Assembly (NCBI RefSeq): GCF_016469035.1
Contig: NZ_JAEHJZ010000029.1
Location: forward strand, 1-64,000
Length of the DNA: 64,000 bases
Direction of reading: 5' to 3'
DNA from: Gelidibacter salicanalis
GTDB lineage: Bacteria; Bacteroidota; Bacteroidia; Flavobacteriales; Flavobacteriaceae
This document shows, in pieces, positions 1 through 64,000 of this stretch. The notes beneath the pieces were generated by a model, which saw only the letters and a program-made list of their open reading frames with translations, made no database searches and had not been told where the DNA came from. The position numbers were made by a program, and so were the translations under genes. Every line of letters begins with the position of its first letter. The stretch's first letter is position 1.

Positions 1-371
1 AAGCTGGCCGCCACGAAACACATCGTAGGACACCACACCAACATTGTCCGTAGAGGCTGTCCAGGCCAATTGCGCACTGTTGGTTGTAATATCCGATGCC
101 GCCAACGTAGTCACCGCGGAAGGCGGTTCTGTATCGGGATTTGAAAGTGTGGTAACATTAACGGTGTTGCCCGCCAGTGAGGCATTGCCCGCAAGGTCAT
201 AAGCCAAAACCGTAAATGAATATGTCGTATTAGATGTAAGGCCCGTCACCGAGAAATTGGGTTGAGCAGTCGTACCGATAAGCTGGCCGCCTCGAAACAC
301 CTCGTAGGACACCACACCCACATTATCCGTAGAAGCGGACCAGGTCAATTGGGTACTAGTACTTGTAGTTC
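1..371 (-). repeat. Tandem FN3-encoding DNA repeat, 279-bp period
   Basis: The first 60 bases recur 279 bp later (from 280) with only a few changes, and the segment around 122-180 matches the segment around 400. The period equals 93 codons, one fibronectin module. Near identity at DNA level points to recent internal duplication or gene conversion, and the array may continue beyond the left window edge. Confidence 0.8.
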
Positions 372-918
372 CCGATGCTGCCAAAGTAGTCACTGCAGAG
401 GGCGCTTGCGAGTCCGCAGGAACAATAGAAATGGCATCTAGATAAATTGTATTACCACTGGTAAATCTAGTGGACCGTTGACTGGTATAGGCTCTAATCG
501 TACAAGCGGTGGAGGTAGCCGTGACGTTAAATACGTATTCATTCCAGGACGTACCTTGAATAGGTGTGGTTTCAAAACCATTTAAACCAGACCAAACCGC
601 AAATGCAGGAGAAGGTGAACTGGAAACTTGCTCTCCTTCTTTTGCCCATATTCGTATAGTATATTGCTGACCTATTTGAGCCGTAAAAGAATAGTCAATA
701 GTCCGGCCATCATTAGAAGTGGACGCCGCCTTGAGGGCATAACTTCCCTGATATACGTTGCTAGCATCTGATGATATGACAGCATCGCCAGTCCATCCGG
801 AAACGCTATTCGCTTCATTATTAATTGAGGCGGCATTGGCGTGACTATGAAGATTTTGAGCTTCAAGTGTACCTGCGAGCACCATGACGATAATAGTCAA
901 AAAATTATTGAATTTCAT
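1..918 (-). CDS. Secreted fibronectin type III repeat protein (3' end outside window)
   Basis: The frame is open for 306 codons from an ATG at 916-918 to the window edge, so the C-terminus is missing. Residues 1-19 look like a signal peptide (MKFNNFLTIIVMVLAG). Residues of about 20-170 form a beta-rich domain with tryptophans and a YTIRIWAKEG-type strand pattern, resembling carbohydrate-binding modules of the CBM4/9 or malectin kind; this is a resemblance, not a firm family call. Two fibronectin type III modules follow with a period of 93 residues, both carrying the string STDNVGVVSY. Such proteins in Flavobacteriaceae are often exported by the type IX secretion system and act on polysaccharides, but the sorting domain that would prove this lies outside the window. 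Confidence 0.75.
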   Translation of the reverse strand, partial: MKFNNFLTIIVMVLAGTLEAQNLHSHANAASINNEANSVSGWTGDAVISSDASNVYQGSYALKAASTSNDGRTIDYSFTAQIGQQYTIRIWAKEGEQVSSSPSPAFAVWSGLNGFETTPIQGTSWNEYVFNVTATSTACTIRAYTSQRSTRFTSGNTIYLDAISIVPADSQAPSAVTTLAASGTTSTSTQLTWSASTDNVGVVSYEVFRGGQLIGTTAQPNFSVTGLTSNTTYSFTVLAYDLAGNASLAGNTVNVTTLSNPDTEPPSAVTTLAASDITTNSAQLAWTASTDNVGVVSYDVFRGGQL

Positions 919-1439
919 GAGATAAAATGTGTTGTGAACTTTATACTTGGGGGAAAGATTACATGCTAATAATAATTCATCAAAAATAAATAACTCCACT
1001 ATAGATAACAAATTAAATCTTTGAATAGCACATATATCCCTTTGAAATGATAATCTGTACAAAACAAATCAGAAAAGACTTATAATAGTGACGAGAAAAA
1101 CATATAACGTTTTAATCAAAACCAAAATTGAGATCTCTAAAAAAAAGAGTCATATGTTGAATTTGTGTGCCATTGTCTGAAACAGCAAAATATCTTCACT
1201 GTTCTTACCACCGTAATACTAAATTCTTAAAAACTTATACTCGGCGCCATGATAAATATCAGCTATTTTTCAAAATTATACCATTATCTTGAGGCATACC
1301 CTTTCTACCTTATGTGATGATCTGAACAGCACAGTTTTGATCATAATTTGATTTGATCATAATTTGAAATGGAATAACACATAAGAAGCGTATTGCGTTT
1401 GACAGTTGAAAAAATATTAACATAAAATCACAAAAAAAC
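919..1439. other. Intergenic region between divergent genes, no gene seen
   Basis: This stretch of about 520 bp separates the minus-strand FN3 protein from the plus-strand alcohol dehydrogenase, so it must hold promoters for both. It is very AT-rich. TTTGACA near 1398 and TATTAACAT near 1414 could form a promoter for the dehydrogenase, but the match is weak. I see no coding pattern in any frame. Confidence 0.4.
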
Positions 1440-2480
1440 ATGAAAGCATTAGTTTATTATGGCGATCATAACATCGCTTTAGAAGAAAGACCTAAACCAA
1501 CAATCATCAAGCCAACAGATGTCATTGTAAAGGTATTAAAAACAACCATTTGCGGGACCGATTTAGGCATCTATAAAGGCAAAAATCCGGAAATTGAAAG
1601 TGGACGTATTCTTGGACATGAAGGTGTAGGAATTATTGAAGAAATTGGAGATAGTGTGTCTCAGTTTAAAAAGGGAGACAAAGTTATAATTTCATGTATT
1701 ACCTCTTGTGGTTCTTGTGAATATTGTAAAAAACAAATGTATTCCCATTGCCAGGATGGCGGCTGGATTTTAGGCTATATGATTGATGGCGTACAAGCTG
1801 AATATGTACGTATTCCACATGCGGATAATAGCTTGCACAAAATACCAGCAACTATTGATGATGAAATAGCGGTTTTATTAAGTGATATTTTGCCCACCGG
1901 TCACGAAATTGGAGTTCAATATGGCAATGTAAAGCCTGGTGACGAAATTGCAATTATCGGCGCAGGTCCAATTGGGATGTCTGCACTTTTAACCGCACAG
2001 TTTTACTCGCCTTCTAAAATCATCATGGTCGATTTGGATGACAATAGGCTCAAGCTGGCCAAAGAATTAGGGGCAACACACACCATTAATTCTGGAACTA
2101 CAAATGTTGAAGAAGCCATTAAAGACATCGTGGATGGCGATGGTGTTGATGTGGCTATTGAAGCTGTTGGAATTCCACAAACCTGGGATATTTGCCAAAA
2201 AATAGTAAAACCAGGAGCGCATATCGCTAATGTGGGCGTACATGGTCAGAAGGTAGACTTTGAGATCAACAAATTATGGATTAAAAATCTCACAATAACC
2301 ACAGGCCTCGTGAACACGAATACAACGCCAATGCTCTTAAAAGCAGTGTCTACAAATAGTTTGGATTTAAAGAAAATGATTACACATCATTTTCCTCTGT
2401 CAGAATTGGAACATGCGTATCAAGTGTTTTTAAATGGTGCCGAAGAAAAAGCACTGAAAATTATTATTGACAATGCCTAA
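1440..2480 (+). CDS. Zinc-dependent alcohol dehydrogenase (MDR family)
   Basis: This is a full-length, 346-residue cytoplasmic medium-chain dehydrogenase expected to oxidise alcohols or reduce aldehydes/ketones with NAD(P). Catalytic zinc ligands are visible as C38 and the H60-E61 pair in GHEGVG, with an aspartate near 150 as a likely further ligand. A structural zinc site is formed by C90, C93, C96 and C104. The Rossmann loop reads IGAGPIGM at about residue 174. The sequence resembles the secondary-alcohol and formaldehyde-type bacterial enzymes; substrate and cofactor cannot be read from it. A small cupin gene follows 96 bp downstream after a hairpin, so co-transcription is uncertain. Confidence 0.88.
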   Translation: MKALVYYGDHNIALEERPKPTIIKPTDVIVKVLKTTICGTDLGIYKGKNPEIESGRILGHEGVGIIEEIGDSVSQFKKGDKVIISCITSCGSCEYCKKQMYSHCQDGGWILGYMIDGVQAEYVRIPHADNSLHKIPATIDDEIAVLLSDILPTGHEIGVQYGNVKPGDEIAIIGAGPIGMSALLTAQFYSPSKIIMVDLDDNRLKLAKELGATHTINSGTTNVEEAIKDIVDGDGVDVAIEAVGIPQTWDICQKIVKPGAHIANVGVHGQKVDFEINKLWIKNLTITTGLVNTNTTPMLLKAVSTNSLDLKKMITHHFPLSELEHAYQVFLNGAEEKALKIIIDNA

Positions 2481-2505
2481 CAAACCCTTCATTGGTAAAA
2501 GTCCT

Positions 2506-2546
2506 CACGCTTCTAATTAGTCGTAAATAATTTTTAGAAGCGTGGG
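2506..2546 (+). terminator. Hairpin after alcohol dehydrogenase gene
   Basis: CACGCTTCTAA pairs perfectly with TTAGAAGCGTG across a 19-base loop, followed by a modest GATTTATT tail. It may attenuate rather than fully stop transcription before the cupin gene. Confidence 0.5.
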
Positions 2547-2576
2547 ATTTATTAGCCTAATTTAAAATAATATACA

Positions 2577-2909
2577 ATGTCAAATACATTCGAAAAAGCC
2601 AGAATATTCTCCTATAATGAGAGTATCACCTATGCAGAAAAAGCTGTAGTAAGTAAACAGATTATAAAAAAAGACTCAGGAAACATCTCTTTGTTTGCTT
2701 TTGATAAAGACGAAGGATTGAGTGAACACACAACCCCTTTTGATGCCATAGTGTTTATAGTTGATGGCAATGCTGAAATAACAATTGATGGTGTTTCCCA
2801 GAAGCTAAAAACGGGCGAAAGCATTATCATGCCAGCCAATGTGCCTCATGCCTTGCGCGCTGTGGAGCAGTTTAAAATGGTTTTAACGATGTTAAAAGAC
2901 AATTCCTAA
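2577..2909 (+). CDS. Small single-domain cupin protein
   Basis: The 110-residue protein is almost entirely one cupin beta-barrel. Motif 1 is degenerate, with E and H in LSEHTTPFDA at about residue 49. Motif 2 includes the PANVPHALRA segment near residue 88, where a histidine would bind metal. The middle stretch FIVDGNAEITIDG is typical of RmlC-like cupins. There is no signal peptide, so it is cytoplasmic. Small cupins of this kind can be enzymes or small-molecule binding proteins, and the substrate is unknown. It ends just before a good terminator. Confidence 0.8.
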   Translation: MSNTFEKARIFSYNESITYAEKAVVSKQIIKKDSGNISLFAFDKDEGLSEHTTPFDAIVFIVDGNAEITIDGVSQKLKTGESIIMPANVPHALRAVEQFKMVLTMLKDNS

Positions 2910-2942
2910 GTTATTCTTAAAAGCATGATCAGTACCAGATTG

Positions 2943-2968
2943 AAAGCGGCCTTTACAGGCTGCTTTTT
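2943..2968 (+). terminator. Rho-independent terminator after cupin gene
   Basis: AGCGGCC pairs with GGCTGCT (one G-U pair) around a TTTACA loop, and a T run follows directly. It lies 36 bp after the cupin stop codon. Confidence 0.8.
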
Positions 2969-3054
2969 ATGTCCAAACTATTTTTGTTATAGTATAGAGT
3001 AGAAAACTAATCCGATCTCCCCCCCGAGTCGTAATGTAACGCTCACCAATTTTG

Positions 3055-4050
3055 CTATGTATCAGCGTTTGGGCGTGCATTGCGCTTTGTCCTAGCTTTT
3101 AATCTACCGGTCAAATAGCGTCGTATCGGGAAGTCTATAAATTTAGTTACCAAATAAGCTAAACCTATAAGTAACGTTATGGAAATAGGGATAACCCAGG
3201 TCAACTCTGCAAAATTAGGTTGTGTGACGACCACATAATTTGCAAATACACACATAAACGGATAATGGGTCATTTAGAGCGGGTAAGAAATATCGCCAGA
3301 AAATATATTGATTTTATAATGTTTGTTGACCAAGGTTGCACCAGCGCCTAAGGACACAAGCAGCGGGAAATATAAGACAACTATAAGAGGATCAACTACC
3401 CAGTTCCACTGCTCATAATAAGGCGTCACAAATCGCAACAACAATAAAAACACTCATACTTACCAACCCTAATTTATTTTTAATGATCCAGTTAAAACGA
3501 AAAATTAACATCCCCATTAAAAAGGAAAAAGAAATACGCGCGAGCCCATCAAAAAAGGCACCTCCACTCCACCCTCCTAACAAACTACCAGCATTCCAAC
3601 TGACATAAATGAGAATTCCAGCGGCCAATAAAACCAATGCCGGCAATATTTTTTTGGTTATTTTAAATAATACGGTGTCATACACCAAGTTGGCCACGTA
3701 TTCCCAAAACAAGGACCAACTCGGTGCGTTTAGATTGAACAGATTAAAATATCGCTCAGATACTACAGGGTAAGGGAATAAAAAACTCGAGGTTATAAAA
3801 ATCAGCAACGTTTCCCTAACCCCATAAACGGCGTATAAATAACTAAAAGGGTCAATCAAAAAGGTCAGCAAGCCTAAAAGAGATCCTATAATAACCAAAG
3901 GCTGCAACCTAATCAATCTCAATTTAATAAAGGTTTAGCCCCATACCCGCAATACGGCTATCATAGGGATAGCACGATCATTAGCATTTTCATTGGTTGT
4001 TATTTTAATTGTTGGGTTAATGGAAAAAAGAAACCTGCGACTTAAAATTT
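3055..4050 (-). pseudogene. Broken acyltransferase family 3 membrane protein
   Basis: Read on the minus strand, this is a decayed acyltransferase 3 (O-acyltransferase) gene. The N-terminal piece ends in IPMIAVLRVWG, reminiscent of the family's DGLR start. It runs into an in-frame TAA at 3935-3937, after which the same frame continues with RLIRLQPLVIIGSLLG and the hallmark NAPSWSLFWEY. The first two membrane segments, including the catalytic histidine region, appear deleted. A frameshift lies near 3415-3430. The downstream frame (VTPYYEQWNW, then SGDISYPL) hits a second nonsense codon at 3274-3276, where the family normally reads SYPLYLTH. It then continues as MTHYPFMCVFANYVV to the end at 3055. 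With a deletion, a frameshift and two stops, it cannot make a working enzyme. Confidence 0.85.
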
Positions 4051-4266
4051 AGACGACTACTGTCCTTAATTAAGACAACACAAAATTATAACCTCCTAGC
4101 ACAAGACTTGGAGTGTATCTGTTCCAAAACCCCATCATACGGTCATAAATAATTCTTAATTCCAACAAATCGTTAAAATACTCTCAGTAAATTTACTATC
4201 TTGAAAAGTTGAAAAACGATGGCAATTTAATTACAGGTTTATGTAAAAACGCCAAGGTTTTTCATC

Positions 4267-4431
4267 TCAATTAGTGGGTGTTTGGAACACTGTATTGTTT
4301 ATAACACCTTCAAAACCTTTGTTCATTTTATCAAGAACTTGATTTAAGTACCCCATAATATTTCTCAAATCATCAATCCAATCGAATAGTGCGAGCCTAT
4401 GAGTAGTTGACTTTAACAACTTTATTATAAA
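4267..4431 (-). other. Unidentified coding-like remnant
   Basis: A 54-codon open frame without a normal start reads like protein, with LALFDWIDDLRNIMGYLNQ then VLDKMNKGFEGVINN, and stops at 4267. It lies in the region that should carry the YceI promoter and begins directly after an in-frame TAG. I do not recognise the family. It may be the tail of a gene whose front has been lost, or a chance frame. Confidence 0.3.
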
Positions 4432-4466
4432 CTAATTTAAATATCCAATTTAAAACTTAAAAAATT

Positions 4467-5036
4467 ATGAAAAAAGCACTGATTTTATTAGTAATGTTAG
4501 TTAGTAGTGCAGGCGTTTTCGCACAAACCCAATGGAAGGTAGACCCTAACCATTCTTCTCTAAATTTCGACATCTCTCATACGGGAATTAGTATTGTGAA
4601 TGGCAAATTTTTAGAATACACCGGAACTTTAACTACGGATGGAGACGCTCTAAATGCTGCAAGTTTTGATTTTACCGTCAAGGTAAATAGCATCGATACA
4701 AGTATAGAAGATAGAGATAACCACTTGAGAAGCGCTGACTTTTTCGAGGTAGAAAAATATCCAAATATGACCTTTAAAAGCACTAAAATGTTAGCTACTG
4801 GTAAACCTGAACACTATCTATTATACGGTAAGCTCACCATAAAAGATGTAACAAAAGATGTCATTTTTGATGTGTATTATGGTGGAATAGCCAAAAGCGA
4901 TAAAGGTGAAAAGTTAGGATTGAAAGCAAAAACTACCATTAATAGACTGGATTATAATATCAATTACGATCCAACTGCGGCGGCTCTTGCTAAAGACGTC
5001 AGCATCCTGCTACACTTACAATTTGCAAAACAATAA
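4467..5036 (+). CDS. YceI family periplasmic lipid-binding protein
   Basis: The protein has 189 residues. A signal peptide ends near AGVFA-QTQ (residue 19-20), so it is exported to the periplasm. The mature part is one YceI-like beta-barrel: it begins WKVDPNHSSLNFDISH, has the conserved IEDRDNHLRSADFF segment, and ends in a LHLQF strand. YceI barrels bind isoprenoid or fatty-acyl molecules and are often induced by stress or base. The length is normal and the ATG follows a run of A-rich sequence. The DsbA-like gene follows 93 bp later and may be co-transcribed. Confidence 0.9.
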   Translation: MKKALILLVMLVSSAGVFAQTQWKVDPNHSSLNFDISHTGISIVNGKFLEYTGTLTTDGDALNAASFDFTVKVNSIDTSIEDRDNHLRSADFFEVEKYPNMTFKSTKMLATGKPEHYLLYGKLTIKDVTKDVIFDVYYGGIAKSDKGEKLGLKAKTTINRLDYNINYDPTAAALAKDVSILLHLQFAKQ

Positions 5037-5129
5037 CCTGCTCAACAAATAACGCTGTGGTTACTTTTATTTACAGGGTTTTATCAAATCTGTTCACACT
5101 CAAATAACCACAATGAAAACTATAAAATA

Positions 5130-6062
5130 ATGGAAAATGAAATTAATCCACTTTTATGCGATATAGAGACCGGAACATGTGAAACTTCTGAAGCCCATAC
5201 AGAAACCGCAACTCAAAGCACTGTACAGTCAACTAAAAAATTTGTGAAAGTCATTTATTACACAGACCCCATTTGCTCTTCATGTTGGGGAATTGAACCA
5301 CAGTTACGCAAACTGAAATTAGAATATGGCGATGCTGTGGAGATTGACTATAGAATGGGAGGCCTGTTGCCTAATTGGAGCTACAATAGCGGGGGCATTG
5401 GGAAACCATCAGACGTAGCCCACCATTGGGATGAAGTAAGCGTGCATTACGATATGCCCATTGATGGTGATTTGTGGTTGGAAGATCCCTTAGATTCGTC
5501 TTATCCCCCATCTATCGCCTTTAAAGCTGCCCAAATGCAAGACAACGATAAAGCCATCCAATTTCTACGAGAAATTAGAGAACTTGTTTTTCTAGAAAAG
5601 AAAAATATTACAAAATGGGAGCATATAGAAGTTTCGGCTAAAAAAGTAGGGCTAGATATAGCACAGTTTAAAGCAGATTTTGAAGGTCCTGCGAAGACGT
5701 TGTTTGAAGAAGATTTGGCATTAGGAAGAGAATTGGGTGTTAGAGGATTCCCCACCATGTTCTTTTTAGACGATTCGGGAAATAAAGACATGGTATATGG
5801 TACCAAACCCTATGTGTATTATGAAATGGCCATTTTAAAACTCCATCCTAACGTCGCGAAAAGTGAATACAGTAAAAATTGGGAAGCCCTCTTCTCAACT
5901 TATCCTTCGCTTACGGCAAAAGAATTTTCTGAACTTTCTGGAACCCCAAGAAATGAAAGCGAACAGGTACTGAATGCACTGAGCAACACCGGAACCTTAG
6001 AAAAACTGACCACAAAAAACGGATCTATTTGGAAGATTATAAACTTAAACAACAAACACTGA
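5130..6062 (+). CDS. DsbA-like oxidoreductase with CxxC and a C-terminal extension
   Basis: The 310-residue protein carries a thioredoxin-fold DsbA/FrnE-type domain. The active site CSSCWG lies at residues 49-54 after the beta strand VIYYTDP, and the cis-proline loop GFPTMFF is near residue 207. There is no signal peptide, so it should act in the cytoplasm. A cysteine pair sits in the N-terminal leader (C10 and C17). The last 60 residues resemble a small winged-helix fold (LTAKEFSELSGTPRNESEQV then a GTLEKLTTKNGSIWKI wing). This layout resembles the YjbH/SpxH adaptor-type relatives often annotated in Bacteroidota. Whether it is an isomerase, a polyketide/quinone isomerase-like enzyme or a redox adaptor cannot be decided here. 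Confidence 0.82.
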   Translation: MENEINPLLCDIETGTCETSEAHTETATQSTVQSTKKFVKVIYYTDPICSSCWGIEPQLRKLKLEYGDAVEIDYRMGGLLPNWSYNSGGIGKPSDVAHHWDEVSVHYDMPIDGDLWLEDPLDSSYPPSIAFKAAQMQDNDKAIQFLREIRELVFLEKKNITKWEHIEVSAKKVGLDIAQFKADFEGPAKTLFEEDLALGRELGVRGFPTMFFLDDSGNKDMVYGTKPYVYYEMAILKLHPNVAKSEYSKNWEALFSTYPSLTAKEFSELSGTPRNESEQVLNALSNTGTLEKLTTKNGSIWKIINLNNKH

Positions 6063-6128
6063 AAGACTATAAATCAGAGCATAAGAATTCAATATGTAAC
6101 GGAAGTATTTACAAATAATTATATAGCA

Positions 6129-6180
6129 AGAGCAGAGCCTCAACTTTTTTATTACTAAAAAAAAGTTGAGGCTCTGCTCT
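6129..6180 (+). terminator. Strong bidirectional terminator
   Basis: AGAGCAGAGCCTCAAC pairs perfectly with GTTGAGGCTCTGCTCT, extended by a T6/A8 pairing around a short loop. It sits between the convergent DsbA-like and Usp genes and can serve both strands. Confidence 0.9.
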
Positions 6181-6255
6181 AATATTGTTTTAAAATTTTA
6201 GTTTCCATACAGCTACCGTGGTGCTTGAAACTCCGTAATGGAATTATTCCATAAA

Positions 6256-6696
6256 TCATGCTAGCGGAATCGCTAGTAAAGGAATTTGCAATTCATCAAT
6301 CAAATCTTTTTTCTTGTCTTCAGTAAACAGTTCCAAGACCAAATTTCGCTTTCTATGACCTGCTACTATAAGGTCAATATTGTGCTCTTTGACTATCTTT
6401 TTTATAGATTTAATCATTGATCCTTCAATTAAAAGACCCTCCGCAGGGACATTATGTTGTTCTATAATATCTTCAGCGAGTTGTTTTATAAAGGCGGCTG
6501 ATTTTACATTATCTTCAGTTCTTTTATCATAAATAAACTGGGGTCCCGCCTCACGACTCAATAAATCTGTAGGATTGGCAGCAGAAACGTGTATAATCCA
6601 AATTTTCCCATGGGTGAGCTTCGCAAGTTCTAACGCATATGCTGTTAATTGAGTTGCAAATTTTGGACGGTCTACGGCGACGAGTATATTCTTCAT
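6256..6696 (-). CDS. Universal stress protein, single domain
   Basis: I chose the ATG at 6694-6696 (MKNILVAVDRPK) over an upstream ATG that would add eight residues before the family's usual start; the product is 146 residues. The Usp fold is clear: a first strand with the conserved acidic residue (VAVDR), WIIHVSA as the second strand, and DLIVAGHRKRN near residue 117. The usual ATP-binding signature G-x2-G-x9-G-S/T is not kept after VAGH, so it probably belongs to the non-ATP-binding UspA type. It stands alone and converges on the preceding gene. Confidence 0.85.
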   Translation of the reverse strand: MKNILVAVDRPKFATQLTAYALELAKLTHGKIWIIHVSAANPTDLLSREAGPQFIYDKRTEDNVKSAAFIKQLAEDIIEQHNVPAEGLLIEGSMIKSIKKIVKEHNIDLIVAGHRKRNLVLELFTEDKKKDLIDELQIPLLAIPLA

Positions 6697-7239
6697 GAAA
6701 TCAAATTTAGTTGAAATCAAATTTAAGCAAAAAATAGCACTTCCTTCTGTAAATGACTTTGTAATTTCATGTTCGCAAACCTCTTGGAAATTCTCAATTT
6801 TGAAAATAATAGTCTTCTCATCTTATGGATGATCACTGCGTATTAGTCACAACTCTTAATTTGTAAGAGTCAATCTTCTTAGATAGCAGACAAACCTATT
6901 TAACCTGTATTTCGGCTTAAGTCAAAAAATATAAAGAAATTAAAATTGACAATAACAAATCAGTCTCTAGAATGGAACTCGAAAGATTTAACTAGTAAAA
7001 ACCTTACATAGCTTGACATTGAGGATTATTTATCAAGTTCAAAGAAAGTACGTTCGTTTCAATTCCAAAAATGCTACTGAAAAACTTAATTAAAGCCAAT
7101 AACAATTTAAATTTTTAATATCTTGCCCATCTCAATAACACGGAGGTTAACATCTTTTACTCTCAGTGGTTTAAGTAGGTAACGTTAAATGCAATTGGCT
7201 ATACGTGGTGTAAGTATTCTAATAAACTAAATCTGAAAA
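6697..7239. other. Intergenic region between divergent genes, no gene seen
   Basis: About 540 bp separate the Usp gene from the EEP-family gene. The sequence is AT-rich with a short inverted repeat (CTCTTA/TAAGAG near 6853-6869) and no coding pattern that I can support in any frame. Confidence 0.4.
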
Positions 7240-8310
7240 GTGGCTATTTTTGAAATTGCAACCCTCATTATCAATATAATCTTCTGTATTCCCAGCATTG
7301 CCTCGTTAACAAAATTTGATGAATGGTGGATTCGCGGCTTTGATTTTCCCAGAGTTCAGATCTCATTTTTGCTTGTAGGAAATATCATATTGGCAGGCTT
7401 CGCATATTCTTTTGAGCAATCTTGGCATTTTATTGTATTTGGCGCATTGGTCTTATGTTTAGTCTATCAGCTATGGCTTATTTATCCCTATACCATTTTA
7501 GCAAAAAAGCAGGTGTTAAAATATACAGGAAATGCCAAGGGTAATGAAATCAGCATCCTTGTGAGCAACGTACTTATGACCAATCGTGACTATCAAAAAC
7601 TTATAAACCTCATCGAGCAGAAAAAACCTGATTTATTTTTAACCTTAGAATCAGATAAAGGATGGGAAATAGCTTTAGATAAATTTGAGAACACTTATAG
7701 ATACACTGTAAAAGTGCCTTTAGATAATTTGTATGGCATGCACCTGTATTCAAAATTCCCTTTAGAGGATATAAAAGTGCGGTATTTAATTAAAGACGAT
7801 ATCCCGTCCATTCATGGTTTCGTGAAATTGGAAAACGGTCATAGAGCTAAAATTCATTGTCTACACCCTAGACCCCCAAGTCCTACTGAAAGTAAGACGT
7901 CAACCAAAAGAGATGCTGAAATTTTACTGGTAGGCACTGAAATGGAAGATAATCCAAGCTTAACTTTAGTATTTGGCGATTTAAATGATGTGGCGTGGTC
8001 CAGAACAACCAAAATATTCCAAAGAGTAAGCGGCTTAATGGATCCGAGACGCGGACGTGGTTTTTTTAACACCTTTAGCACAGAATATCGTCTTTTACGC
8101 TGGCCATTGGACCATGTGTTTCATTCTAATGATTTTACACTCATGTCTATTTCTAGAGAAAAAAACATTGGGTCAGATCATTTTCCCATGTACATCAAAT
8201 TGAATTATTCTCCTGAAAAAAAAGATAGTCAGAAAAAGCTCAATGTCAATGATGATGAAAAAGAATGGGCTCAAGAGAAAGTAGAAAAAGGAAAGAAACA
8301 TGAACACTAA
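7240..8310 (+). CDS. Membrane-anchored endonuclease/exonuclease/phosphatase family protein
   Basis: Translation appears to start at a GTG, giving 356 residues. Three hydrophobic segments (about residues 4-22, 40-58 and 62-86) anchor the protein. The C-terminal EEP domain carries the metal-binding glutamate in LFLTLESDKGW, the GDLNDVAWS motif near residue 246 and the final GSDHFPM catalytic motif near 309. The architecture matches YafD-type proteins found in many Gram-negative bacteria, whose physiological substrate is not settled. The last 45 residues are highly charged and probably disordered. The topoisomerase IB gene follows 153 bp later on the same strand. Confidence 0.85.
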   Translation: MAIFEIATLIINIIFCIPSIASLTKFDEWWIRGFDFPRVQISFLLVGNIILAGFAYSFEQSWHFIVFGALVLCLVYQLWLIYPYTILAKKQVLKYTGNAKGNEISILVSNVLMTNRDYQKLINLIEQKKPDLFLTLESDKGWEIALDKFENTYRYTVKVPLDNLYGMHLYSKFPLEDIKVRYLIKDDIPSIHGFVKLENGHRAKIHCLHPRPPSPTESKTSTKRDAEILLVGTEMEDNPSLTLVFGDLNDVAWSRTTKIFQRVSGLMDPRRGRGFFNTFSTEYRLLRWPLDHVFHSNDFTLMSISREKNIGSDHFPMYIKLNYSPEKKDSQKKLNVNDDEKEWAQEKVEKGKKHEH

Positions 8311-8463
8311 AACCTATGCATTCTTTTTTTCCAGATTCCTTAACTTTAGTAATAGCAACTCCTCCTCTAATTCTTTCAGATGCATCTACATAAAAAAATA
8401 ATGTTTAGCATATTGATTAATAATTAGACTGATCGAGAGTAACGGCCTAATTTTTATTGCGCT

Positions 8464-9477
8464 ATGTTTAAAACAAAAAATACAGCTATGTACTATAGAA
8501 AAAGGCATGGAAAGGGTTTTACATATCAGGACAAGCATGGTCATACCATAACAGATAAAGACACCCGAAACTGGATAAAATCGCTTGTCATTCCACCAGC
8601 ATGGGCCAATGTGGAGATCTCTGAAAATAGAAAAGCCGATTTATTAGTAACTGGCCGCGATGATAAAGACAGAAAACAGTACATCTATCATCCCAATTAT
8701 AGAGAACAACAAAACTCCAAAAAATTTGATCGTATTATCAATTTTGCTGATCAATTAGAGCACATGAGACGTGTTACGGGTCAGCATTTACGCAAACGAA
8801 AACTGAATAGAGAAAAAGTAATGGCCACCATGCTCCGCCTATTAGAGTCGGCGTTTTTTAGACCAGGAAGCGATATCTATTCAAAGGAAAATGCCACCTA
8901 TGGTCTGACCACTTTACGTCATAAACATCTCACCATCAACGGCGATGAAATCATATTTAAATATAAAGGGAAATCGGGTCAAGAGCAGGAAAAGCACATC
9001 ATAGATAAAAAATTAGCCACTATAGTTCAGGAAATTGATGATATGCAAGGTTATGAAGTTTTTAAATATCTCGATGAAGAAGATAACATCATTGATGTTA
9101 AAAGCGATGACCTCAATGCCTATATCCACGAAGTGATGGGCGAGGAATTCTCTTCCAAGGATTTTAGAACCTGGGCGGGAACAATGATTGCTGCCATCGC
9201 TTTGGATGAATTGGGAGTTGTGGACAAAAAAGATCAGAAAGCGTTGGATAAAAACATTAAAGAAGCCGTCAACCGTGTTTCAGAACGACTTGGCAATACA
9301 CCTTCAGTGGCGCGAAGTTCTTATATAGATCCTAGAATTATTGACGATTATACCCAAGGGCGCACACTAAAATATTTTGAAGCGGAAATAAACAGGTTGC
9401 TTAAAACTGCCGAAAATTTATCCAAAGAAGAAATAGGTGTATTATGTATGCTTCGGAATCGTTTGAGAAAAAACTAA
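8464..9477 (+). CDS. DNA topoisomerase IB
   Basis: This 337-residue protein matches bacterial/poxvirus-type topoisomerase IB, which relaxes supercoils through a 3'-phosphotyrosyl link. The N-terminal domain includes NWIKSLVIPPAWANVEIS. The catalytic core shows the family block FSSKDFRTWAGT near residue 226, and KATYGLTTLRHKH-like residues supply the catalytic arginine/lysine region. The nucleophile is Y287 in VARSSYIDP. The length is normal. The usual bacterial start region is present, though ATG at 8491 (MYYRKRHGKG) is an alternative start nine codons later. It ends before a strong terminator shared with the convergent aldehyde dehydrogenase. Confidence 0.93.
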   Translation: MFKTKNTAMYYRKRHGKGFTYQDKHGHTITDKDTRNWIKSLVIPPAWANVEISENRKADLLVTGRDDKDRKQYIYHPNYREQQNSKKFDRIINFADQLEHMRRVTGQHLRKRKLNREKVMATMLRLLESAFFRPGSDIYSKENATYGLTTLRHKHLTINGDEIIFKYKGKSGQEQEKHIIDKKLATIVQEIDDMQGYEVFKYLDEEDNIIDVKSDDLNAYIHEVMGEEFSSKDFRTWAGTMIAAIALDELGVVDKKDQKALDKNIKEAVNRVSERLGNTPSVARSSYIDPRIIDDYTQGRTLKYFEAEINRLLKTAENLSKEEIGVLCMLRNRLRKN

Positions 9478-9562
9478 TATGTACGATTGGAAATTATTTA
9501 CTTCTGATATAAAAAAAATCATTCAAAAAGTCACTTATCTAAAAACACATAGCTATAAAACA

Positions 9563-9593
9563 TAATAAACCCCAGCATAGCTGGGGTTTATTA
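9563..9593. terminator. Bidirectional terminator
   Basis: TAATAAACCCCAGC pairs perfectly with GCTGGGGTTTATTA around an ATA loop. A flanking A/T-rich tract on each side suits termination of both convergent genes. Confidence 0.92.
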
Positions 9594-9618
9594 TATACCT
9601 TATTTTATAAAGTTTCAA

Positions 9619-11121
9619 TTAAAAGAAGCCCATAGGTTTCTTGTCGTAAGAGATCAACATGTTTTTTACAACACGGTAATGATCTAATGCCATTTTATGG
9701 TTTTCACGACCGAATCCTGATTCTTTAACCCCACCAAATGGTGCGTGTGCAGGATAGGTATGGTATTGGTTTACCCAAACTCTACCCGCTTGGATAGCAC
9801 GAGGAACTTGGAACAATTCGTGAGCATCACGAGACCAAACACCGGCACCCAATCCGTAAGGCGTGTCATTTGCGATAGCGATAGCTTCTTCAGTTGAACT
9901 GAATGTTGTTAGAGCTACAACTGGGCCAAAAATTTCTTCTTGGAACACACGCATGTTGTTATCCCCTTTTAATACGGTTGGTTGGATGTAATATCCTTCA
10001 GAAAGTTCACCTTCGTAGTTACCAGCGTCACCACCAGCTAATACTAATGCCCCTTCTTCTTTACCTATGTTGATATAACTAAGGATTTTTTCGTATTGTG
10101 CTTTAGACACTTGAGAACCGATCATTGTTTCAGGATCTAATGGATTTCCTGTTTTGATCGCTTTTAAACGTACTTGCATTTTTGCGATAAAATCGTCAGC
10201 AATATCTTCGTGTACTAAGATACGAGATGGCGCAGTACAAATTTCTCCTTGGTTAAGTGCGAACATTAACGCGCCTTCAATAGCTTTGCTATAGAAATCG
10301 TCATCATGATCTGCAACTGAGGGGAAGAAAATGTTTGGAGACTTACCACCTAATTCCATTGTTACAGGAATGATGTTTTCTGCTGCATTATGCAAGACTT
10401 TACGTCCTGTTTCAGTAGAACCAGTAAATGAAAGTTTTGCAATACGTTTAGATGTTGCTAAAGCTGCACCAGCTTCTGCACCAAAACCAGTTACGATGTT
10501 TAATACACCTGGAGGTAAAATATCACCAATTAGTTCCATTAAAGCAATAACACTAGTAGGCGTTTGTTCTGCTGGTTTTACAACCGCTGTACAACCTGCC
10601 GCTAAAGCTGGAGCTATTTTCCAAGCCAACATTAACATTGGGAAGTTCCAAGGGATGATTTCACCAACAACACCAATAGGTTCGTTTAATACAATACTAA
10701 CAGTGTTTTTGTCGTGTTCTGAAATTGTTCCTTCATCTGCACGGATAACACCCGCGAAATAACGGAAGTGATCAATACAGTAAGGGATATCTGCTGCACG
10801 AGACTCACGGATTGGTTTCCCATTATCGATCGTCTCTAAAGTTGCCAAGTATTCGAAGTTATCTTCCATTACTTGAGCAATCTTTAATAAAGCATTACTA
10901 CGCTCTGTTGCTGAAGACGTGCTCCAAGATGGGAACGCTTCGTGAGCTGCGTCAAGTGCAAGATCGATATCTTCTTGAGTTGAACGTGCTGCTTGCGTAA
11001 ATACTTTACCGTCTACTGGAGATACGTTATCGAAATACTGACCTTTAACAGGAGCCACGAATTTACCGCCAATAAAGTTCCCGTATCTTTCTTTAAATAC
11101 AGGTTTTGTTACATTTGCCAT
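9619..11121 (-). CDS. NAD-dependent aldehyde dehydrogenase (ExaC/AldB-like)
   Basis: The 500-residue protein is a full-length class of aldehyde dehydrogenase that oxidises acetaldehyde and similar aldehydes. Key residues are in place: N159 in PWNFP, the general base E256 in MELGGK, and the nucleophile C295 in [11 protein letters not shown]. The C-terminal KKPMGFF ending is typical of the acetaldehyde dehydrogenase II (ExaC/AldB) branch. It is monocistronic, with about 380 bp of upstream sequence. Codon use is strikingly uniform compared with its neighbours, as in highly expressed flavobacterial genes; this is an impression from reading and I did not compute it. Confidence 0.92.
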
Positions 11122-11503
11122 AATTATCTATTTTTAATTTTGATTCTTAAGTGATACTTGCCGAAACAAGTGTTGTTTAATTATAGTGCAAATTTACGTC
11201 GGGTTCTCAGCTTTCTATTTATTGATACGGTTCAATAACTTATGAAAATAGTTCAATCTAGATGTTTGCATAGAAATAGATTTATTAAAATATCACAATT
11301 ACCTAATAATCAGTGTTTTAATTATTAATAAATTTTATTTAAAATATCTAATGAACTGATTTTAACGTTCTTTAACAACATAACAGTAATAGAGCCTTCG
11401 TAGAAAATTGTTTTAAACTTCGGAATGTTGTATATCTGAGAATGATTGTTTGTTAGAACGATTGGCTGTATCTTAGGCTACTTGAAAAAATACATATAAG
11501 AGC
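11122..11503. promoter_or_regulatory. Divergent promoter region with an ATTGGCTGTATCTTAG element
   Basis: The 382 bp between the divergent aldehyde dehydrogenase and ankyrin genes holds no gene. At 11461-11476, 28 bp before the ankyrin ATG, ATTGGCTGTATCTTAG occurs. The same 16-mer with one change lies upstream of the symporter at 16132. TATCTTAG resembles the Bacteroidota -7 element TAnnTTTG, so this may be the ankyrin gene promoter. Confidence 0.35.
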
Positions 11504-12178
11504 ATGAACAACCTTTTATTACTTTTTACATTTTGTGTTATTAATACCTGTCAATCCACCATGAATTCACCTCAAACAGATACATCAGCACTTATTGAAG
11601 CGGTCCAAAAAAATCAAAAGGAGATTGTAAAATATTATTTGACTAATGGCGCTGATGTAAATTCGAGTACTAGTAGTAAGCAATCGCTACTGTTGCTTGC
11701 AACTATTGCTAATAATATTCCGATGGCCGAGTTATTGGTAGCAGAAGGTGCTGATGTTAATCAGCAAGATGACAAAAAAGACAGTCCTTTTTTATACGCT
11801 GGCGCTGCTGGCCAATTGGCATTGGTTAAACTTTATTTAAAAAGTGGTGCCCGCTTTGATGTCTTTAATCGCTATTATGGGAGCGCCCTCATTCCTGCCT
11901 GTGAGCGCGGCCATACCGATGTGGTTAGGTTATTAGCCAATACCCCAAAGTACCCTATAAATCATGTGAACCGTTTGGGCTGGACGGCTTTAATGGAGGC
12001 GGTTGTTTTGGGAGATGGCAGTAAAAAATATGTTGATATCATCCAAATATTGATTACTGCTGGCTCCGATATTAGTATTCCAGATAATGATAAGGTTACG
12101 GCATTACAACATGCAAAGGCCAGAGGTTTTCATGATATTGCAAAACTACTGGAACGGGCTTCAAAAGTGCAGAACTAA
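11504..12178 (+). CDS. Exported ankyrin repeat protein
   Basis: The 224-residue protein begins with a hydrophobic leader (MNNLLLLFTFCVINTC); cysteine 16 could be lipidated, but the preceding INT is not a classical lipobox. From about residue 27, five ankyrin repeats follow with the pattern ELLVAEGADVN, KLYLKSGARFDV, RGHTDVVRLL and ILITAGSDISI. Periplasmic ankyrin proteins in Gram-negative bacteria, such as catalase-associated AnkB, serve as protein-binding scaffolds; no partner is evident beside this gene. It ends 24 bp from the convergent membrane protein gene. Confidence 0.85.
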   Translation: MNNLLLLFTFCVINTCQSTMNSPQTDTSALIEAVQKNQKEIVKYYLTNGADVNSSTSSKQSLLLLATIANNIPMAELLVAEGADVNQQDDKKDSPFLYAGAAGQLALVKLYLKSGARFDVFNRYYGSALIPACERGHTDVVRLLANTPKYPINHVNRLGWTALMEAVVLGDGSKKYVDIIQILITAGSDISIPDNDKVTALQHAKARGFHDIAKLLERASKVQN

Positions 12179-12201
12179 TAGAGAAACAAATTTTTCTGAG
12201 G

Positions 12202-12645
12202 CTAACGGTGTTGATTAAAAATCCATTTTTGAACTTTTACTAAAGCTTCTTTAAAGTTAATTCTACTTTTAAATAAGCCGAATATTATCATAGTCAACAA
12301 TAAAGCTATAAATGCTAAAGCGCCTAAGGCACCTCCAAAACCCTCAAAAAACTGACTTTTTATACTATAGATGAGGCTGAATAGAATTCCTGCAACGACT
12401 AATTGAATATAACTTGAACAGACTTTGGAAGAGACCATACCAATAAAAGACGTCCCAAAAAAGACTACTGGAATTGTTTTAGTTAAGTAGGCATTGAGTA
12501 GGTCAGGAAACCAATAAAAGAACAAGCCTACTAATAGCGATAGTAAAGCCGAAGATCCTACGGCAATCTGTTTATACTGCGCACTGATAAAAAAGGTCAG
12601 AACTGCGCCTAATATCCCAGCTATACATATAAAAATTAAAGTCAT
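12202..12645 (-). CDS. Integral membrane protein, paralogue of its upstream neighbour
   Basis: The 147-residue protein has about four or five hydrophobic segments and no known motif. Its start ATG overlaps the stop of the preceding gene in an ATGA (12642-12645), so the two are translationally coupled. Its second half aligns with the second half of the neighbour: TIPVVFFGTSFIGM against LPTAIYCGVFVGM, FEGFGGALGALAF against FVGIGGKLGTIAF. The pair therefore looks like an old tandem duplication making two subunits. I do not recognise a family and give no function. The tail is basic and probably cytoplasmic. Confidence 0.7.
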   Translation of the reverse strand: MTLIFICIAGILGAVLTFFISAQYKQIAVGSSALLSLLVGLFFYWFPDLLNAYLTKTIPVVFFGTSFIGMVSSKVCSSYIQLVVAGILFSLIYSIKSQFFEGFGGALGALAFIALLLTMIIFGLFKSRINFKEALVKVQKWIFNQHR

Positions 12646-13202
12646 GAGATAAAGTTAATAAGCGTTACCATTACGACACCTACAAATGCTATTGTCCCTA
12701 GTTTCCCACCGATACCGACAAATAAATTTTTAGATAGCAAAAAAACAACTCCTGCTATTATGCCTGCTGCAATTACGTAAAACACTGAAGGTGCTACTAC
12801 AGGGCTAGACATGCCTACAAAAACACCGCAGTAGATTGCCGTTGGTAATTTTTTTAAATAATCAGAGTTTCTATTAATATTGGGTAAAAACGAAGCTGCA
12901 GTTCCAATAATTGCCGCTGCTATTACATTCCCTACGTCTGTATAAGTGTATAATAGGTAACATAATAATGCTCCAACTGGCACCCATAACGCAATGGAAG
13001 CTTTCTCGTAAGCATATTCGTCATGATGCAAATCAAGGTATTTATGACCAAATAAAAGTGTTAGTACAATCAGTCCAATTAATAAAATTGCGATTCTAGT
13101 ATCAATGGCATAGGTTTCTTTAACAATCATCGTTAAGAATGCAATTTGTATAAATAAAACGAGTGCAATGATAAAAAACCGAGTGGCCTTGTGTCTCTTC
13201 AT
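12642..13202 (-). CDS. Integral membrane protein, first of a coupled paralogous pair
   Basis: The 186-residue protein has a basic N-terminus (MKRHKATRF) and about six hydrophobic segments. The region GVFVGMSSPVVAPSV and the glycine-rich FVGIGGKLGTIAFVGVV resemble the smaller protein encoded directly downstream, so the two probably assemble together. The glycine-rich helices suggest tight packing, as in transporters or channels, but no transporter family is recognised. A divergent upstream neighbour is lacking; the sensor kinase gene upstream is on the same strand 187 bp away and probably separate. Confidence 0.7.
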   Translation of the reverse strand: MKRHKATRFFIIALVLFIQIAFLTMIVKETYAIDTRIAILLIGLIVLTLLFGHKYLDLHHDEYAYEKASIALWVPVGALLCYLLYTYTDVGNVIAAAIIGTAASFLPNINRNSDYLKKLPTAIYCGVFVGMSSPVVAPSVFYVIAAGIIAGVVFLLSKNLFVGIGGKLGTIAFVGVVMVTLINFIS

Positions 13203-13389
13203 TAAAGGTTATGGCATTTGTAACAGTAACTTAGATTTAATTACTGTATTTTTTTAAGCCTGCAAAATTAAGAAACAAGTTGAGAATGGCGCATAGGATA
13301 GCTATTAATTACCTTAAAAGGCATTGCGTGGAATCATGAATTAACAATAACGTTATGATTATATAAATAGGAGTACTTTATATTGAATA

Positions 13390-14988
13390 TCAAGCCGTAA
13401 AATGTGTTTCAAGAGGTTTAAAATGTATGGTAAAGATACTCTTCTCGTTGTTAGTATAGGTCATATGCCCATTAAGTTGATCAGCCAATATTAATATAAG
13501 TTGCATGCCTAATGACTCAGAATCTTCAAAATTATAGCCTTCAGGAAGCCCTGCGCCACTATCAATATAAATGAGTTCATAATGATCTTCTTTTTTCGCT
13601 ATGGAAATTTCTAAAGTATTTACTTTATCCATTTCAAAGGCATGTTTATAAGAGTTTGTTACTAGCTCATTAAGCATTAAACCAAGGTTTGATGTGGTAT
13701 CACCATTAAATATTAGCGCGTCATCAATCGTAATTGTTTTTATAATATTGAGATCTTTAACACCAATGATCTCCTCCACAAATTCTAATAATTGCTCCGT
13801 ATATTCCTTAATTTTTATTTCTTTAAGCGACACACTTCCGTAGAGTTTTTCGTGCACTAAGGCCATTGAATGTATTCGGGATTTGCTCTGTTCTAAAGCA
13901 GATTTAACAGCTTCGTCATTATTTTCTTCTTGTTGCAGACTTAATACTCCAGAAATCATCTGCATATTGTTTTTAACTCTGTGATGTATTTCTTTAATAA
14001 GGGTTTGTATTTTAAACAGGCTTTTCTCTAATTCACTGTTTTTAGTATTAATTTGAGAATTTGCAAGATTCAAATTCCTATTTAACGTCGTGTTTTTTAA
14101 GAATTGGTAAAAAATAATTATTATCGCTAATGAAATGATAAAGTACCAAATATATGCTAGGTATGCTATTGTATTAGAAATAGTAGGTTTTTCCTTGTAT
14201 GCACTTCCAATTTTTAAGTTTAAACCAAAAACATGTATGTTTGAGTAAATAAATTCATCATCAGAAATTTTAAAATTCTTATAATATTCCGGATCGGAAT
14301 TTTTATTATAGATTGTGGTTTCATCGTAAATCACTTCCCTTGTCAAATCAACAGAGTCTTTTACAATAAATTTATGCGCAAACTCCTTATTATTTTCCCC
14401 TTCATAAAAATAGTCCAATAAATATTTTACATTAATCACAGGGGTCATATAACCCAATACGTTATTTTGTTTATCGTGAACTGTAAAATTAAACGGAAAT
14501 CCAACCCAACCCTCTCTAAGATTAATTGGCGTAAATATGCGAATTTCATCAGTTGTCATTAGCTTATCTAATGCCTCTATTCTTTTTTTATCAATAAGCT
14601 CTTTTAAAGAAACGCCCTTAAGCCCTGGAGCATCAATAGAATTTGGAGCTACAACATACTTAAAAACATGATTATTGTCAATATAACTTACGACTATAGA
14701 ATCGTTAAATTTTATTTCATCTAGCAAATCTTTTAAATAGTTTTGTAAGTCGATTTCTTTAGGAAAAGTAGATGCGTTTTTGAGATGGCTTTTTAAAGAA
14801 GATACTATAGTAGCATAGACGTCAATTCCTGCTTCTGCTCTAATCATGGCATCTGAATGTGTTTTCTCTAATTTATCTTGTATTTTTTTTTGTTCTAATT
14901 CTTGGTATGAAGTAATAAATTTTTGAAGTAATATTCCACCTAAAATTAAGATAAAAATAATCACTATCAAACGTTTACTAATTGTCAT
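13390..14988 (-). CDS. Sensor histidine kinase, HisKA_2 type with extracytoplasmic sensor
   Basis: The 532-residue protein has a membrane segment at about 7-24 and another at about 274-296. They enclose a 250-residue extracytoplasmic domain that resembles a Cache/CHASE sensor (PNSIDAPGLKGVSLKEL and VGFPFNFTV). A short coiled coil (about 300-330) leads to the HisKA_2 box IKEIHHRVKNNMQ with H335/H336. The HATPase domain carries NELVTNSYKHAF and IDSGAGLPEG. Kinases of this kind often act with response regulators encoded elsewhere, and none is adjacent. The next upstream gene, an AraC regulator, is on the same strand 123 bp away. The ligand is unknown. Confidence 0.88.
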   Translation of the reverse strand: MTISKRLIVIIFILILGGILLQKFITSYQELEQKKIQDKLEKTHSDAMIRAEAGIDVYATIVSSLKSHLKNASTFPKEIDLQNYLKDLLDEIKFNDSIVVSYIDNNHVFKYVVAPNSIDAPGLKGVSLKELIDKKRIEALDKLMTTDEIRIFTPINLREGWVGFPFNFTVHDKQNNVLGYMTPVINVKYLLDYFYEGENNKEFAHKFIVKDSVDLTREVIYDETTIYNKNSDPEYYKNFKISDDEFIYSNIHVFGLNLKIGSAYKEKPTISNTIAYLAYIWYFIISLAIIIIFYQFLKNTTLNRNLNLANSQINTKNSELEKSLFKIQTLIKEIHHRVKNNMQMISGVLSLQQEENNDEAVKSALEQSKSRIHSMALVHEKLYGSVSLKEIKIKEYTEQLLEFVEEIIGVKDLNIIKTITIDDALIFNGDTTSNLGLMLNELVTNSYKHAFEMDKVNTLEISIAKKEDHYELIYIDSGAGLPEGYNFEDSESLGMQLILILADQLNGHMTYTNNEKSIFTIHFKPLETHFTA

Positions 14989-15111
14989 AGGTTTTATTGT
15001 AAGTTGTTTTACTAGATCTTATTAGATGTTACTTCAAATCATTACATGTAAGACATGAGATTTTATGTAATCATCCAGAATATAAAATGGTAGTTTAGGT
15101 TTTGAGATAGT

Positions 15112-15951
15112 CTAATTGGAGACTTCCGTTGGGCTCATTCCAAATTTGTTTTTAAAAGCGATACTAAAGTTTGAGAGGTTATTATAGCCAATTTCCAAAT
15201 AAATATCAGAAGCTTTTAAATCACCTGCAAGTAACAAGTTTTTTGCTTTTTGTAGGCGCTTATCTTGCAACCACTTACCAGGTGGCTCCTGATAGGCTTT
15301 AATGAAATGCCGTTTAAAAGTTGACAAACTCATATGGCATAAAAAGGCAATTTCCTCTAACTTTAAATTAGAATGCACATTACCTTCAACAATACTCTTA
15401 AATTCTGACACTTCTTTAGAAATTAAAGAATGTAGGTAATGTTCAAAAGCAGAGCCATACTTATTAAGAAGATACAACATGATTTCTTCAAATTTCAAAT
15501 CCAATATCGCACCGCTAAAACTATGGTTTGTAAAGGTATTAGAAGATAGAGAGTTGATAAAAGCGGCTAAATAATCGTCATTTTCAATTACAAAATAAGG
15601 GACATCTTCCTTTCGTGATTTAACATTATTAGTGTATTTGCCCAAAAAATCGATGAGTTTCTTTTCTGAAAAAAAGAATAGTTTGCAAAAATATATGGCA
15701 TCAGTATCCAATAATTCAGTCCATAACCAATTGCCTTTTTTTAATAATAGTGATTGCTGATTATTAACTGCAATAGACGTATTTGCAAAATGAACCTGCT
15801 TTTTCCCTACCTGAAGAAAGCTAAACATATTCATACTTAAATTGACTTTACTTTTGACAACGTCATTAGTCATTTTAAAATCATAAATAAAAATGTCTTG
15901 TGGTTCGTTTTTCTTTTGAAAATAGATTTCAGGGATGTTTTCAATGGGCAT
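15112..15951 (-). CDS. AraC family transcriptional regulator
   Basis: I prefer the ATG at 15949-15951 (MPIENIPEIYFQ) over a TTG six codons earlier; this gives 279 residues. The N-terminal 170 residues form an AraC-type ligand-binding barrel with no catalytic motif. The C-terminal hundred residues hold two helix-turn-helix units: LKLEEIAFLCHMSLSTFKRH, and ASDIYLEIGYNNLSNFSIAF followed by the family ending FKNKFGMSPTEV. It sits beside the sensor kinase and upstream of the divergent dicarboxylate symporter. Either could be its target, but this is inference from position only. Confidence 0.88.
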   Translation of the reverse strand: MPIENIPEIYFQKKNEPQDIFIYDFKMTNDVVKSKVNLSMNMFSFLQVGKKQVHFANTSIAVNNQQSLLLKKGNWLWTELLDTDAIYFCKLFFFSEKKLIDFLGKYTNNVKSRKEDVPYFVIENDDYLAAFINSLSSNTFTNHSFSGAILDLKFEEIMLYLLNKYGSAFEHYLHSLISKEVSEFKSIVEGNVHSNLKLEEIAFLCHMSLSTFKRHFIKAYQEPPGKWLQDKRLQKAKNLLLAGDLKASDIYLEIGYNNLSNFSIAFKNKFGMSPTEVSN

Positions 15952-16131
15952 ACAGCTTCGCTTCAACAAATATTTGAATTTGTTCTGACCACAAATTACT
16001 AAAAAATGATCGAGTGTTCGAGAGAAATCATCATTTATATTGTCCTAAGCAGTGAATAAACTGTGATTTTTATGGACTACTCAATTGAAGTTTTAATAAA
16101 AATTAGCGTCTATTTACCAAGCATTCTTCAC

Positions 16132-16147
16132 ATTGGCTGTATATTAG
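16132..16147 (+). promoter_or_regulatory. ATTGGCTGTATATTAG element upstream of symporter
   Basis: This 16-mer differs by one base from the element at 11461 upstream of the ankyrin gene. It lies 57 bp before the symporter ATG. TATATTAG resembles the Bacteroidota -7 box, so it is a candidate promoter. Confidence 0.3.
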
Positions 16148-16203
16148 CGCACTTAAAAATAATGAACAAATAGGCGGAAGCTGTCCTTAGTTAATTTGCA
16201 ATT

Positions 16204-17382
16204 ATGATGAAGCATTTATTCTCAAATTTATTATTTAAAGTTTTTATTGCCATAGTATTAGGTATTGTTTTCGGGTTATATTTACCTGAATCTGTAAACC
16301 GAATATTTACCACATTTAATGCGTTTTTTGGGCAGTTTTTAAATTTCTCCATTCCATTAATTATCATGGGATTAATAATGCCCGCCATATCTGATTTAGG
16401 TAAAGGTGCTGGTAAACTCCTTCTACTCACCGCTGCCATTGCTTATGGATCGACTTTATTTTCTGGATTTATGACCTATTTTACGGCATCCAATATATTC
16501 CCACCGCTATTGGCATCGCATGTAAACGATGTGGCCCAAATTACCGATTCTGGTCGTGAACTTACCCCCTATTTCAGTATTACCATTCCGCCTGTCATAG
16601 ATGTCATGTCGGCACTGGTACTCGCCTTCGTGATTGGTTTAGGATTGTCCTTTCAAGAGAAATCCAGTTTAAAGCTGGTTGTAAAAGATTTCGAAAAGAT
16701 TATCATGCAATTAATAGAAAACGTTATTGTGCCGCTACTACCGTTGTTCATTTTAGGCATTTTCGCGAGTATGGCCTTTAGCGGACAAGTATTCTCGATA
16801 CTTAAAGTGTTTATCAGTATTATTGGGGTTATTTTCGCTTTGCATATTTTACTGCTTTTGCTTCAATACACTATTGCGGGCGCGCTTACCAAGAAAAATC
16901 CTATCAAATTATTGGCCACTATGATGCCCGCTTACTTTACGGCATTAGGAACACAATCCTCTGCTGCGACTATTCCTGTGACTTTAGAACAAACCTTAAA
17001 AAATGGGGTTTCAGAAAAAATTGCTGGGTTTGTCATTCCCTTATGCGCTACCATTCATTTATCAGGAAGCATTATGAAAATTACCGCCTGCGCCATGGCC
17101 TTAATGATCTTACACGGGATGCCGTTTAGTTTTACACTTTTTGCGGGGTTTATCTTTATGTTAGGCATCGCGATGGTTGCAGCGCCAGGAGTTCCCGGAG
17201 GCGCGATAATGGCGGCAGTAGGCATCTTACAATCCATGTTAGGGTTTAATGAGGAAATGATCGGCTTAATGATTGCCCTATATATCGCTATGGATAGTTT
17301 TGGAACGGCTTGTAACGTTACTGGTGATGGCGCCATTTCTATAGTGGTAAATAAAATTACCAAAGAAAAATTGGTCTCATAA
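16204..17382 (+). CDS. Dicarboxylate/amino acid:cation symporter (DAACS family)
   Basis: The 392-residue inner-membrane protein matches the glutamate/aspartate/dicarboxylate sodium symporter family. Family hallmarks are the serine-rich re-entrant loop TALGTQSSAATIPVTLEQ near residue 260, PLCATIHLSGS near 282, GVPGGAIMAAVGIL near 336, and the C-terminal MDSFGTACNVTGDGA near 366, which carries the substrate- and cation-binding D and N residues. It has eight predicted membrane helices and normal length. It is probably monocistronic, with the ThiE-like gene 76 bp downstream on the same strand. Substrate choice among glutamate, aspartate and C4 acids cannot be read with certainty. Confidence 0.92.
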   Translation: MMKHLFSNLLFKVFIAIVLGIVFGLYLPESVNRIFTTFNAFFGQFLNFSIPLIIMGLIMPAISDLGKGAGKLLLLTAAIAYGSTLFSGFMTYFTASNIFPPLLASHVNDVAQITDSGRELTPYFSITIPPVIDVMSALVLAFVIGLGLSFQEKSSLKLVVKDFEKIIMQLIENVIVPLLPLFILGIFASMAFSGQVFSILKVFISIIGVIFALHILLLLLQYTIAGALTKKNPIKLLATMMPAYFTALGTQSSAATIPVTLEQTLKNGVSEKIAGFVIPLCATIHLSGSIMKITACAMALMILHGMPFSFTLFAGFIFMLGIAMVAAPGVPGGAIMAAVGILQSMLGFNEEMIGLMIALYIAMDSFGTACNVTGDGAISIVVNKITKEKLVS

Positions 17383-17458
17383 TACGATGAATTACCATCA
17401 CTGACAACGTTGATGACATACCAAGAGCGATATTAATTCCCTTTAAAAGCACAACACC

Positions 17459-18115
17459 ATGAGTACGATTCCTAAATTACATTATATCTCGCAAGGCGAC
17501 AGCCCTGAACAGCATATTGACACTATCAGAGAAGCGTGTACGTCAGGTATAGAATTGGTTGAGTTACGGCTTAACAATTTGGATGAAGCTACCGTATTGA
17601 AAACGGCACAAGAAGCACGCGACATTACCGGCATGTATCACACCCGTTTAATGATCAGTGATGATTACAAAATAGCCAAAACCGTAAAAGCTGACGGTAT
17701 CTATTTGAATACATCGGATACCTGCCCATTAGTTGTTAGAGAATACTTGTACACCTGGCAAATTATTGGGGCTGCTGCACAGAGTCTTGAAGACTGTAAA
17801 ACACTTTTAGAAAAGAAAGTGGACTATATAGGCTTAGGTCCTTACAAAGTAATCTCAATCGAACAACACTCCAACCCTGCTTTAGGACTACCCCAATACA
17901 CAACGCTTTTAGATACCATTTATACAGAAACGCCCGTTTTTGCCTTTGGCGAGATACAATTAGAAGATGTTCCGGAATTGCTAAAAACAGGAATTTACGG
18001 CATCGCCGTATCAGAAGCCTTGACTAAAGATTTTAAAAAGATCAAATTATTTCAGAAGTTATTGGGAGGCTCGAACACCAAAGAACAAGTATGGAATATG
18101 GATGACCATAAGTAA
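17459..18115 (+). CDS. Thiamine phosphate synthase/TenI family protein
   Basis: The 218-residue TIM-barrel protein resembles ThiE and its regulator-like relative TenI. Recognisable segments are LVELRLNNLD (second strand), the DGIYLNTSDTCP loop near residue 80, IIGAAAQSLEDC, and YIGLGPYKV near 122, a phosphate-contacting turn of the family. No other thi genes are nearby, and the usual ThiE residues RLKN and DD are only partly kept (RLNN, ISDDYKIA). It may be a TenI-type aminase/isomerase relative or a second ThiE copy. It is followed after 71 bp by a convergent metallophosphoesterase. Confidence 0.75.
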   Translation: MSTIPKLHYISQGDSPEQHIDTIREACTSGIELVELRLNNLDEATVLKTAQEARDITGMYHTRLMISDDYKIAKTVKADGIYLNTSDTCPLVVREYLYTWQIIGAAAQSLEDCKTLLEKKVDYIGLGPYKVISIEQHSNPALGLPQYTTLLDTIYTETPVFAFGEIQLEDVPELLKTGIYGIAVSEALTKDFKKIKLFQKLLGGSNTKEQVWNMDDHK

Positions 18116-18186
18116 TTAACGTACAATTGTCGTGCAATAGCTGATGACATCTGTAATTAGGCACCTAAATGAAGGCTGTTACGTTT

Positions 18187-18999
18187 TTAGATATCAAAAA
18201 CAACCATTTCAGCCCGTGCTCCAAATCGGATTGGCAGTATACTGGTTCCAATGCCTTTGGAAATATACATTTTGGGCTCAGCGTCTTTATACCAACCTTT
18301 TAAATAAACACCACTCCCTCGGGGCTTAAAAGGTACCAGGCCGAACAAGGTAATTTGTCCGCCGTGCGTATGGCCAGAAAGCACTAAATCAATTGGCATT
18401 TCTCCCTTTTGTTTTGCAATGAGATCTCTGTGCTCCGGACAATGGGATAGCACAATGGTAGTTTCGGCGGGTTCTAAACCGTCAATTGCCTTTACAAAAT
18501 CAGCAGTGCCACCCAGATAATCGTCAATTCCAATGATTGAAATTTTACGCTTTCTTATTGAAATGGTCCTATTCTCATTGATTAATAACTCGCAATTATT
18601 TTGGGCATAGGTGTTTTTAAGTGTAGTCAAATTCACATGCCCCCAGTATTCCCAATTTCCGGTAATCGCATATTTTTGGATCGATGCATCAATCAATTGC
18701 AAAAATTCATTCAATGCCACTATCTTTTCCGTCTTATCAACAGAATCTCCAGTAATCATGATCATATCAGGCTGTAATGTGTTTATTCTTTTGGCAATCG
18801 ACTTGTGGAAATACCGCAACTGATCAAAATGCAAATCTGAAATTTGAACAATTTTTATTTTGTTGTCTTCCGATTTTGAGATGTCAAAATAATTCCAGTC
18901 AATGACATATTTTTCGAACCAAAATGCATCTAACAGCACCACTCCCATGGATGCCAAGAGGCCTCCCTTAATAAATTTCCTTCGGGTTAATTTCGTCAT
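18187..18999 (-). CDS. Tat-type metallophosphoesterase (YkuE/YaeI-like)
   Basis: The 270-residue protein starts MTKLTRRKFIKGG, a twin-arginine leader followed by a hydrophobic stretch, so it is probably exported or membrane-anchored at the periplasmic side. The calcineurin-like site is complete: ISDLHFD near residue 53, ITGDSVD near 81, GNWEYWGH near 113, the single-histidine motif LSHCPEHRD near 182 and SGHTHGGQI near 209. The GNWE variant, with W instead of H, is found in the YkuE/YaeI branch. Relatives act on phospholipid head groups or UDP-diacylglucosamine, but the substrate here is open. Confidence 0.85.
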   Translation of the reverse strand: MTKLTRRKFIKGGLLASMGVVLLDAFWFEKYVIDWNYFDISKSEDNKIKIVQISDLHFDQLRYFHKSIAKRINTLQPDMIMITGDSVDKTEKIVALNEFLQLIDASIQKYAITGNWEYWGHVNLTTLKNTYAQNNCELLINENRTISIRKRKISIIGIDDYLGGTADFVKAIDGLEPAETTIVLSHCPEHRDLIAKQKGEMPIDLVLSGHTHGGQITLFGLVPFKPRGSGVYLKGWYKDAEPKMYISKGIGTSILPIRFGARAEMVVFDI

Positions 19000-19332
19000 A
19001 TTCTAAAGTATTGACAATAACTGTACATGGTTTGGTGCAACCACTAATTTAGTAAAAGCAATCCGAATAGATTCTTACACTCACATCTTAACTGGAAACA
19101 CTAAGAATTATTCTTTCTAACTTCTCTAACAAAAACCCATTCCGAATATTGAATTACTCCGTAATAATTTTCGAAGGCCGTCATTATTGGCCTCCATACC
19201 TCAATAGATTAACCCATAAGCTCTAAAAATTCAGTTTTCACCTTTAAGGTTATTATTGCTATTTATAAAGCACACTGAAGGATCAATATAGCGGTAATTT
19301 TATTGGATTACCTCCATGTTAACACTAAAATT
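19000..19332. other. Divergent intergenic region, no gene seen
   Basis: The 333 bp between the metallophosphoesterase and the GT4 gene are AT-rich and must hold both promoters. I see no hairpin, operator or coding frame that stands out. Confidence 0.4.
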
Positions 19333-21642
19333 ATGCGCGATTTAACCCTCAAAAAATCTAGCTCCTCCCAAAGAAGGAAGTTGCATTTACCACGACACAA
19401 CACTTCTGAGACTGTCATGTCTTCTAAAGCTGTGAGTTCCGTTTTAATGTTAACAACGTTTCCGCCCCGCGAGTGCGGCATTGCCACCTATTCAAACGAT
19501 TTAAAACTGAGCTTTGACAGCGTTTATGGAAGTTCCTCTAATATTGAGATCTGTGCCTTATATGATGTAAAACATCCACTCGAAGCCGCTGACCACTTTA
19601 AGTACAGCCTAAATACTGATTGTTGTGACAGCTATGAACTATTGTCTTCTAAAGTCAATGCTGACAACACTATTAAACTGGTCATGATCCAACATGAATT
19701 TGGATTGTACAATGGTTGCTCAGACTTTTTTATTGATTTTTTAAAATCTGTAAACAAACCCATAATTATCGCTTTTCATACGGTTATCCCAACCCCAAAT
19801 ACACAATTTATAAACCACGTGACCGCTATGGCATCTTATGCTGTAGGCCTTACGGTAATGACTCATGATTCAAAAAGAATCTTAACGAACACCTATGGCA
19901 TTTCCGCATCAAAAATTGAAGTCATTACACATGGGACACATTTAATACGACATAAAAACAAAGCAAAACTAAAGGCAAAATATGGTCTTGAAGATAAAAC
20001 CGTTTTGTCAACATTTGGTTTATTAGGCCCTGGTAAAAGTATTGAGACCACTTTAGAGGCGCTTCCTGAAATCATCAAAGACTTTCCGAAAGTAATATTT
20101 TTGATATTGGGAAAAACACATCCCACTTTAGTCAAGAATGAAGGGGAAGTCTATCGGGATCTACTGGTTAAAAAAACCAAAGATTTAAAAATAGAAGCCC
20201 ACATCAAATTTATCAATGAATTTCTTCCGTTGGATACGTTGCTGGAATACCTTCAACTCACCGATATTTACCTGTTTACCTCTAAAGACCCAAATCAAGC
20301 GGTAAGTGGTACTTTTTCATATGCCATGAGCTGTGGTTGTCCAATTATTTCTACACCTATCCCCCATGCAAAAGAATTTCTCTCTGCTAATAAAGGACTA
20401 TTGTTTGATTTTGAAAACAGTAAAATGTTGGCTAAACAAATACGTACCCTCTTAAGTGATAAGCCCTACAGAAAAAGCTTAGGTCTGAATGGTCTTCATG
20501 CATCTGCGGCCAACTCATGGCAAAATTCAGCACTGGCGCACGGAGAGTTGTTTCAAGATTATGCCCCTCAACTTAAATTGGGTTATCGGAAACCGGACAT
20601 AAAACTTGATCATCTTTATAAAATGACTACTAATGTGGGCATCATTCAGTTTGCCCAATTGAATCATCCCGATTTAGAATCGGGATATACCTTAGATGAT
20701 AACGCAAGAGCTTTGATAGTGATTTGTGAACAGTTTAAGCTCACTAAAGATGAGGGATTGATTCCTTATTTAATTATCTATTTCAGTTTTATATTAAATT
20801 GTCAACGACATGACGGCCGATTTTATAATTATGTTGATAAAAACGCACAATTTACAGCGCAGAATGAAACTGTAAATCTTGAAGATTCCAACGGACGAGG
20901 TATTTGGGCACTAGGACATCTTTTGGAAATTATAGATTTGCTCCCAGATTCCTATGCATATTTAGGCGCCAGAGCTAAAGAATGTTTTCAAGAGTTTCTA
21001 CCCAACGCCATCGGCTACAATTCGCCCAGAGCTATGGCCTTTATCATTAAAGGAATTGCCGCTTCAGGATTAGCGGGCTCAAACGCAAGTTATACCCATA
21101 CCTTTTATAAACTGGGTTCCAAACTTTTAAAAATGTACAAACATGAGTCTCAAAAAGACTGGAAATGGTTTGAACCGTATTTAACTTATGGAAATAGTGT
21201 ATTGCCAGAAGCCATGTTTGAGGTCTATAAATTGACAGAAATAGAAGAATTTAAGCTCACTGCATATGAGTCGTTCAACTTTTTGTTAGAACATTTATTT
21301 ACCGACGATAAGTTTAGGGTAATTTCTAACCAAACCTGGTTTTTACGCGGTGACTCCTTGAAAAATCGCTCCCTTGGTGGACAACAACCCATTGATGTCG
21401 CTTATACGATCTTAGCCCTTAAAAATTTTCATACCATTTTTTCAAATGAAGGATACGACGAGAAAATGGAACGGGCTTTTAGTTGGTTTTTAGGAAATAA
21501 CCATCTCAACCAAATTATTTACAACCCACGCACTACCGGATGTTTTGACGGATTGGAACTCAATAATGTCAATCTCAATCAAGGTGCGGAATCCACGTTA
21601 AGTTACTTAATGGCGCGCTTGGCCTTTGAAAAAGCATCATAG
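19333..21642 (+). CDS. GT4 glycosyltransferase with C-terminal alpha-helical barrel domain
   Basis: The ATG at 19333 gives 769 residues; a later ATG at 19417 (MSSKAVSSV) is also plausible, because the conserved start LMLTTFPPRECGIATY comes soon after it. Residues up to about 410 form a GT-B glycosyltransferase of family 4: EFGLYNG and FHTVIPTP in the acceptor half, TFGLLGPGKSIETTLEAL and the nucleotide-sugar segment FTSKDPNQAVSGTFSYAMSCG in the donor half. The remaining 350 residues look like an (alpha/alpha) toroid (HPDLESGYTLDDNARALIV, EDSNGRGIWALGHLLEI), as in glycosidase- or epimerase-like barrels. It faces a GH130 gene with 15 bp between stops, so the two probably act on the same glycan. 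Confidence 0.85.
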   Translation: MRDLTLKKSSSSQRRKLHLPRHNTSETVMSSKAVSSVLMLTTFPPRECGIATYSNDLKLSFDSVYGSSSNIEICALYDVKHPLEAADHFKYSLNTDCCDSYELLSSKVNADNTIKLVMIQHEFGLYNGCSDFFIDFLKSVNKPIIIAFHTVIPTPNTQFINHVTAMASYAVGLTVMTHDSKRILTNTYGISASKIEVITHGTHLIRHKNKAKLKAKYGLEDKTVLSTFGLLGPGKSIETTLEALPEIIKDFPKVIFLILGKTHPTLVKNEGEVYRDLLVKKTKDLKIEAHIKFINEFLPLDTLLEYLQLTDIYLFTSKDPNQAVSGTFSYAMSCGCPIISTPIPHAKEFLSANKGLLFDFENSKMLAKQIRTLLSDKPYRKSLGLNGLHASAANSWQNSALAHGELFQDYAPQLKLGYRKPDIKLDHLYKMTTNVGIIQFAQLNHPDLESGYTLDDNARALIVICEQFKLTKDEGLIPYLIIYFSFILNCQRHDGRFYNYVDKNAQFTAQNETVNLEDSNGRGIWALGHLLEIIDLLPDSYAYLGARAKECFQEFLPNAIGYNSPRAMAFIIKGIAASGLAGSNASYTHTFYKLGSKLLKMYKHESQKDWKWFEPYLTYGNSVLPEAMFEVYKLTEIEEFKLTAYESFNFLLEHLFTDDKFRVISNQTWFLRGDSLKNRSLGGQQPIDVAYTILALKNFHTIFSNEGYDEKMERAFSWFLGNNHLNQIIYNPRTTGCFDGLELNNVNLNQGAESTLSYLMARLAFEKAS

Positions 21643-21657
21643 GTAAAAAAAGTTTAA

Positions 21658-23127
21658 TTATTTTAAGGACTGCTTTAACGCTTTTAAAAGTACAGACAGT
21701 TCTACTGTGGCGTAAGATGAAGAATAGTCTGATACGGCGTAGGGAATAATTAGATAGTCATTATGGATCAGCCCGCCACAAGAATAAACCACGTTGGGCA
21801 CATAACCTTCACGCTCTTCCTCGCTGGGGGATAATAACGGCTCTTTTAAGCGGCCAATAACTTTAGTTGGATCTTTCAAATCTAGCAAAGAGGCACCAAT
21901 ACAATACCGTCTCATTGGTCCCACCCCATGGGTTAAGATCAGCCATCCATCTTCTGTATAAATTGGAGATCCGCAATTGCCTATTTGAGTAAGATCCCAC
22001 GCAAATTTTGGCTCCTGTAATTTTATAGGATCGCTCCACAAGGTAATTCGATCAGAAAAAATAATATAATTATTATAGCCGTCCACACGTGCGAGCATGG
22101 CATATTTTCCATTTATTTTCCGTGGGAACAGCGCAAAATTCTTGTTTTGTGCAGCATTCCCGTGTATCGGCATGATTCTGAAATTTAAAAAATCATGCGT
22201 ACTGAGTAATTTAGGAATAATAGTATGTCCATTGTAGGCGGTATAAGTAGCATAAATGGTTTCTTCACCATTGTCGTCTTTAAACCTAACAAAGCGGGCA
22301 TCTTCAATCCCTCTACTTTCTGAAGGAGAATTAGGAAAAATGACCCGTTCCGAAATATCACTTTGCTCGTGAAACTTTAAATCATAATAAGAATCTACCA
22401 ACCATGTCATTTCCTGTAATGCCAGTCTTTTGACATCGTCCATAGCATTCGCTTCCAATAAATTATGAACTGCATTTTTGAGATTATAATACTCAAAACG
22501 CTCTGGCAAAGGATCCATAATTTCGGAAATATAAGTATCAGGAATATGTATTTCCTTCATTTTATTTACAAACCGTTGTTTATCATAGGAAACTTTATAC
22601 CCTACTTCAGGAAGATCAATGTGATTTTTAACCTTTAAAACATTTAAATTGTTGTTTTTGTCTAAGATAGCTCTTCTAAAAACGATGGATGATAGATGCC
22701 CTTCGCCAGTAGCTCTAAAGGAGATAATAACCCGTTTCTCACCTTCTTTTAAAAAAGATTGGTTAAAATCCTCAATCATTGACGGATTAAAGAGCGCTGT
22801 AGATTCTATAGAATATTCCATAGTGCTATAAGAGCCAATCAACATTTTTTGATTCTCTGTCAAGCTATTGTAATCCACTCCCATATGATTAATTAACCCT
22901 TCAAAATGAGCACAGTGTTCTTTGAAAATCTTCTTAAGATTTCGATGACGTCCCCTAAACTCTTCTAAGGTCTTTGCTAGCTCATGGGCTACTTTCTCCT
23001 CAGGAAAGTCCAATATTCTGTTAATGAGACGTTTTGTACGTTCATCTCCGTTATTAAAAAAACGTGTTACCACACGCTTTGCATCGGGAGTGAATTTTAA
23101 TGCTTTACGGTGCACCTTTATTTCCAT
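21658..23127 (-). CDS. GH130 family mannoside phosphorylase/hydrolase
   Basis: The 489-residue cytoplasmic protein fits glycoside hydrolase family 130, whose members cleave beta-mannosides, either by phosphorolysis or, in a subgroup acting on beta-1,2-mannosides, by hydrolysis. The five-bladed propeller is marked by ESRGIEDARFVRF near residue 287, FALFPRKINGKYAMLARVDG near 345, and PVVYSCGG-like NVVYSCGGLIHNDYLIIPYA near the end. About 170 residues come before the propeller, longer than in simple members. Which mechanism it uses depends on phosphate-binding residues that I cannot judge without alignment. It converges on the GT4 gene, suggesting synthesis and turnover of one intracellular mannoside. 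Confidence 0.85.
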   Translation of the reverse strand: MEIKVHRKALKFTPDAKRVVTRFFNNGDERTKRLINRILDFPEEKVAHELAKTLEEFRGRHRNLKKIFKEHCAHFEGLINHMGVDYNSLTENQKMLIGSYSTMEYSIESTALFNPSMIEDFNQSFLKEGEKRVIISFRATGEGHLSSIVFRRAILDKNNNLNVLKVKNHIDLPEVGYKVSYDKQRFVNKMKEIHIPDTYISEIMDPLPERFEYYNLKNAVHNLLEANAMDDVKRLALQEMTWLVDSYYDLKFHEQSDISERVIFPNSPSESRGIEDARFVRFKDDNGEETIYATYTAYNGHTIIPKLLSTHDFLNFRIMPIHGNAAQNKNFALFPRKINGKYAMLARVDGYNNYIIFSDRITLWSDPIKLQEPKFAWDLTQIGNCGSPIYTEDGWLILTHGVGPMRRYCIGASLLDLKDPTKVIGRLKEPLLSPSEEEREGYVPNVVYSCGGLIHNDYLIIPYAVSDYSSSYATVELSVLLKALKQSLK

Positions 23128-23371
23128 GTAAGTAAGTTATAAAAAATATATAAAAGTTTCACTTTTTAGGGCAATCAATTTAGCGGGATAATAAATTACG
23201 TGTTTGATTTTTTCACTAAGATAATCCTCCAAACGCTTCCCCTCTATTTTTAGCATGGCAAATAATACTCTTCCAAAAGATGAATTGATCTCCCTGTTAT
23301 AGGAGCTTTCTAGAAGCTCCGTCTTTGGAGCAGTTTAGCCAGAGCGATAGGTATTCAGTCTATTGTAACTC

Positions 23372-24220
23372 TTATCCACCAATTATTTCGCCACCATTAA
23401 CATGGATAAACTGTCCTGTAATATAACTGCTATCTTCACATGCTAAAAAAACATAAGCTGGCGCCACTTCACTAGGTTGCCCTGCTCTACCCATGGGGGT
23501 GTCTTGTCCAAAATTAGTAATATCATCAAAAGTTGCTGGAATTAAAGGTGTCCAAATGGGTCCTGGGGCCACACCATTAACCCGAATATTCTGTTTGGCG
23601 AGTTGCGCCGATAAAGATCGTGTAAAACTCGTAATCGCTCCTTTTGTACTGGCATAGTCCACTAAATGATCACTACCCCTATACGCTGTTACAGAGCCGG
23701 AATTGATAATTACATCGCCTTTTTTAAAATGTGGCAATGCAGCTTTTACCATATAAAAATAGGGATAGATATTGGTCTGAAACGTGGTTTCTAACTGTTT
23801 TTTAGTGATATTTTCAATAGAATCTTCGGGGAATTGCATCGCTGCATTATTCACCAAGACATTTAACTTACCATATTTCTTGAGGCATTTGTTAACGCTA
23901 CTGGTACAGTTGGAGTTTAATTTCAGATCAGCTTTAATCAACAGACAATTTTTTCCCTCCTTCTCGACCATTTTTTGGGTATCCTTTGCATCTTTGGTTT
24001 CCTTCAGATATACAATAGCCACATCTGCCCCTTCTCTTGCAAAATGAACAGCCACACTCCTACCTATGCCACTGTCCCCTCCTGTAATGAGTGCCACTTT
24101 GCCCTTCAATTTATCTGACCCTCGATAGGATTTCCTTATGACTTCTGGTTCTGGATGCATTTTATTTTCTTCACCCGGTTGGGTTTGTTGTTGATCAGGA
24201 AATTTATTCGGTTTTTTCAT
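23372..24220 (-). CDS. General-stress type short-chain dehydrogenase
   Basis: I use the ATG at 24218-24220 (MKKPNKFPDQQQTQPG), giving 282 residues; an ORF start eight codons upstream is less likely. The protein has the glutamine-rich leader and layout of Bacillus YhdG/GsiB-regulon-type SDRs often called general stress protein 39. The NAD(P)-binding loop is TGGDSGIG near residue 49. The catalytic serine lies in INSGSVTAYRG and the YxxxK motif in DYASTKGA near 201. The C-terminus has HVNGGEIIGG. Substrates are unknown for the group. The genes nearby (CsbD, DUF892, Hsp31-like, catalase) support a stress role. Confidence 0.9.
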   Translation of the reverse strand: MKKPNKFPDQQQTQPGEENKMHPEPEVIRKSYRGSDKLKGKVALITGGDSGIGRSVAVHFAREGADVAIVYLKETKDAKDTQKMVEKEGKNCLLIKADLKLNSNCTSSVNKCLKKYGKLNVLVNNAAMQFPEDSIENITKKQLETTFQTNIYPYFYMVKAALPHFKKGDVIINSGSVTAYRGSDHLVDYASTKGAITSFTRSLSAQLAKQNIRVNGVAPGPIWTPLIPATFDDITNFGQDTPMGRAGQPSEVAPAYVFLACEDSSYITGQFIHVNGGEIIGG

Positions 24221-24370
24221 AAAATAAAAGCTATGGTTAAGCATCCAAATTAATTCAAAATGCAGCAGCCGATAAACGTTAATGCATTAAAAGATATCTC
24301 AAAAGATAAATAGTCACATTATAATGATCCTCTCTTTTATTTTATCAATTACCGCAATCCTTAACGCACA

Positions 24371-24407
24371 AAAAAACCATGAATGTTAACTGAATTCATG
24401 GTTTTTT
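24371..24407 (-). terminator. Terminator downstream of the CsbD gene
   Basis: AAAAAACCATGAAT pairs perfectly with ATTCATGGTTTTTT across a nine-base loop. T runs on both sides make it usable from either strand. It follows the heptamer array behind the CsbD reading frame. Confidence 0.8.
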
Positions 24408-24458
24408 ATTTTAGGCTGTACTATAATGGATTCCGTGTACTGGCCTGTAAACTAAAGG

Positions 24459-24549
24459 TTATCTGTTATCTGTTATCTGTTATTTGTTATCTGTTATCTG
24501 TTACCTGTTATCTGTTATCTGTTATCTGTTGTCTGTTATCTGTTATCTG
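24459..24549. repeat. Heptanucleotide tandem repeat, 13 units of TTATCTG
   Basis: Thirteen units of seven bases run without a gap. Three carry one substitution (TTATTTG, TTACCTG, TTGTCTG). The array begins right after the stop codon of the CsbD frame on the minus strand and lies before its terminator. A plus-strand open frame across it is a by-product of the repeat. Copy number is likely to vary between strains through replication slippage. Confidence 0.95.
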
Positions 24550-24764
24550 TTACTTATTCCAATTTCGAATTTCGTTCTCGATATCTTTTGTGCTCCGATT
24601 TGTTCTTCGGGCAATACTTGCTATCATATGATCAAGTTCACCCGATTTAAATTCTAAATCATCGTCCGTAATGGTTGGTTTTTTTTCCGATAATCGGCCT
24701 GAATATTACTCCAGTTTCCTTCCAAACTGTCATCTCCACTATTTAATGAAACAGATGCGGTCAT
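24550..24764 (-). pseudogene. CsbD-like stress protein gene, frameshifted in an A8 run
   Basis: From the ATG at 24762-24764 the frame reads MTASVSLNSGDDSLEGNW, then NIQADYRKK, and would then go out of phase. One extra base in the A run (T8 at 24679-24686 on the plus strand) restores PTITDDDLEFKSGELDHM, then a DIENEIRNWNK ending and a TAA. LEGNW and the TDDDL block are the signature of CsbD-like proteins, small stress-induced proteins of about 70 residues. With nine As the gene would encode 71 residues. The shift may be a real mutation, a slippage-prone on/off switch, a transcriptional slippage site or a sequencing error. An in-frame ATG two codons upstream (24770) is an alternative start. Confidence 0.8.
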
Positions 24765-24914
24765 CCACATACACTACTGTATCTATATAACTTCTAGGCT
24801 CTATCAACTTTTTTTTAAGTCAATTTTACTACGTTTAGGAATACTTACTTTTAGGATAAACATCTAATTTCACAGGATTAGAAACATTAATTTAATTCAA
24901 AAATTAAAAATGAT

Positions 24915-25400
24915 ATGAAAACCTTAGAAGATTTATTTGAACACCAATTGAAAGATCTATACAGTGCTGAGAATCAGCTCCTAAAAGCCTTGCCGAAAAT
25001 GGTTGAAAGCGCCACAGATGCTAAATTAAAAAAAGCTTTTGAAGACCATTTAAAGGAAACCAAAGAACACAAAAAGCGTTTGGAAGACGTGTGTGATGAA
25101 CTAGGCTTTGATCCTAACGGAGAAACCTGTAAGGCGATGGAAGGACTGATTAAAGAAGCCGAAAGTTTTATAAAAGAGAAAAAAGATGATGATGTAAACA
25201 ATGCTGGTTTAATAGCCGAAGCACAGCGCGTTGAACATTATGAAATTTCCGGTTACGGCACTGCTGTAAGATATGCGAAAGAGTTGGGACATAAAAGTGT
25301 AGCCACCAAACTTAAAAAAACATTAGATGAAGAATACGGTGCAGATGAAAAGCTCAATAAAATGGCAGAACAGCGCCTTAACAAGAAAGCTAAAAGTTAA
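24915..25400 (+). CDS. Ferritin-like DUF892 (YciF family) protein
   Basis: The 161-residue protein is a four-helix bundle of the YciE/YciF (DUF892) family: it opens TLEDLFEHQLKDLYSAENQL and continues with the conserved LPKM and a second glutamate-rich helix pair (AQRVEHYEISGYGTA). The glutamates and histidine spaced through the helices form a di-metal site in structures of relatives. The family is induced by osmotic, oxidative and starvation stress in enterobacteria, with function unresolved. It is divergent from the CsbD gene and shares a 150-bp promoter region with it. Confidence 0.92.
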   Translation: MKTLEDLFEHQLKDLYSAENQLLKALPKMVESATDAKLKKAFEDHLKETKEHKKRLEDVCDELGFDPNGETCKAMEGLIKEAESFIKEKKDDDVNNAGLIAEAQRVEHYEISGYGTAVRYAKELGHKSVATKLKKTLDEEYGADEKLNKMAEQRLNKKAKS

Positions 25401-25406
25401 CACCAC

Positions 25407-25437
25407 AAAAAATCCCGAAATTATTTTCGGGATTTTT
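25407..25437 (+). terminator. Rho-independent terminator after DUF892 gene
   Basis: AAAAATCCCGAAA pairs with TTTCGGGATTTTT around a short loop, six bases after the stop codon. It can work in both directions. Confidence 0.92.
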
Positions 25438-25502
25438 ATTTTAACAGAAAATACTTTTATCTTTAAAATGGTAAGAGAGTTATGGACTAGCTTTCACCCC
25501 TC

Positions 25503-25943
25503 TTAATGCAGCCATTGGTACACTCCTAATGCTGTGACACTAAATACAATATGAGCAAGAAAGATATGGATATAATACTGTTTATAATTAAATTGTGAGG
25601 TAAAATTTACCAACTTGAACATCATTTTCCACCCCACAACCCCCAACACTCCCAATACACTTCCAAAAGCTAAACTCCAAAGAAAAGTTCTAGGCACATC
25701 TGTGAGTCTCCATAGCACCTCATAAAATATCAAAAACACAATGCCCAATACAAAGTGAATGATCCAACCCCACATATATGTATTTCGCTCAGAAGCCTTT
25801 ATATACGGATGATCCTGCATGAGTTTAGAAAGCAATGCAGGTTCTCTAAATACATGGCCAGAAACCATACTCCAAATTGCACTGAAAAGTGTCATCACCA
25901 CTACAGCAATGATCCACGCCAGAATAAATGTTATCAAAGACAT
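25503..25943 (-). CDS. Four-helix membrane protein, last gene of the stress operon
   Basis: The 146-residue protein has four hydrophobic segments, at about 3-25, 55-75, 86-106 and 120-142. Between the first two lies a polar loop with SGHVFREPALLS and an aromatic MWGWIIHF start. I do not recognise a named family. It begins 34 bp after the Hsp31-like gene and is probably the tail of a six-gene transcript starting at the Pmp3 gene. Nothing in it suggests an enzymatic site. Confidence 0.7.
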   Translation of the reverse strand: MSLITFILAWIIAVVVMTLFSAIWSMVSGHVFREPALLSKLMQDHPYIKASERNTYMWGWIIHFVLGIVFLIFYEVLWRLTDVPRTFLWSLAFGSVLGVLGVVGWKMMFKLVNFTSQFNYKQYYIHIFLAHIVFSVTALGVYQWLH

Positions 25944-25977
25944 TGTTTATTAGTTTTATGACTTTTAGGGTCGTAAA

Positions 25978-26673
25978 TTATCTGTTTTGATTAGACTCTA
26001 ACATAGCAATCAAGGCTTTTGCTGTTGGACCGGCAGATAACGGATTTTGGCCTGTTAAGAGTAATCCATCCGACTCTACATGAGATGCAAAAGGAATTAG
26101 CGCCTTATGATAATCGGCTCCCAATTCTTTTAATTTATCTTCCAATGTATAGGGGATATTATTTGATCTCATCACCAGTGTTTCTTCTGCGTTAGAAAAC
26201 CCCGTGACCCTTTTACCCTTTAAAATTGAAGGTTCCAGTTGGGTTGCTTTTAATAGGGCCGCTGGGCCATGGCAGACTGCTGCGACGGGTTTATGTTGCG
26301 ACAAAAAATCCACAATCAACCTTCCGCTGGCGTCATTAGTGGCCAAATCAAACATCGGACCATGACCCCCTGGGTAAAACACAGCATCAAAGTCGGTAGC
26401 TGAAACCTCAGCAAGTTCGACAGTATGCTTTAGGGCGTCTTTTGCAAAATCATCATTTACAAACCGCCTGTTAGATCCGGTCAGATTTTCTGTCAACTTA
26501 CTCATGGGGTCAATTGGCGGACTCCCTCCTTTAGGGCTAGCAAGTACCACGGTGTAATTTTTATCGCGAAACTCATAATACGGATCTGTAAACTCGCCTA
26601 TCCACAACCCTGTTGTACTGCTTGTATTAACCAGCTCTTGATGAGAGGTAAGTACCATTAAAATCTTTTTCAT
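25978..26673 (-). CDS. Hsp31/DJ-1 family glutamine amidotransferase-like protein
   Basis: The 231-residue protein is a DJ-1/PfpI superfamily member close to the Hsp31-like type 1 amidotransferase group. The nucleophile elbow is AVCHGPAALL with C134 and H135. The conserved early acidic residue is probably E27 in WIGEFTDPYYEF, and FYPGGHGPMFDL (residues 99-110) is the family's oxyanion segment. Relatives act as glyoxalase III (methylglyoxal to lactate) or as chaperones under stress. It follows the DUF1989 gene by 20 bp in the operon. Confidence 0.9.
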   Translation of the reverse strand: MKKILMVLTSHQELVNTSSTTGLWIGEFTDPYYEFRDKNYTVVLASPKGGSPPIDPMSKLTENLTGSNRRFVNDDFAKDALKHTVELAEVSATDFDAVFYPGGHGPMFDLATNDASGRLIVDFLSQHKPVAAVCHGPAALLKATQLEPSILKGKRVTGFSNAEETLVMRSNNIPYTLEDKLKELGADYHKALIPFASHVESDGLLLTGQNPLSAGPTAKALIAMLESNQNR

Positions 26674-26693
26674 AATTATAAGTCGTTTTTCAG

Positions 26694-27302
26694 TTATTGA
26701 TTGATCATCCCGTTTTCATCCGTGATCAGGTAGTGGATGGGTTTAAATGTGCCCCCGTTGCTATCTTCCGCCGAACATGCGGTCAATGCCACGATGAGAT
26801 CCATTTCAGCTTTAAACCGAACTAAATCTCCAGGTTTGGAGGTTGGTGGTAATACTTTTAGTTTCCCTTTGTCATCAAACTGAACGTTCATAAACACATT
26901 AAACGCGGTGGGAATGTCATCGACGTCAATTCCGTATGGTCGCAAATTTCGGTATAAATTTTCTTGACAGCTGGGATGGTACTCCGGATTATCATACATA
27001 ATCTCAAAGGTTTCCGGGCTACATGGCGCTAACAGAAAATCGTTGCGTCCATTGGTATCCTCCCTAATTTCCATCATTTTTTGAGATCGGTTACTCCATA
27101 GATAATTGCCTTTGGTCAAAAGAATGGACTCTTCAAAATCCATCGATTTACCCGCAGACAATTTTTCCTTGGGATCCTCACGATTAAAAACCACCATATC
27201 ACTGACCTGTTGACCCATAGGATCAATAATGGTAAGAATGTCGCCTTTTTTCAATTCAAAAGCGGCGCCAGATTGGGGCGGTATAATGTGTATGGCACTC
27301 AT
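26694..27302 (-). CDS. DUF1989 (urea carboxylase-associated) family protein
   Basis: I choose the ATG at 27300-27302 (MSAIHIIPPQSG), which overlaps the upstream stop as ATGA; this gives 202 residues. The text matches the DUF1989 family: AFELKKGDILTIIDPMGQQVSDMV, SAGKSMDF, LLAPCSPETF with a conserved cysteine near residue 99, and the HPSCQENLYRNL block, which supplies candidate metal-binding cysteine and histidine residues. Members in guanidine-degradation loci (CgdA/CgdB) act as carboxyguanidine deiminase. Others accompany urea carboxylase. Here there is one copy only, coupled to a YqcI/YcgG-type gene, so the substrate is more likely a guanidino or N-oxygenated compound; that is inference. 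Confidence 0.85.
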   Translation of the reverse strand: MSAIHIIPPQSGAAFELKKGDILTIIDPMGQQVSDMVVFNREDPKEKLSAGKSMDFEESILLTKGNYLWSNRSQKMMEIREDTNGRNDFLLAPCSPETFEIMYDNPEYHPSCQENLYRNLRPYGIDVDDIPTAFNVFMNVQFDDKGKLKVLPPTSKPGDLVRFKAEMDLIVALTACSAEDSNGGTFKPIHYLITDENGMINQ

Positions 27303-27976
27303 ATAGTGTTGGTATTTTGGTGAAAAGGACATTTCCATTGGTCATCAACAGCTCTTCCGCTGTACTGTTTTGCTTCAGAATCAGACCCGAAATCCCGTAA
27401 CACCGGGTTGATTGACCCTTGTAGTTTTTTATCACGACGTCTGATTCTTTTTTTAACCGTTTGATAGGTGCCCATCTCTCTTAATTTTTCGAACTGCCAA
27501 TGCAAATTCAACACTATCGTACAATACGGCGCACGACGTGCCATTCTGGAACTTTTAGGATGCATGCCTACAATATAAAAGGCCTTTCCTTTAAGACTAA
27601 AGCTAAACATCGGATTATCAACATCGTCACTTACCTCAGCATCCCACTCCGCATCATCGTGATCATGCAATTTTTGCAGGAGATTCCAGAGCGCTTTTTC
27701 AAATTCTAGCTCTGTTGCAAACTGGTTATCTTTAAAGCAAAGCATCAATGATTCGAATTCATTAGACTCAAAATTATAATTTTGCAAATAGTTTTCTATA
27801 GTCTCTAAAATGGGTGCAATGACGGCATCTGAAGTGATATCATCATATATATTTATCTGGTAATTATCCAATTTAAACACCGCATTTGCCATAATACAGG
27901 GGTGTTTTTCCTTGATGATAAAATTTTTATAGGCGAGCTCAATTTTCGTTTTTTCTTCCAAATTCACTGTCTTCAT
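27299..27976 (-). CDS. YqcI/YcgG family haem-dependent N-hydroxylase-like protein
   Basis: The 225-residue protein matches the YqcI/YcgG family, which includes GntA and DcsA, haem enzymes that N-hydroxylate guanidino compounds such as arginine derivatives. Landmarks are EKHPCIMANAVFK near residue 24, WNLLQKLHDHDDAEWD near 92, the strongly conserved FYIVGMHPKSSRMARR near 133, and the C-terminal QYSGR and WKCPFH. The cysteine and histidines in these blocks are candidates for haem ligation. Its stop overlaps the start of the DUF1989 gene, and it begins 9 bp after the DUF421 gene. The actual substrate and even catalytic activity are unproven here. Confidence 0.85.
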   Translation of the reverse strand: MKTVNLEEKTKIELAYKNFIIKEKHPCIMANAVFKLDNYQINIYDDITSDAVIAPILETIENYLQNYNFESNEFESLMLCFKDNQFATELEFEKALWNLLQKLHDHDDAEWDAEVSDDVDNPMFSFSLKGKAFYIVGMHPKSSRMARRAPYCTIVLNLHWQFEKLREMGTYQTVKKRIRRRDKKLQGSINPVLRDFGSDSEAKQYSGRAVDDQWKCPFHQNTNTI

Positions 27977-27985
27977 AATTTTAAG

Positions 27986-28561
27986 CTATCGTTGTACATC
28001 CTTTAATAACCAGTCGTCAATGGCATCATCATTGTTTTTGTGTAAGACAACCATATCTCCTGTCGATTCAAAAATGACTGCTTTAATTTCAGACAATCTA
28101 ACCACGTTGGCTTCCCTTAGTTTAGATCGAATATCTCCCTCCGTCACTCTAACCGCTTTCATATTGTCCCGTAACAGTGTCTGACCATCCATCACCATTG
28201 TGGGCTGATTGTCTGTTATTTTACTAAACCATTTGTAGCGTCTCAAAAATGCCGCCGCCAACTGGAGTGCATAGACAACCAAAAGCGCAACAGCACCTTC
28301 CAAAAAACTAACACTTTCTGACAAAATGGTGGTTGCAATCATCGACCCTACCGCAACGGTCATGGCAAAATCAAAGCTGGACATTTTAGAGAAACTTCGT
28401 TTGCCAAACAATCGGGTATAAAGAATCACGGCCGCGTAAATGCCAAATGCTGAAAAAAGTATGAGAAAAAAGCTTTTTTGGCTCAATATAAAAAGGGCTT
28501 CCATTGCTTCTAACCATTCATCTTTTGCAATTAAGTTGGATATGACAATAGCGTAATTCAT
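27986..28561 (-). CDS. DUF421 (YetF-like) membrane protein
   Basis: The 191-residue protein has three membrane helices, at about 29-50, 62-80 and 84-105 (FGKRSFSKMSSFDFAMTVAVGSM is split between helix and loop). A soluble C-terminal domain typical of YetF/YdfR proteins follows, with the segment NQPTMVMDGQTLLRDNMKAV then SKLREANVVRLSEIKAV. DUF421 proteins are found with stress and sporulation genes; their function is unknown. It lies 17 bp behind the Pmp3-like gene and 9 bp before the YqcI/YcgG gene. Confidence 0.88.
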   Translation of the reverse strand: MNYAIVISNLIAKDEWLEAMEALFILSQKSFFLILFSAFGIYAAVILYTRLFGKRSFSKMSSFDFAMTVAVGSMIATTILSESVSFLEGAVALLVVYALQLAAAFLRRYKWFSKITDNQPTMVMDGQTLLRDNMKAVRVTEGDIRSKLREANVVRLSEIKAVIFESTGDMVVLHKNNDDAIDDWLLKDVQR

Positions 28562-28578
28562 AATAGGGTATCGTTGCG

Positions 28579-28731
28579 CTAATCATTAACCACAAAGGCG
28601 TGGATAACTCCAGGGAGCCATCCTATTAAAGTGAGGATAACACTTAAAAGAAAGGTGGATCCAATGCCGTGCTTTAAAAAAACGGCTAAGGGCGGTAAAA
28701 AAATATTTAGTAAGATTGTGACTAATGACAT
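28579..28731 (-). CDS. YqaE/Pmp3 family small membrane protein
   Basis: A 50-residue frame runs from the ATG at 28729-28731 to a TAG at 28579. It has the two-helix YqaE/Pmp3 pattern: ILLNIFLPPLAVFLKHGIG, then a second helix, and the diagnostic GWLPGVIHAF near the end. These hydrophobic peptides are induced by salt, cold and membrane stress and affect membrane potential in yeast and plants. It is the first gene of the stress operon. No other gene lies between it and the SemiSWEET gene. Confidence 0.9.
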   Translation of the reverse strand: MSLVTILLNIFLPPLAVFLKHGIGSTFLLSVILTLIGWLPGVIHAFVVND

Positions 28732-28994
28732 AGATTTGTTTTTAGTGGTATGATTATGTGCATTTGTTTCTAAAAGGAACAGTATCGTATTCTTTTAAGA
28801 ATTGGCAGTAACCATAATTGTTGGTAATAATGGCAAAGTTATGTACAATGACTTAAGGGCATTAGTGCGATACCTTAAAATATGAACTCAATAAATTACG
28901 GTGATTTATTTATAAAATCTTCAAGAAATCATCATAGTTTCTAAATAAAATTATTTACCCTCAAAACATAATTTAAAAAGCAATAAGTATAGCA

Positions 28995-29273
28995 TTAACA
29001 TTTTTCTTTTTGTTGCTTTTTTGATGACCCAACAACAATATAAAGCATGACCGCATTCAATATAAAAGACACCCCGTTAGTCACTATAATTGGCCAATCC
29101 ATCTTAAAAATGCCGTACACTGTCCAAAGTCCAACACCACAACACAGAATGATAAACATATACGGACTCACATCCTTAACCGCCCTAGTTCTAACTGCTT
29201 TTATAATTTGGGGTAAGACGGCGAACGTGGTAAGGACGCCCGCAACAATTCCTATTATTTCTTCTAATTCCAT
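28995..29273 (-). CDS. SemiSWEET-type PQ-loop sugar transporter
   Basis: The 92-residue protein is a three-helix half-transporter. The PQ motif is in TFAVLPQIIKAVRTR near residue 21, with SPYMFIILCCGVGLWTVYG in helix 2 and NGVSFILNAVMLYIVV in helix 3. Such proteins dimerise to carry sugars; the asparagine near residue 66 corresponds to the substrate-contacting position in SemiSWEETs. It is flanked on both sides by intergenic gaps of 190-260 bp and is probably transcribed alone. Confidence 0.9.
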   Translation of the reverse strand: MELEEIIGIVAGVLTTFAVLPQIIKAVRTRAVKDVSPYMFIILCCGVGLWTVYGIFKMDWPIIVTNGVSFILNAVMLYIVVGSSKKQQKEKC

Positions 29274-29345
29274 ATATTTTGGTCTGCAAATGATGTTTTT
29301 AGGATTGAAATGTCAACATTAAGGTTTATATAGTTTTACAAAAAA

Positions 29346-29384
29346 GAACCAAGTATCAAGATCTGTTATCTCAACTCTTGGTTC
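29346..29384 (-). terminator. Terminator of the catalase gene
   Basis: Read on the minus strand, GAACCAAG and CTTGGTTC pair across a loop, and TTTTTT follows. It lies about 80 bp beyond the catalase stop codon. Confidence 0.75.
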
Positions 29385-29461
29385 CTCTTAATAAGATATG
29401 TATTGGAAATTTTCAAATAAGCGAACGATTAATACAAACTAATCTCGCCAATACTAATCCA

Positions 29462-31600
29462 TTACACTGGGATTTTTTCAGCACGTGCCATACGTTTCCA
29501 ATTGCGATGTTGGGCAATGGCTTTGGCAAATGTTGAAGGATCTGAGTTGAGACAAACTGCTGGATCATCTTTAAATTCCGACACATAAGTTGCTTCCAAG
29601 AGCTCCACGCCTTCATGATCTGCTGCAATAGCCTTACAATGTTTTAAAGCTTCGTTGATAAACTTAATAAACTTTGCAGTGTCTTTCAACGCAGCCACCG
29701 ATTCCTTCCCTCCAGGCACATATACCGCATCATAAAGCACACTTTCAGTGGTTGCAATGGCCGCGTCTACTTTTTGTTCTTGGCCATTGTCACTTTTTAC
29801 AGTGCCGCCATGTGGTGCCACCACCTTAATCATAGCGCCTTCTTTTTTCAGTGCATCTGTCATGTTTTTGAAATCCTTCATTGAGAATCCATCACCTATT
29901 AATACGGCTACTTGACGCGTTACAATGGAATTAAATTTGGTGTTGGCTTGACTTAGTGCCGGATCTTTTTCTAAATACACTTTCTTTTTAGGCGGTTGAA
30001 ATTTGGAAACATCCGCATCAGCGCCTATAGCCTGATTCAATGGTTCATCAATAGATTTTGGTACTTTAAGTCCCAATCCTTTGGCCACTTTTTGAGATAG
30101 GTCTTCATCAATTTGCGCAATGACATACAACATCCGTTCTTGAATATGTTGGTGGGTACATTTCCCCAATTCGAAGATATACGCATCCGTTACATGTTGC
30201 TTCTCCCAATCAGCAAGGCTTCTATAAAACAAAGCAGGTTGAGAAAAATGGTCACTAAAGCTTTCACTTCGTGTTCTAATCTTTTTTGCATCAATACGCT
30301 CTTCATAAGATGTAAAGGCTCCTTCAGACATTTTAGCAAGATGTGGACAGCCACCACTTAAACTGTTTGGAAAATACGCCGTTTGACCTTTTGGCACGTC
30401 CATTTGCATATGCCCATCCCGTTGATTGTTATGGGTTGGCACAATAGGCCTGTTTATTGGAATTTGATGGAAATTAGGCGATCCCAATCTTGAAAGTTGT
30501 GTGTCTCGGTATGAAAAAAGACGACCTTGTAAAAGCGGATCATTTGTAAAATCAATTCCTGGAATAATATGACCTGGGAGAAACGCCACTTGTTCCGTTT
30601 CGGCAAAAAAGTTTTCTGGATTTTTATTTAAGGTCATTTTACCGATGATCTGGACCGGAACCATTTCCTCAGGAATCAGTTTGGTAGGATCCAATAGATC
30701 AAAATCAAATTTATGTTCGTCTTCCTGTGCTACAACTTGAATTCCTAATTCCCATTCAGGAAAATGGCCTGCATCAATGGCATCCCATAAATCCCGACGA
30801 TGAAAATCAGAATCAGCGCCACTAATTTTTACCGCTTCGTCCCAAGTTACAGAATGTACTCCTAATTTTGGTTTCCAATGGAATTTTACAAAATGGGATT
30901 CCCCTGCCTCATTGATTAATCGAAACGTATGGATACCGAATCCTTCCATCATCCGAAAACTTCTAGGTATGGCCCGATCGCTCATCACCCAAATCTGGTT
31001 GTGAAGCGTTTCCGTAGTGTGCGAAATAAAATCATAAAACGTATCATGAGCGGAAGCCGCTTGAGGGATTTCTTTATTTGGTTCAGGTTTTACGGCGTGG
31101 ACTAAATCAGGAAATTTCATGGCATCCTGGATAAAGAAGATGGGCATATTGTTCCCTACTAAATCCCAAGTACCTTCTTCGGTGTAGAACTTTACGGCAA
31201 ATCCGCGCACGTCCCGCGCCAAATCTGTTGACCCTTTGGATCCAGCAACCGTTGAAAAACGCACAAACACGGGTGTTTTTCTGGCTGTATCTGTAAAAAT
31301 CCCTGCTTTACTATAGTTTTCTATACTGTCATACAATTCAAAATAACCATGCGCTCCGCTTCCTCGTGCATGTACAATGCGCTCAGGAATTCTTTCATGG
31401 TCAAAATGGGTTATTTTTTCTCTCAATAAAAAATCCTCAAGCAAGGTAGATCCACGCTCCCCTGATTTCAAAGAATTATTGGTATCGTTTACTTTTAGAC
31501 CTTGATTGGTGGTCATCACTGTATCTTTCGTTTCTACTTCAAAACGTTTTAAATCGTCTATTTTTTTGGAGTTTGTAGTCTCTGGTTTTTTTTTGGCCAT
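29462..31600 (-). CDS. katE: Large-subunit clade 2 catalase (HPII type)
   Basis: The 712-residue protein is a full-length large catalase that breaks hydrogen peroxide into water and oxygen. H77 in [10 protein letters not shown] and N150 in [10 protein letters not shown] form the distal haem site. Y364 in [15 protein letters not shown] is the proximal haem ligand. After the catalase core comes the extra C-terminal flavodoxin/DJ-1-like domain of HPII enzymes ([29 protein letters not shown]). There is no signal peptide, so it is cytoplasmic. It is transcribed alone inside a stress-gene region. Confidence 0.95.
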
Positions 31601-31839
31601 CTGAGTTAAATTTTAGAAATTAATAACTAATTATCAGCGCGATAAAGAACTAATTAGAATTCAATACATTAAAATTCATAATTTTAAAGGACATGGCTTA
31701 ACACAAAAAGAAATTTTTATAACGTAATAAGAAGCTTATTTCAACCGAGTGTTTTTAGTTTGACTAAAAGTTAGAGGTAGATTTAAAATAGAATTCCCGG
31801 ATTGCGATGTAAACAATCTCAACCTCAAAGACCCCTATT
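31601..31839. other. Intergenic gap between catalase and MlaD genes
   Basis: This 239-bp gap must contain the catalase promoter on the minus strand. I see no clear promoter box, hairpin or small gene in it. Confidence 0.35.
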
Positions 31840-32829
31840 CTATTCATTTCTCCTGGCCTCTCTCCGTTCTTGGCGTTCTTTTTTCTTAAAAAATCCGCGA
31901 AAGAAGAAGTTGTGCTGCAGCGCTTCCATGTTTTGGTTCAGTTTTTCTGAGGCTTCCTTTATTTGAAACATTGTAGAATCGATATCCTTTACGAAATCTT
32001 TATCTTGAGTTATAAAATTAACGGCGCCCTTTCCAGATTTCAACTCGGTTAAATAGCTATTCAAATTCTTCGTAGCCGCATTAATATCTTCACTGGATTT
32101 TTCGAGATTGGCAAAAACATTTCTAAATTGATTCGCGGCTACAGTATCACTCAACACTACAGCAGCAGCGCTAGTGTCATAATTAATTTTTGAAATGATC
32201 TGATTGACTCTAGAAATGGCCAAACCGGTTCCTTCGGAAGTCTTTCTAAGTTCTACCAACGTTTGACGGATATTTTGGGCTAAAATAGTATCATTGATCA
32301 AGGCACCTAAAGTTCCTTTACCTTCCAAGATTTGATTGGTTATTTTTAAGAGATCCGCCGTTAATAAAGCGGCATTTTCATTGGTAGTATTTAATGTTGA
32401 CAACATATCGTCAGCGCCAATTTTACTGTACGATTCTATCGTATCTCCCGAGACCACTGCAATAGCTTGCTGATTTTTGCCAGGGATAATGTTCACCACC
32501 ATACTGCCCACTAAACCATCTGATCCTATTGAGGCCACGGCATCTTTTTTAATATAGTTAGCGGTTTTTTCTTCCACCGACATCTGTATGGTAATCTTGC
32601 CAACTTCTGTCATTTCAATTTTACTTACCGTTCCTACATTGATCCCTGAATAGCGTACATTGTTACCTATCTGCAACCCATTCACGTTACCAAAAACGGC
32701 ATAGACTTGAATGGTTTTACTGAAAATATGTTGTCGTTTCCCTATGGAATATAGTGCACCAATGAGAAGAATGGTCCCTAAAACCACGAAGATTCCTACT
32801 TTTATTTTTTGTGAAGTCGATTTTGCCAT
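31840..32829 (-). CDS. mlaD: MCE/MlaD family lipid-transport substrate-binding protein
   Basis: The ATG at 32827-32829 (MAKSTSQKIKVGIFVV) is the right start; a longer frame would overlap the ATPase gene by 80 bp. The product has 329 residues. One membrane anchor at about 9-28 leads to a single MCE domain (VYAVFGNVNGLQIGNNVRYSG, GSDGLVGSMVVNIIPG). A long helical region then follows (about 120-300), with a basic tail RQERREARRNE. MCE proteins form rings or tubes that pass phospholipids between the two membranes. It sits last in an MlaE-MlaF-MlaD operon. Confidence 0.9.
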   Translation of the reverse strand: MAKSTSQKIKVGIFVVLGTILLIGALYSIGKRQHIFSKTIQVYAVFGNVNGLQIGNNVRYSGINVGTVSKIEMTEVGKITIQMSVEEKTANYIKKDAVASIGSDGLVGSMVVNIIPGKNQQAIAVVSGDTIESYSKIGADDMLSTLNTTNENAALLTADLLKITNQILEGKGTLGALINDTILAQNIRQTLVELRKTSEGTGLAISRVNQIISKINYDTSAAAVVLSDTVAANQFRNVFANLEKSSEDINAATKNLNSYLTELKSGKGAVNFITQDKDFVKDIDSTMFQIKEASEKLNQNMEALQHNFFFRGFFKKKERQERREARRNE

Positions 32830-32833
32830 AGTT

Positions 32834-33583
32834 TTAATTTTTAAAAAATGCCCGTGCTTGCGGATCGCTTGAATTTGAAAGTTCCTCATAGGTTCCCTCG
32901 GCATAATTAATGCCATCTACCAACAATATAATCCGATTTGAAATGACCCGTGCACAATCCACATCGTGCGTAATAATAAGAGAAGACGTGTTATATTCTT
33001 TCTGAATGCTGCGCATTAACTGAATAATTTCATTTGCCGTAATCGGATCCAATCCTGTTGTTGGCTCGTCATACATTATAATTTCTGGCTTTAAGATCAA
33101 GGCTCTGGCCAAAGCCACCCTACGTTGCATTCCGCCCGATAGCTCTGAAGGCATCATGTCTATAGCATGCAACAGCCCAACACTTTCTAAAGCTGACTTT
33201 ACGGATGCGTCGGTGCCTTGAAAATTTTTAACCTTGTCCTCATGTCGCCGTAATGGAAACTCCAGATTTTCACGTACAGTCATAGAATCGTATAGGGCAC
33301 TTCCTTGGAACAAAAATCCAATTTCGGTACGTAAAAGGTCCAATTCTTTTTGCCCCATAGTAATGATGTCCTGATCTTTTATAGTGATGCTTCCTCTATC
33401 TGGCTGCACCAAGCCTACGATACATTTTACCATGACCGACTTCCCTGAGCCAGATTTTCCCATAATGACAAGGTTTTCGCCTTCATAAAGCTGCATATTA
33501 AATCCTTTAAGCACATGATTTGTCCCAAAGCTTTTATGGATGTCTTTCAATTCGAGAACAGGTTTTCGGTTGTCTTTTTTCAT
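32834..33583 (-). CDS. mlaF: ABC transporter ATPase of the Mla lipid system
   Basis: The 249-residue protein is a standard ABC ATPase with Walker A GKSGSGKSV near residue 41, a Q-loop FLFQGSALYDS near 90, the signature LSGGMQRRVALARAL near 148 and Walker B EIIMYDEPTTGLDP near 167. The QGSALYDSMTV stretch is typical of MlaF. The stop codon is one base from the permease stop/start junction, and the MlaD start lies 4 bp beyond, so the three genes are one operon. Confidence 0.93.
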   Translation of the reverse strand: MKKDNRKPVLELKDIHKSFGTNHVLKGFNMQLYEGENLVIMGKSGSGKSVMVKCIVGLVQPDRGSITIKDQDIITMGQKELDLLRTEIGFLFQGSALYDSMTVRENLEFPLRRHEDKVKNFQGTDASVKSALESVGLLHAIDMMPSELSGGMQRRVALARALILKPEIIMYDEPTTGLDPITANEIIQLMRSIQKEYNTSSLIITHDVDCARVISNRIILLVDGINYAEGTYEELSNSSDPQARAFFKN

Positions 33584-34366
33584 CTAGATTTCAAAAAATA
33601 TATCAGAAACAAATACGGCTATAAAATCAATTATAAACAGCAACATAGAGGTATACACTACGGCGGAATTTGAGGCTTCTCCTACTCCAACGGTGCCTTT
33701 AGCGCAATTGTATCCTTTATAAGTACCGACAAGTCCGATAGCAAATCCGAAAAAAACAGTTTTGACAGTTGCAGGAATCACATCATTAAAGCTTAAGGCA
33801 TCAAAAACCTTGTTAAAATATAAGGTATAGGAGACATCTCCCTTTAAATTTTCAATGATTGCAGATCCCACTAATGCAATCGCATCGCCCGCAATGACCA
33901 ACAAAGGCAACATTAAGGTGGCGGCCAATATTCTGGTAACCACCAAATATTTAAACGGATTGGTGCCAGAAACCTCCATAGCGTCAATCTGTTCCGTTAC
34001 ACGCATGGAGCCAAGTTCTGCACCAATTCCAGAACCAATTCTTCCCGCACAAATCAATGCAATAATAACTGGGCCAATTTCTCTTACAATAGAAATACTT
34101 ATCATAGACGGCATCCACGATTCTGCACCAAGATCTGACAAGGTTGGGCGCGACTGAAGTGTAAACACCAAACCTAAAATAAATCCGGTTACGATTACCA
34201 AAAACAGAGAGCGTATGCCCATGTTGTAGCATTGCCGGATGAGTTCTTTAAATTCAAAAGGCGCACTGAACAATTCCTTAAAAAAACGCCCTGCAAAATA
34301 GGTCATGTCACCAATTTCAGCGAAAAAGGATTTTGTGCGGTCTAAAAAGGAAATTGATTTTGACAT
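33584..34366 (-). CDS. mlaE: MlaE family ABC permease
   Basis: The 260-residue membrane protein matches MlaE: RSLFLVIVTGFILGLVFTLQ near residue 52, SISIVREIGPVIIALICAGR near 90 and GSGIGAELGSMRVTEQIDAMEVSG near 111 (read as family signature blocks). Five or six membrane helices are predicted. It is the first gene of the operon and abuts the ATPase gene directly. MlaB and MlaC homologues are not nearby, as usual in Bacteroidota. The system probably keeps outer-membrane lipid asymmetry. Confidence 0.93.
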   Translation of the reverse strand: MSKSISFLDRTKSFFAEIGDMTYFAGRFFKELFSAPFEFKELIRQCYNMGIRSLFLVIVTGFILGLVFTLQSRPTLSDLGAESWMPSMISISIVREIGPVIIALICAGRIGSGIGAELGSMRVTEQIDAMEVSGTNPFKYLVVTRILAATLMLPLLVIAGDAIALVGSAIIENLKGDVSYTLYFNKVFDALSFNDVIPATVKTVFFGFAIGLVGTYKGYNCAKGTVGVGEASNSAVVYTSMLLFIIDFIAVFVSDIFFEI

Positions 34367-34471
34367 GTACAGATAGTGTGTTTCAAATATAGTTCAGATT
34401 TTATTAAATATACATGATAAGCGTCAGACAACACATAAAACAACATACTGAAAGCCTTTTACTTAGCACAT

Positions 34472-34672
34472 TTATTTACACAAACTAATTAAATCTTCTC
34501 TATCTTCCACACCATTGATTTGTTTTAAAACTCGCTTTTTTAAATCATGAGTGTCCGGTAAAACAGGTAAAAAGTTTGCAAACCCCATTAAAGCGTGATC
34601 TGTACGAGATCTTAAAAATAATACCTTACTTTTTGAAACCAATTTCACTAATAGTGATTGGGCAAATTTAAT
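34472..34672 (-). pseudogene. Unidentified coding remnant inside the dispersed repeat
   Basis: A 67-codon frame without a start reads like protein: FAQSLLVKLVSKSKVLFL, then DHALMGFANFLPVLPDTH, then QINGVEDREDLISLCK and a stop at 34472. A second, more decayed copy with stops lies at 40700-40860 on the same strand. An in-frame TAA directly precedes the frame, so the front of the gene is lost. I do not recognise the family. Confidence 0.5.
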
Positions 34673-34789
34673 TTAGAATAAGGATTGTTTATCAGTCAGT
34701 TATAATCAAATCTTTGTTCTTTTCCCGCTATCGGGACTATAAGCGCAGCGGTCTTATTCTTTATCGGACAATAATGTTTTTAAATATAG
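34537..34789. repeat. Dispersed repeat, copy A
   Basis: About 253 bp match the segment at 40706-40962 with roughly four in five bases identical by eye. Shared stretches include GATTGGGCAAATTTAATTT, TGTTTATCAGTCAGTTA and ACTATAAGCGCAGCG. It contains a CCCGCTATCGGG palindrome (a fuller CCGATAGCTATCGG in copy B). The right end is followed by a degraded frame rather than an intact gene. Confidence 0.85.
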
Positions 34790-34845
34790 AAAAGGTTTCT
34801 GACGATTTTAATAGGTGTTTTCCAAAAGATAATTTTGATATTTAA

Positions 34846-34971
34846 AAAGCCGTTGTTTGTGGCTACCACAAACGTTTTAACCCGGAATTTGAAAATTTTC
34901 CACAAAGAACAATTGATAAAATCAATCAAGACCTCTCGTCTATCAATACTGAAGAATTTCAAAGTGTGTGA
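34846..34971 (+). other. Short coding-like remnant right of repeat copy A
   Basis: A 42-codon frame without a start reads AVVCGYHKRFNPEFENF, then INQDLSSINTEEFQSV and a stop. It follows an in-frame TAA. I do not recognise it; it could be the tail of a lost gene. The rest of the 34367-35159 gap holds only the repeat and AT-rich sequence. Confidence 0.3.
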
Positions 34972-35159
34972 ACCGAACAGCTGATAAAAATCATACTAAA
35001 TTGATAACAAATACCTTAGGTTTGATCAGTAATTAGAATGTTGATCTTTCTAAACCGTTTGAGATAGATCAAACCATTCCCTAAAGCGTGTTACCCAGAT
35101 AAAATACAGGCTTGATTTGTGTTTGAATACCGTCTTAAAAAACCAATAGGTCCCACCAG

Positions 35160-36107
35160 ATGAAAACAATGCTTCCCCTTATATTCGCCTTTCTGCTTAC
35201 AGGATGTTTGAACACTGATAAAGTTGAAGCTGACGCCACAACAACACCCAAAAATGAACTCGTACTCATCGATAGTTCAGCACGCGTAAAAACTTCAATC
35301 CTAAAGACAATCAACGTCAACAAGGATGTTCCAATTCGAGGTTACTTTAAGTGGATGGATAGTGTTGTAGCTGACCATAACCAACGCCATTCTTATGACA
35401 TTAATGAGTATATTCTTGTGCATCACAACAAATGGATTATAGATACGCTAGCCCATACAGATTATTATTACCTCATGGACAAAGGCATTTTCAATGAAGA
35501 TTCCCAGTCCCTTGTGGCCTTGCAAAAAAATCAGGTATTGATAATCCCAGATTCGTTGGAAACCCAAAACTTAAGAATACAGTTAAGCCATACATTTTTA
35601 GAACTCAATATTCCCGAATTCAGAATCCGAATTATTCAAGATGATAAAGAACTCTATAAGTTTCCGGTGCGCGTAGGGAAAGTAGGGAAAAAATATATGG
35701 AAATGGCTAAAGGCAATGTAGACATGCGCACAAAACCAGGCGTAGGAGAAATAATCCGGGTCAATAAAAAGCCGACCTTTGCCAATCCTACAACAAATCG
35801 TAAATATCATAGAACCACTAGAGATGATGGCAAGAGTACAATGCTTCCCGCCATTCCGTGGTTGGAGCCATCCATAAATGGTCGTAGTTTAGGTCAGTTA
35901 ATACATCCTACCACCAATTTGGAAACTTTAGGAAAAGCGTCATCGAATGGCTGTATTGGACTACGGGAATCTGATGCCTGGATAGTATATTATTATGCGC
36001 CACTTGGTACTAAAATCGTCATTAAATACGAATTGCAAGGGAAGAACAACCAAGGTGAACTTGTCTCATTTAAAGATATCTATCCAGGTTTTGGGAATAA
36101 GAAATAG
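35160..36107 (+). CDS. L,D-transpeptidase (YkuD) lipoprotein
   Basis: The 315-residue protein starts with a lipoprotein signal, lipobox LLTGC with C16, so it is anchored in the envelope. The YkuD catalytic domain lies in the second half: VRVGKVGKKYMEMAKG, the histidine in GQLIHPTTNLETLG and the cysteine nucleophile in SSNGCIGLRESD near residue 265. These enzymes make 3-3 peptidoglycan crosslinks or attach proteins. The N-terminal half (about 20-140) has no recognised fold. It is monocistronic and ends before a hairpin. Confidence 0.9.
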   Translation: MKTMLPLIFAFLLTGCLNTDKVEADATTTPKNELVLIDSSARVKTSILKTINVNKDVPIRGYFKWMDSVVADHNQRHSYDINEYILVHHNKWIIDTLAHTDYYYLMDKGIFNEDSQSLVALQKNQVLIIPDSLETQNLRIQLSHTFLELNIPEFRIRIIQDDKELYKFPVRVGKVGKKYMEMAKGNVDMRTKPGVGEIIRVNKKPTFANPTTNRKYHRTTRDDGKSTMLPAIPWLEPSINGRSLGQLIHPTTNLETLGKASSNGCIGLRESDAWIVYYYAPLGTKIVIKYELQGKNNQGELVSFKDIYPGFGNKK

Positions 36108-36149
36108 ATTGGTTAATTGATTTAAGTACTACTTCCTAAATAAAAAAAG

Positions 36150-36173
36150 CCTCTCAGAATAAAATCTGAGAGG
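36150..36173 (-). terminator. Hairpin between convergent L,D-transpeptidase and Usp genes
   Basis: CCTCTCAGA pairs with TCTGAGAGG around ATAAAA. On the minus strand a T7 run follows directly, so it mainly ends transcription of the Usp gene. The plus-strand tail is weaker. Confidence 0.85.
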
Positions 36174-36210
36174 TTAGAAAATTTATATTTTTTTTGAATA
36201 AAACCCGCGG

Positions 36211-37089
36211 TTAACGTATCACCAACAATGGCATTTTTCGGTTTCTAATCAACAAATCATTGGTTACACTTCCCACAAATAAGGATGTGATAGTGTTGGC
36301 TCCACGAGCAGAGGTGACAATGATATCAAAGTCGCCTTTTTCAGCATGAATTTCAATAGCCTCTACTACGGATAAGCTTCGTCTATCAATATATTTAAAT
36401 GGTATGTCCTCTCTGAGTTTATATTTCTTTCGGAATTGAGCAACCTTTTCCTTCAAATGAAGTTTCGTTTTATCGATCGCTTTGTCTGTGTTGATGTACG
36501 GAAAGAAGAATGAAGGAATATTATAGACATGTAAAGCTTCAACTTTTCCTCCTGAACGTTCTACCAAACTATCTGCCACTTCAAAACATTTTGTAGAAGC
36601 TGAACTAAAATCGGTTGGGATGAGCACATGATCCATTCCGTGTCTCGCTTCCTCAGGCACTAACAGTACGTTAGCATCCAACATACGCACCAATTTTTGA
36701 GATAAGGCACCTGTACCTTGTAATTCATCCTTATTACCCGTAACCATAATGTCAATTTTATACTCTTTGGCAAGATGGCTGAGAATACTTTCAGTATAAT
36801 CATCAGAAGTAATAATTACTGTAAACGGAACCGCTGCTGTATAATGGTCTTCTACGGTTTTATTCAATGCTCTATCTACTATATCTTCAACAGTAATGCC
36901 TTCTTCCAAAAAGTCATCATACAAATCATATAATTTATAGTGTTTGATGTTATGGGTAAAGTACAAATGTTCAACATTCCAAACCTTACATAAAAAGCTG
37001 ACATATTTCAACAGAATAGGATCCATTGCCGTAAGGTCGAGAGCTACCATCACATTCAACTCGTTCTCTAATTTAATTTTCTTTGTCAT
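36211..37089 (-). CDS. Two-domain universal stress protein
   Basis: The 292-residue protein has two Usp domains. The first (about 10-145) begins NVMVALDLTAMD and has IMVTGNKDELQGTG. The second (about 148-292) begins HVLIPTDFSSAS and keeps the nucleotide-binding pattern VTSARGANTITSLFVGSVTN, close to the family's G-x2-G-x9-G-S/T. Tandem Usp proteins of this kind are common next to transporters. It lies 45 bp downstream of the BCCT transporter gene on the same strand, so the two are probably one transcript. Confidence 0.88.
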   Translation of the reverse strand: MTKKIKLENELNVMVALDLTAMDPILLKYVSFLCKVWNVEHLYFTHNIKHYKLYDLYDDFLEEGITVEDIVDRALNKTVEDHYTAAVPFTVIITSDDYTESILSHLAKEYKIDIMVTGNKDELQGTGALSQKLVRMLDANVLLVPEEARHGMDHVLIPTDFSSASTKCFEVADSLVERSGGKVEALHVYNIPSFFFPYINTDKAIDKTKLHLKEKVAQFRKKYKLREDIPFKYIDRRSLSVVEAIEIHAEKGDFDIIVTSARGANTITSLFVGSVTNDLLIRNRKMPLLVIR

Positions 37090-37134
37090 GTCTTAACTTT
37101 ACTTTTATGAGGACTATGTTCTTTTAGAATCAAT

Positions 37135-38808
37135 TTACAAATCGGTTATAGTGGGTTTCTTGTCCGGAGCTTTATCTGGATCTATCTTTTTTAAGTTTTT
37201 CTCTTCCCGTTCTTTATTCACCAAATTGAGAATGTTTTTTCTATAACTTTCTCTTTCCAACAGCTTTTCTTTTCGCTCTGCTTTATCATAATCTTCAGAC
37301 ATACCGCGATATAATGAAAAACACATGATCACCAAAAGAATGGCAAAGGGCAAGCCGGAAATGGTCACTACGGTCTGCAGTGCATTTAAGCCACCGCCAT
37401 ACATCAACACTGATGCAATTACGCCAATGGCAACCGCCCAGATGACTCTCTGATATCTTGGCGTTTTTAATTTCCCACCAGATGTAATGCTATCTACAAC
37501 CAAAGCACCTGAATCTGCCGAGGTAATAATAAAGCTACAAATAAGAATAACGCCCAATACTTTTAACAGCATAGCTAACGGAAATTTATCAAAAAACACA
37601 TACAGTGCTGTAGAAATATTATCGTTTACCGCAGCAATCATGGCGGTATCTCCCAAAAGAATATCGCGCATAGTAGTGCCCCCAAAGGCGCTAAACCATA
37701 GGAAGGTTACCAAAGCGGGTAAAATCAGAACACACAGAACAAACTCTTTTATGGTTCGTCCCTTAGAAATTCGGGCAATAAACGTCCCTACGAATGGTGA
37801 CCAGGATATCCACCAACCCCAGTACATAATGGTTCGCGTTTTTTGCCAGTCAGTACCCTGTAAGGACTCCGTCCATGTGGACATATCTATAAAATGCACC
37901 AAATAACTTCCAATATTTTGAATGTAAGATTTAAAAATAAACGTGGTGGGGCCTAAAATAAGTACGAGCAGAAAGATAGTAGATGCCACTCTAACGTTCA
38001 GCTTACTCAACATCTGGACACCCCTATTAACACCACTAAAAGCAGAAATAGTAGCCGCTAAAGTCACCCCTAAAATAATGATTACCTGATAAAACAGTGA
38101 ACTCGGGATTCCAAAAACGTGCGTCAGTCCTGAGTTGATCTGCCCTACTCCAAATCCGATGGTTGTAGCCAGACCAAAAAGCGTTGTAATGACCGCCATA
38201 ATATCAATCAGGTCTCCCATCCAACCGTGAATCCTATTCCCCAAAAGCGGATAGAATGCCGAGCGCAGGGTGAGCGGCATTTTTCTATTGAACGTAAAGT
38301 AGGCCAAGGACAGCCCGACCACGGAGTAGATGGCCCAGCCGTGAATTCCGTGGTGAAGAAATGAAAAATTAATGGCTTCTTGCGCAATTAGCGCAGGGTC
38401 TTGTCCTGCCAAACGTGGTGGATTTAAAAAATCGCGGACGGGATCTGCAATACTAAATAACACCAATCCGTTTCCAATCCCAGCACTAAAGAGCATAGCA
38501 AACCAGGCCCATAAACTAAACTCGGGTTTTGCCTTATGACCACCAATCCGAATTTTCCCGAATTTACTAAAGGCCATATATAAACAAAACACTATAAATA
38601 AATTAACGGCCAACGTGTAGATCCAGCCCCCGTGGGCAGACACAAAGGTTTGGGCCATACCAAAATAGTAATCCGCTTGTTCTTCAAATATTAAGGTAAA
38701 CGTTACAGTTAAAATAATAACCGCAATAGCGGTTAAAAACACCGTTTTATTTACAACGAGACCTAAAAATTTAGAGGCACTTTCTTTTCTAGCGACTTTT
38801 ATCGACAT
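37135..38808 (-). CDS. BCCT family betaine/choline/carnitine transporter
   Basis: The 557-residue protein has twelve membrane helices and the BCCT signature: WAIYSVVGLSLAYFTFN near residue 157, and the tryptophan box MYWGWWISWSPFVGTFI near 330, with FVLCVLILPALVTFLWFS after it. BCCT proteins take up glycine betaine, choline or related solutes, often under high salt. The charged C-terminal 60 residues (KAERKEKLLERESYRK, ending DPDKAPDKKPTI) resemble the osmosensing tails of the family. It precedes the tandem Usp gene. Confidence 0.93.
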   Translation of the reverse strand: MSIKVARKESASKFLGLVVNKTVFLTAIAVIILTVTFTLIFEEQADYYFGMAQTFVSAHGGWIYTLAVNLFIVFCLYMAFSKFGKIRIGGHKAKPEFSLWAWFAMLFSAGIGNGLVLFSIADPVRDFLNPPRLAGQDPALIAQEAINFSFLHHGIHGWAIYSVVGLSLAYFTFNRKMPLTLRSAFYPLLGNRIHGWMGDLIDIMAVITTLFGLATTIGFGVGQINSGLTHVFGIPSSLFYQVIIILGVTLAATISAFSGVNRGVQMLSKLNVRVASTIFLLVLILGPTTFIFKSYIQNIGSYLVHFIDMSTWTESLQGTDWQKTRTIMYWGWWISWSPFVGTFIARISKGRTIKEFVLCVLILPALVTFLWFSAFGGTTMRDILLGDTAMIAAVNDNISTALYVFFDKFPLAMLLKVLGVILICSFIITSADSGALVVDSITSGGKLKTPRYQRVIWAVAIGVIASVLMYGGGLNALQTVVTISGLPFAILLVIMCFSLYRGMSEDYDKAERKEKLLERESYRKNILNLVNKEREEKNLKKIDPDKAPDKKPTITDL

Positions 38809-39004
38809 ATAAAAAATGGGTTATTTAAAAATGACTAAGTATGCTTCAAAAAACATATAAATGAACTTATCAGTTTCCATAGAAATGGGCTATGATAAAT
38901 TAGCGAAGCCCATTATACTATAATAGAACTGTCTTTACAAACTTTTGGACAATTGTTTTTTTCCATGTTGATAATTATAATTTTATCCGCAATACATGTG
39001 TCGC

Positions 39005-39035
39005 TTGCCTAAATTAGATAGAATTACTATATTTT
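39005..39035 (+). promoter_or_regulatory. Candidate promoter of the Crp/Fnr gene
   Basis: TTG at 39005-39007 and TATATTTT at 39028-39035 are 20 bp apart, close to the Bacteroidota -33/-7 pattern (TTTG and TAnnTTTG). The regulator ATG follows 46 bp later. Confidence 0.4.
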
Positions 39036-39080
39036 TACATTTTACAGTGAAAATTTTAAGCAGATAAAACCACCCAAGAC

Positions 39081-39713
39081 ATGATAAATGATTTAAAGAA
39101 AAGTTATGGACACTTATTTGAGGACGCTTTACTCGATGAAATTGTTGAAGTTGGCACCTATAAAGAAATTCCAGAAGGTTTTAAAATGATGGAGATAGGC
39201 GAATATGTCAAATCTATGCCCTTGCTCATTTCTGGTGCCATTAAAGTGTTACGGGAAGACAGTGAGGGTGACGAACTCCTTCTTTACTATCTTGAAAGAG
39301 GCGAAACCTGCTCTCTGACCATGACCTGTTGTTTGGGTCAAAAAAAGAGTGAGATCAGAGCTATTGCAGAAACGGATGCCACACTCATCATGATTCCCGT
39401 AGCTAAAATGGAAGAATGGACCGCAAAATATAAGTCTTGGCGGAATTTCGTTTTTGAAAGTTATCACAATAGAATCAACGAATTATTGACCACTTTAGAC
39501 AGTATTGCATTTTATCAAATGGACGAACGATTGGTGAAATATTTAAAAGAAAAAGTAAGAGTCAATGACAGTAACATCATCAAAAGCACCCATCAAGAAA
39601 TTGCTTATGATCTTTATACGTCTCGTGTAGTCATCTCCCGACTTTTGAAAAAACTGGAACAGCTCGGCAAGATTGAACTCAACCGAAATGTCATCAAAAT
39701 TATAAGCTTATAA
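39081..39713 (+). CDS. Crp/Fnr family transcriptional regulator
   Basis: The 210-residue protein has a cNMP-binding-type beta-roll (about 15-120: EIPEGFKMMEIGEYVKSMPLL, then LLYYLERGETCSL) and a C-terminal winged helix with STHQEIAYDLYTSRVVISRL near residue 170. The recognition helix reads TSRVVISRLL. Two adjacent cysteines and one nearby (GETCSLTMTCCLG, about 75-87) lie where ligand or redox sensing could occur; an N-terminal iron-sulfur cysteine cluster as in true FNR is absent. A perfect palindrome sits six bases after the stop codon. A redox- or sulfur-responsive role is inferred from the neighbours. Confidence 0.9.
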   Translation: MINDLKKSYGHLFEDALLDEIVEVGTYKEIPEGFKMMEIGEYVKSMPLLISGAIKVLREDSEGDELLLYYLERGETCSLTMTCCLGQKKSEIRAIAETDATLIMIPVAKMEEWTAKYKSWRNFVFESYHNRINELLTTLDSIAFYQMDERLVKYLKEKVRVNDSNIIKSTHQEIAYDLYTSRVVISRLLKKLEQLGKIELNRNVIKIISL

Positions 39714-39718
39714 CCAAT

Positions 39719-39732
39719 GTAACCTAGGTTAC
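39719..39732. promoter_or_regulatory. Palindrome GTAACCTAGGTTAC, probable Crp/Fnr operator
   Basis: This perfect 14-bp palindrome begins five bases past the regulator's stop codon and about 83 bp before the decayed HMA gene. Its half-sites GTAAC/GTTAC recur with the same spacing at 49887-49900, upstream of the minus-strand sulfur operon. Crp/Fnr proteins bind such symmetric sites, so it is the best candidate operator. Confidence 0.65.
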
Positions 39733-39814
39733 TGCAAAATGCAATAACAGGTCTTATTTTTGCAGATCATCTTTTAAACACTACATCACGTTTAAATAGT
39801 TTAGAATACACAGC

Positions 39815-40032
39815 ATGACAAACACCTCAATAGTAGTACAAAATTTAAAATATGGCGGTCACGTATGTAGAAGAACATAAGGTTTCTTTTGATTATCTTG
39901 ATGACGCTGATGCTATTGTTGTCAGAGAAAGATTAAAAGATCTTGGTTACCCTTTCGGTTGAAGATTCCAATTCCTTAACTTCAAAAGCAAAATCTTTTG
40001 TGAGTTGTGCCACGGGTAAGCTATCACAATAA
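39815..40032 (+). pseudogene. Decayed heavy-metal-associated (HMA) domain protein gene
   Basis: The frame opens MTNTSIVVQNLKYGGH, the usual start of flavobacterial HMA-domain proteins. The segment with the metal-binding CxxC and first helix is missing. In another phase the rest continues VEEHKVSFDYLDDADAIVV, then RLKDLGYPF. One more base change of phase leads to VEDSNSLTSKAKSFVSCATG, then KLSQ and a stop. So the gene suffered an internal deletion and a one-base frameshift near 39959. It lies between the Crp/Fnr regulator and the haem lipoprotein. In relatives such a protein would bind copper or a similar metal. Confidence 0.82.
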
Positions 40033-40045
40033 AATAAATCGAATT

Positions 40046-40687
40046 ATGAAAAAAGCTGTTTTAATTGTTACCGTATCTGTCTCATTTTTTAGCTGTAATC
40101 AAGAAAAAAAGACAAACTATATTTCTGTAGAAAATAGACTAGAGAAAAAGACGGTCCCGGAAAAAGTCCAAACAACTTTAGCCGCTGACACAATCTCATA
40201 TGCTGACCGTGGCTTACAATATGCGCTAAATACGCAAGCCGTTTTAGGTAAAAATTTAATGACGGCAATTCAAAACAGTGGAACCTTAGGAGCGCTCTCC
40301 TTTTGTAATGAAAAAGCCTATCCACTGACGGATAGTATGGCGGTTTTACAGAACGCAGACCTCAAGCGTGTGACTGACAAACCCAGAAATCCGGCCAATC
40401 AGGCTAATACTACTGAATTGGAGCACGTTGAAACGTTTAAACAGGTTATTGCAAACAAGGAGCTCCCAAACCCTATTGTAGAAGATATAGATGGCAAAGT
40501 AAAAGTCTATTATCCTATTCTTACCAATCAAATGTGCTTACAATGCCACGGAAAGCCAAACAAAAATATTGAACCTTCAACACTTTCTAAATTAACCATA
40601 CTCTACCCTGAAGACAAGGCAATTGGATATGGACTGAATGAAGTGAGAGGCATTTGGAGTGTTACTTTTGCTAAAACCAAACGATAA
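40046..40687 (+). CDS. DUF3365 haem lipoprotein (one CxxCH)
   Basis: The ATG at 40046 (MKKAVLIVTVSVSFFSC) gives 213 residues with a lipoprotein signal and lipid-bearing C17. The domain is DUF3365 (Tll0287-like), a PAS-like haem-binding fold. It has LSFCNEKAYPL near residue 85, RNPANQANTTELEHVETF near 114 and a single c-type haem site CLQCH at 164-168. It should sit on the periplasmic side and carry one covalent haem, as an electron carrier or a redox/gas sensor. It is the first intact gene after the Crp/Fnr regulator. A longer frame starting at 40007 would overlap the HMA remnant and is less likely. Confidence 0.88.
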   Translation: MKKAVLIVTVSVSFFSCNQEKKTNYISVENRLEKKTVPEKVQTTLAADTISYADRGLQYALNTQAVLGKNLMTAIQNSGTLGALSFCNEKAYPLTDSMAVLQNADLKRVTDKPRNPANQANTTELEHVETFKQVIANKELPNPIVEDIDGKVKVYYPILTNQMCLQCHGKPNKNIEPSTLSKLTILYPEDKAIGYGLNEVRGIWSVTFAKTKR

Positions 40688-40705
40688 GACTAAAATTAAG
40701 CATCA

Positions 40706-40962
40706 GCTTTTAAATCATGAGCGTTTGGTAAAACAAGTAAAAAGTTTACAAAGCTAATTAAAGTAAGACCTGGTAAGAGATATTAAAAATGGTACCTTGC
40801 TTTTTGAAACCAATTTTACTTAGAGTGATTGGGCAAATTTAATTTAGAATAACGATTGTTTATCAGTCAGTTAAATTCAAATCTCTGTTCTTTTTCCGAT
40901 AGCTATCGGGACTATAAGCGCAGCGATCTTTATTCTTTATCGGACAATAATGCTTTTAAATA
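40706..40962. repeat. Dispersed repeat, copy B
   Basis: This copy matches 34537-34789 and ends ten bases before the TPMT-like ATG. It contains the perfect palindrome CCGATAGCTATCGG near 40900. The minus-strand coding remnant seen in copy A is here interrupted by several stops. It separates the haem lipoprotein from the methyltransferase genes and may carry their promoter. Confidence 0.85.
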
Positions 40963-40972
40963 TATAATTACA

Positions 40973-41557
40973 ATGACTTTAACAGAAAATTTCTGGGATA
41001 CTCGCTATATAAACAATGATATTGGGTGGGATATGGGTGAAGTTTCTCCACCGCTTAAAGCGTATGTTGATCAGTTGACCGATAAGGATTTGAAGATTCT
41101 AATTCCAGGTAGTGGTAATTCTTACGAAGCAGAATATTTACACCATAAGGGGTTTAAAAATGTATATGTGGTAGACCTTTCCAAAACCGCACTGAACAAT
41201 CTCAAACAACGCGTGCCGTCATTCCCTTCTGAACATTTACTTCACCAAAATTTTTTCGATTTAAAACAGTCTTTTGATTTGATTATCGAACAAACTTTTT
41301 TCTGCGCTATAGATCCTAAATTAAGAATTTCGTATGTTTCCAAAGCTGCTGAACTTCTCAATAAAAACGGCAAAATAGCAGGCTTGCTTTTTGATGCACC
41401 TTTAAATACTGACACACCTCCTTTTGGAGGGCATAAAGCCGAATATCTCAACTGTTTTGAACCACATTTTAATATGTTGACAATGGAACCAGCACACAAT
41501 TCCCATCCTTCAAGACAGGGCAAAGAATTATTTGTAAACGTCCAAAAGAAAAATTGA
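40973..41557 (+). CDS. TPMT-family thiol S-methyltransferase-like protein
   Basis: I start at the ATG at 40973 (MTLTENFWDTRYINND), giving 194 residues, because the longer frame runs into the repeat. The SAM-binding motif I reads ILIPGSGNSYEAEYL near residue 40 and motif post I VYVVDLSKTAL near 62. The FFDLKQSFDLIIEQTFFCAI segment near 95 and FDAPLNTDTPPFGGH near 135 are characteristic of the thiopurine S-methyltransferase family (PF05724). Family members methylate thiols, thiopurines, sulfide, selenium and tellurium compounds. It leads a same-strand group including a persulfide dioxygenase, so a sulfur or selenium substrate is likely, but unproven. Confidence 0.88.
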   Translation: MTLTENFWDTRYINNDIGWDMGEVSPPLKAYVDQLTDKDLKILIPGSGNSYEAEYLHHKGFKNVYVVDLSKTALNNLKQRVPSFPSEHLLHQNFFDLKQSFDLIIEQTFFCAIDPKLRISYVSKAAELLNKNGKIAGLLFDAPLNTDTPPFGGHKAEYLNCFEPHFNMLTMEPAHNSHPSRQGKELFVNVQKKN

Positions 41558-41611
41558 GATGGCTTTTAGGATTTATATAGATATTTAGAAAGCACTACTA
41601 ACAATAATTAG

Positions 41612-42223
41612 ATGACTACAAAAGACCATTGGGAAACCATATACGAAAATAAGACTCCTGATCAAGTGAGTTGGACTCAAGATAGACCCACCGTCTCCTT
41701 GCAGTTGATCCAGGATAGAGATCTACCAAAAACAGCCAAAATTATTGACATAGGTGGCGGCGACAGCAAACTTGTGGATTATCTAATTGAAGAAGGGTAT
41801 ACGGACATTACTGTACTGGATATTTCTGCCAATGCCATCGAAAAAGCAAAATTACGGTTGGGCGAAAAGGCAAAACATGTGCAATGGATTGTAAGTGATA
41901 TCACGACTTTTAAACCGACAGTGTTATACGACTTATGGCATGATCGGGCAGCGTTTCATTTTTTGACTACCCAGAAGCACATACAAGCTTACGTGGCACT
42001 GACCAACTCCTTTGTGAACAACAGTTTGATTATCGGAACCTTTTCAAAACAAGGACCTGAAAAATGCAGCGGATTGAAAATTACCCAATATGATGCCGAA
42101 GGCTTAACAAACGTGTTCGGTAAGCATTTCCAAAAAATTGAATGCCTGACTACAGATCACATCACTCCTTTTGACACCGTACAAAATTTTCAGTTTTGTT
42201 GTTTTAAAAACAAGACCAATTAA
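41612..42223 (+). CDS. Class I SAM-dependent methyltransferase
   Basis: The 203-residue protein begins DHWETIYENKTPDQVSW, a start common to small flavobacterial methyltransferases. Motif I is KIIDIGGGDSKLVDYL near residue 44, motif II VLDISANAIEKAK near 70, and YDLWHDRAAFHFLTT near 112 gives the WHDRA signature. The segment GTFSKQGPEKCSGL near 151 holds a conserved cysteine of this group. Enzymes with this layout are usually annotated as generic or thiol methyltransferases. It is 54 bp downstream of the TPMT-like gene and 53 bp upstream of the persulfide dioxygenase. Confidence 0.85.
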   Translation: MTTKDHWETIYENKTPDQVSWTQDRPTVSLQLIQDRDLPKTAKIIDIGGGDSKLVDYLIEEGYTDITVLDISANAIEKAKLRLGEKAKHVQWIVSDITTFKPTVLYDLWHDRAAFHFLTTQKHIQAYVALTNSFVNNSLIIGTFSKQGPEKCSGLKITQYDAEGLTNVFGKHFQKIECLTTDHITPFDTVQNFQFCCFKNKTN

Positions 42224-42276
42224 AAATTATTAATAACCCAGGGTCAATTACAGGACCTCATAAAAAACATGACACT

Positions 42277-43608
42277 ATGACTATTAAACAATTTGAATAC
42301 AAACCCCTCTCCCATTACTCGTACGCCATTGTAAGTGAAGGCAAAATAGCGGTTATAGACCCCGAGCGTGATCCACAACAGTATTACGACTACGCAAAAG
42401 CCAATAACGCGACCATTGTTGCCATACTGGAAACCCATCCACACGCTGATTTTGTGAGCTCTCATCTTGAACTGCATAAAGAAACCGGAGCGACCATCTA
42501 TAACAGTGAAAAATTAGGTGCTGATTATCCGCACCAACCCTTTGATGATGGCGACAGCATAGCACTAGGAAACATCACTATAAAAGCCTTAAACACACCC
42601 GGACACTCTCCAGACAGTATTACAATTGTGGCTACAGAAGGTGACAAAACAGCTTTGTTTACAGGCGACACACTGTTTATTGGCGATGTTGGCCGTCCCG
42701 ACCTTAGGGAGAAATCCGGTAAGATGAAGGCCAAACGTGAAGAACTGGCTGAAATGATGTACGATACCGTAAACACAAAGTTTAAGGATTTACCAGATAA
42801 CGCTATTGTGTATCCTGCACACGGTGCGGGTTCACTATGTGGAAAGAATTTGAGCGAGGCCGCCAGCAGCACTTTAGGCGATGAGCGAAAATTTAATTGG
42901 GCATTTAAGAAACAAACCAAAGAAGAATTTATTGAGTCCTTATTGGATGGGCAACCGTTTATCCCCGCCTATTTTGGTTATAATGTAGACATTAACAAAG
43001 AGGGTGCTGATAATTTAGAGCCTTCGATTGCAGAAATTCCATTTGCTAAAAAGACTACTGCTTCAGGACTCATCATTGATATGAGAACTGAAGAAACCTT
43101 CAAAAAAGGCCATTTAAAGGGAAGTTTCAATATTCAGGCAGCATCTGATATTGATAAATTTGAAACTTGGTTAGGTGCCATTGTGAAGCCAAAAGAAACA
43201 TTTACTCTGGTTATTGACGCAAAGGAAAACAAGGATAAACTCTTAGATCGTTTGGCTAAGATTGGTTACGAAAAACAGGTCAAGCAAGTCATTACGCTAG
43301 CTGATGAAAACCTTGAGAAATCGGAACAATTGGATTTGGCCGATTTTAAAAAGAATCCTGATAATTATACGATTGTAGATGTTCGTAATACAAGTGAGAT
43401 TGATGAAGGCAAGTTTTTTGAAAACGCTTTAGCACATCCACTGCACGAGTTACGACATACCGCCGAGAATATTCCAACAGAGAAACCTATTGTAGTCCAT
43501 TGTGCTGGGGGCTACCGTAGTGCAGCAGGAAGTAGTATCCTGGAAAGCGAATTAAAAGGCGCCACCATTTACGATTTGAGTGATGACATAGAACAATTTA
43601 AAAATTGA
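42277..43608 (+). CDS. Persulfide dioxygenase-rhodanese fusion protein
   Basis: The 443-residue protein starts with a metallo-beta-lactamase fold of the ETHE1/persulfide dioxygenase type. It has ETHPHADFVSSH at 52-63 (H54, H56, D58), NTPGHSPDSI with H near 109, FTGDTLFIGDVGRPDL near 130 and PAHGAGS near 174. ETHE1-type enzymes oxidise glutathione persulfide to sulfite in the cytoplasm. Two rhodanese domains follow. The first (about 262-350) has lost its cysteine (DAKENKD in the active loop). The second carries the active C409 in VHCAGGYRSAAG. This fusion is typical of bacterial sulfide/persulfide detoxification. The next gene overlaps its stop codon. Confidence 0.93.
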   Translation: MTIKQFEYKPLSHYSYAIVSEGKIAVIDPERDPQQYYDYAKANNATIVAILETHPHADFVSSHLELHKETGATIYNSEKLGADYPHQPFDDGDSIALGNITIKALNTPGHSPDSITIVATEGDKTALFTGDTLFIGDVGRPDLREKSGKMKAKREELAEMMYDTVNTKFKDLPDNAIVYPAHGAGSLCGKNLSEAASSTLGDERKFNWAFKKQTKEEFIESLLDGQPFIPAYFGYNVDINKEGADNLEPSIAEIPFAKKTTASGLIIDMRTEETFKKGHLKGSFNIQAASDIDKFETWLGAIVKPKETFTLVIDAKENKDKLLDRLAKIGYEKQVKQVITLADENLEKSEQLDLADFKKNPDNYTIVDVRNTSEIDEGKFFENALAHPLHELRHTAENIPTEKPIVVHCAGGYRSAAGSSILESELKGATIYDLSDDIEQFKN

Positions 43609-44054
43609 GCCTAAAAACACCGATAAAGGATTATGGTTTTGTAGTAGGGCAACTACTGCTTTTTTTGGCCTATGTTGTACCTTTGCAACTATATAAAATA
43701 CAACTACCCGAATGGCTATGCTATTCGGGTTTGTTTATTTTGGGAGTTTTTGTTCTGTTTGGAATAGTGGCGCTCTTACAATTAAACACGAAGCTCTCCC
43801 CGTTTCCATCACCCGTTGCATCTGGCAAGTTGATTACCAATGGCGCATTCCGTATGTCCCGGCATCCCATTTATACGGCTTTGCTCTTTTCGGGGTTTGG
43901 ATATGCTCTTTATGTCTCATCGCTTTATAAAGTGCTGATCACAGGAATTCTTCTCCTTTTATTCTATTATAAATCCGTTTATGAGGAGATCTTATTGATC
44001 CAAAAATATCCAGATTATTACAATTATAAACAAAGAACACGTCGCTTTATTTAA
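43605..44054 (+). CDS. Membrane methyltransferase (ICMT/PEMT-like)
   Basis: The 149-residue protein has a TTG start overlapping the stop of the dioxygenase gene (TTGA at 43605-43608), which implies translational coupling. Four membrane helices are predicted. The ICMT-like SAM-binding region is visible: GKLITNGAFRMSRHPIYTALL near residue 74 (signature SRHPIY), then YYKSVYEEILLIQKYPDYYNYK near 120. The family covers isoprenylcysteine carboxyl methyltransferase relatives, including MddA-type enzymes that methylate methanethiol and sulfide. Given its coupling to a persulfide dioxygenase, a sulfur substrate fits best, but this is inference. Confidence 0.82.
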   Translation: MSLKTPIKDYGFVVGQLLLFLAYVVPLQLYKIQLPEWLCYSGLFILGVFVLFGIVALLQLNTKLSPFPSPVASGKLITNGAFRMSRHPIYTALLFSGFGYALYVSSLYKVLITGILLLLFYYKSVYEEILLIQKYPDYYNYKQRTRRFI

Positions 44055-44059
44055 ACCTT

Positions 44060-44665
44060 ATGAAAGAATCAAAGAACAATTTTTGGAACCAACGTTACGA
44101 TGCTGAAGATTACGTGTATGGTACCTCACCAAACGATTTCTTTAAAGAGCAGCTGACCAAAATCAACAAAGGAGACCTTCTATTGCCAGCAGAAGGAGAA
44201 GGAAGGAATGCCCTATATGCTGCAAAACAAGGCTGGAATGTTATGGCTTTTGATAGTAGTGAAAGCGGTAAACAAAAGGCCTTAAAACTGGCCTCAGAGC
44301 ACAAGGTAGCGTTCAACTACGAAGTGAAAGACGTGTTGTCTTTTAAGACGAATGAACGATTTGATGTTCTAGGCTTGATTTATGCCCATTTTCCGAAGGA
44401 TATCCGTAAATCGGCCAATCAGTATTTGCTACAATTTTTAAAGCCCAATGGAACGGTCATTTTTGAAGCCTTCGCAAAAGAACAATTAGCAAATGCTTCA
44501 GGCGGGCCAAAAAATTTGGATATGTTATTTTCAATTGAAGACATACAAAATGAGTTTTCTGGATTGGAATTTGAGTTATTGCAACAACAAACCATCCAAC
44601 TAAACGAAGGCGAACACCATAAAGGTAAAGCGGAGGTGATTCGCTTTGTAGGCAGGAAGAAATAA
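44060..44665 (+). CDS. TehB-like SAM-dependent methyltransferase
   Basis: The 201-residue soluble protein begins FWNQRYDAEDYVYGTSPNDF, a start shared by TehB-type (tellurite resistance) methyltransferases. Motif I is DLLLPAEGEGRNALYAAKQG near residue 40, followed by VMAFDSSESGKQKAL and YAHFPKDIRKSANQY near 114, and GTVIFEAFAKEQ. The group S- or Te-methylates chalcogen compounds or acts more broadly. It lies 5 bp behind the membrane methyltransferase, closing the plus-strand group, and converges on the SoxB-like gene with 28 bp between stops. Confidence 0.87.
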   Translation: MKESKNNFWNQRYDAEDYVYGTSPNDFFKEQLTKINKGDLLLPAEGEGRNALYAAKQGWNVMAFDSSESGKQKALKLASEHKVAFNYEVKDVLSFKTNERFDVLGLIYAHFPKDIRKSANQYLLQFLKPNGTVIFEAFAKEQLANASGGPKNLDMLFSIEDIQNEFSGLEFELLQQQTIQLNEGEHHKGKAEVIRFVGRKK

Positions 44666-44693
44666 TTACAATAGAGGCAATGGTTCAATAATA

Positions 44694-46121
44694 CTAAACC
44701 AAACGAAAACTGTCAATTCTATCCGGACTGAAATCTCGATACTCTTTTAAGTAAGCTTTCATCGCAGCCACGGCTTTTTGATCATGAGCTTTCCGATTCT
44801 TACCGTATTTTTTGGACACCCCTTGTGTAGTTACAAAGCTTACTGTATACGACTTGGTCATATCAAGATGTGCTCCGTTGTAAAAAATCTCTTGAATCCG
44901 ATGCCCATTAGGGTTTTCAATCCGCATGTTAATTTGCAGTCCTAAAACCCGTTTGACATAGCCACCCATTTGCCCGAACGGATCCTTGCAAAACGTCCGT
45001 TCCAAATTTTCTTCTAACATTTGCTTGATTTCTGCACCAGTCAACACAACGGTAGACACTGGTGGATTCATTGGCGTGATATTGTAGAGATCATTCTCTG
45101 TAATGTCTCCTATTCCAATTGGCGCTCCATAACGCCATCCGTTGGAAAATGCAATCTCCGTGTTAGTAGCATGAGCGATGGCCTTCAACAGAAAATTATC
45201 CATGGTGGAGTTGATGGTATTGTACCGATGTAAAACAGTATCTGTACGACCTAACACCACCGTTCTTATAGCTTTATAAGGCTCCAGAGCCTTCTCTACC
45301 AAAATCTCTACGGCAGCACTTTTAGGAATTGAACTGTCAATTTTTATAAGTTCATAATTGGAATTTTTAATTTTATTCTCTTTAATCTCAAGACTGAATT
45401 TGCCCATAAATGCACCATGGCAACCACATTGAACAATCTGTGCGCCGTTGATCTCTATAGGGCTGTAAATTCGGTTGTGGGTATGTGCACTCAAACAAAT
45501 GTCAATACCCTCTACTTGTTTTAAAAGTTCCACATCTTGAGGAAATCCGTTATGAGAAAGCAACACAATTACATCTGCGCCATCTGATTTTAGTTGTTGG
45601 ACATATTTTGGAACCTCCTCAACACCAGATGTAAATTTGAGCCCCCCACCCATCTTCTCGGGCATGACCTTATCTACAATCATCGCACAAACACCGATCA
45701 CGCCTATTTTAACGCCTTCTTTTTCATAGAGTGCTGTAGGTTGCAAAAAATTGGAGCCATTCTCTTTGTACACATTGCAACCCAAAATTGGAAACTTCAA
45801 TTGGTTGTTAATCTGCTGTAGTTGTTCGGGTCCATAACCAAAATCCCAATGGCCAACCCAGGCATCGGGTTGTAGTGCATTTAAAATTGGAATAATGGCT
45901 TCTCCCTTTGAATCAACCAAGGGTTTGGTGCCATGTAAGGTATCACCACCATCAAATAAAAGCGTATTCGGGTTTTCTTTTCTAATAGTTTCCACCAATC
46001 CTGCAATATGGGCGTACCCGCCCGCCGTTTGTACCACTTCGCCCGATGCGTCGTAAAACAATTCCGAATGTGGCGCTAAGTAACCGTGGACGTCGTTTAT
46101 GAATAAGATGTTCAGTTTCAT
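44694..46121 (-). CDS. SoxB-like metallophosphatase/5'-nucleotidase family protein (no signal)
   Basis: The ATG at 46119-46121 (MKLNILFINDVHGYL) gives 475 residues and no signal peptide. The metallophosphatase domain shows INDVHGYL, FDGGDTLHG near residue 58, VGHWDFGYG near 84 where a W replaces the histidine of the common GNHE motif, LLSHNGFPQD near 189 and SAHTHNRI near 207. The C-terminal nucleotidase-like domain has SNGWRYGAPIG and KDPFGQMGGYVKRVLG. The GHW variant and the QMGG block recall SoxB, the thiosulfohydrolase of the Sox pathway, more than ordinary UshA. A SoxB is normally periplasmic, so absence of an export signal is odd. It is the last gene of the minus-strand group. Confidence 0.82.
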   Translation of the reverse strand: MKLNILFINDVHGYLAPHSELFYDASGEVVQTAGGYAHIAGLVETIRKENPNTLLFDGGDTLHGTKPLVDSKGEAIIPILNALQPDAWVGHWDFGYGPEQLQQINNQLKFPILGCNVYKENGSNFLQPTALYEKEGVKIGVIGVCAMIVDKVMPEKMGGGLKFTSGVEEVPKYVQQLKSDGADVIVLLSHNGFPQDVELLKQVEGIDICLSAHTHNRIYSPIEINGAQIVQCGCHGAFMGKFSLEIKENKIKNSNYELIKIDSSIPKSAAVEILVEKALEPYKAIRTVVLGRTDTVLHRYNTINSTMDNFLLKAIAHATNTEIAFSNGWRYGAPIGIGDITENDLYNITPMNPPVSTVVLTGAEIKQMLEENLERTFCKDPFGQMGGYVKRVLGLQINMRIENPNGHRIQEIFYNGAHLDMTKSYTVSFVTTQGVSKKYGKNRKAHDQKAVAAMKAYLKEYRDFSPDRIDSFRLV

Positions 46122-46224
46122 ACCTTTAATGTGTTTCTTACTTGTAAGTTCCAATAAATTTGTGATGATTCCTAAAAGGGATAATACTCTGATTTGAATT
46201 TATCATCCCTTTTTAGAATGTATG

Positions 46225-46860
46225 CTATTTCAAACTCTTTAAAAAGTCTTTGAACTCTGAGTTGCTATAATCTGCCATGCCTTTATGGGTCAATGCCAAG
46301 TTACCTGCAGCATCAATCACATAAGTAGTCGGAATTGCCGAGGATTGGTACATTGGTGGCAAGTTACTCGCCGGGGCATAAATTGGCAGATTGTAACCTT
46401 TGCGTTTGTCAAAGGCTTTGGCCAATTCAAAATCCTGATCCAAGGACAGAATTACAAAAGCCACCTCATCACCCATCTCTTCGTGTAATTTATCGATGCT
46501 TGGCATTTCTGCAATACACGGTGGACACCAAGTGGCCCAAAAGTTCATAAAAATAACCTTGCCTTTCAAATCTGCAAGAGATGTGATGTTTCCGTCCCTA
46601 TCCATTAATTTAAGACTAAAATCAGCTTTAGTTGCTGCTGGTAAAGTTGTAGCCTCACTACTGGAATTATCTGCATGTCGCACTTCAGTTATGTCCTTGA
46701 CATCAGGATTCATCAATCCGGTGGCCAATAGTCCGCGTTGCGCAAAACCAATCACTTCTGTATGTAAGCCTGTTGCATAAAGCGCAATGGCTATAACGGC
46801 AAAAATGCCGTATTGAATCCAAGTTCTCTTCGCGTTTTTATCGTTCTTATCTTTTTTCAT
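46225..46860 (-). CDS. TlpA-like thioredoxin-fold reductase
   Basis: The 211-residue protein has one N-terminal membrane anchor (about 14-33, WIQYGIFAVIAIALYATG) and a periplasmic TlpA/ResA-type domain. The active site WATWCPPC lies near residue 112, followed by the cis-proline segment SSAIPTTYVIDAAGNL near 168. Such proteins keep cysteines or haem sites reduced, or pass electrons to exported sulfur enzymes. It sits between the two SoxB-like genes, 12 bp after the first, which suggests it services them or the haem lipoprotein. Confidence 0.9.
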   Translation of the reverse strand: MKKDKNDKNAKRTWIQYGIFAVIAIALYATGLHTEVIGFAQRGLLATGLMNPDVKDITEVRHADNSSSEATTLPAATKADFSLKLMDRDGNITSLADLKGKVIFMNFWATWCPPCIAEMPSIDKLHEEMGDEVAFVILSLDQDFELAKAFDKRKGYNLPIYAPASNLPPMYQSSAIPTTYVIDAAGNLALTHKGMADYSNSEFKDFLKSLK

Positions 46861-46872
46861 ATGATTTATTTT

Positions 46873-48531
46873 TTATTCAAATTTATATGCCGACCCGGGT
46901 ACGGTTGAAAACGAATACGTGCCTAAATATTCACAGTACGCTCTCCCTTCTAATGTTGGTGATACTGGCGAATTTTTCTGAAGGTACTCTTCTACAGCCT
47001 CATGAATCGTGTAATCCTTTACCTCTACATCCTTAACGTTAGGCATCCTACATAAATTATCGAGTGGATCACCAGGACGCACACAGGCAGAAACCGTGTA
47101 ATAGTCATCATCCTTCATTTCTTCACCTTTAACGATGACACTGGAAATTCGGTGCCCTCTCTCGTTTTGACTGCTAAAACTGACTTTCATTCCTGAAAAT
47201 CGCACTAACCAGCCCCCAAAACGTTCCGTTGGATTCTGAGAAAACGCATTGTGCATTTCTTTTTCCAACCAATCCTTAATCTGTTTCCCTGTAGCTCTTC
47301 CGGTTTTTACAGGTTCATTCACTGGCAGTAAATTCCATAGATTAGCTCTTGTGATTGCCGCGGGATTGCCGTCTTCAGGCACAATCGGGTTCCCAAATCT
47401 AAATCCGTTGGAAATGGCGATATCCGCACCTGTTTTCCAACGCGCGGCATCGGTAATCATATTGTCCATTGGGTTTTCAACCGTTAAATATCTATAAATT
47501 GGTGTGCTTGTATGGCCGACCACCGTTTCCAAATAGTCTTTATAGGGCGCTTTTTCTTCGTCAATTAAGGCTTGTAAGGTTTCATCGGCTTTATAAACTT
47601 CAGGATCGACATCCATCAATTCATAATCATCACCGACTAATTTACCGTCAACAAAATGTAAGGTTAACTTCCCTACAAAGGAACCGAAGGCACCGGGCTC
47701 CGTAACTTTAGCATATTTCCCTACGATTAATTCGCGGACGCGCTCATGCGTATCGTTACCCAATATATAATCGACATTTTCAGCAATAGGATTACTGGCC
47801 AGCTCCACTTGTTTAAAAATCCCGATATGCGTCACCAAAAAGAGCACATTAACCTCCTCATTGATTTTAAAGGCGTCGATCATGGTTTTCAAGTCAGCAT
47901 CCAATCCGCTAAAGCCAATCCCTTCACTAAAAATAGGATTTTGTCGCACAGGTACATCAGGATCATTAATGCCAACAAAGCCAATACGCACACCTTCAAT
48001 TTCTTTCACCCAAGAGGCTGGAAATAGTGGTTCTTCGTTAGCTTCGTGATACATGTTTTGAACGATAACTTCTGTCCCGTAGTCTTGCATTACATTCATC
48101 ATAATGTCTTTGCCGTAAACCACTTCCCAATTACCGGGTATAATGACATCATACCCCATATTCTTAATAATATTGGGCATCACTTTCCCTTCAGATAAGG
48201 CGGTATAGCCACTCCCCTGAATTAAATCCCCTCCATCCACAATAATAGTGCGGTTAGGATTTTTTTGCCGTTCTTGGTCGAAAAGCGTTTTAATATTTGC
48301 CAGTCCGCCCCTATTTTTAAAGACGACTTGATCATTCTCCCAAAATAATTCAGGATGTGTATCCAACTGTCCGTGAATATCGGCTGTTTGCAGGATGGTA
48401 ATGCTCAAGGTGTCCTTCGCTATTACATTACTTGCCACTGCGTTGGAGGCTTCCGTTTTACAAGCTACTGTTACCATTAGTATTACAATAAGTGCCGCCG
48501 ATTTCAATAGTGTTTTTTTAAATGTTTTCAT
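46873..48531 (-). CDS. SoxB-like metallophosphatase lipoprotein
   Basis: The 552-residue protein has a lipoprotein signal (lipobox VTVAC, C24) and so acts in the periplasm. Metallophosphatase motifs are LQTADIHGQL, VDGGDLIQGSG near residue 100, PGNWEVVYGKD near 137, LVTHIGIFKQ and GNDTHERV near 262. The nucleotidase-like domain has SNGFRFGNPI and NAFSQNPTERFGGWLVRFSG. GNWE replaces GNHE, as in SoxB-type relatives. It resembles its smaller neighbour at 44694 throughout, so the two are paralogues. It lies 2 bp behind the DsrE gene. Thiosulfohydrolase, nucleotidase or polysulfide-related activity cannot be decided here. Confidence 0.85.
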   Translation of the reverse strand: MKTFKKTLLKSAALIVILMVTVACKTEASNAVASNVIAKDTLSITILQTADIHGQLDTHPELFWENDQVVFKNRGGLANIKTLFDQERQKNPNRTIIVDGGDLIQGSGYTALSEGKVMPNIIKNMGYDVIIPGNWEVVYGKDIMMNVMQDYGTEVIVQNMYHEANEEPLFPASWVKEIEGVRIGFVGINDPDVPVRQNPIFSEGIGFSGLDADLKTMIDAFKINEEVNVLFLVTHIGIFKQVELASNPIAENVDYILGNDTHERVRELIVGKYAKVTEPGAFGSFVGKLTLHFVDGKLVGDDYELMDVDPEVYKADETLQALIDEEKAPYKDYLETVVGHTSTPIYRYLTVENPMDNMITDAARWKTGADIAISNGFRFGNPIVPEDGNPAAITRANLWNLLPVNEPVKTGRATGKQIKDWLEKEMHNAFSQNPTERFGGWLVRFSGMKVSFSSQNERGHRISSVIVKGEEMKDDDYYTVSACVRPGDPLDNLCRMPNVKDVEVKDYTIHEAVEEYLQKNSPVSPTLEGRAYCEYLGTYSFSTVPGSAYKFE

Positions 48532-48533
48532 AA

Positions 48534-48956
48534 TTAGAGACTAAGGCTTTTATATCCCTTCTTCTGGAGTTGGAAATTATACAGAATACCATTTTCTACG
48601 GTGGTCATTTTACTTGGGACCTTGGTTTTATCAACTTTAAATTTATTCAGCGAAAAACCACAGGCTACTAATTGTACCCCTGCTTTTTCAGCCTTTTCAA
48701 TAAAGGTATTGATCTTTTCAGGATCAGTAATATCACCTATTTCCTTCCCACATATAATGACTTGAAAATCGCCAAATGCATCGCATTCTTCAGCTTTTAG
48801 CGCCTCAGCCGTTAAAATAATGGGTTGTAATTGTGCTACCTTTTTGGTAAGTACCACGTAGTTATTTTTGCCGTTTGTAACATCTTGTGCAGTCATATGA
48901 TTTGTTGTAACTAATGTGAGTATAAAAAATAGGGAACTAAAAATGTATGTTTTCAT
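48534..48956 (-). CDS. Exported DsrE family protein
   Basis: The 140-residue protein begins with a signal peptide ending near MTAQ. The remainder is a DsrE/DsrF-like fold: NYVVLTKKVAQLQPIILTAE, FGDFQVIICGKEIGDI, and the candidate catalytic C99 in VQLVACGFSLNKF. DsrE-like proteins carry sulfur as cysteine persulfide between enzymes. Periplasmic versions are known in Bacteroidota. It lies 6 bp after DoxX and 2 bp before the SoxB-like lipoprotein, so it is probably the sulfur carrier of this operon. Confidence 0.88.
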   Translation of the reverse strand: MKTYIFSSLFFILTLVTTNHMTAQDVTNGKNNYVVLTKKVAQLQPIILTAEALKAEECDAFGDFQVIICGKEIGDITDPEKINTFIEKAEKAGVQLVACGFSLNKFKVDKTKVPSKMTTVENGILYNFQLQKKGYKSLSL

Positions 48957-48962
48957 AAGTAT

Positions 48963-49361
48963 TTATTTTAAAAGTTTATCAGTGTCGTTCAGTATAAAAA
49001 AAAGAAGTCCACCTAAAATTGCAATGTTTTTAAATAAAGGGCCGAGTGTTGTGATCTGTCCCACTTGAACCGTTAAAGAGATGGGAATTAAAATAGCCAT
49101 CAAAATGATTGCCGCCCATTTGGTTTTATATCCTATAAGGAATAAAAATCCGGCGCCCAGCATGGCAATACCTGACAGAATGATAAGCCATTGCGGTTCG
49201 CCAAAAAAATGTGCGATGCCTTTAAAGCTTGCCTGCTCTATGCGTTGTGCCGTTTTTTCTACGTGTATCAGGTGATTAAACCCTGCGACCAGAAATATGC
49301 CGCTGACCATAATGCGTAATACCTGTATAGAACGGCGACTGATTGAAATGTGTGTCGACAT
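48963..49361 (-). CDS. DoxX family membrane protein
   Basis: The 132-residue protein has four membrane helices in the DoxX arrangement: VLRIMVSGIFLVAGFNHL, then WLIILSGIAMLGAGFLFLIG and a basic turn KTKWAAI. DoxX/DoxD proteins are linked to thiosulfate:quinone oxidoreductase and to redox stress in several lineages. It lies 6 bp before the DsrE gene and 121 bp after the small membrane protein gene. A role in passing electrons from sulfur oxidation to the quinone pool is inferred from context. Confidence 0.87.
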   Translation of the reverse strand: MSTHISISRRSIQVLRIMVSGIFLVAGFNHLIHVEKTAQRIEQASFKGIAHFFGEPQWLIILSGIAMLGAGFLFLIGYKTKWAAIILMAILIPISLTVQVGQITTLGPLFKNIAILGGLLFFILNDTDKLLK

Positions 49362-49482
49362 TAATTGAATGTATAAAAGAGATTGATGGATGTGGCGTGT
49401 AGGTATTATAGTTTATTTCAGTGTATTTTGAAATAAGAAAATGACGGGAGTACACACCCAATAAGATTTCAGAGATAAGAAA

Positions 49483-49863
49483 TTATGCCCAGCGTGGTGG
49501 TGGAGAAACGCTTTCTAAATAGCGATAATTTAATTTTGAAGGCAGATGATCATCCAACACTCTTATGTGATCTGAATGATTGATATGCCATGATAGCAAT
49601 TCTAAATGAAACGATGTTGTACACTGTCCACTTAAGCTTAACATCTCTTTGGAACTATCTTGATCCTGATCTGAGAAATTTTGTTTTTTTGAACTGGAAT
49701 CTGAGTCAACATGCTTTTTACAAAACGGATTTACAAAGGTGATATCATTACCACTCAACAATGTGTTAAGTGCGTGTGCATCTATGGCAACAAATTTTGC
49801 CATAAATATAAATGTTAAGAGGAGCGCTATGTAAGTTTTAGGTTTCAAAGATCTTACAAACAT
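49483..49863 (-). CDS. Small exported protein with C-terminal SPPPRWA
   Basis: The 126-residue protein has one hydrophobic leader (about 11-30), a cysteine in FVNPFCKKHV, a serine-rich middle and the ending LESVSPPPRWA. Small proteins with a similar SPPPRA-like tail are frequent in Flavobacteriaceae, often beside metal-handling or outer-membrane genes. I do not recognise a characterised family. It is the first gene of the minus-strand sulfur operon, and the GTAACCTTTGTTAC palindrome lies 24 bp before its start. Confidence 0.65.
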   Translation of the reverse strand: MFVRSLKPKTYIALLLTFIFMAKFVAIDAHALNTLLSGNDITFVNPFCKKHVDSDSSSKKQNFSDQDQDSSKEMLSLSGQCTTSFHLELLSWHINHSDHIRVLDDHLPSKLNYRYLESVSPPPRWA

Positions 49864-49886
49864 AGGGGAAACAAACCCGTTTTTAT

Positions 49887-49900
49887 GTAACCTTTGTTAC
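49887..49900 (-). promoter_or_regulatory. GTAACCTTTGTTAC, probable Crp/Fnr operator
   Basis: The half-sites GTAAC and GTTAC are separated by four bases, exactly as in the palindrome behind the Crp/Fnr gene at 39719. The site is 24-37 bp upstream of the first start codon of the minus-strand operon, so regulation by the Crp/Fnr protein encoded 10 kb away is likely. Confidence 0.65.
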
Positions 49901-49981
49901 TCAGGTCTGTTAAAGTCGTATTAAAAAACATGTTTCGTTTGAGTCTTACGCACTAAAATATCACACTAAAATTTCAGAGTC

Positions 49982-52006
49982 CTATTGCGGATAAATGACC
50001 ATTTTACTCATATGTGGAAAAGACCTTTCAAGTCGTTGCGGAATTTTGTCCAATTGCCCGAAATGGGAAATATAACCGCGTCTTGATGATACCAAGATAA
50101 TGATATCCGTATCTCCTATATTTTCAGTGAGCTTCATAAAATGATCCCAATCATTAAAATGTGAATAATTTAGATTTAGGGTCACCTTATGCTCTTTTGA
50201 AAATTTCAAGATGGCTTGGTGCGTTTCTGCAGTACTATGTAGTTCTATAGGAACGGATAGCTCAATAGATAATTTTGCTATTTTATGTAACCAAATCGCA
50301 AAACCCTCTTCAAACTCAGCATTTGGAGGAATGATCAAGATTAATTTTTTATGATTGACCAGCGGTATTTGAAAATCGCAGATAAAGAGGGTTTTCTCAG
50401 TATTTTGTAAAATACTTTCCATTTTATCCCCTATTAACTTCTCCAAAAACCCTGTTTTTTGCGGCCAACCCAATAAAATGATATCGGCCATAATCTCTTT
50501 AGCTGCTCGCGAAATACCGCTGGCCGCATTAAAATCGATAGTTGCCATAATAGTCGCATTGGTATCAGAAGCAGTGGCTTCATTGATATAATTTTCCAAG
50601 CCTTCCTTAGCTTTAATTATGGTTTTTTCAGCCTCCTTGGTATTAGGAACTACCGTCAATATAGACAAAGGGTTGTTTGACTTTTTCTCTTTTATTAGAA
50701 CTGCAAAGTCGAGCACCTTATCAATATTCACCAAATTAGCAATTGGGATAAGTATGTTTTCCTTATTAGCTCTGTAAGACAAATGCAGACTTTCTTCGTC
50801 ATCCACGTTTCGAATGATCAATTTAGCAGCACTTTCCGTCGCAAAGGATGCAATGACGCAGGTAACTAGTATGAGAATAACAGTACCATTTAAAATATTG
50901 GCATCCAAGATCCCCGCTTTATAACCTACTAAAATCACCGCCAAGGTCGCTGCAGCATGAGCACTACTTAACCCGAAAATTAATTTGCGTTGCCCTCTAG
51001 AGAATCTAAAAATGATTTGGGTGATCCATGCCGCCATCCATTTTCCGAAAATAGCCACAAAGGTTAAGGTTCCGGCAATAATCAAGGCCATAGGTCCGCT
51101 TAAAATGACGCTGACGTCTACGATCATTCCCACACTAATTAGAAAAAACGGAATGAACAGTGAGTTTCCTATAAATCCAATACGATTCATCAAGGCTGAA
51201 GAATGTGGAATAAGTTTATTAAGCGCCAAACCAGCAACGAAGGCTCCAATAATCGATTCAAGACCAGCCAATTCTGCCAAAAACGCCGAGAAAAACACGA
51301 CAGACAATACAAAAATATAATGCGAATGTTTTTCACTCTCCAATTTCCTAAAAAACCATTTTGCGATTTTCGGGATGACTAAGAACATAAACGCCGAAAA
51401 CAACACTAGGGAGATTCCCAAACGCATCCAGAAGTCGATGGTCAATCCGCCTTGGTGAGACCCCAAAATCACAGCCAACAAAACCAATACCGCAGTATCT
51501 GTTAAAATAGTGCCCCCAACGGTTACCGCAACCGCTATATTTTTAGAAAGTCCTAATTTGCTCACTATTGGATAAGTTACTAAAGTGTGGGTGGCAAACA
51601 TGCTCGAGGTGAGCAAACTGGCGTTAAAATCAAAGCCCAGAATATAATAACAAACGGGAAATCCAATACTTATCGGAATGGTAAAGGTTAGAAAGCCGAA
51701 TAAGAGACTCTTATTCCGGTTAGCTTTAAATTCGTTAAGATCCAATTCCAACCCCGCAATAAACATAATATAGAGTAATCCAATGGTCGAAAACACGTCT
51801 ACAAACAGACTCTTTTCTAAAATGTTCAACCCTGCAGGACCGATAATAATTCCAGAAACAATCAATCCTATAATTCCAGGAATGCGTATTCTGTGAAGCA
51901 CTATGGGTGCTAACAGAATGATAAAAAGAATCAATGAGAAAATCAACACCGGATTATGGAGTGGCAACTGAAATTCTTCTATAAGTTGATTAATGATGGT
52001 ATCCAT
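49982..52006 (-). CDS. CPA2 cation:proton antiporter with Usp-like C-terminal domain
   Basis: I start at the ATG at 52004-52006 (MDTIINQLIEEFQLP), giving 674 residues. About 12 membrane helices form a Na+(K+)/H+ exchanger of the KefB/CPA2 type: RIPGIIGLIVSGIIIGPAGL near residue 38, ELDLNEFKANR near 87, and the GGTILTDTAVLVLLAVILG segment near 161 with the transport-site acidic residue. After the membrane part (about 400 on), two Usp-like alpha/beta domains follow (IADIILLGWPQKTG, DTDIIILVSSRRGY), as in several flavobacterial antiporters. A role in pH or potassium control is general for the family. It ends 118 bp from the sulfur operon's first gene. Confidence 0.9.
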   Translation of the reverse strand: MDTIINQLIEEFQLPLHNPVLIFSLILFIILLAPIVLHRIRIPGIIGLIVSGIIIGPAGLNILEKSLFVDVFSTIGLLYIMFIAGLELDLNEFKANRNKSLLFGFLTFTIPISIGFPVCYYILGFDFNASLLTSSMFATHTLVTYPIVSKLGLSKNIAVAVTVGGTILTDTAVLVLLAVILGSHQGGLTIDFWMRLGISLVLFSAFMFLVIPKIAKWFFRKLESEKHSHYIFVLSVVFFSAFLAELAGLESIIGAFVAGLALNKLIPHSSALMNRIGFIGNSLFIPFFLISVGMIVDVSVILSGPMALIIAGTLTFVAIFGKWMAAWITQIIFRFSRGQRKLIFGLSSAHAAATLAVILVGYKAGILDANILNGTVILILVTCVIASFATESAAKLIIRNVDDEESLHLSYRANKENILIPIANLVNIDKVLDFAVLIKEKKSNNPLSILTVVPNTKEAEKTIIKAKEGLENYINEATASDTNATIMATIDFNAASGISRAAKEIMADIILLGWPQKTGFLEKLIGDKMESILQNTEKTLFICDFQIPLVNHKKLILIIPPNAEFEEGFAIWLHKIAKLSIELSVPIELHSTAETHQAILKFSKEHKVTLNLNYSHFNDWDHFMKLTENIGDTDIIILVSSRRGYISHFGQLDKIPQRLERSFPHMSKMVIYPQ

Positions 52007-52272
52007 AGTGTCTCTAAAGCTTAAAGGATTACACTGCAACAGTTGCTAAACCAATGCAAAGTGGAAAATTATCTAGCAAACATAATAAAAAGATTGGCAC
52101 ACTTATTTAACAATTACAAGGTGTGACGTTAAATTTTTAAATAATATCTACTCATTTTTAAAATACATCAGTCAAAAAGATAATCAGCTTTTTGGTAAAT
52201 CCTCCAAAACCTGCAATTATATACTAAATGCTAGATAGTTACAAAATACTAAAATCATAAGATTATTTTTTG

Positions 52273-52296
52273 TATATTTGTTAACCATATGGTTAA
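52273..52296 (+). promoter_or_regulatory. TetR gene promoter with overlapping palindromic operator
   Basis: TATATTTG (52273-52280) matches the Bacteroidota -7 box TAnnTTTG. It is followed at once by the perfect palindrome TTAACCATATGGTTAA (52281-52296), which lies over the expected start of transcription and 14 bp before the TetR ATG. Repression of the efflux operon by the TetR protein at this site is likely. Confidence 0.7.
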
Positions 52297-52309
52297 ACTT
52301 GTTAGTTAA

Positions 52310-52915
52310 ATGAAAAAAGAAGAAACAGCGGAACATTTAATTTTGGACGCAGCTAAGGACATATTTCAATCCAAAGGCATGGACGGCGCCAGAATGCAGG
52401 AGATAGCCGATAAAGCTGGAATCAATAAGGCAATGCTTCATTATTATTACAGAAGTAAACAATTGCTTTTTGAAGCCGTTTTTAAGAATGCCTTTTCACT
52501 CTTGGCACCACAGTTAAATACGATATTAAACGACGACTCTTCTATTGAAGATAAAGTCAGAAAATTTACAACAGATTATACGGCGTTCATGATGAAGCAT
52601 CCGTATCTACCAAATTTCATTATCAATGAACTGAACAGAAATGAAGATTTCATTTTAAAACTAAAGGAGAATACCGGATTTCCAAACCTGGAAAAGTTTA
52701 AAGCTCAAGTTAATACTGAAATTAAAGCCGGAGTTTTAAAGCCTATTGATGCTGACCAATTATTCGTTAACATATTAGCGCTCAATATCTTTCCGTTTTT
52801 AGGCAAACCGTTAGTTAAAGCGCTTACCAAAAAAGATGAACTGTCTTACGCTGCATTTGTAGAAAGCAGAAAGACTGAGGTCGCCAATTTTATAATCCAT
52901 TCCATAAAGAAGTAA
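52310..52915 (+). CDS. TetR/AcrR family repressor
   Basis: The 201-residue protein has an N-terminal TetR helix-turn-helix (AEHLILDAAKDIFQSKG, then MQEIADKAGINKAMLHYYY with the typical HYYYRSK recognition helix). The all-helical ligand-binding half has the variable sequence of drug-sensing members. It lies 4 bp before the TolC gene, so it is the first gene of the efflux operon and probably represses it through the palindrome upstream. The inducer is unknown. Confidence 0.92.
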   Translation: MKKEETAEHLILDAAKDIFQSKGMDGARMQEIADKAGINKAMLHYYYRSKQLLFEAVFKNAFSLLAPQLNTILNDDSSIEDKVRKFTTDYTAFMMKHPYLPNFIINELNRNEDFILKLKENTGFPNLEKFKAQVNTEIKAGVLKPIDADQLFVNILALNIFPFLGKPLVKALTKKDELSYAAFVESRKTEVANFIIHSIKK

Positions 52916-52919
52916 CACC

Positions 52920-54173
52920 ATGAAAGGGTTCCTTATCATATTAATAGGATTAGTTACAAGCACTATGGTGTCTCAAGAAACAATAACACTTCAGGAATGT
53001 TATGATTTAGCTACAGTCAACTATCCTTTGGCGAAACAATCTATTTTATTAGAAGCACAGAATCAATTGGAGCAAGAAGTGGTGTCTGCCGCAAAGTTGC
53101 CACAATTAAGTTTTGATGCGCAAGCCACCTATCAATCCGATGTGATTGAAGTTCCCATTCCTAATTCGTCCATTGAGCCACTCAACAAAGATCAATATCG
53201 TGCAACCCTATCCGTAAATCAACTGATTTATAATGGCGGTGCAACAGAGGCGTCATTGAATGTGAAATCATCACAACTCAAAACCAAGCAAAAACAGGTT
53301 GAAGTAAACCTCTATCAGCTAAAACAACACATCAATCAACTCTATTTCTCGATTTTATTGGCACAGGAAACGGACTTATTACTCCAATCAAAACAGACCT
53401 TGTTAGAGGTTAAATTGAGTGAAGTCATTTCAGGCATCAAATATGGCGTACTCCTACCTGCATCAGATAAAGTTTTGGAAGTTGAATTGATAAAAATAAA
53501 CCAACAGCTGAAAGACGTTGAGAGCAATAAAGCAACCTTAATTGAAACATTGTCCAGTATCATTGGGCAACAATTGGATGCTTCCACTACATTTCAAAAT
53601 ACTTTGGCTGAAATCATTACTACAACCGAATTAACCCGACCCGAATTAGACCTATTTCAACTTAAAAAAGATGAAATTGAAAGCAACGAGGCGCTTATAG
53701 CGAAACAAAATTCTCCAAAGTTATTAGGATTTGCGACGGGTGGTTATGGCAATCCTGGATTGAATATGCTCGATAATTCCTTTCAGACATTTTATACGGT
53801 TGGTGTGAAATTGAATTGGAATGTATTCGATTGGAATTCCAACAAAAAACAGCGTGAATCTTTATCGATTACTAAAGATATTATAGATACTGAAACCGAA
53901 ACCTTTAAACTTAACACCAACACGGAACTGAATCAGCAATACAACGACATCGAGAAGATTGAAGCGTTTGTAATTTCTGATTTAGAGATTATAAATTTAA
54001 GAAAAGAGGTTTTGAAATCGGCAGACTCTCAACTCAAAAATGGGGTCATCACCTCATCGGCATACATAACCGAACTCACTGATTTATACGAAGACGAAAA
54101 CACATTGATCAAACACAAAATTCAGTTACAACTGGCAAAAGCCAATTACAATGTCATTAAAGGACAACCATAA
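52920..54173 (+). CDS. TolC-family outer membrane efflux protein
   Basis: The 417-residue protein has a signal peptide (about 1-17) and the long coiled-coil helices of TolC channels: TLQECYDLATVNYPLAKQ at the start, TLSVNQLIYNGGATEASLNV near residue 92, and VGVKLNWNVFDWNSNKKQRE near 295, where the WN-VFDW strand motif recurs. Two TolC repeats are visible. It forms the outer-membrane exit of the ABC exporter encoded downstream. It is co-transcribed with the TetR gene. Confidence 0.9.
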   Translation: MKGFLIILIGLVTSTMVSQETITLQECYDLATVNYPLAKQSILLEAQNQLEQEVVSAAKLPQLSFDAQATYQSDVIEVPIPNSSIEPLNKDQYRATLSVNQLIYNGGATEASLNVKSSQLKTKQKQVEVNLYQLKQHINQLYFSILLAQETDLLLQSKQTLLEVKLSEVISGIKYGVLLPASDKVLEVELIKINQQLKDVESNKATLIETLSSIIGQQLDASTTFQNTLAEIITTTELTRPELDLFQLKKDEIESNEALIAKQNSPKLLGFATGGYGNPGLNMLDNSFQTFYTVGVKLNWNVFDWNSNKKQRESLSITKDIIDTETETFKLNTNTELNQQYNDIEKIEAFVISDLEIINLRKEVLKSADSQLKNGVITSSAYITELTDLYEDENTLIKHKIQLQLAKANYNVIKGQP

Positions 54174-54251
54174 CTTTCGCACGGATGATGCAGACAAAGG
54201 AAAATATAAAAAGTAAAAACATTCTGCGAAAATCAGCGAAATCAGCGGGAA
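54174..54251. repeat. Solo copy of the GxxExxY-associated repeat
   Basis: TTCTGCGAAAATCAGCGAAA, followed by TCAGCGGGAA (54222-54251), matches the right-hand flank of the GxxExxY gene at 58128. The preceding TTTCGCACGGATGATGCAGA may be the degraded left arm. It sits between the TolC and HlyD genes. Confidence 0.7.
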
Positions 54252-54266
54252 ACAAACACACATAAC

Positions 54267-55169
54267 ATGAAATACTATAATTATATAATCGGTTTAAGCC
54301 TAGCAGCAACTACCCTATTCTCCTGCGACAACTCCAACGGGAAAGCAGATGGCTATGGCAATTTTGAGGCCACAGAAATAACCGTTTCTGCAGAAAACAA
54401 TGGGAAACTGATGCAGTTTGAGGTCAATGAAGGCGATCAATTAATGAAGGAAACATTCATAGGGTATATTGACACCATTCCATTGGCGCTGCAGCGTGAA
54501 CAATTAAAAGTTTCAAAGGAGGTCATCAGCTCTAAATCTAAAGGCGTCCTATCTCAAATTAATGTTTTGAACGCAAAATTAAAAACCGCCAATACCAACA
54601 AAACCCGATCTGAAAATCTTATTAAAGATAATGCAGGCACTCAAAAACAATTGGATGATGTTAAAGGTGAAATTGATGTGATCAAAAACCAAATCCGCAG
54701 TGTTGAAATCCAAAATGCGCCGGTTGTCAATGAATTGAGAAGTATTGATGTTCAATTAAAACAAATTGATGATCAAATCGAAAAAAGCAAAATCATCAAT
54801 CCGATAAATGGCACCGTGTTAACCAAATATTCAGAGCCTGGGGAAATCACCTCGTTTGGACGACCACTGTATAAAATAGCCGATTTAGGCACCATGCAAT
54901 TGCGCGTGTACATTAGCGAAACACAATTGGCAAATATACAAATAGGGCAAGAAGTCACGGTTAAAATTGACGCTGCAGACGAGATGAAATCTTATACAGG
55001 CAAAATTAGCTGGATCGCTTCGGAAGCGGAATTCACACCAAAAATCATTCAAACCAAAGAAGAACGGGTGGCATTGGTCTATGCTGTAAAAGTGGATGTT
55101 GTGAACGACGGAAGCTTGAAAATTGGCATGCCTGCGGAACTATGGCTCAACAATTCGAATACTCATTAA
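54267..55169 (+). CDS. HlyD/EmrA-type membrane fusion lipoprotein
   Basis: The 300-residue protein has a lipoprotein signal (LFSC, C20). It carries the fusion-protein order: biotinyl-like half motif VSAENNGKLMQFEVNEGDQL near residue 38, a coiled-coil hairpin (about 85-165, with NAKLKTANTNKTRSENLI), lipoyl second half KIINPINGTVLTKYSEPGE near 170, and a beta-barrel with LGTMQLRVYISETQLANI. It joins the inner-membrane ABC exporter to TolC. Its gene order between TolC and the ABC genes is that of YbhG-type systems. Confidence 0.9.
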   Translation: MKYYNYIIGLSLAATTLFSCDNSNGKADGYGNFEATEITVSAENNGKLMQFEVNEGDQLMKETFIGYIDTIPLALQREQLKVSKEVISSKSKGVLSQINVLNAKLKTANTNKTRSENLIKDNAGTQKQLDDVKGEIDVIKNQIRSVEIQNAPVVNELRSIDVQLKQIDDQIEKSKIINPINGTVLTKYSEPGEITSFGRPLYKIADLGTMQLRVYISETQLANIQIGQEVTVKIDAADEMKSYTGKISWIASEAEFTPKIIQTKEERVALVYAVKVDVVNDGSLKIGMPAELWLNNSNTH

Positions 55170-55198
55170 TACATTATAACCACTAAAAAACAGAAACA

Positions 55199-55693
55199 AT
55201 GAAACATTTAATTTTTACCATCGGTCTATTGGCAATCGTAAGTTGTAAGGACAGTAAAACTCCAAAAACCGACGTGCATTCCGACGCCATTGAACAATCC
55301 GCTGAAGTCATCAATGAACCTCATAATGATGAGGCTTCCAACGTTTATGGCAATGCTTGGACAGAAGACATCGTTATGGACAATGGTGCCAAATGGCAAG
55401 CTGATTTAACAACCAATGGAGGGGTTAAACAATTGCAAAAAACCTTTTATGCACAAACCACAAACAGTTTGGAAGCGTATCACAAATTGGCCGAACAACT
55501 TAATGAAGACAAAAACTATGTTGTAAAGAATTGCACAATGGAAGGGCCATCACACGATAATTTACACGTTTGGTTACACCCATTAATTGAGAAAATTGCA
55601 GCGCTTTCAAAAACTGAAACTGTTGAAGATGCCTCAAAAATCAAACACAGTATCGAAAAAAATATTAATGCATATTCAGATTATTTTAAGTAA
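55199..55693 (+). CDS. Unknown lipoprotein within the efflux operon
   Basis: The 164-residue protein has a lipoprotein signal (lipobox AIVSC, C16), an acidic low-complexity linker (about 20-50), and a helical domain with EAYHKLAEQLNEDKNYVVKN near residue 92, CTMEGPSHDNLHVWLHPLI near 112 and KIKHSIEKNINAYSDYF at the end. The histidine-, cysteine- and methionine-bearing motif CTMEGPSHD with HVWLH could bind a metal. I do not recognise the family. Its stop lies directly before the ABC ATPase start, so it is co-transcribed with the exporter. Confidence 0.65.
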   Translation: MKHLIFTIGLLAIVSCKDSKTPKTDVHSDAIEQSAEVINEPHNDEASNVYGNAWTEDIVMDNGAKWQADLTTNGGVKQLQKTFYAQTTNSLEAYHKLAEQLNEDKNYVVKNCTMEGPSHDNLHVWLHPLIEKIAALSKTETVEDASKIKHSIEKNINAYSDYFK

Positions 55694-56596
55694 ATGGGTA
55701 TTTCAGTCTCACATATATCAAAATCTTACAAAACAGTAAAGGCTTTACAAGACATTTCATTTGACGTCAAGCCAAATGAACTTTTTGGCCTTATTGGTCC
55801 TGATGGCGCGGGCAAAACAACATTATTCAGAATCCTGACTACGCTTTTATTCCCTGATGAAGGCACAGCCAAGGTTGCGGGTTTTGACGTGGTAGCCGAT
55901 TATAAAGAAATTAGGAAAAGTGTTGGTTATATGCCTGGGAAATTCTCGCTCTATCAGGATTTAACAGTGGAGGAAAACTTGAATTTCTTTGCTACTATTT
56001 TTGGAACGACTATCGAAGAAAATTATGATTTGATTAAAGACATTTATATTCAAATTGAACCTTTTAAAGACCGTCGTGCAGGTAAATTATCGGGTGGCAT
56101 GAAGCAAAAGCTAGCGTTGAGCTGTGCGTTAATCCATAAGCCTAAAGTGTTGTTTTTGGATGAACCTACAACAGGCGTGGATCCGGTTTCGAGAAAGGAA
56201 TTCTGGGAAATGTTAAAACGTTTGCAGCAAAAAGGGATCACTATTTTGGTGTCTACCCCTTATATGGATGAAGCCGCATTATGTGATAGAGTGGCTTTAA
56301 TTCAAGATGGTAAAATTTTACAGATTGATACCCCTGAAGCTATTGTAAAACACTATCCAAAACCCATTTACAATGTACGGTCAACTGATATGTACCAGTT
56401 GATCACGAGTTTAAAAGCCTATGAATATAACCATAGTGTTTACCCTTTTGGGGAGTTTGTGCATTATACGGACAGTAGAGCCGATTTTAATCCGGATGAT
56501 TTAAGAGCGTATTTAGAATCTATAGACTTATTCGATACTCAAATAGAAAAAACAGAAGCAACCATTGAAGACACCTTTATGGAGTTGGCTAAATAA
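55694..56596 (+). CDS. ABC exporter ATPase, first of two
   Basis: The 300-residue ATPase has Walker A GPDGAGKTT near residue 36, with DG rather than the usual NG, a Q-loop region SVGYMPGKFSLYQDLT, signature LSGGMKQKLALSCAL near 132, and Walker B KVLFLDEPTTGVDP near 152. The C-terminal 80 residues form the extra domain of DrrA/YbhF-type ATPases. It is followed by an intergenic stretch with palindromes, then a second ATPase gene, which is the split form of the YbhF-type pair. Confidence 0.92.
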   Translation: MGISVSHISKSYKTVKALQDISFDVKPNELFGLIGPDGAGKTTLFRILTTLLFPDEGTAKVAGFDVVADYKEIRKSVGYMPGKFSLYQDLTVEENLNFFATIFGTTIEENYDLIKDIYIQIEPFKDRRAGKLSGGMKQKLALSCALIHKPKVLFLDEPTTGVDPVSRKEFWEMLKRLQQKGITILVSTPYMDEAALCDRVALIQDGKILQIDTPEAIVKHYPKPIYNVRSTDMYQLITSLKAYEYNHSVYPFGEFVHYTDSRADFNPDDLRAYLESIDLFDTQIEKTEATIEDTFMELAK

Positions 56597-56604
56597 ATAT
56601 CATT

Positions 56605-56647
56605 TCGAGCGCCGTTGAGAACGACAACACATCTCGACAGCACTCGA
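56605..56647. repeat. Palindromic intergenic element
   Basis: TCGAGCGCCGTTGAGA and TCTCGACAGCACTCGA pair over 16 bases with some G-U pairs. Elements of the form TTTCGAGCGC...GAGA are common intergenic palindromes in Flavobacteriaceae. It lies just after the stop of the first ATPase gene. Confidence 0.7.
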
Positions 56648-56729
56648 TGGAACCTATAAAAAATAAACCACTATGGATTGGAAATCCATAGTTTTAAACC
56701 AAAGAATGAAATTCTTTTCTGAAAATAGT

Positions 56730-56813
56730 TTGTCATTCCGAATGAGGCACGAAGAGGAATCATAATATTATAAGATTTCTCGTCACTCGTTCCTCGCTCT
56801 GTCGAAATGACAA
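56730..56813. repeat. REP-like element with TTGTCATTCCGA ends
   Basis: The ends TTGTCATTCCGA and TCGAAATGACAA are inverted and the interior is imperfectly palindromic (AGGAATCATAATATTATAAG, then a TTCCTCGCTC arm). It resembles the widespread REP-like repeats of Bacteroidota. The remaining sequence up to 56891 holds no gene. Confidence 0.7.
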
Positions 56814-56891
56814 CATACTCTTAAAAGTTTATATAAACTAAAGTAACTGTAACGAAATTACACGGTTTTAACCTTTAACTAGATAATAAAA

Positions 56892-57620
56892 ATGAGCACT
56901 AGCAAAGTCATACAAGTAGAAGGTTTAACCAAAATGTTTGGTGATTTTGCGGCAGTCGATGCCATCTCGTTTGAGGTTGAAAAAGGTGAAATCTTTGGCT
57001 TTTTAGGCGCCAATGGTGCCGGAAAAACCACAGCAATGAAAATGCTGATCGGAATTTCGAATCCAACTTCAGGAAAGGCCACTGTTGCCGGATTTGATGT
57101 CTATACACAGGCCGAAGATATCAAAAAAAACATCGGTTATATGAGTCAGAAGTTTGCCTTGTATGACGATTTAACGGTTAAAGAAAACATCACCTTTTTT
57201 GGGGGAATCTATGGATTGTCGCGGAAGAGAATTAAAGAAAAATCAGATGCCCTAATTCAAGAATTAGAACTTGAAAACGTTGCCAGCCAATTGGTAGGAT
57301 CCTTACCATTGGGTTGGAAACAGAAACTGTCCTTTTCAGTGTCCTTGATTCACAATCCGAAAATCGTGTTTTTAGATGAACCCACGGGAGGCGTTGACCC
57401 GATTACCAGACGTCAATTTTGGGAAATGATCTATAAAGCGGCCAACCAAGGCACCACTGTGTTTGTAACCACCCATTATATGGATGAAGCTGAATATTGT
57501 GATCGAGTTTCCATTATGGTGAATGGGAAAATCGAGGCATTAGACACACCAAAAAAACTTAAAGATCAGTTTAAGGCCGACACTATGAATGATGTGTTTT
57601 TAAAGTTGGCGCGCGGATAG
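56892..57620 (+). CDS. ABC exporter ATPase, second of two
   Basis: The 242-residue ATPase has Walker A GANGAGKTT near residue 38, signature VGSLPLGWKQKLSFSVSL near 135 (an LPLGWKQ variant of LSGGQ, known from YbhF-like ATPases) and Walker B KIVFLDEPTGGVDP near 158. It probably pairs with the ATPase encoded upstream, each making one half of the exporter's nucleotide-binding dimer. Two permeases follow beyond the GxxExxY gene. Confidence 0.92.
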   Translation: MSTSKVIQVEGLTKMFGDFAAVDAISFEVEKGEIFGFLGANGAGKTTAMKMLIGISNPTSGKATVAGFDVYTQAEDIKKNIGYMSQKFALYDDLTVKENITFFGGIYGLSRKRIKEKSDALIQELELENVASQLVGSLPLGWKQKLSFSVSLIHNPKIVFLDEPTGGVDPITRRQFWEMIYKAANQGTTVFVTTHYMDEAEYCDRVSIMVNGKIEALDTPKKLKDQFKADTMNDVFLKLARG

Positions 57621-57631
57621 AAGAAAAAATC

Positions 57632-57660
57632 TCCCGCAGATTTCGCTGATTTACGCAGAA
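57632..57660 (+). repeat. Left inverted repeat of the GxxExxY cassette
   Basis: TCCCGCAGATTTCGCTGATT plus TACGCAGAA is the reverse complement, with few changes, of the repeat at 58128-58157 on the other side of the GxxExxY gene. Confidence 0.75.
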
Positions 57661-57679
57661 AAAAGAAAAGTTAATAACT

Positions 57680-58066
57680 ATGGAATCAAAATCAGAAAAC
57701 GATATTTCATATATAATTAGAGGAGCAATTTTCAAAGTATATAATGAATTAGGTCCGGGTCTATTAGAATCTGTCTATGAAGCTGTTCTATGTTTCGAGT
57801 TACAGAAACAAGGATTATTGGTTAAGCGACAAGTTCCTCTACCAGTTATTTATGAAGATGTTGAATTAGAAATTGGTTTCAGATTAGATGTATTGGTTAA
57901 TGATAAAATTATAATCGAAATCAAATCGGTCGAGAATTTGGAGAAAGTACATCATAAACAAATTTTAACCTATTTAAAGTTAACTGGTTTAAAACTGGGG
58001 ATTTTAGTAAACTTCAATGTTGATAATATCACTGAAGGGATTTTTAGAAAAGTAAATGGACTATAA
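57680..58066 (+). CDS. GxxExxY family protein
   Basis: The 128-residue protein carries the family's GPGLLESVYEAVLCFELQKQ block (residues 26-45), with the G-x2-E-x2-Y pattern, and a PDDEXK-like core: FRLDVLVNDKIIIEIKS near residue 76 with D and E-x-K residues. The fold is nuclease-like but activity is not established for the family. The gene lies inside the efflux operon, between the second ATPase and the first permease, and is flanked by inverted repeats of about 28 bp, so it looks inserted. Confidence 0.9.
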   Translation: MESKSENDISYIIRGAIFKVYNELGPGLLESVYEAVLCFELQKQGLLVKRQVPLPVIYEDVELEIGFRLDVLVNDKIIIEIKSVENLEKVHHKQILTYLKLTGLKLGILVNFNVDNITEGIFRKVNGL

Positions 58067-58127
58067 GAAATAGCCTGCAGATTACGCAAATACCCACAAA
58101 AAAAAGATCAAAATCAAACACTAACCC

Positions 58128-58157
58128 TTCTGCGAAAATTAGCGAAATCCGCGGGGA
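58128..58157 (-). repeat. Right inverted repeat of the GxxExxY cassette
   Basis: TTCTGCGAAAATTAGCGAAA plus TCCGCGGGGA matches the left repeat inverted, and also the solo copy at 54222. A weaker CCTGCAGATTACGCAAATAC lies right after the GxxExxY stop (58073). The spacing suggests a mobile or recombined cassette. Confidence 0.75.
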
Positions 58158-58209
58158 AAAATAAAATTAACTACTTAAAAAGATATCCCTGCCTTCGCAG
58201 AGACATACG

Positions 58210-59316
58210 ATGAAAAGATTTATAGGCTTCATAAAAAAGGAATTCTACCACATTTTTAGGGATAGACGCTCATTGTTTATTCTCTTCGGGATGCCTATTG
58301 CCCAAATTTTACTGTTTGGATTTGCCATTACCAATGAAATCAACAATGTGGATATTGCCATACTGGACAACTCCAAAGATGCCACTACAGAGGAAATCAT
58401 CAATAAAATAGCGGCTTCAAAGTATTTTAGCATCAAACAGATAGTCACTCGTGAAGCGGATATCGCTTCTGTATTTGAAAAAGGACACGTAAAAGCCGTG
58501 TTGAAATTTGAGAAAGATTTTAGCAAAAACCTGATCAAAGACCACAAAGCAACCATCCAAATCATTACGGATGCCACGGACCCTAATACGGCAAATACGA
58601 TTACCAATTACGTTAATGCCATCCTTCAGCACTATCAAAAAGAATTGAACAAAGACATCAACATTGCGTATCAAATAATCCCACAAACCCGTATGGTCTA
58701 TAATCCAGAACTGAAAAGTGTATATATGTTTGTTCCTGGAGTGATGACCATTATTTTGATGCTGGTTTCGGCCATGATGACTTCCATTTCGATTACCAGA
58801 GAAAAGGAATTGGGTACCATGGAAATCCTGTTGGTGTCGCCATTAAAGCCATTCCAAGTGATCATAGGAAAAGTGATTCCTTATATTTTTCTATCCATCA
58901 TCAATGCCATCGTGATTGTCATGTTGAGTATATTCATTTTCAATATGCCCGTACAAGGCAGTCTTTTTCTATTAGGATTGGAAAGTGTGCTATTCATCAT
59001 CACCTCACTAGCTTTAGGTATTTTAATATCAACAATTTCCGCCACACAGCAAACCGCAATGATGATTTCATTAATGGGATTGATGCTGCCCGTCATCTTA
59101 TTATCCGGATTTATTTTCCCTATTTCGAGCATGCCCATGCCGCTCCAAATTATTAGTCATATCATTCCTGCCAAATGGTTTATCATCATTTTAAAAGCCA
59201 TTATGTTGAAAGGTGTAGGCTTGGAATTTATATGGAAAGAAACCTTGATTTTATTGGGAATGACGGTGTTTTTTATTGCATTGAGTGTGAAGAAGTATAA
59301 AATAAGATTAGAGTAA
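58210..59316 (+). CDS. ABC-2 type permease, first of two
   Basis: The 368-residue membrane protein has the ABC-2 layout: an N-terminal helix (KRFIGFIKKEFYHIFRDRRS), a large periplasmic loop of about 130 residues with DNSKDATTEEIINKIAASKY, then five helices including SAMMTSISITREKELGTMEI near residue 190, a turn of the family. It pairs with the next permease. It begins after the GxxExxY cassette. Confidence 0.92.
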   Translation: MKRFIGFIKKEFYHIFRDRRSLFILFGMPIAQILLFGFAITNEINNVDIAILDNSKDATTEEIINKIAASKYFSIKQIVTREADIASVFEKGHVKAVLKFEKDFSKNLIKDHKATIQIITDATDPNTANTITNYVNAILQHYQKELNKDINIAYQIIPQTRMVYNPELKSVYMFVPGVMTIILMLVSAMMTSISITREKELGTMEILLVSPLKPFQVIIGKVIPYIFLSIINAIVIVMLSIFIFNMPVQGSLFLLGLESVLFIITSLALGILISTISATQQTAMMISLMGLMLPVILLSGFIFPISSMPMPLQIISHIIPAKWFIIILKAIMLKGVGLEFIWKETLILLGMTVFFIALSVKKYKIRLE

Positions 59317-59418
59317 TAAACTATTACAGAAAAGAGAAATGAGATAAGAGAAAAGAGAGGAATGACCAATAAAGAAAGTCTTGGTTCTCTATTCTCTCCT
59401 CTTTATTCTATTAAAAAG

Positions 59419-60540
59419 ATGAAAACAATCCTTTACATCATACAAAAAGAGTTCAAGCAAATCTTTAGAAATAAGGGCATGCTTCCCATTATTTTTGTGC
59501 TGCCCCTACTCCAATTAGTTATTCTTTCCAATGCCGCCACTTTTGAGGTAAAGAATATCAAATTTGGGTATATCGATAATGACCGTACCTCAACATCTAG
59601 AGCTTTGATCGAAAAATTTAATGCGTCGACGTATTTTGATGTGTTGACAGATTTTCCTTCGGAGACTTTATCCAGTGCAGCAATGCTGCGAGGTGAAGTT
59701 GACGTCGTATTGGAAATTCCCAGACATTTTGCGCGCGACTTACAAACAGAAAAACATAACAACTTAGGCGTTACCATTAATGCTATTGACGGCGCTGCTG
59801 CGGGTGTAGAAAATGTTTATATCACACAAATCATCCAAAGCTATAACAAGCATATTAGAATAGATTTATCCCAAATTTCTGATGCTCAAATTCAACCCGT
59901 CATCATTGAGACCATCCCCTTATTCTGGTATAATGAAACTTTAAACTATAAAACCTTTATGGTACCTGGAATTTTGGTGTTGTTAGTCACCATGATCACC
60001 CTTTTTCTTTCGGGAATGAATATTGTGCGAGAAAAAGAAATAGGCACTTTAGAACAGATCAACGTCACCCCTATCAAGAAAAGTCAATTCATTATCGGGA
60101 AACTCTTTCCGTTTTGGGTGATCGGAATGGCCTTATTAAGTATCGGATTAATCATAGCGAAAATCATTTTTGATGTCCCTATGGTGGGCAGCTTATTGCT
60201 CATGTATGTCTACACCTCCATTTATATCTTGGTGGTTCTGGGTATTGGGTTGTTCATTTCAAATTTTACGGACACCCAACAGCAGGCCATGTTTATTGCT
60301 TGGTTTTTTGTGGTGATTTTTATTTTGATGAGTGGTTTATTTACACCCATTGAAAGTATGCCAGAATGGGCACAACTAATTACTGAGTTCAACCCTATAA
60401 AATATTATGTTGAAGTGATGCGGATGGTCATGCTCAAAGGTTCTGGTGTAATGGATATTCTTCCACAACTAATCAAAACGCTCGTGTATGCCATTGTGAT
60501 GAATGGCTTAGCAGTTTGGAGTTACAAGAAAACTACTTAA
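59419..60540 (+). CDS. ABC-2 type permease, second of two
   Basis: I start at the ATG at 59419 (MKTILYIIQKEFKQIF), giving 373 residues; a longer frame upstream has no membrane pattern at its start. The layout matches the first permease: a large periplasmic loop (about 40-170), then SGMNIVREKEIGTLEQINV near residue 205 and five helices. It closes the exporter: two ATPases, two permeases, HlyD, TolC and TetR. The 102 bp before it contain an imperfect inverted repeat. Confidence 0.92.
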   Translation: MKTILYIIQKEFKQIFRNKGMLPIIFVLPLLQLVILSNAATFEVKNIKFGYIDNDRTSTSRALIEKFNASTYFDVLTDFPSETLSSAAMLRGEVDVVLEIPRHFARDLQTEKHNNLGVTINAIDGAAAGVENVYITQIIQSYNKHIRIDLSQISDAQIQPVIIETIPLFWYNETLNYKTFMVPGILVLLVTMITLFLSGMNIVREKEIGTLEQINVTPIKKSQFIIGKLFPFWVIGMALLSIGLIIAKIIFDVPMVGSLLLMYVYTSIYILVVLGIGLFISNFTDTQQQAMFIAWFFVVIFILMSGLFTPIESMPEWAQLITEFNPIKYYVEVMRMVMLKGSGVMDILPQLIKTLVYAIVMNGLAVWSYKKTT

Positions 60541-60551
60541 AACAATGCTGA

Positions 60552-61298
60552 ATGGAGACTGAAAAAAAAATAATGTTATCTAAAGATGAATCTTTATTTG
60601 TTAGAGGTCCCCTATCGCGTTTTAAAGAATTGAGTTCTGCTTTTAAAGTCTTTTTCAACTTTATAAAAGCCTTTCGAAAAATGCATTTTATTGGGCCATG
60701 TGTAACTGTTTTTGGGTCTGCAAGATTCGTACAAGATTCCAGCCACTATAAAAATGCCGAAAAAATTGGCGCCGCTTTAGCAAAAACCGGATTTACAGTC
60801 ATGACGGGTGGCGGCCCAGGTATTATGGAAGCCGCCAATAAAGGTGCTTTTGAAGCTGGAGGGCACTCCGTGGGATGCAATATTATTCTGCCATTTGAGC
60901 AGAAGCCCAATTTGTACCTTCATAAATGCATCAACATTCCGTATTTTTTTTTAAGAAAAGTGATTCTTATAAAATATTCTTACGCTTTTGTGGTCATGCC
61001 GGGTGGCATTGGCACTTTAGACGAATTGTTTGAGGCTTTAACACTGATTCAAACTAAAGTTATCCAAGACTTCCCTGTCGTGATTTTTGATTCGATATAC
61101 CATAAAGAATTATGTGAACACATTCAATTAATGGCCGAAAATGAAAGCATAAGTCCAGATGATATGGAACTGCTCTTTGTAACTGATTCTGTGGAAGATT
61201 TAATGACTCATATCGAATCGCATACCATCAAAAAATACGGATTAATCAAAAAACAGGATAAACCAAAATGGTGGCTTGGTGAACCCATTAATTCCTAA
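60552..61298 (+). CDS. LOG family protein
   Basis: The 248-residue protein has the LOG family fold with the phosphoribohydrolase loop TGGGPGIMEAANKGAFEAGG near residue 83 and PGGIGTLDELFEALT near 150. LOG proteins release cytokinins or related bases from nucleotide 5'-monophosphates, and in bacteria many act on AMP-type substrates. It begins 11 bp after the permease gene, so it may be read from the efflux operon's transcript. Confidence 0.92.
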   Translation: METEKKIMLSKDESLFVRGPLSRFKELSSAFKVFFNFIKAFRKMHFIGPCVTVFGSARFVQDSSHYKNAEKIGAALAKTGFTVMTGGGPGIMEAANKGAFEAGGHSVGCNIILPFEQKPNLYLHKCINIPYFFLRKVILIKYSYAFVVMPGGIGTLDELFEALTLIQTKVIQDFPVVIFDSIYHKELCEHIQLMAENESISPDDMELLFVTDSVEDLMTHIESHTIKKYGLIKKQDKPKWWLGEPINS

Positions 61299-61303
61299 AT
61301 CAG

Positions 61304-61705
61304 ATGAAAAAGAGAAAGATGACCACTACCGTATCTGCCATTATTCTAGCAGTATTTGCAGTGCTGACGTTGTTTTTAAGTAGCGCAGTAATTTTTGATT
61401 GGTTTGGTATAAGAGCCAAAGAAGGCAATTATGTCTTGTTCATAGTGTGGGCTAATTTTACGTGTAGTCTTTTGTATCTCATTGCCGTGTATGGCTTCTT
61501 CAAAAGCCGAAAATGGACGTTTTGGGTGTTACTTGCAGCTTTGGCAGTATTGATCATAGCCTTTACTAGATTTCTTTTACATATTGACAATGGAGGGCTT
61601 TATGAAGAAAAAACTATTGGCGCCATGATTTTTCGAATGTTGGTGACATTGATTTTTTTGCTTATTGCTTTACGTAACTTTAATTTATTATCATGGAGAA
61701 ATTAG
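61304..61705 (+). CDS. Four-helix membrane protein, family not recognised
   Basis: The 133-residue protein has four hydrophobic segments, at about 8-30, 42-64, 70-90 and 104-126. The loop FFKSRKWTFWVLLAALAV and MIFRMLVTLIFLLIALRNF are notable. It starts 5 bp after the LOG stop and overlaps the next gene by 13 bp, so it is part of the same operon. No function can be given. Confidence 0.7.
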   Translation: MKKRKMTTTVSAIILAVFAVLTLFLSSAVIFDWFGIRAKEGNYVLFIVWANFTCSLLYLIAVYGFFKSRKWTFWVLLAALAVLIIAFTRFLLHIDNGGLYEEKTIGAMIFRMLVTLIFLLIALRNFNLLSWRN

Positions 61706-62136
61706 TCGTTTTAAGTTTACTGATATTGGGTCTGTTAATGGGTAATATCCAACCAAATTCCTATTCATTAACTATAAAAATCGAGGGTTTAGAAAACTCT
61801 GAAGGTACTATGGTATTTGCTTTATACAATAAGAAAGGGTCTATACCAGATCAAAAATTTAGAAACTATTACAGAAAAGAAAGTGTACGTATTATTAATA
61901 CTAAATCAGAAATCAAATTTAATAATTTGTCGCAAGGATTTTACGCTGTAACAGTTGTCCACGATGAAAATAACAATGGAAAAATAGACACAAAATTCAT
62001 GCTGCCATTACCAGTTGAAGGTGTTGGGTTTTCAAATTATGATGATTTTGGATTAAGTAACCGACCGAACTTTGAAAATGCCAGTTTTAAACTCAATAAA
62101 GACACCACCATTGTAGTAAAAGTAATTTATAAATAA
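61693..62136 (+). CDS. DUF2141 exported protein
   Basis: The 147-residue protein has a hydrophobic leader, then a beta-sandwich DUF2141 domain with YSLTIKIEGLENSEGTMVFA near residue 25 and AVTVVHDENNNGKIDTKFM near 88, where the DENNNGKID loop resembles a calcium-binding site. The family is common in Bacteroidota and its function is unknown. Its start overlaps the membrane protein gene upstream by 13 bp. Confidence 0.88.
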   Translation: MEKLVVLSLLILGLLMGNIQPNSYSLTIKIEGLENSEGTMVFALYNKKGSIPDQKFRNYYRKESVRIINTKSEIKFNNLSQGFYAVTVVHDENNNGKIDTKFMLPLPVEGVGFSNYDDFGLSNRPNFENASFKLNKDTTIVVKVIYK

Positions 62137-62297
62137 AGTGAAATCGAAATTTATCATGCTGCTTCCTGTTCAAAAACCGAGCTTCCAATTCTGGGTTTAG
62201 AAGATGTATTTTATTTTGCTAATACTTTAATTTGATAACAATTGCAGAAAAGTGATATTCATACATGAAATTATGCTCAATATTAAAACAAATTATC

Positions 62298-62921
62298 ATG
62301 AAAAAAGCACCCTATTCTAAAACATATCGCCTCATACATTGGGCAATAGCTCTTGCATTCCTGCTCTTATTAATCACTATTTTCCTGCGTTTAACCTGGA
62401 TGAATAAATTTAATATGGCAGCAATCATACAGGAGTATCTAATAGACAACGGTCAGGTTTTATCCGAAGATCAACTCATAGTCTTAGCTAAAAAATTAAG
62501 ACAACCCATGTGGGACTGGCACATTTACATCGGCTATGTATTGGTCGGACTATTTAGTATTCGGTTTTTTCTGCCTGCATTCGGACAAATGAAGATTCAA
62601 AGTCCATTAACCAAAAATCTATCCACAAAAGAGAAATTTCAGAAATGGACTTATATCATTTTTTATATCTGTGTGATTGTGTCATTAGTCACCGGATTGA
62701 TCATAGAGTTAGGACCAAAAGAATTGAAAAAACCGATGGAAGCCATTCATGTTCTCAGTATTTACTATTTGCTAGCCTTTATTGCCATACACATTTCTGG
62801 AGTTTTAATAGCTGAATTTACAGAACATAAAGGCATTATTTCAAGTATTGTAAGTGGTGCAAAGAAGAAAAACAATAAACACAAAAATAGCACAGACAGA
62901 TCAATTATTGATGGTCGATAA
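62298..62921 (+). CDS. Cytochrome b561/Ni-Fe hydrogenase-type cytochrome b
   Basis: The ATG at 62298 (MKKAPYSKTYRLIHW) gives 207 residues with four membrane helices. Haem-ligating histidines are candidates in YRLIHWAIALAFL, MWDWHIYIGYVLVGLFSIR, MEAIHVLSIYYLL and FIAIHISGVL. The family carries electrons across the membrane, often to or from a partner enzyme; none is adjacent. It ends 15 bp before the outer-membrane protein gene, so the two may be co-transcribed. Confidence 0.85.
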   Translation: MKKAPYSKTYRLIHWAIALAFLLLLITIFLRLTWMNKFNMAAIIQEYLIDNGQVLSEDQLIVLAKKLRQPMWDWHIYIGYVLVGLFSIRFFLPAFGQMKIQSPLTKNLSTKEKFQKWTYIIFYICVIVSLVTGLIIELGPKELKKPMEAIHVLSIYYLLAFIAIHISGVLIAEFTEHKGIISSIVSGAKKKNNKHKNSTDRSIIDGR

Positions 62922-62936
62922 TCAATTGAATTTCCA

Positions 62937-63833
62937 ATGAAAATAAAAACGAATATCTTATTTTGGTTTTTATGTACGACACCTTTTGTCTATTCGCAAA
63001 TAGATGTTGACACAAATCTTCAATTGGATTTACACAAAATAGCGTTGATGAACCAAACCGATAGCTATATAACATTTCCCACAGATATTGGAAACATTGA
63101 ACCCTTAATGTTTGAAGCAAATGTCAATCCAGCCTTTATTGTCAGAAAACGTAAAGACTCAAAACTAATGGCTGTGCTCACGCCTCAAATTACAATTAGG
63201 ATGTATCGTGAAGACTCGTATCCTGTCCGTACACCAAGCTATATTCCACAAATTTCAGTATATTATAAAGCCAAAAAGAGAGCAGCATTAGAGTATTTAG
63301 TTATATATGGAAAAATAGCACATCATTCCAACGGCCAAGGTGGTTCATTTTATAATGAAGACCACAGTAGTATTAATCTCGAATCAGGTAATTTTGCCAC
63401 TAATTTTATTGAGTTTGGTATTCTCAAAACAGGATACAGCAACAGATTAAGAGCCATAAAAACGATTAAAAGCGCCATTGAAATTCACCCGAAAGGTTGG
63501 ATGTTAACGGAGTTGCAAGGCCACTATAGCGGTTTGAGATGGCACAATTCGTTTACATCCTATAAGTTTCCTCAAAAAGACGACACTCTTAAAAGAGCCA
63601 ATTTTTCGTTAAAAGCTGAAACTTTTTTTATGTTGGATAATTATAATAATTTGGAAGTTTTTGATTTAGACAGAATTAATGCAAGTTTGACCTTTTATTA
63701 TCATCCAAAGTTTTTAGAGGATATAGGATTATTTGTACAGTTCTATCATGGCATGGATTATTACAACATTTACTTTAATCACCAATTATCAATGATTCGC
63801 TTCGGTATAATGACAGAAATTTTAAGATTTTGA
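62937..63833 (+). CDS. OMPLA-like outer membrane protein
   Basis: The 298-residue protein has a signal peptide ending near FVYSQ and a beta-barrel-like pattern of alternating strands. The segment YGKIAHHSNGQGG near residue 120 resembles the H-x-S-N-G active site of outer membrane phospholipase A. The closing LSMIRFGIMTEILRF fits a C-terminal strand ending in F. The rest is divergent, so phospholipase activity is only a possibility. Confidence 0.55.
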   Translation: MKIKTNILFWFLCTTPFVYSQIDVDTNLQLDLHKIALMNQTDSYITFPTDIGNIEPLMFEANVNPAFIVRKRKDSKLMAVLTPQITIRMYREDSYPVRTPSYIPQISVYYKAKKRAALEYLVIYGKIAHHSNGQGGSFYNEDHSSINLESGNFATNFIEFGILKTGYSNRLRAIKTIKSAIEIHPKGWMLTELQGHYSGLRWHNSFTSYKFPQKDDTLKRANFSLKAETFFMLDNYNNLEVFDLDRINASLTFYYHPKFLEDIGLFVQFYHGMDYYNIYFNHQLSMIRFGIMTEILRF

Positions 63834-63847
63834 TCTAATTATAACTT

Positions 63848-64000
63848 ATGGAACACCACGTATATATTAAGAAGAGCAATGGAGAAACTGAGCTTTTTTC
63901 ATTTGAAAAGCTACGGAGATCGTTACAGTCAGCAGGTGCCAATAAAGATATGGTAGAGACCATTGTCCACAAAATACAAGGCCAGATCTATGACGGCATG
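63848..64000 (+). CDS. ATP-cone domain protein (5' part only)
   Basis: From the ATG at 63848 the frame is open to the window end (51 codons). It reads MEHHVYIKKSNGETELFSFE, then EKLRRSLQSAGANKDMVETI, the start of an ATP-cone domain as found in ribonucleotide reductase regulators (NrdR) and in stand-alone ATP-cone proteins. The rest is outside the window, so the full architecture is unknown. Confidence 0.75.
   Translation, partial: MEHHVYIKKSNGETELFSFEKLRRSLQSAGANKDMVETIVHKIQGQIYDGM

Follow-up and report, generated by a model that had tools for sequence, protein, structure and literature searches.

Does a block that carries genes for persulfide oxidation alongside two SoxB relatives form a single regulated unit, and what could such a unit do without the Sox carrier? 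The question is raised by a stretch of Gelidibacter salicanalis DNA (64,000 nucleotides of contig NZ_JAEHJZ010000029.1; here called the window), which a first-pass annotation had read as a sulfur and redox island with a Crp/Fnr regulator between two convergent operons. ORF and profile checks placed the named genes near the positions given by that annotation and, with corrections, in the same families (Table 1). The plus and minus operons do converge, tail to tail at 44665/44694. The regulator gene, however, heads the plus arm at its outer 5' end and thus does not lie between the operons. An Rfam search of positions 36000 to 53000 returned zero families, no terminator-like site was found between the convergent operons, and profile searches yielded no family match for the small exported protein sp.

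Table 1. Genes and predicted regulatory boxes of the sulfur block in the window
Feature	Coordinates	Strand	Remarks
crp, Crp/Fnr-family regulator	39081..39713	+	Recognition helix SRVVISRLL; Cys77/Cys83/Cys84; predicted island regulator
Predicted regulatory box GTAACCTAGGTTAC	39719..39732		Directly 3' of crp; heads remainder of plus arm
Small HMA-like (CGGC) gene remnant	39815..40029	+	Broken; matches spread over three reading frames
Tll0287-like lipoprotein	40046..40687	+	Single CxxCH heme motif
mt1, TPMT-family methyltransferase	40967..41557	+	Closest solved relatives include thiol/halide methyltransferases
mt2, soluble SAM methyltransferase	41612..42223	+	
CstB-like metallo-beta-lactamase (persulfide dioxygenase type) with two rhodanese stretches	42277..43608	+	Cys409 in last stretch
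icmt, small ICMT/PEMT-type membrane methyltransferase	43605..44054	+	
mt3, soluble methyltransferase	44060..44665	+	Weak TehB/TPMT similarity
SoxB1, SoxB-type enzyme	44694..46121	-	Motifs GHWD, SHNG, HTH; predicted to be cytosolic, as no signal peptide is seen
TlpA/ResA-type thioredoxin	46225..46860	-	WCPPC; N-terminal membrane anchor (by eye)
SoxB2, lipoprotein SoxB relative	46873..48531	-	Variant site GNWE and NDTHE; conserved Cys483/Cys494 pair
Exported DsrE-fold protein	48534..48956	-	One invariant cysteine, Cys99
DoxX-family membrane protein	48963..49361	-	
sp, small exported protein	49483..49863	-	Invariant Cys48, Cys81, Pro121-123
Predicted regulatory box GTAACAAAGGTTAC	49887..49900	-	Centre 30 bp upstream of minus arm

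In a sample of 80 named Bacteroidota loci, DsrE (71 loci), DoxX (66), TlpA (51), and the metallo-beta-lactamase (MBL)-rhodanese gene (48) recur near SoxB2; the block is thus more than a chance local grouping. The first-pass annotation had held that its reading would fail if the two arms never occurred together, and they do: in the 48 loci (38 of them at ≥40% identity), the MBL-rhodanese gene and SoxB2 are no more than about 10 kb apart, on opposite strands in 44. The methyltransferases recur less than this core (mt1 in 4, mt2 in 12, icmt in 18, and mt3 in 19 of the 80 loci). Wider-region synteny was ruled out as the cause of the linkage, as the next genes outside the block are rarely retained (of 80 loci, cpa2 in 8 and tetR and tolC in 7 each). 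Two further genes, bcct and usp, recur in three loci each, but their position is close to the end of the sequence retrieved. Genes for TauE, YeeE/DUF6691, SQR, cytochrome bd, and rhodaneses are often linked in the islands of relatives, and 24/80 loci show no further sulfur marker within the fetched stretch. A Pontibacter plasmid bears a near-complete set without the methyltransferases. Judging by these gene neighborhoods, the block is portable and common to many relatives. None of five other Gelidibacter islands examined shares the identical make-up: in two (L165 and L166), the plus arm includes a thioredoxin and a second dioxygenase as well as TauE, three (L022, L023, and L117) have no crp at the corresponding place, and mt3 was found in none of the five.

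At the head of each arm in the window stands an exact palindrome, GTAAC-N4-GTTAC, a new observation of this analysis. The same box was found at 178 sites across 70/80 loci, compared with a mean of 1.36 sites for permuted half-sites (n = 59) and 0, 2, and 0 sites when the half-sites were set at spacers of 3, 5, and 6, respectively. These controls rule out a composition effect within the islands. Most boxes lie <130 bp upstream of sp, TauE, or the dioxygenase gene and some upstream of YeeE, while 51 box-to-gene assignments fall on unlabeled genes. Elsewhere in the G. salicanalis genome, two further genes have a box upstream: another CstB-like gene, with TauE and YeeE next to it (distance, 98 bp), and another gene for an exported DsrE-like protein (88 bp). 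Over the whole genome of this organism, the box shows no enrichment (14 places versus 22 for a reversed control pattern), and 8 of the 14 places sit within long reading frames; thus, only promoter placement counts there. One DNA box apparently switches both arms together, and a single sulfur regulon that would join a CstB-type cytosolic arm with a Sox-like envelope arm is well supported as a regulon.

The recognition helix of the Crp protein co-varies with the box across genomes. Among the 56 rows with a regulator, drawn from 83 stretches (the 80 loci, L117, L161, and the window), islands with an SRVV helix contain the GTAAC box in 46/47 cases and a GTGAC box in 1/47; with an SREV helix, GTAAC is absent in 8/9 and GTGAC-N4-GTCAC is present in 6/9, the P values of this comparison ignoring kinship and L117 (genome G013) possibly being conspecific with L022 or L023. 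The exception is Cryomorpha (L033), which combines GTAAC boxes with an SREV regulator. From these alignments, SREV tends to go with GTGAC-N4-GTCAC. The part of the window Crp that corresponds in the alignment to the cAMP pocket of CRP holds two to three conserved cysteines, and the protein is likely a sensor of sulfane sulfur or redox state.

The plus-arm dioxygenase had been called ETHE1-type. The persulfide dioxygenase type holds, but CstB-like architecture provides the better label. CstB consists of an MBL domain and two rhodanese domains, with a cysteine only in the last rhodanese. The 443-residue window protein has this same plan, as its sole cysteines are Cys188 and Cys409 and the latter, conserved in 98% of the 58 rows of the alignment, belongs to the last rhodanese stretch. 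Its best solved matches, 3tp9 and 3r2u (the latter presumably CstB itself), align over nearly the full length.

The NCBIfam SoxB model (TIGR04486) is the best model for both SoxB-like proteins (SoxB1, 328.7 bits; SoxB2, 245.8 bits), ahead of the runner-up model by a factor of about two for SoxB1 and of 1.7 for SoxB2, and both scores are under the curated cutoff of 550 bits. SoxB1 carries the active-site motifs of the SoxB pattern (GHWD, in which Trp follows the metal-binding His, SHNG, and HTH; five SoxB reference rows read GHWE or SHWE). SoxB2 departs from the full motif set: the tryptophan is kept, but Asn replaces His, and Asp replaces a His of HxH. GNWE occurs in 80/80 loci and NDTHE in 79/80, with GSDTHE in L084. 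In view of these substitutions, the chemistry of SoxB2 may differ or be lost. Because GNWE alone also occurs in nucleotidase rows (L137x0 and L138x0, labeled SoxB2 merely through these letters), the SoxB2 label requires both site changes. In a tree of 53 rows, which drew on 18 of 81 SoxB2 rows and a small number from other loci and omitted 11 short or distant rows, SoxB1 and SoxB2 cluster with true SoxB (support, 100/97) as sister groups (96/83) adjoining the SoxB reference rows. As the first-pass annotation had it, one member of the pair is a lipoprotein, namely SoxB2 alone; no signal peptide is seen in SoxB1 by eye. Among seven full-length SoxB1 relatives, five start just before the first metal motif, and two carry an internal Met at that position; a TTG start at 46154 is possible for SoxB1, and the relatives favor the ATG at 46121.

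The substrate of SoxB is commonly regarded as sulfur bound to SoxYZ. The first-pass annotation had reported no SoxAX or SoxYZ, which is correct for the window. For SoxYZ, it extends to whole genomes: a search of 51 genomes (that of G. salicanalis and those of 50 of the 80 loci) detected no SoxZ (phylum control positive in 35/296) and no SoxY above the cutoff, with one subthreshold SoxY piece (control, 2/2). A SoxYZ carrier elsewhere in the genome was set aside on these searches. The statement may not extend to SoxA, as a SoxA/TsdA domain occurs in 15/51 genomes, including a dihaem cytochrome of this type encoded outside the window in G. salicanalis; this count covers SoxA and TsdA together. 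The SoxY and SoxA/TsdA searches also included two control genomes. A cytochrome of this type lies near SoxB2 in 9/80 loci. SQR of the neighboring type is absent from 37/51 genomes, including that of G. salicanalis.

The exported DsrE protein is a candidate for the missing carrier. Its Pfam score (18.6 bits) is under the cutoff of 25, and the identity given by the first-pass annotation is borne out by a predicted structure (pLDDT, 88.2) whose PDB matches include the DsrE/DsrF-like entries 3mc3, 2qs7, and 3pnx; the three highest-ranking entries of the fold search comprise a designed cage and two functionally uncharacterized proteins. Both the fold and a conserved cysteine are thus present, Cys99 being invariant in 53/53 rows (structure-related alignments comprised 53 and 41 rows). 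On the basis of fold, export, this cysteine, and linkage, DsrE may serve as a carrier. No DsrE match was found in 9/80 loci.

We infer the overall chemistry of the block from gene content as follows. In the cytosol, the CstB-like enzyme would convert low-molecular-weight persulfides to thiosulfate or sulfite, the methyltransferases would cap sulfide or thiols, and the signal-less SoxB1 would hydrolyze S-sulfonates. At the envelope, exported DsrE would carry sulfur on Cys99, replacing SoxYZ; lipoprotein SoxB2 would hydrolyze the bound S-sulfonate to sulfate; TlpA would reset cysteines; and DoxX would pass electrons to the quinone pool. Crp, through the cysteines in the part aligned with the CRP cAMP pocket, would sense sulfane sulfur or redox state. 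That the block constitutes a single regulon dealing with reduced and sulfane sulfur, these steps included, we consider probable (roughly 60%). The sulfur-island reading of the first-pass annotation is thus partly upheld, through arm co-occurrence, the recurring TauE, YeeE, SQR, and rhodanese genes, and the common box, but not in the position of Crp. A more specific proposal is a widespread and mobile Sox-like route of thiosulfate or persulfide oxidation in Bacteroidota. Here, exported DsrE would stand in for SoxYZ, lipoprotein SoxB2, with a novel active-site variant, would serve as the hydrolase, DoxX would provide the link to quinones, SoxB1 would act in the cytosol, and a cysteine sensor of the Crp/Fnr family would read GTAAC-N4-GTTAC and turn the route on. 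This proposal is tentative, and we regard it as a possible rather than a probable account.

A different account would limit the block to Cst-type detoxification of sulfide and persulfide, carried out by the CstB-like enzyme and the methyltransferases, with the SoxB/DsrE/DoxX/TlpA arm repairing or reducing sulfur-damaged envelope proteins and no conversion of thiosulfate to sulfate. The CstB-like architecture, the TauE, YeeE, and SQR genes near the islands of relatives, and a partial match to the tauE-cstA-cstB-sqr set of Staphylococcus aureus, as given in passages of PMC5480029, are all consistent with it, as are the reductase type of TlpA and the lack of SoxAX adjoining the block in the window. 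This account leaves unexplained why two SoxB relatives keep the SoxB tryptophan and why a SoxA/TsdA-type cytochrome lies near SoxB2 in some loci; we consider it unlikely.

Far less probable is that the SoxB-like proteins are ordinary scavenging 5'-nucleotidases or phosphoesterases whose sulfur linkage is incidental. They share superfamily and domains with such enzymes, the Pontibacter record gives the annotation 5'-nucleotidase for the SoxB-like protein, and by fold alone the best match of SoxB2 is a nucleotidase, a search that cannot separate SoxB2 from nucleotidases. Against this stand the SoxB model scores, the presence of Trp in both proteins where the GNHE motif of nucleotidases has His, the sulfur-gene linkage, and the common box; plain nucleotidases were set aside on the SoxB motifs and the tree. 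Similarly improbable, if not slightly more so, is a tellurite, selenite, or thiol-stress resistance island centered on the methyltransferases. TPMT and weak TehB matches, together with the thiol methyltransferases among the closest solved relatives of mt1, point in that direction, but the methyltransferases are the least conserved genes of the block (4 to 19 of 80 loci, compared with 48 to 71 for the core).

If the Sox-like route is correct, part of the Bacteroidota holds an overlooked sulfide or thiosulfate route, and soxB could mislead as a marker for complete Sox oxidation. Literature passages on the Sox scheme are in line with SoxB acting on carrier-bound sulfur, and at least one Sox survey (PMC11582611) demands SoxA, SoxB, SoxY, and SoxZ in one cluster; under this criterion, a carrier-less SoxB system would be missed. 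SoxB-like enzymes without a carrier may represent a new way to handle toxic sulfide or thiosulfate. The box provides a simple handle to find the regulon in any genome, and the natural SRVV/SREV switch with GTAAC/GTGAC boxes resembles a clear-cut example of a regulator and its site changing in step. Literature searches on SoxB with DsrE, DoxX, and TlpA in Bacteroidetes, on SoxB-like proteins in Bacteroidota, and on SoxB without SoxYZ listed no paper; those on persulfide dioxygenase with SQR in heterotrophic Bacteroidetes gave no match, and those on DoxX with DsrE and thiosulfate gave only an unrelated review. Among the papers listed for SoxB and thiosulfate in Flavobacteriaceae and Bacteroidetes, none concerned this block by title and opening of the abstract. 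These negatives concern the gene block and SoxB/persulfide dioxygenase rather than the GTAAC box or a Crp/Fnr persulfide sensor.

Among known systems, the regulator aligns with NtcA and CRP. The box presumably fits the NtcA-type consensus GTA-N8-TAC, and we take the SRVV/SREV switch, with A or G at one box position, to fit the Glu181 specificity rule of Escherichia coli CRP. Unlike NtcA and CRP, the window Crp carries cysteines in its effector-pocket region. The Mdd system (membrane MddA and soluble MddH) is similar by description, in that a small membrane methyltransferase and soluble ones stand beside sulfide genes, but mt1 is of the TPMT family; a detoxifying role has been proposed for Mdd S-methylation of H2S and methanethiol in passages of PMC12904073.

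With the S. aureus cst operon, the block shares a CstB-like dioxygenase-rhodanese, a regulator, and a DsrE-type protein, with TauE and SQR linked in some relatives. CstA of S. aureus has a DsrE-type domain. In contrast to cst, the window regulator is of the Crp/Fnr family rather than a CsoR-like CstR; DsrE is exported; the SoxB pair, DoxX, and TlpA are added; and the genome lacks the SQR of the neighboring type, while cst includes sqr. The likeness to Sox lies in the SoxB relatives beside a TlpA-like thioredoxin, an arrangement also seen in all three of the seven SoxZ-bearing stretches that have a SoxB match, as well as in the SoxA/TsdA-type cytochrome near SoxB2 in some loci and the two-part YeeE proteins nearby. 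The block differs from Sox in the lack of SoxZ and above-cutoff SoxY, in the exported DsrE, in one SoxB without a signal peptide, and in the variant active site of SoxB2.

The two arms of the island are convergent and lie tail to tail, with their junction at 44665/44694 (see table). The HMA-type (CGGC) gene that is broken here has an open copy near the island in relatives. In the small exported protein sp, two cysteines are invariant, as is a PPP close to the C terminus. The genome containing the window belongs to the Gelidibacter group: in a scan of genome contigs, SoxB2, one of the two SoxB-like proteins, had its closest named relatives in Gelidibacter sediminis (91%) and in an uncultured Gelidibacter (90%).

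Genes and boxes of the island in the window
Feature	Coordinates	Strand	Position and remarks
crp	39081-39713	+	first gene of plus arm
box	39719-39732		directly after crp, ~80 bp ahead of broken HMA remnant heading rest of plus arm
HMA-type (CGGC) small gene	39815-40029	+	broken remnant, match spread over three frames
Tll0287-like lipoprotein		+	one CxxCH motif; after HMA remnant
mt1		+	TPMT-family methyltransferase; after Tll0287-like lipoprotein
mt2		+	second soluble methyltransferase; after mt1
CstB-like dioxygenase-rhodanese		+	after mt2
icmt		+	ICMT/PEMT-type small membrane methyltransferase; after CstB-like gene
mt3		+	third soluble methyltransferase; last gene of plus arm
SoxB1		-	last gene of minus arm
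TlpA		-	after SoxB2
SoxB2		-	after DsrE-fold gene
DsrE-fold protein		-	after DoxX
DoxX		-	after sp
sp	49483-49863	-	small exported protein, no family match; first gene of minus arm
box	49887-49900		directly upstream of minus arm

A single scan of genome contigs yielded 122 SoxB2 relatives, of which the best 80 were retained; their record titles carry 43 genus labels, some synonymous. Neighbors were counted by tblastn at an identity of ≥25%. Minus-arm genes were frequent near SoxB2 (DsrE in 71/80 loci, DoxX in 66, sp in 58, and TlpA in 51), as was an MBL-rhodanese (48/80, or 38/80 at ≥40% identity). The methyltransferases were found less often (mt3 in 19, icmt in 18, mt2 in 12, and mt1 in 4), and crp lay nearby in 20/80 loci. 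The genes next outside the island served as controls and gave 8 (cpa2), 7 (tetR), and 7 (tolC) of the 80 loci; bcct and usp (3/80 each) are a weaker control, as their positions are close to the stretch edge. Other recurring neighbors were TauE (27), YeeE (19), CydA (18), DUF6691 (17), single rhodaneses (17), peroxiredoxin (16), SoxA/TsdA-type cytochromes (9), and sulfide:quinone oxidoreductase (SQR; 7). At least one sulfur marker outside the SoxB/DsrE/DoxX/TlpA core was present in 56/80 loci and none in 24/80. SoxB1 is patchy in the family, with matches at E 1e-30 or better in 11/149 genomes including our own, one of which (G007) matched through a third, GNHD-type protein. Among the Gelidibacter islands compared, only two loci (L023 and L117) have SoxB1; these and L022 lack crp at the plus-arm position, while the plus arm of L165 and L166 holds crp, TauE, a second dioxygenase, and thioredoxin.

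For both SoxB1 and SoxB2, the SoxB model scored far ahead of nucleotidase models, with both proteins under the SoxB cutoff. In a tree of 53 rows, they grouped with five SoxB references (100/97) as sisters of each other (96/83), with the nucleotidases outside. Three of these references came from genomes of the same phylum chosen for having SoxZ, in which 3 of 7 SoxZ-bearing stretches gave a SoxB match; our guess is that these three genomes are Chlorobia. The other two came from plasmids of Paracoccus pantotrophus and Indioceanicola profundi, in stretches that carry no annotation. The SoxB signature is complete in SoxB1 (GHWD, SHNG, and HTH), in which no signal peptide was seen. SoxB2 carries a variant site, with GNWE in 80/80 loci and NDTHE in 79/80 (GSDTHE in L084). 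The tryptophan of the SoxB site is found in the solved SoxB 2wdc; in 4uwq, a complex of SoxB with SoxYZ, a cysteine occupies its position, which we take to be an engineered change. SoxB2 has a lipoprotein-type N terminus (Cys24 in ≥90% of 41 rows) and a Cys483/Cys494 pair kept in 41/41 rows, a possible target of TlpA. SoxB relatives of a third type, in which the site is GNHD and nucleotidase-like, were observed at L161:13568-15088 and in L019. These proteins branch immediately outside the SoxB group (93/89) and may bear on the origin of SoxB from nucleotidases.

SoxZ was found in 0/51 SoxB2-bearing genomes; the same search was positive in 0/14 first control genomes and in 35/296 genomes of the phylum. 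SoxY was likewise above cutoff in 0/51 genomes, with a lone subthreshold piece containing an inner stop, and 2/2 control genomes were positive. A SoxA/TsdA-type domain occurred in 15/51 genomes, in our own genome away from the island. SQR of the island-neighbor type occurred in 14/51 and was not found in our own genome.

A palindrome search upstream of conserved island genes recovered the box GTAAC-N4-GTTAC, of which the window holds exactly two. It lies ≤250 bp upstream of 52/61 copies of sp, 22/27 of TauE, and 15/19 of YeeE. The 178 exact sites are spread over 70/80 loci (1.60 Mb); 59 other letter orders of the half-site gave a mean of 1.36 sites (maximum, 11), and spacers of 3, 5, and 6 gave 0, 2, and 0. 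Further labeled genes with assigned sites include CydA, peroxiredoxin, SQR, and rhodanese, and 51 assignments fall on unlabeled genes. Across our own genome, the box count carries no meaning by itself, because it occurs at 14 places versus 22 for a reversed control pattern and 8 of the 14 are inside long reading frames. Apart from the island pair, the boxes outside long frames include one (G000:C673:52229) that is followed after 88 bp by a second exported DsrE-like gene (L216:6324-6764), and another (G000:C209:64822; L217) that lies 822 bp beyond the window end and is followed after 46 bp by a TolC/HlyD-type operon. A further such box, on contig C662, sits between two genes that look unrelated. 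On contig C144 (L167), 98 bp separate a box, also outside long frames, from a second CstB-like gene downstream, which is grouped with TauE, DUF6691, and YeeE. The counterpart of this group in genome G013 (L170) has a crp homologue alongside; the only close crp of our own genome is that of the window, with no second copy at E 1e-30. At least one Crp homologue per genome was found in 9/9 genomes in a first test and 27/28 in a second.

The ten loci without GTAAC-N4-GTTAC belong to Pontibacter (6), Cesiribacter, Litoribacter, Confluentibacter, and Geofilum. The Crp recognition helix reads SREV (glutamate type) in Pontibacter, Cesiribacter, and Litoribacter and SRVV (valine type) in most others. 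In eight Pontibacter and Cesiribacter stretches, the commonest palindrome was GTGAC-N4-GTCAC (12 sites; other letter orders, mean 0.39), which occurred three times in the other loci (1.46 Mb), twice in L050 and once in Litoribacter. The genes downstream of its sites encode rhodanese, SoxB2, SoxA/TsdA, and dioxygenase; three sites precede an unlabeled gene or are shared with one. Among 56 islands with the regulator at hand, the GTAAC box was present in 46/47 valine-type versus 1/9 glutamate-type islands (Fisher 5.6e-8, ignoring kinship) and the GTGAC box in 1/47 versus 6/9 (Fisher 1.7e-5, ignoring kinship). The exceptions were, on the valine side, Confluentibacter L051, with zero sites in a 13.5-kb stretch, and, on the glutamate side, Cryomorpha L033, which has GTAAC, as well as Pontibacter L094 and Cesiribacter L099, whose islands contain neither box; Maribacter L050 has both. 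The two loci from Marivirga, likewise a member of Cytophagales, are valine/GTAAC, so the split does not simply follow that order. The changed helix residue and changed base agree with the Glu181 specificity rule of Escherichia coli CRP. The window Crp has cysteines at 77, 83, and 84, the first two matched in position by the solved Crp/Fnr protein 3dv8; Cys77 is kept in 61/61 copies and Cys83 in 58/61. At a guess, these cysteines sense sulfane sulfur.

The Pontibacter akesuensis plasmid Paks1 (L161), typed as mobilizable, has a relaxase and a TraG-family gene. It carries SoxB2, SoxB1, a further nucleotidase-like gene, a c-type cytochrome, DsrE, TlpA, and DoxX, together with YeeE and DUF6691, rhodaneses, an MBL enzyme, TauE, and Crp; no methyltransferase was found in its annotated stretch. 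GTGAC-N4-GTCAC sites on the Pontibacter plasmid lie upstream of cytochrome, rhodanese, and TauE genes. Given this near-complete set on a mobilizable plasmid, the sulfur genes can probably move between hosts.

In the literature covered, which mostly leaves out subscription papers, we recognized no account of SoxB-like proteins in such a gene setting. The DsrE protein, exported as judged from its N terminus and with a DsrE fold and a single invariant cysteine, is encoded immediately before SoxB2 in most loci; of the proteins here, it is the strongest candidate to serve as the carrier that is missing. Oxidation and reduction would come from DoxX and TlpA. Capping of sulfide or thiols is a possible role of the methyltransferases; the nearest solved relatives of mt1 are thiol and halide methyltransferases, and H2S detoxification by methylation has been proposed for Mdd enzymes (PMC12904073). 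By analogy with the Staphylococcus aureus system (PMC5480029), the CstB-like enzyme would be expected to convert persulfides to thiosulfate or sulfite.
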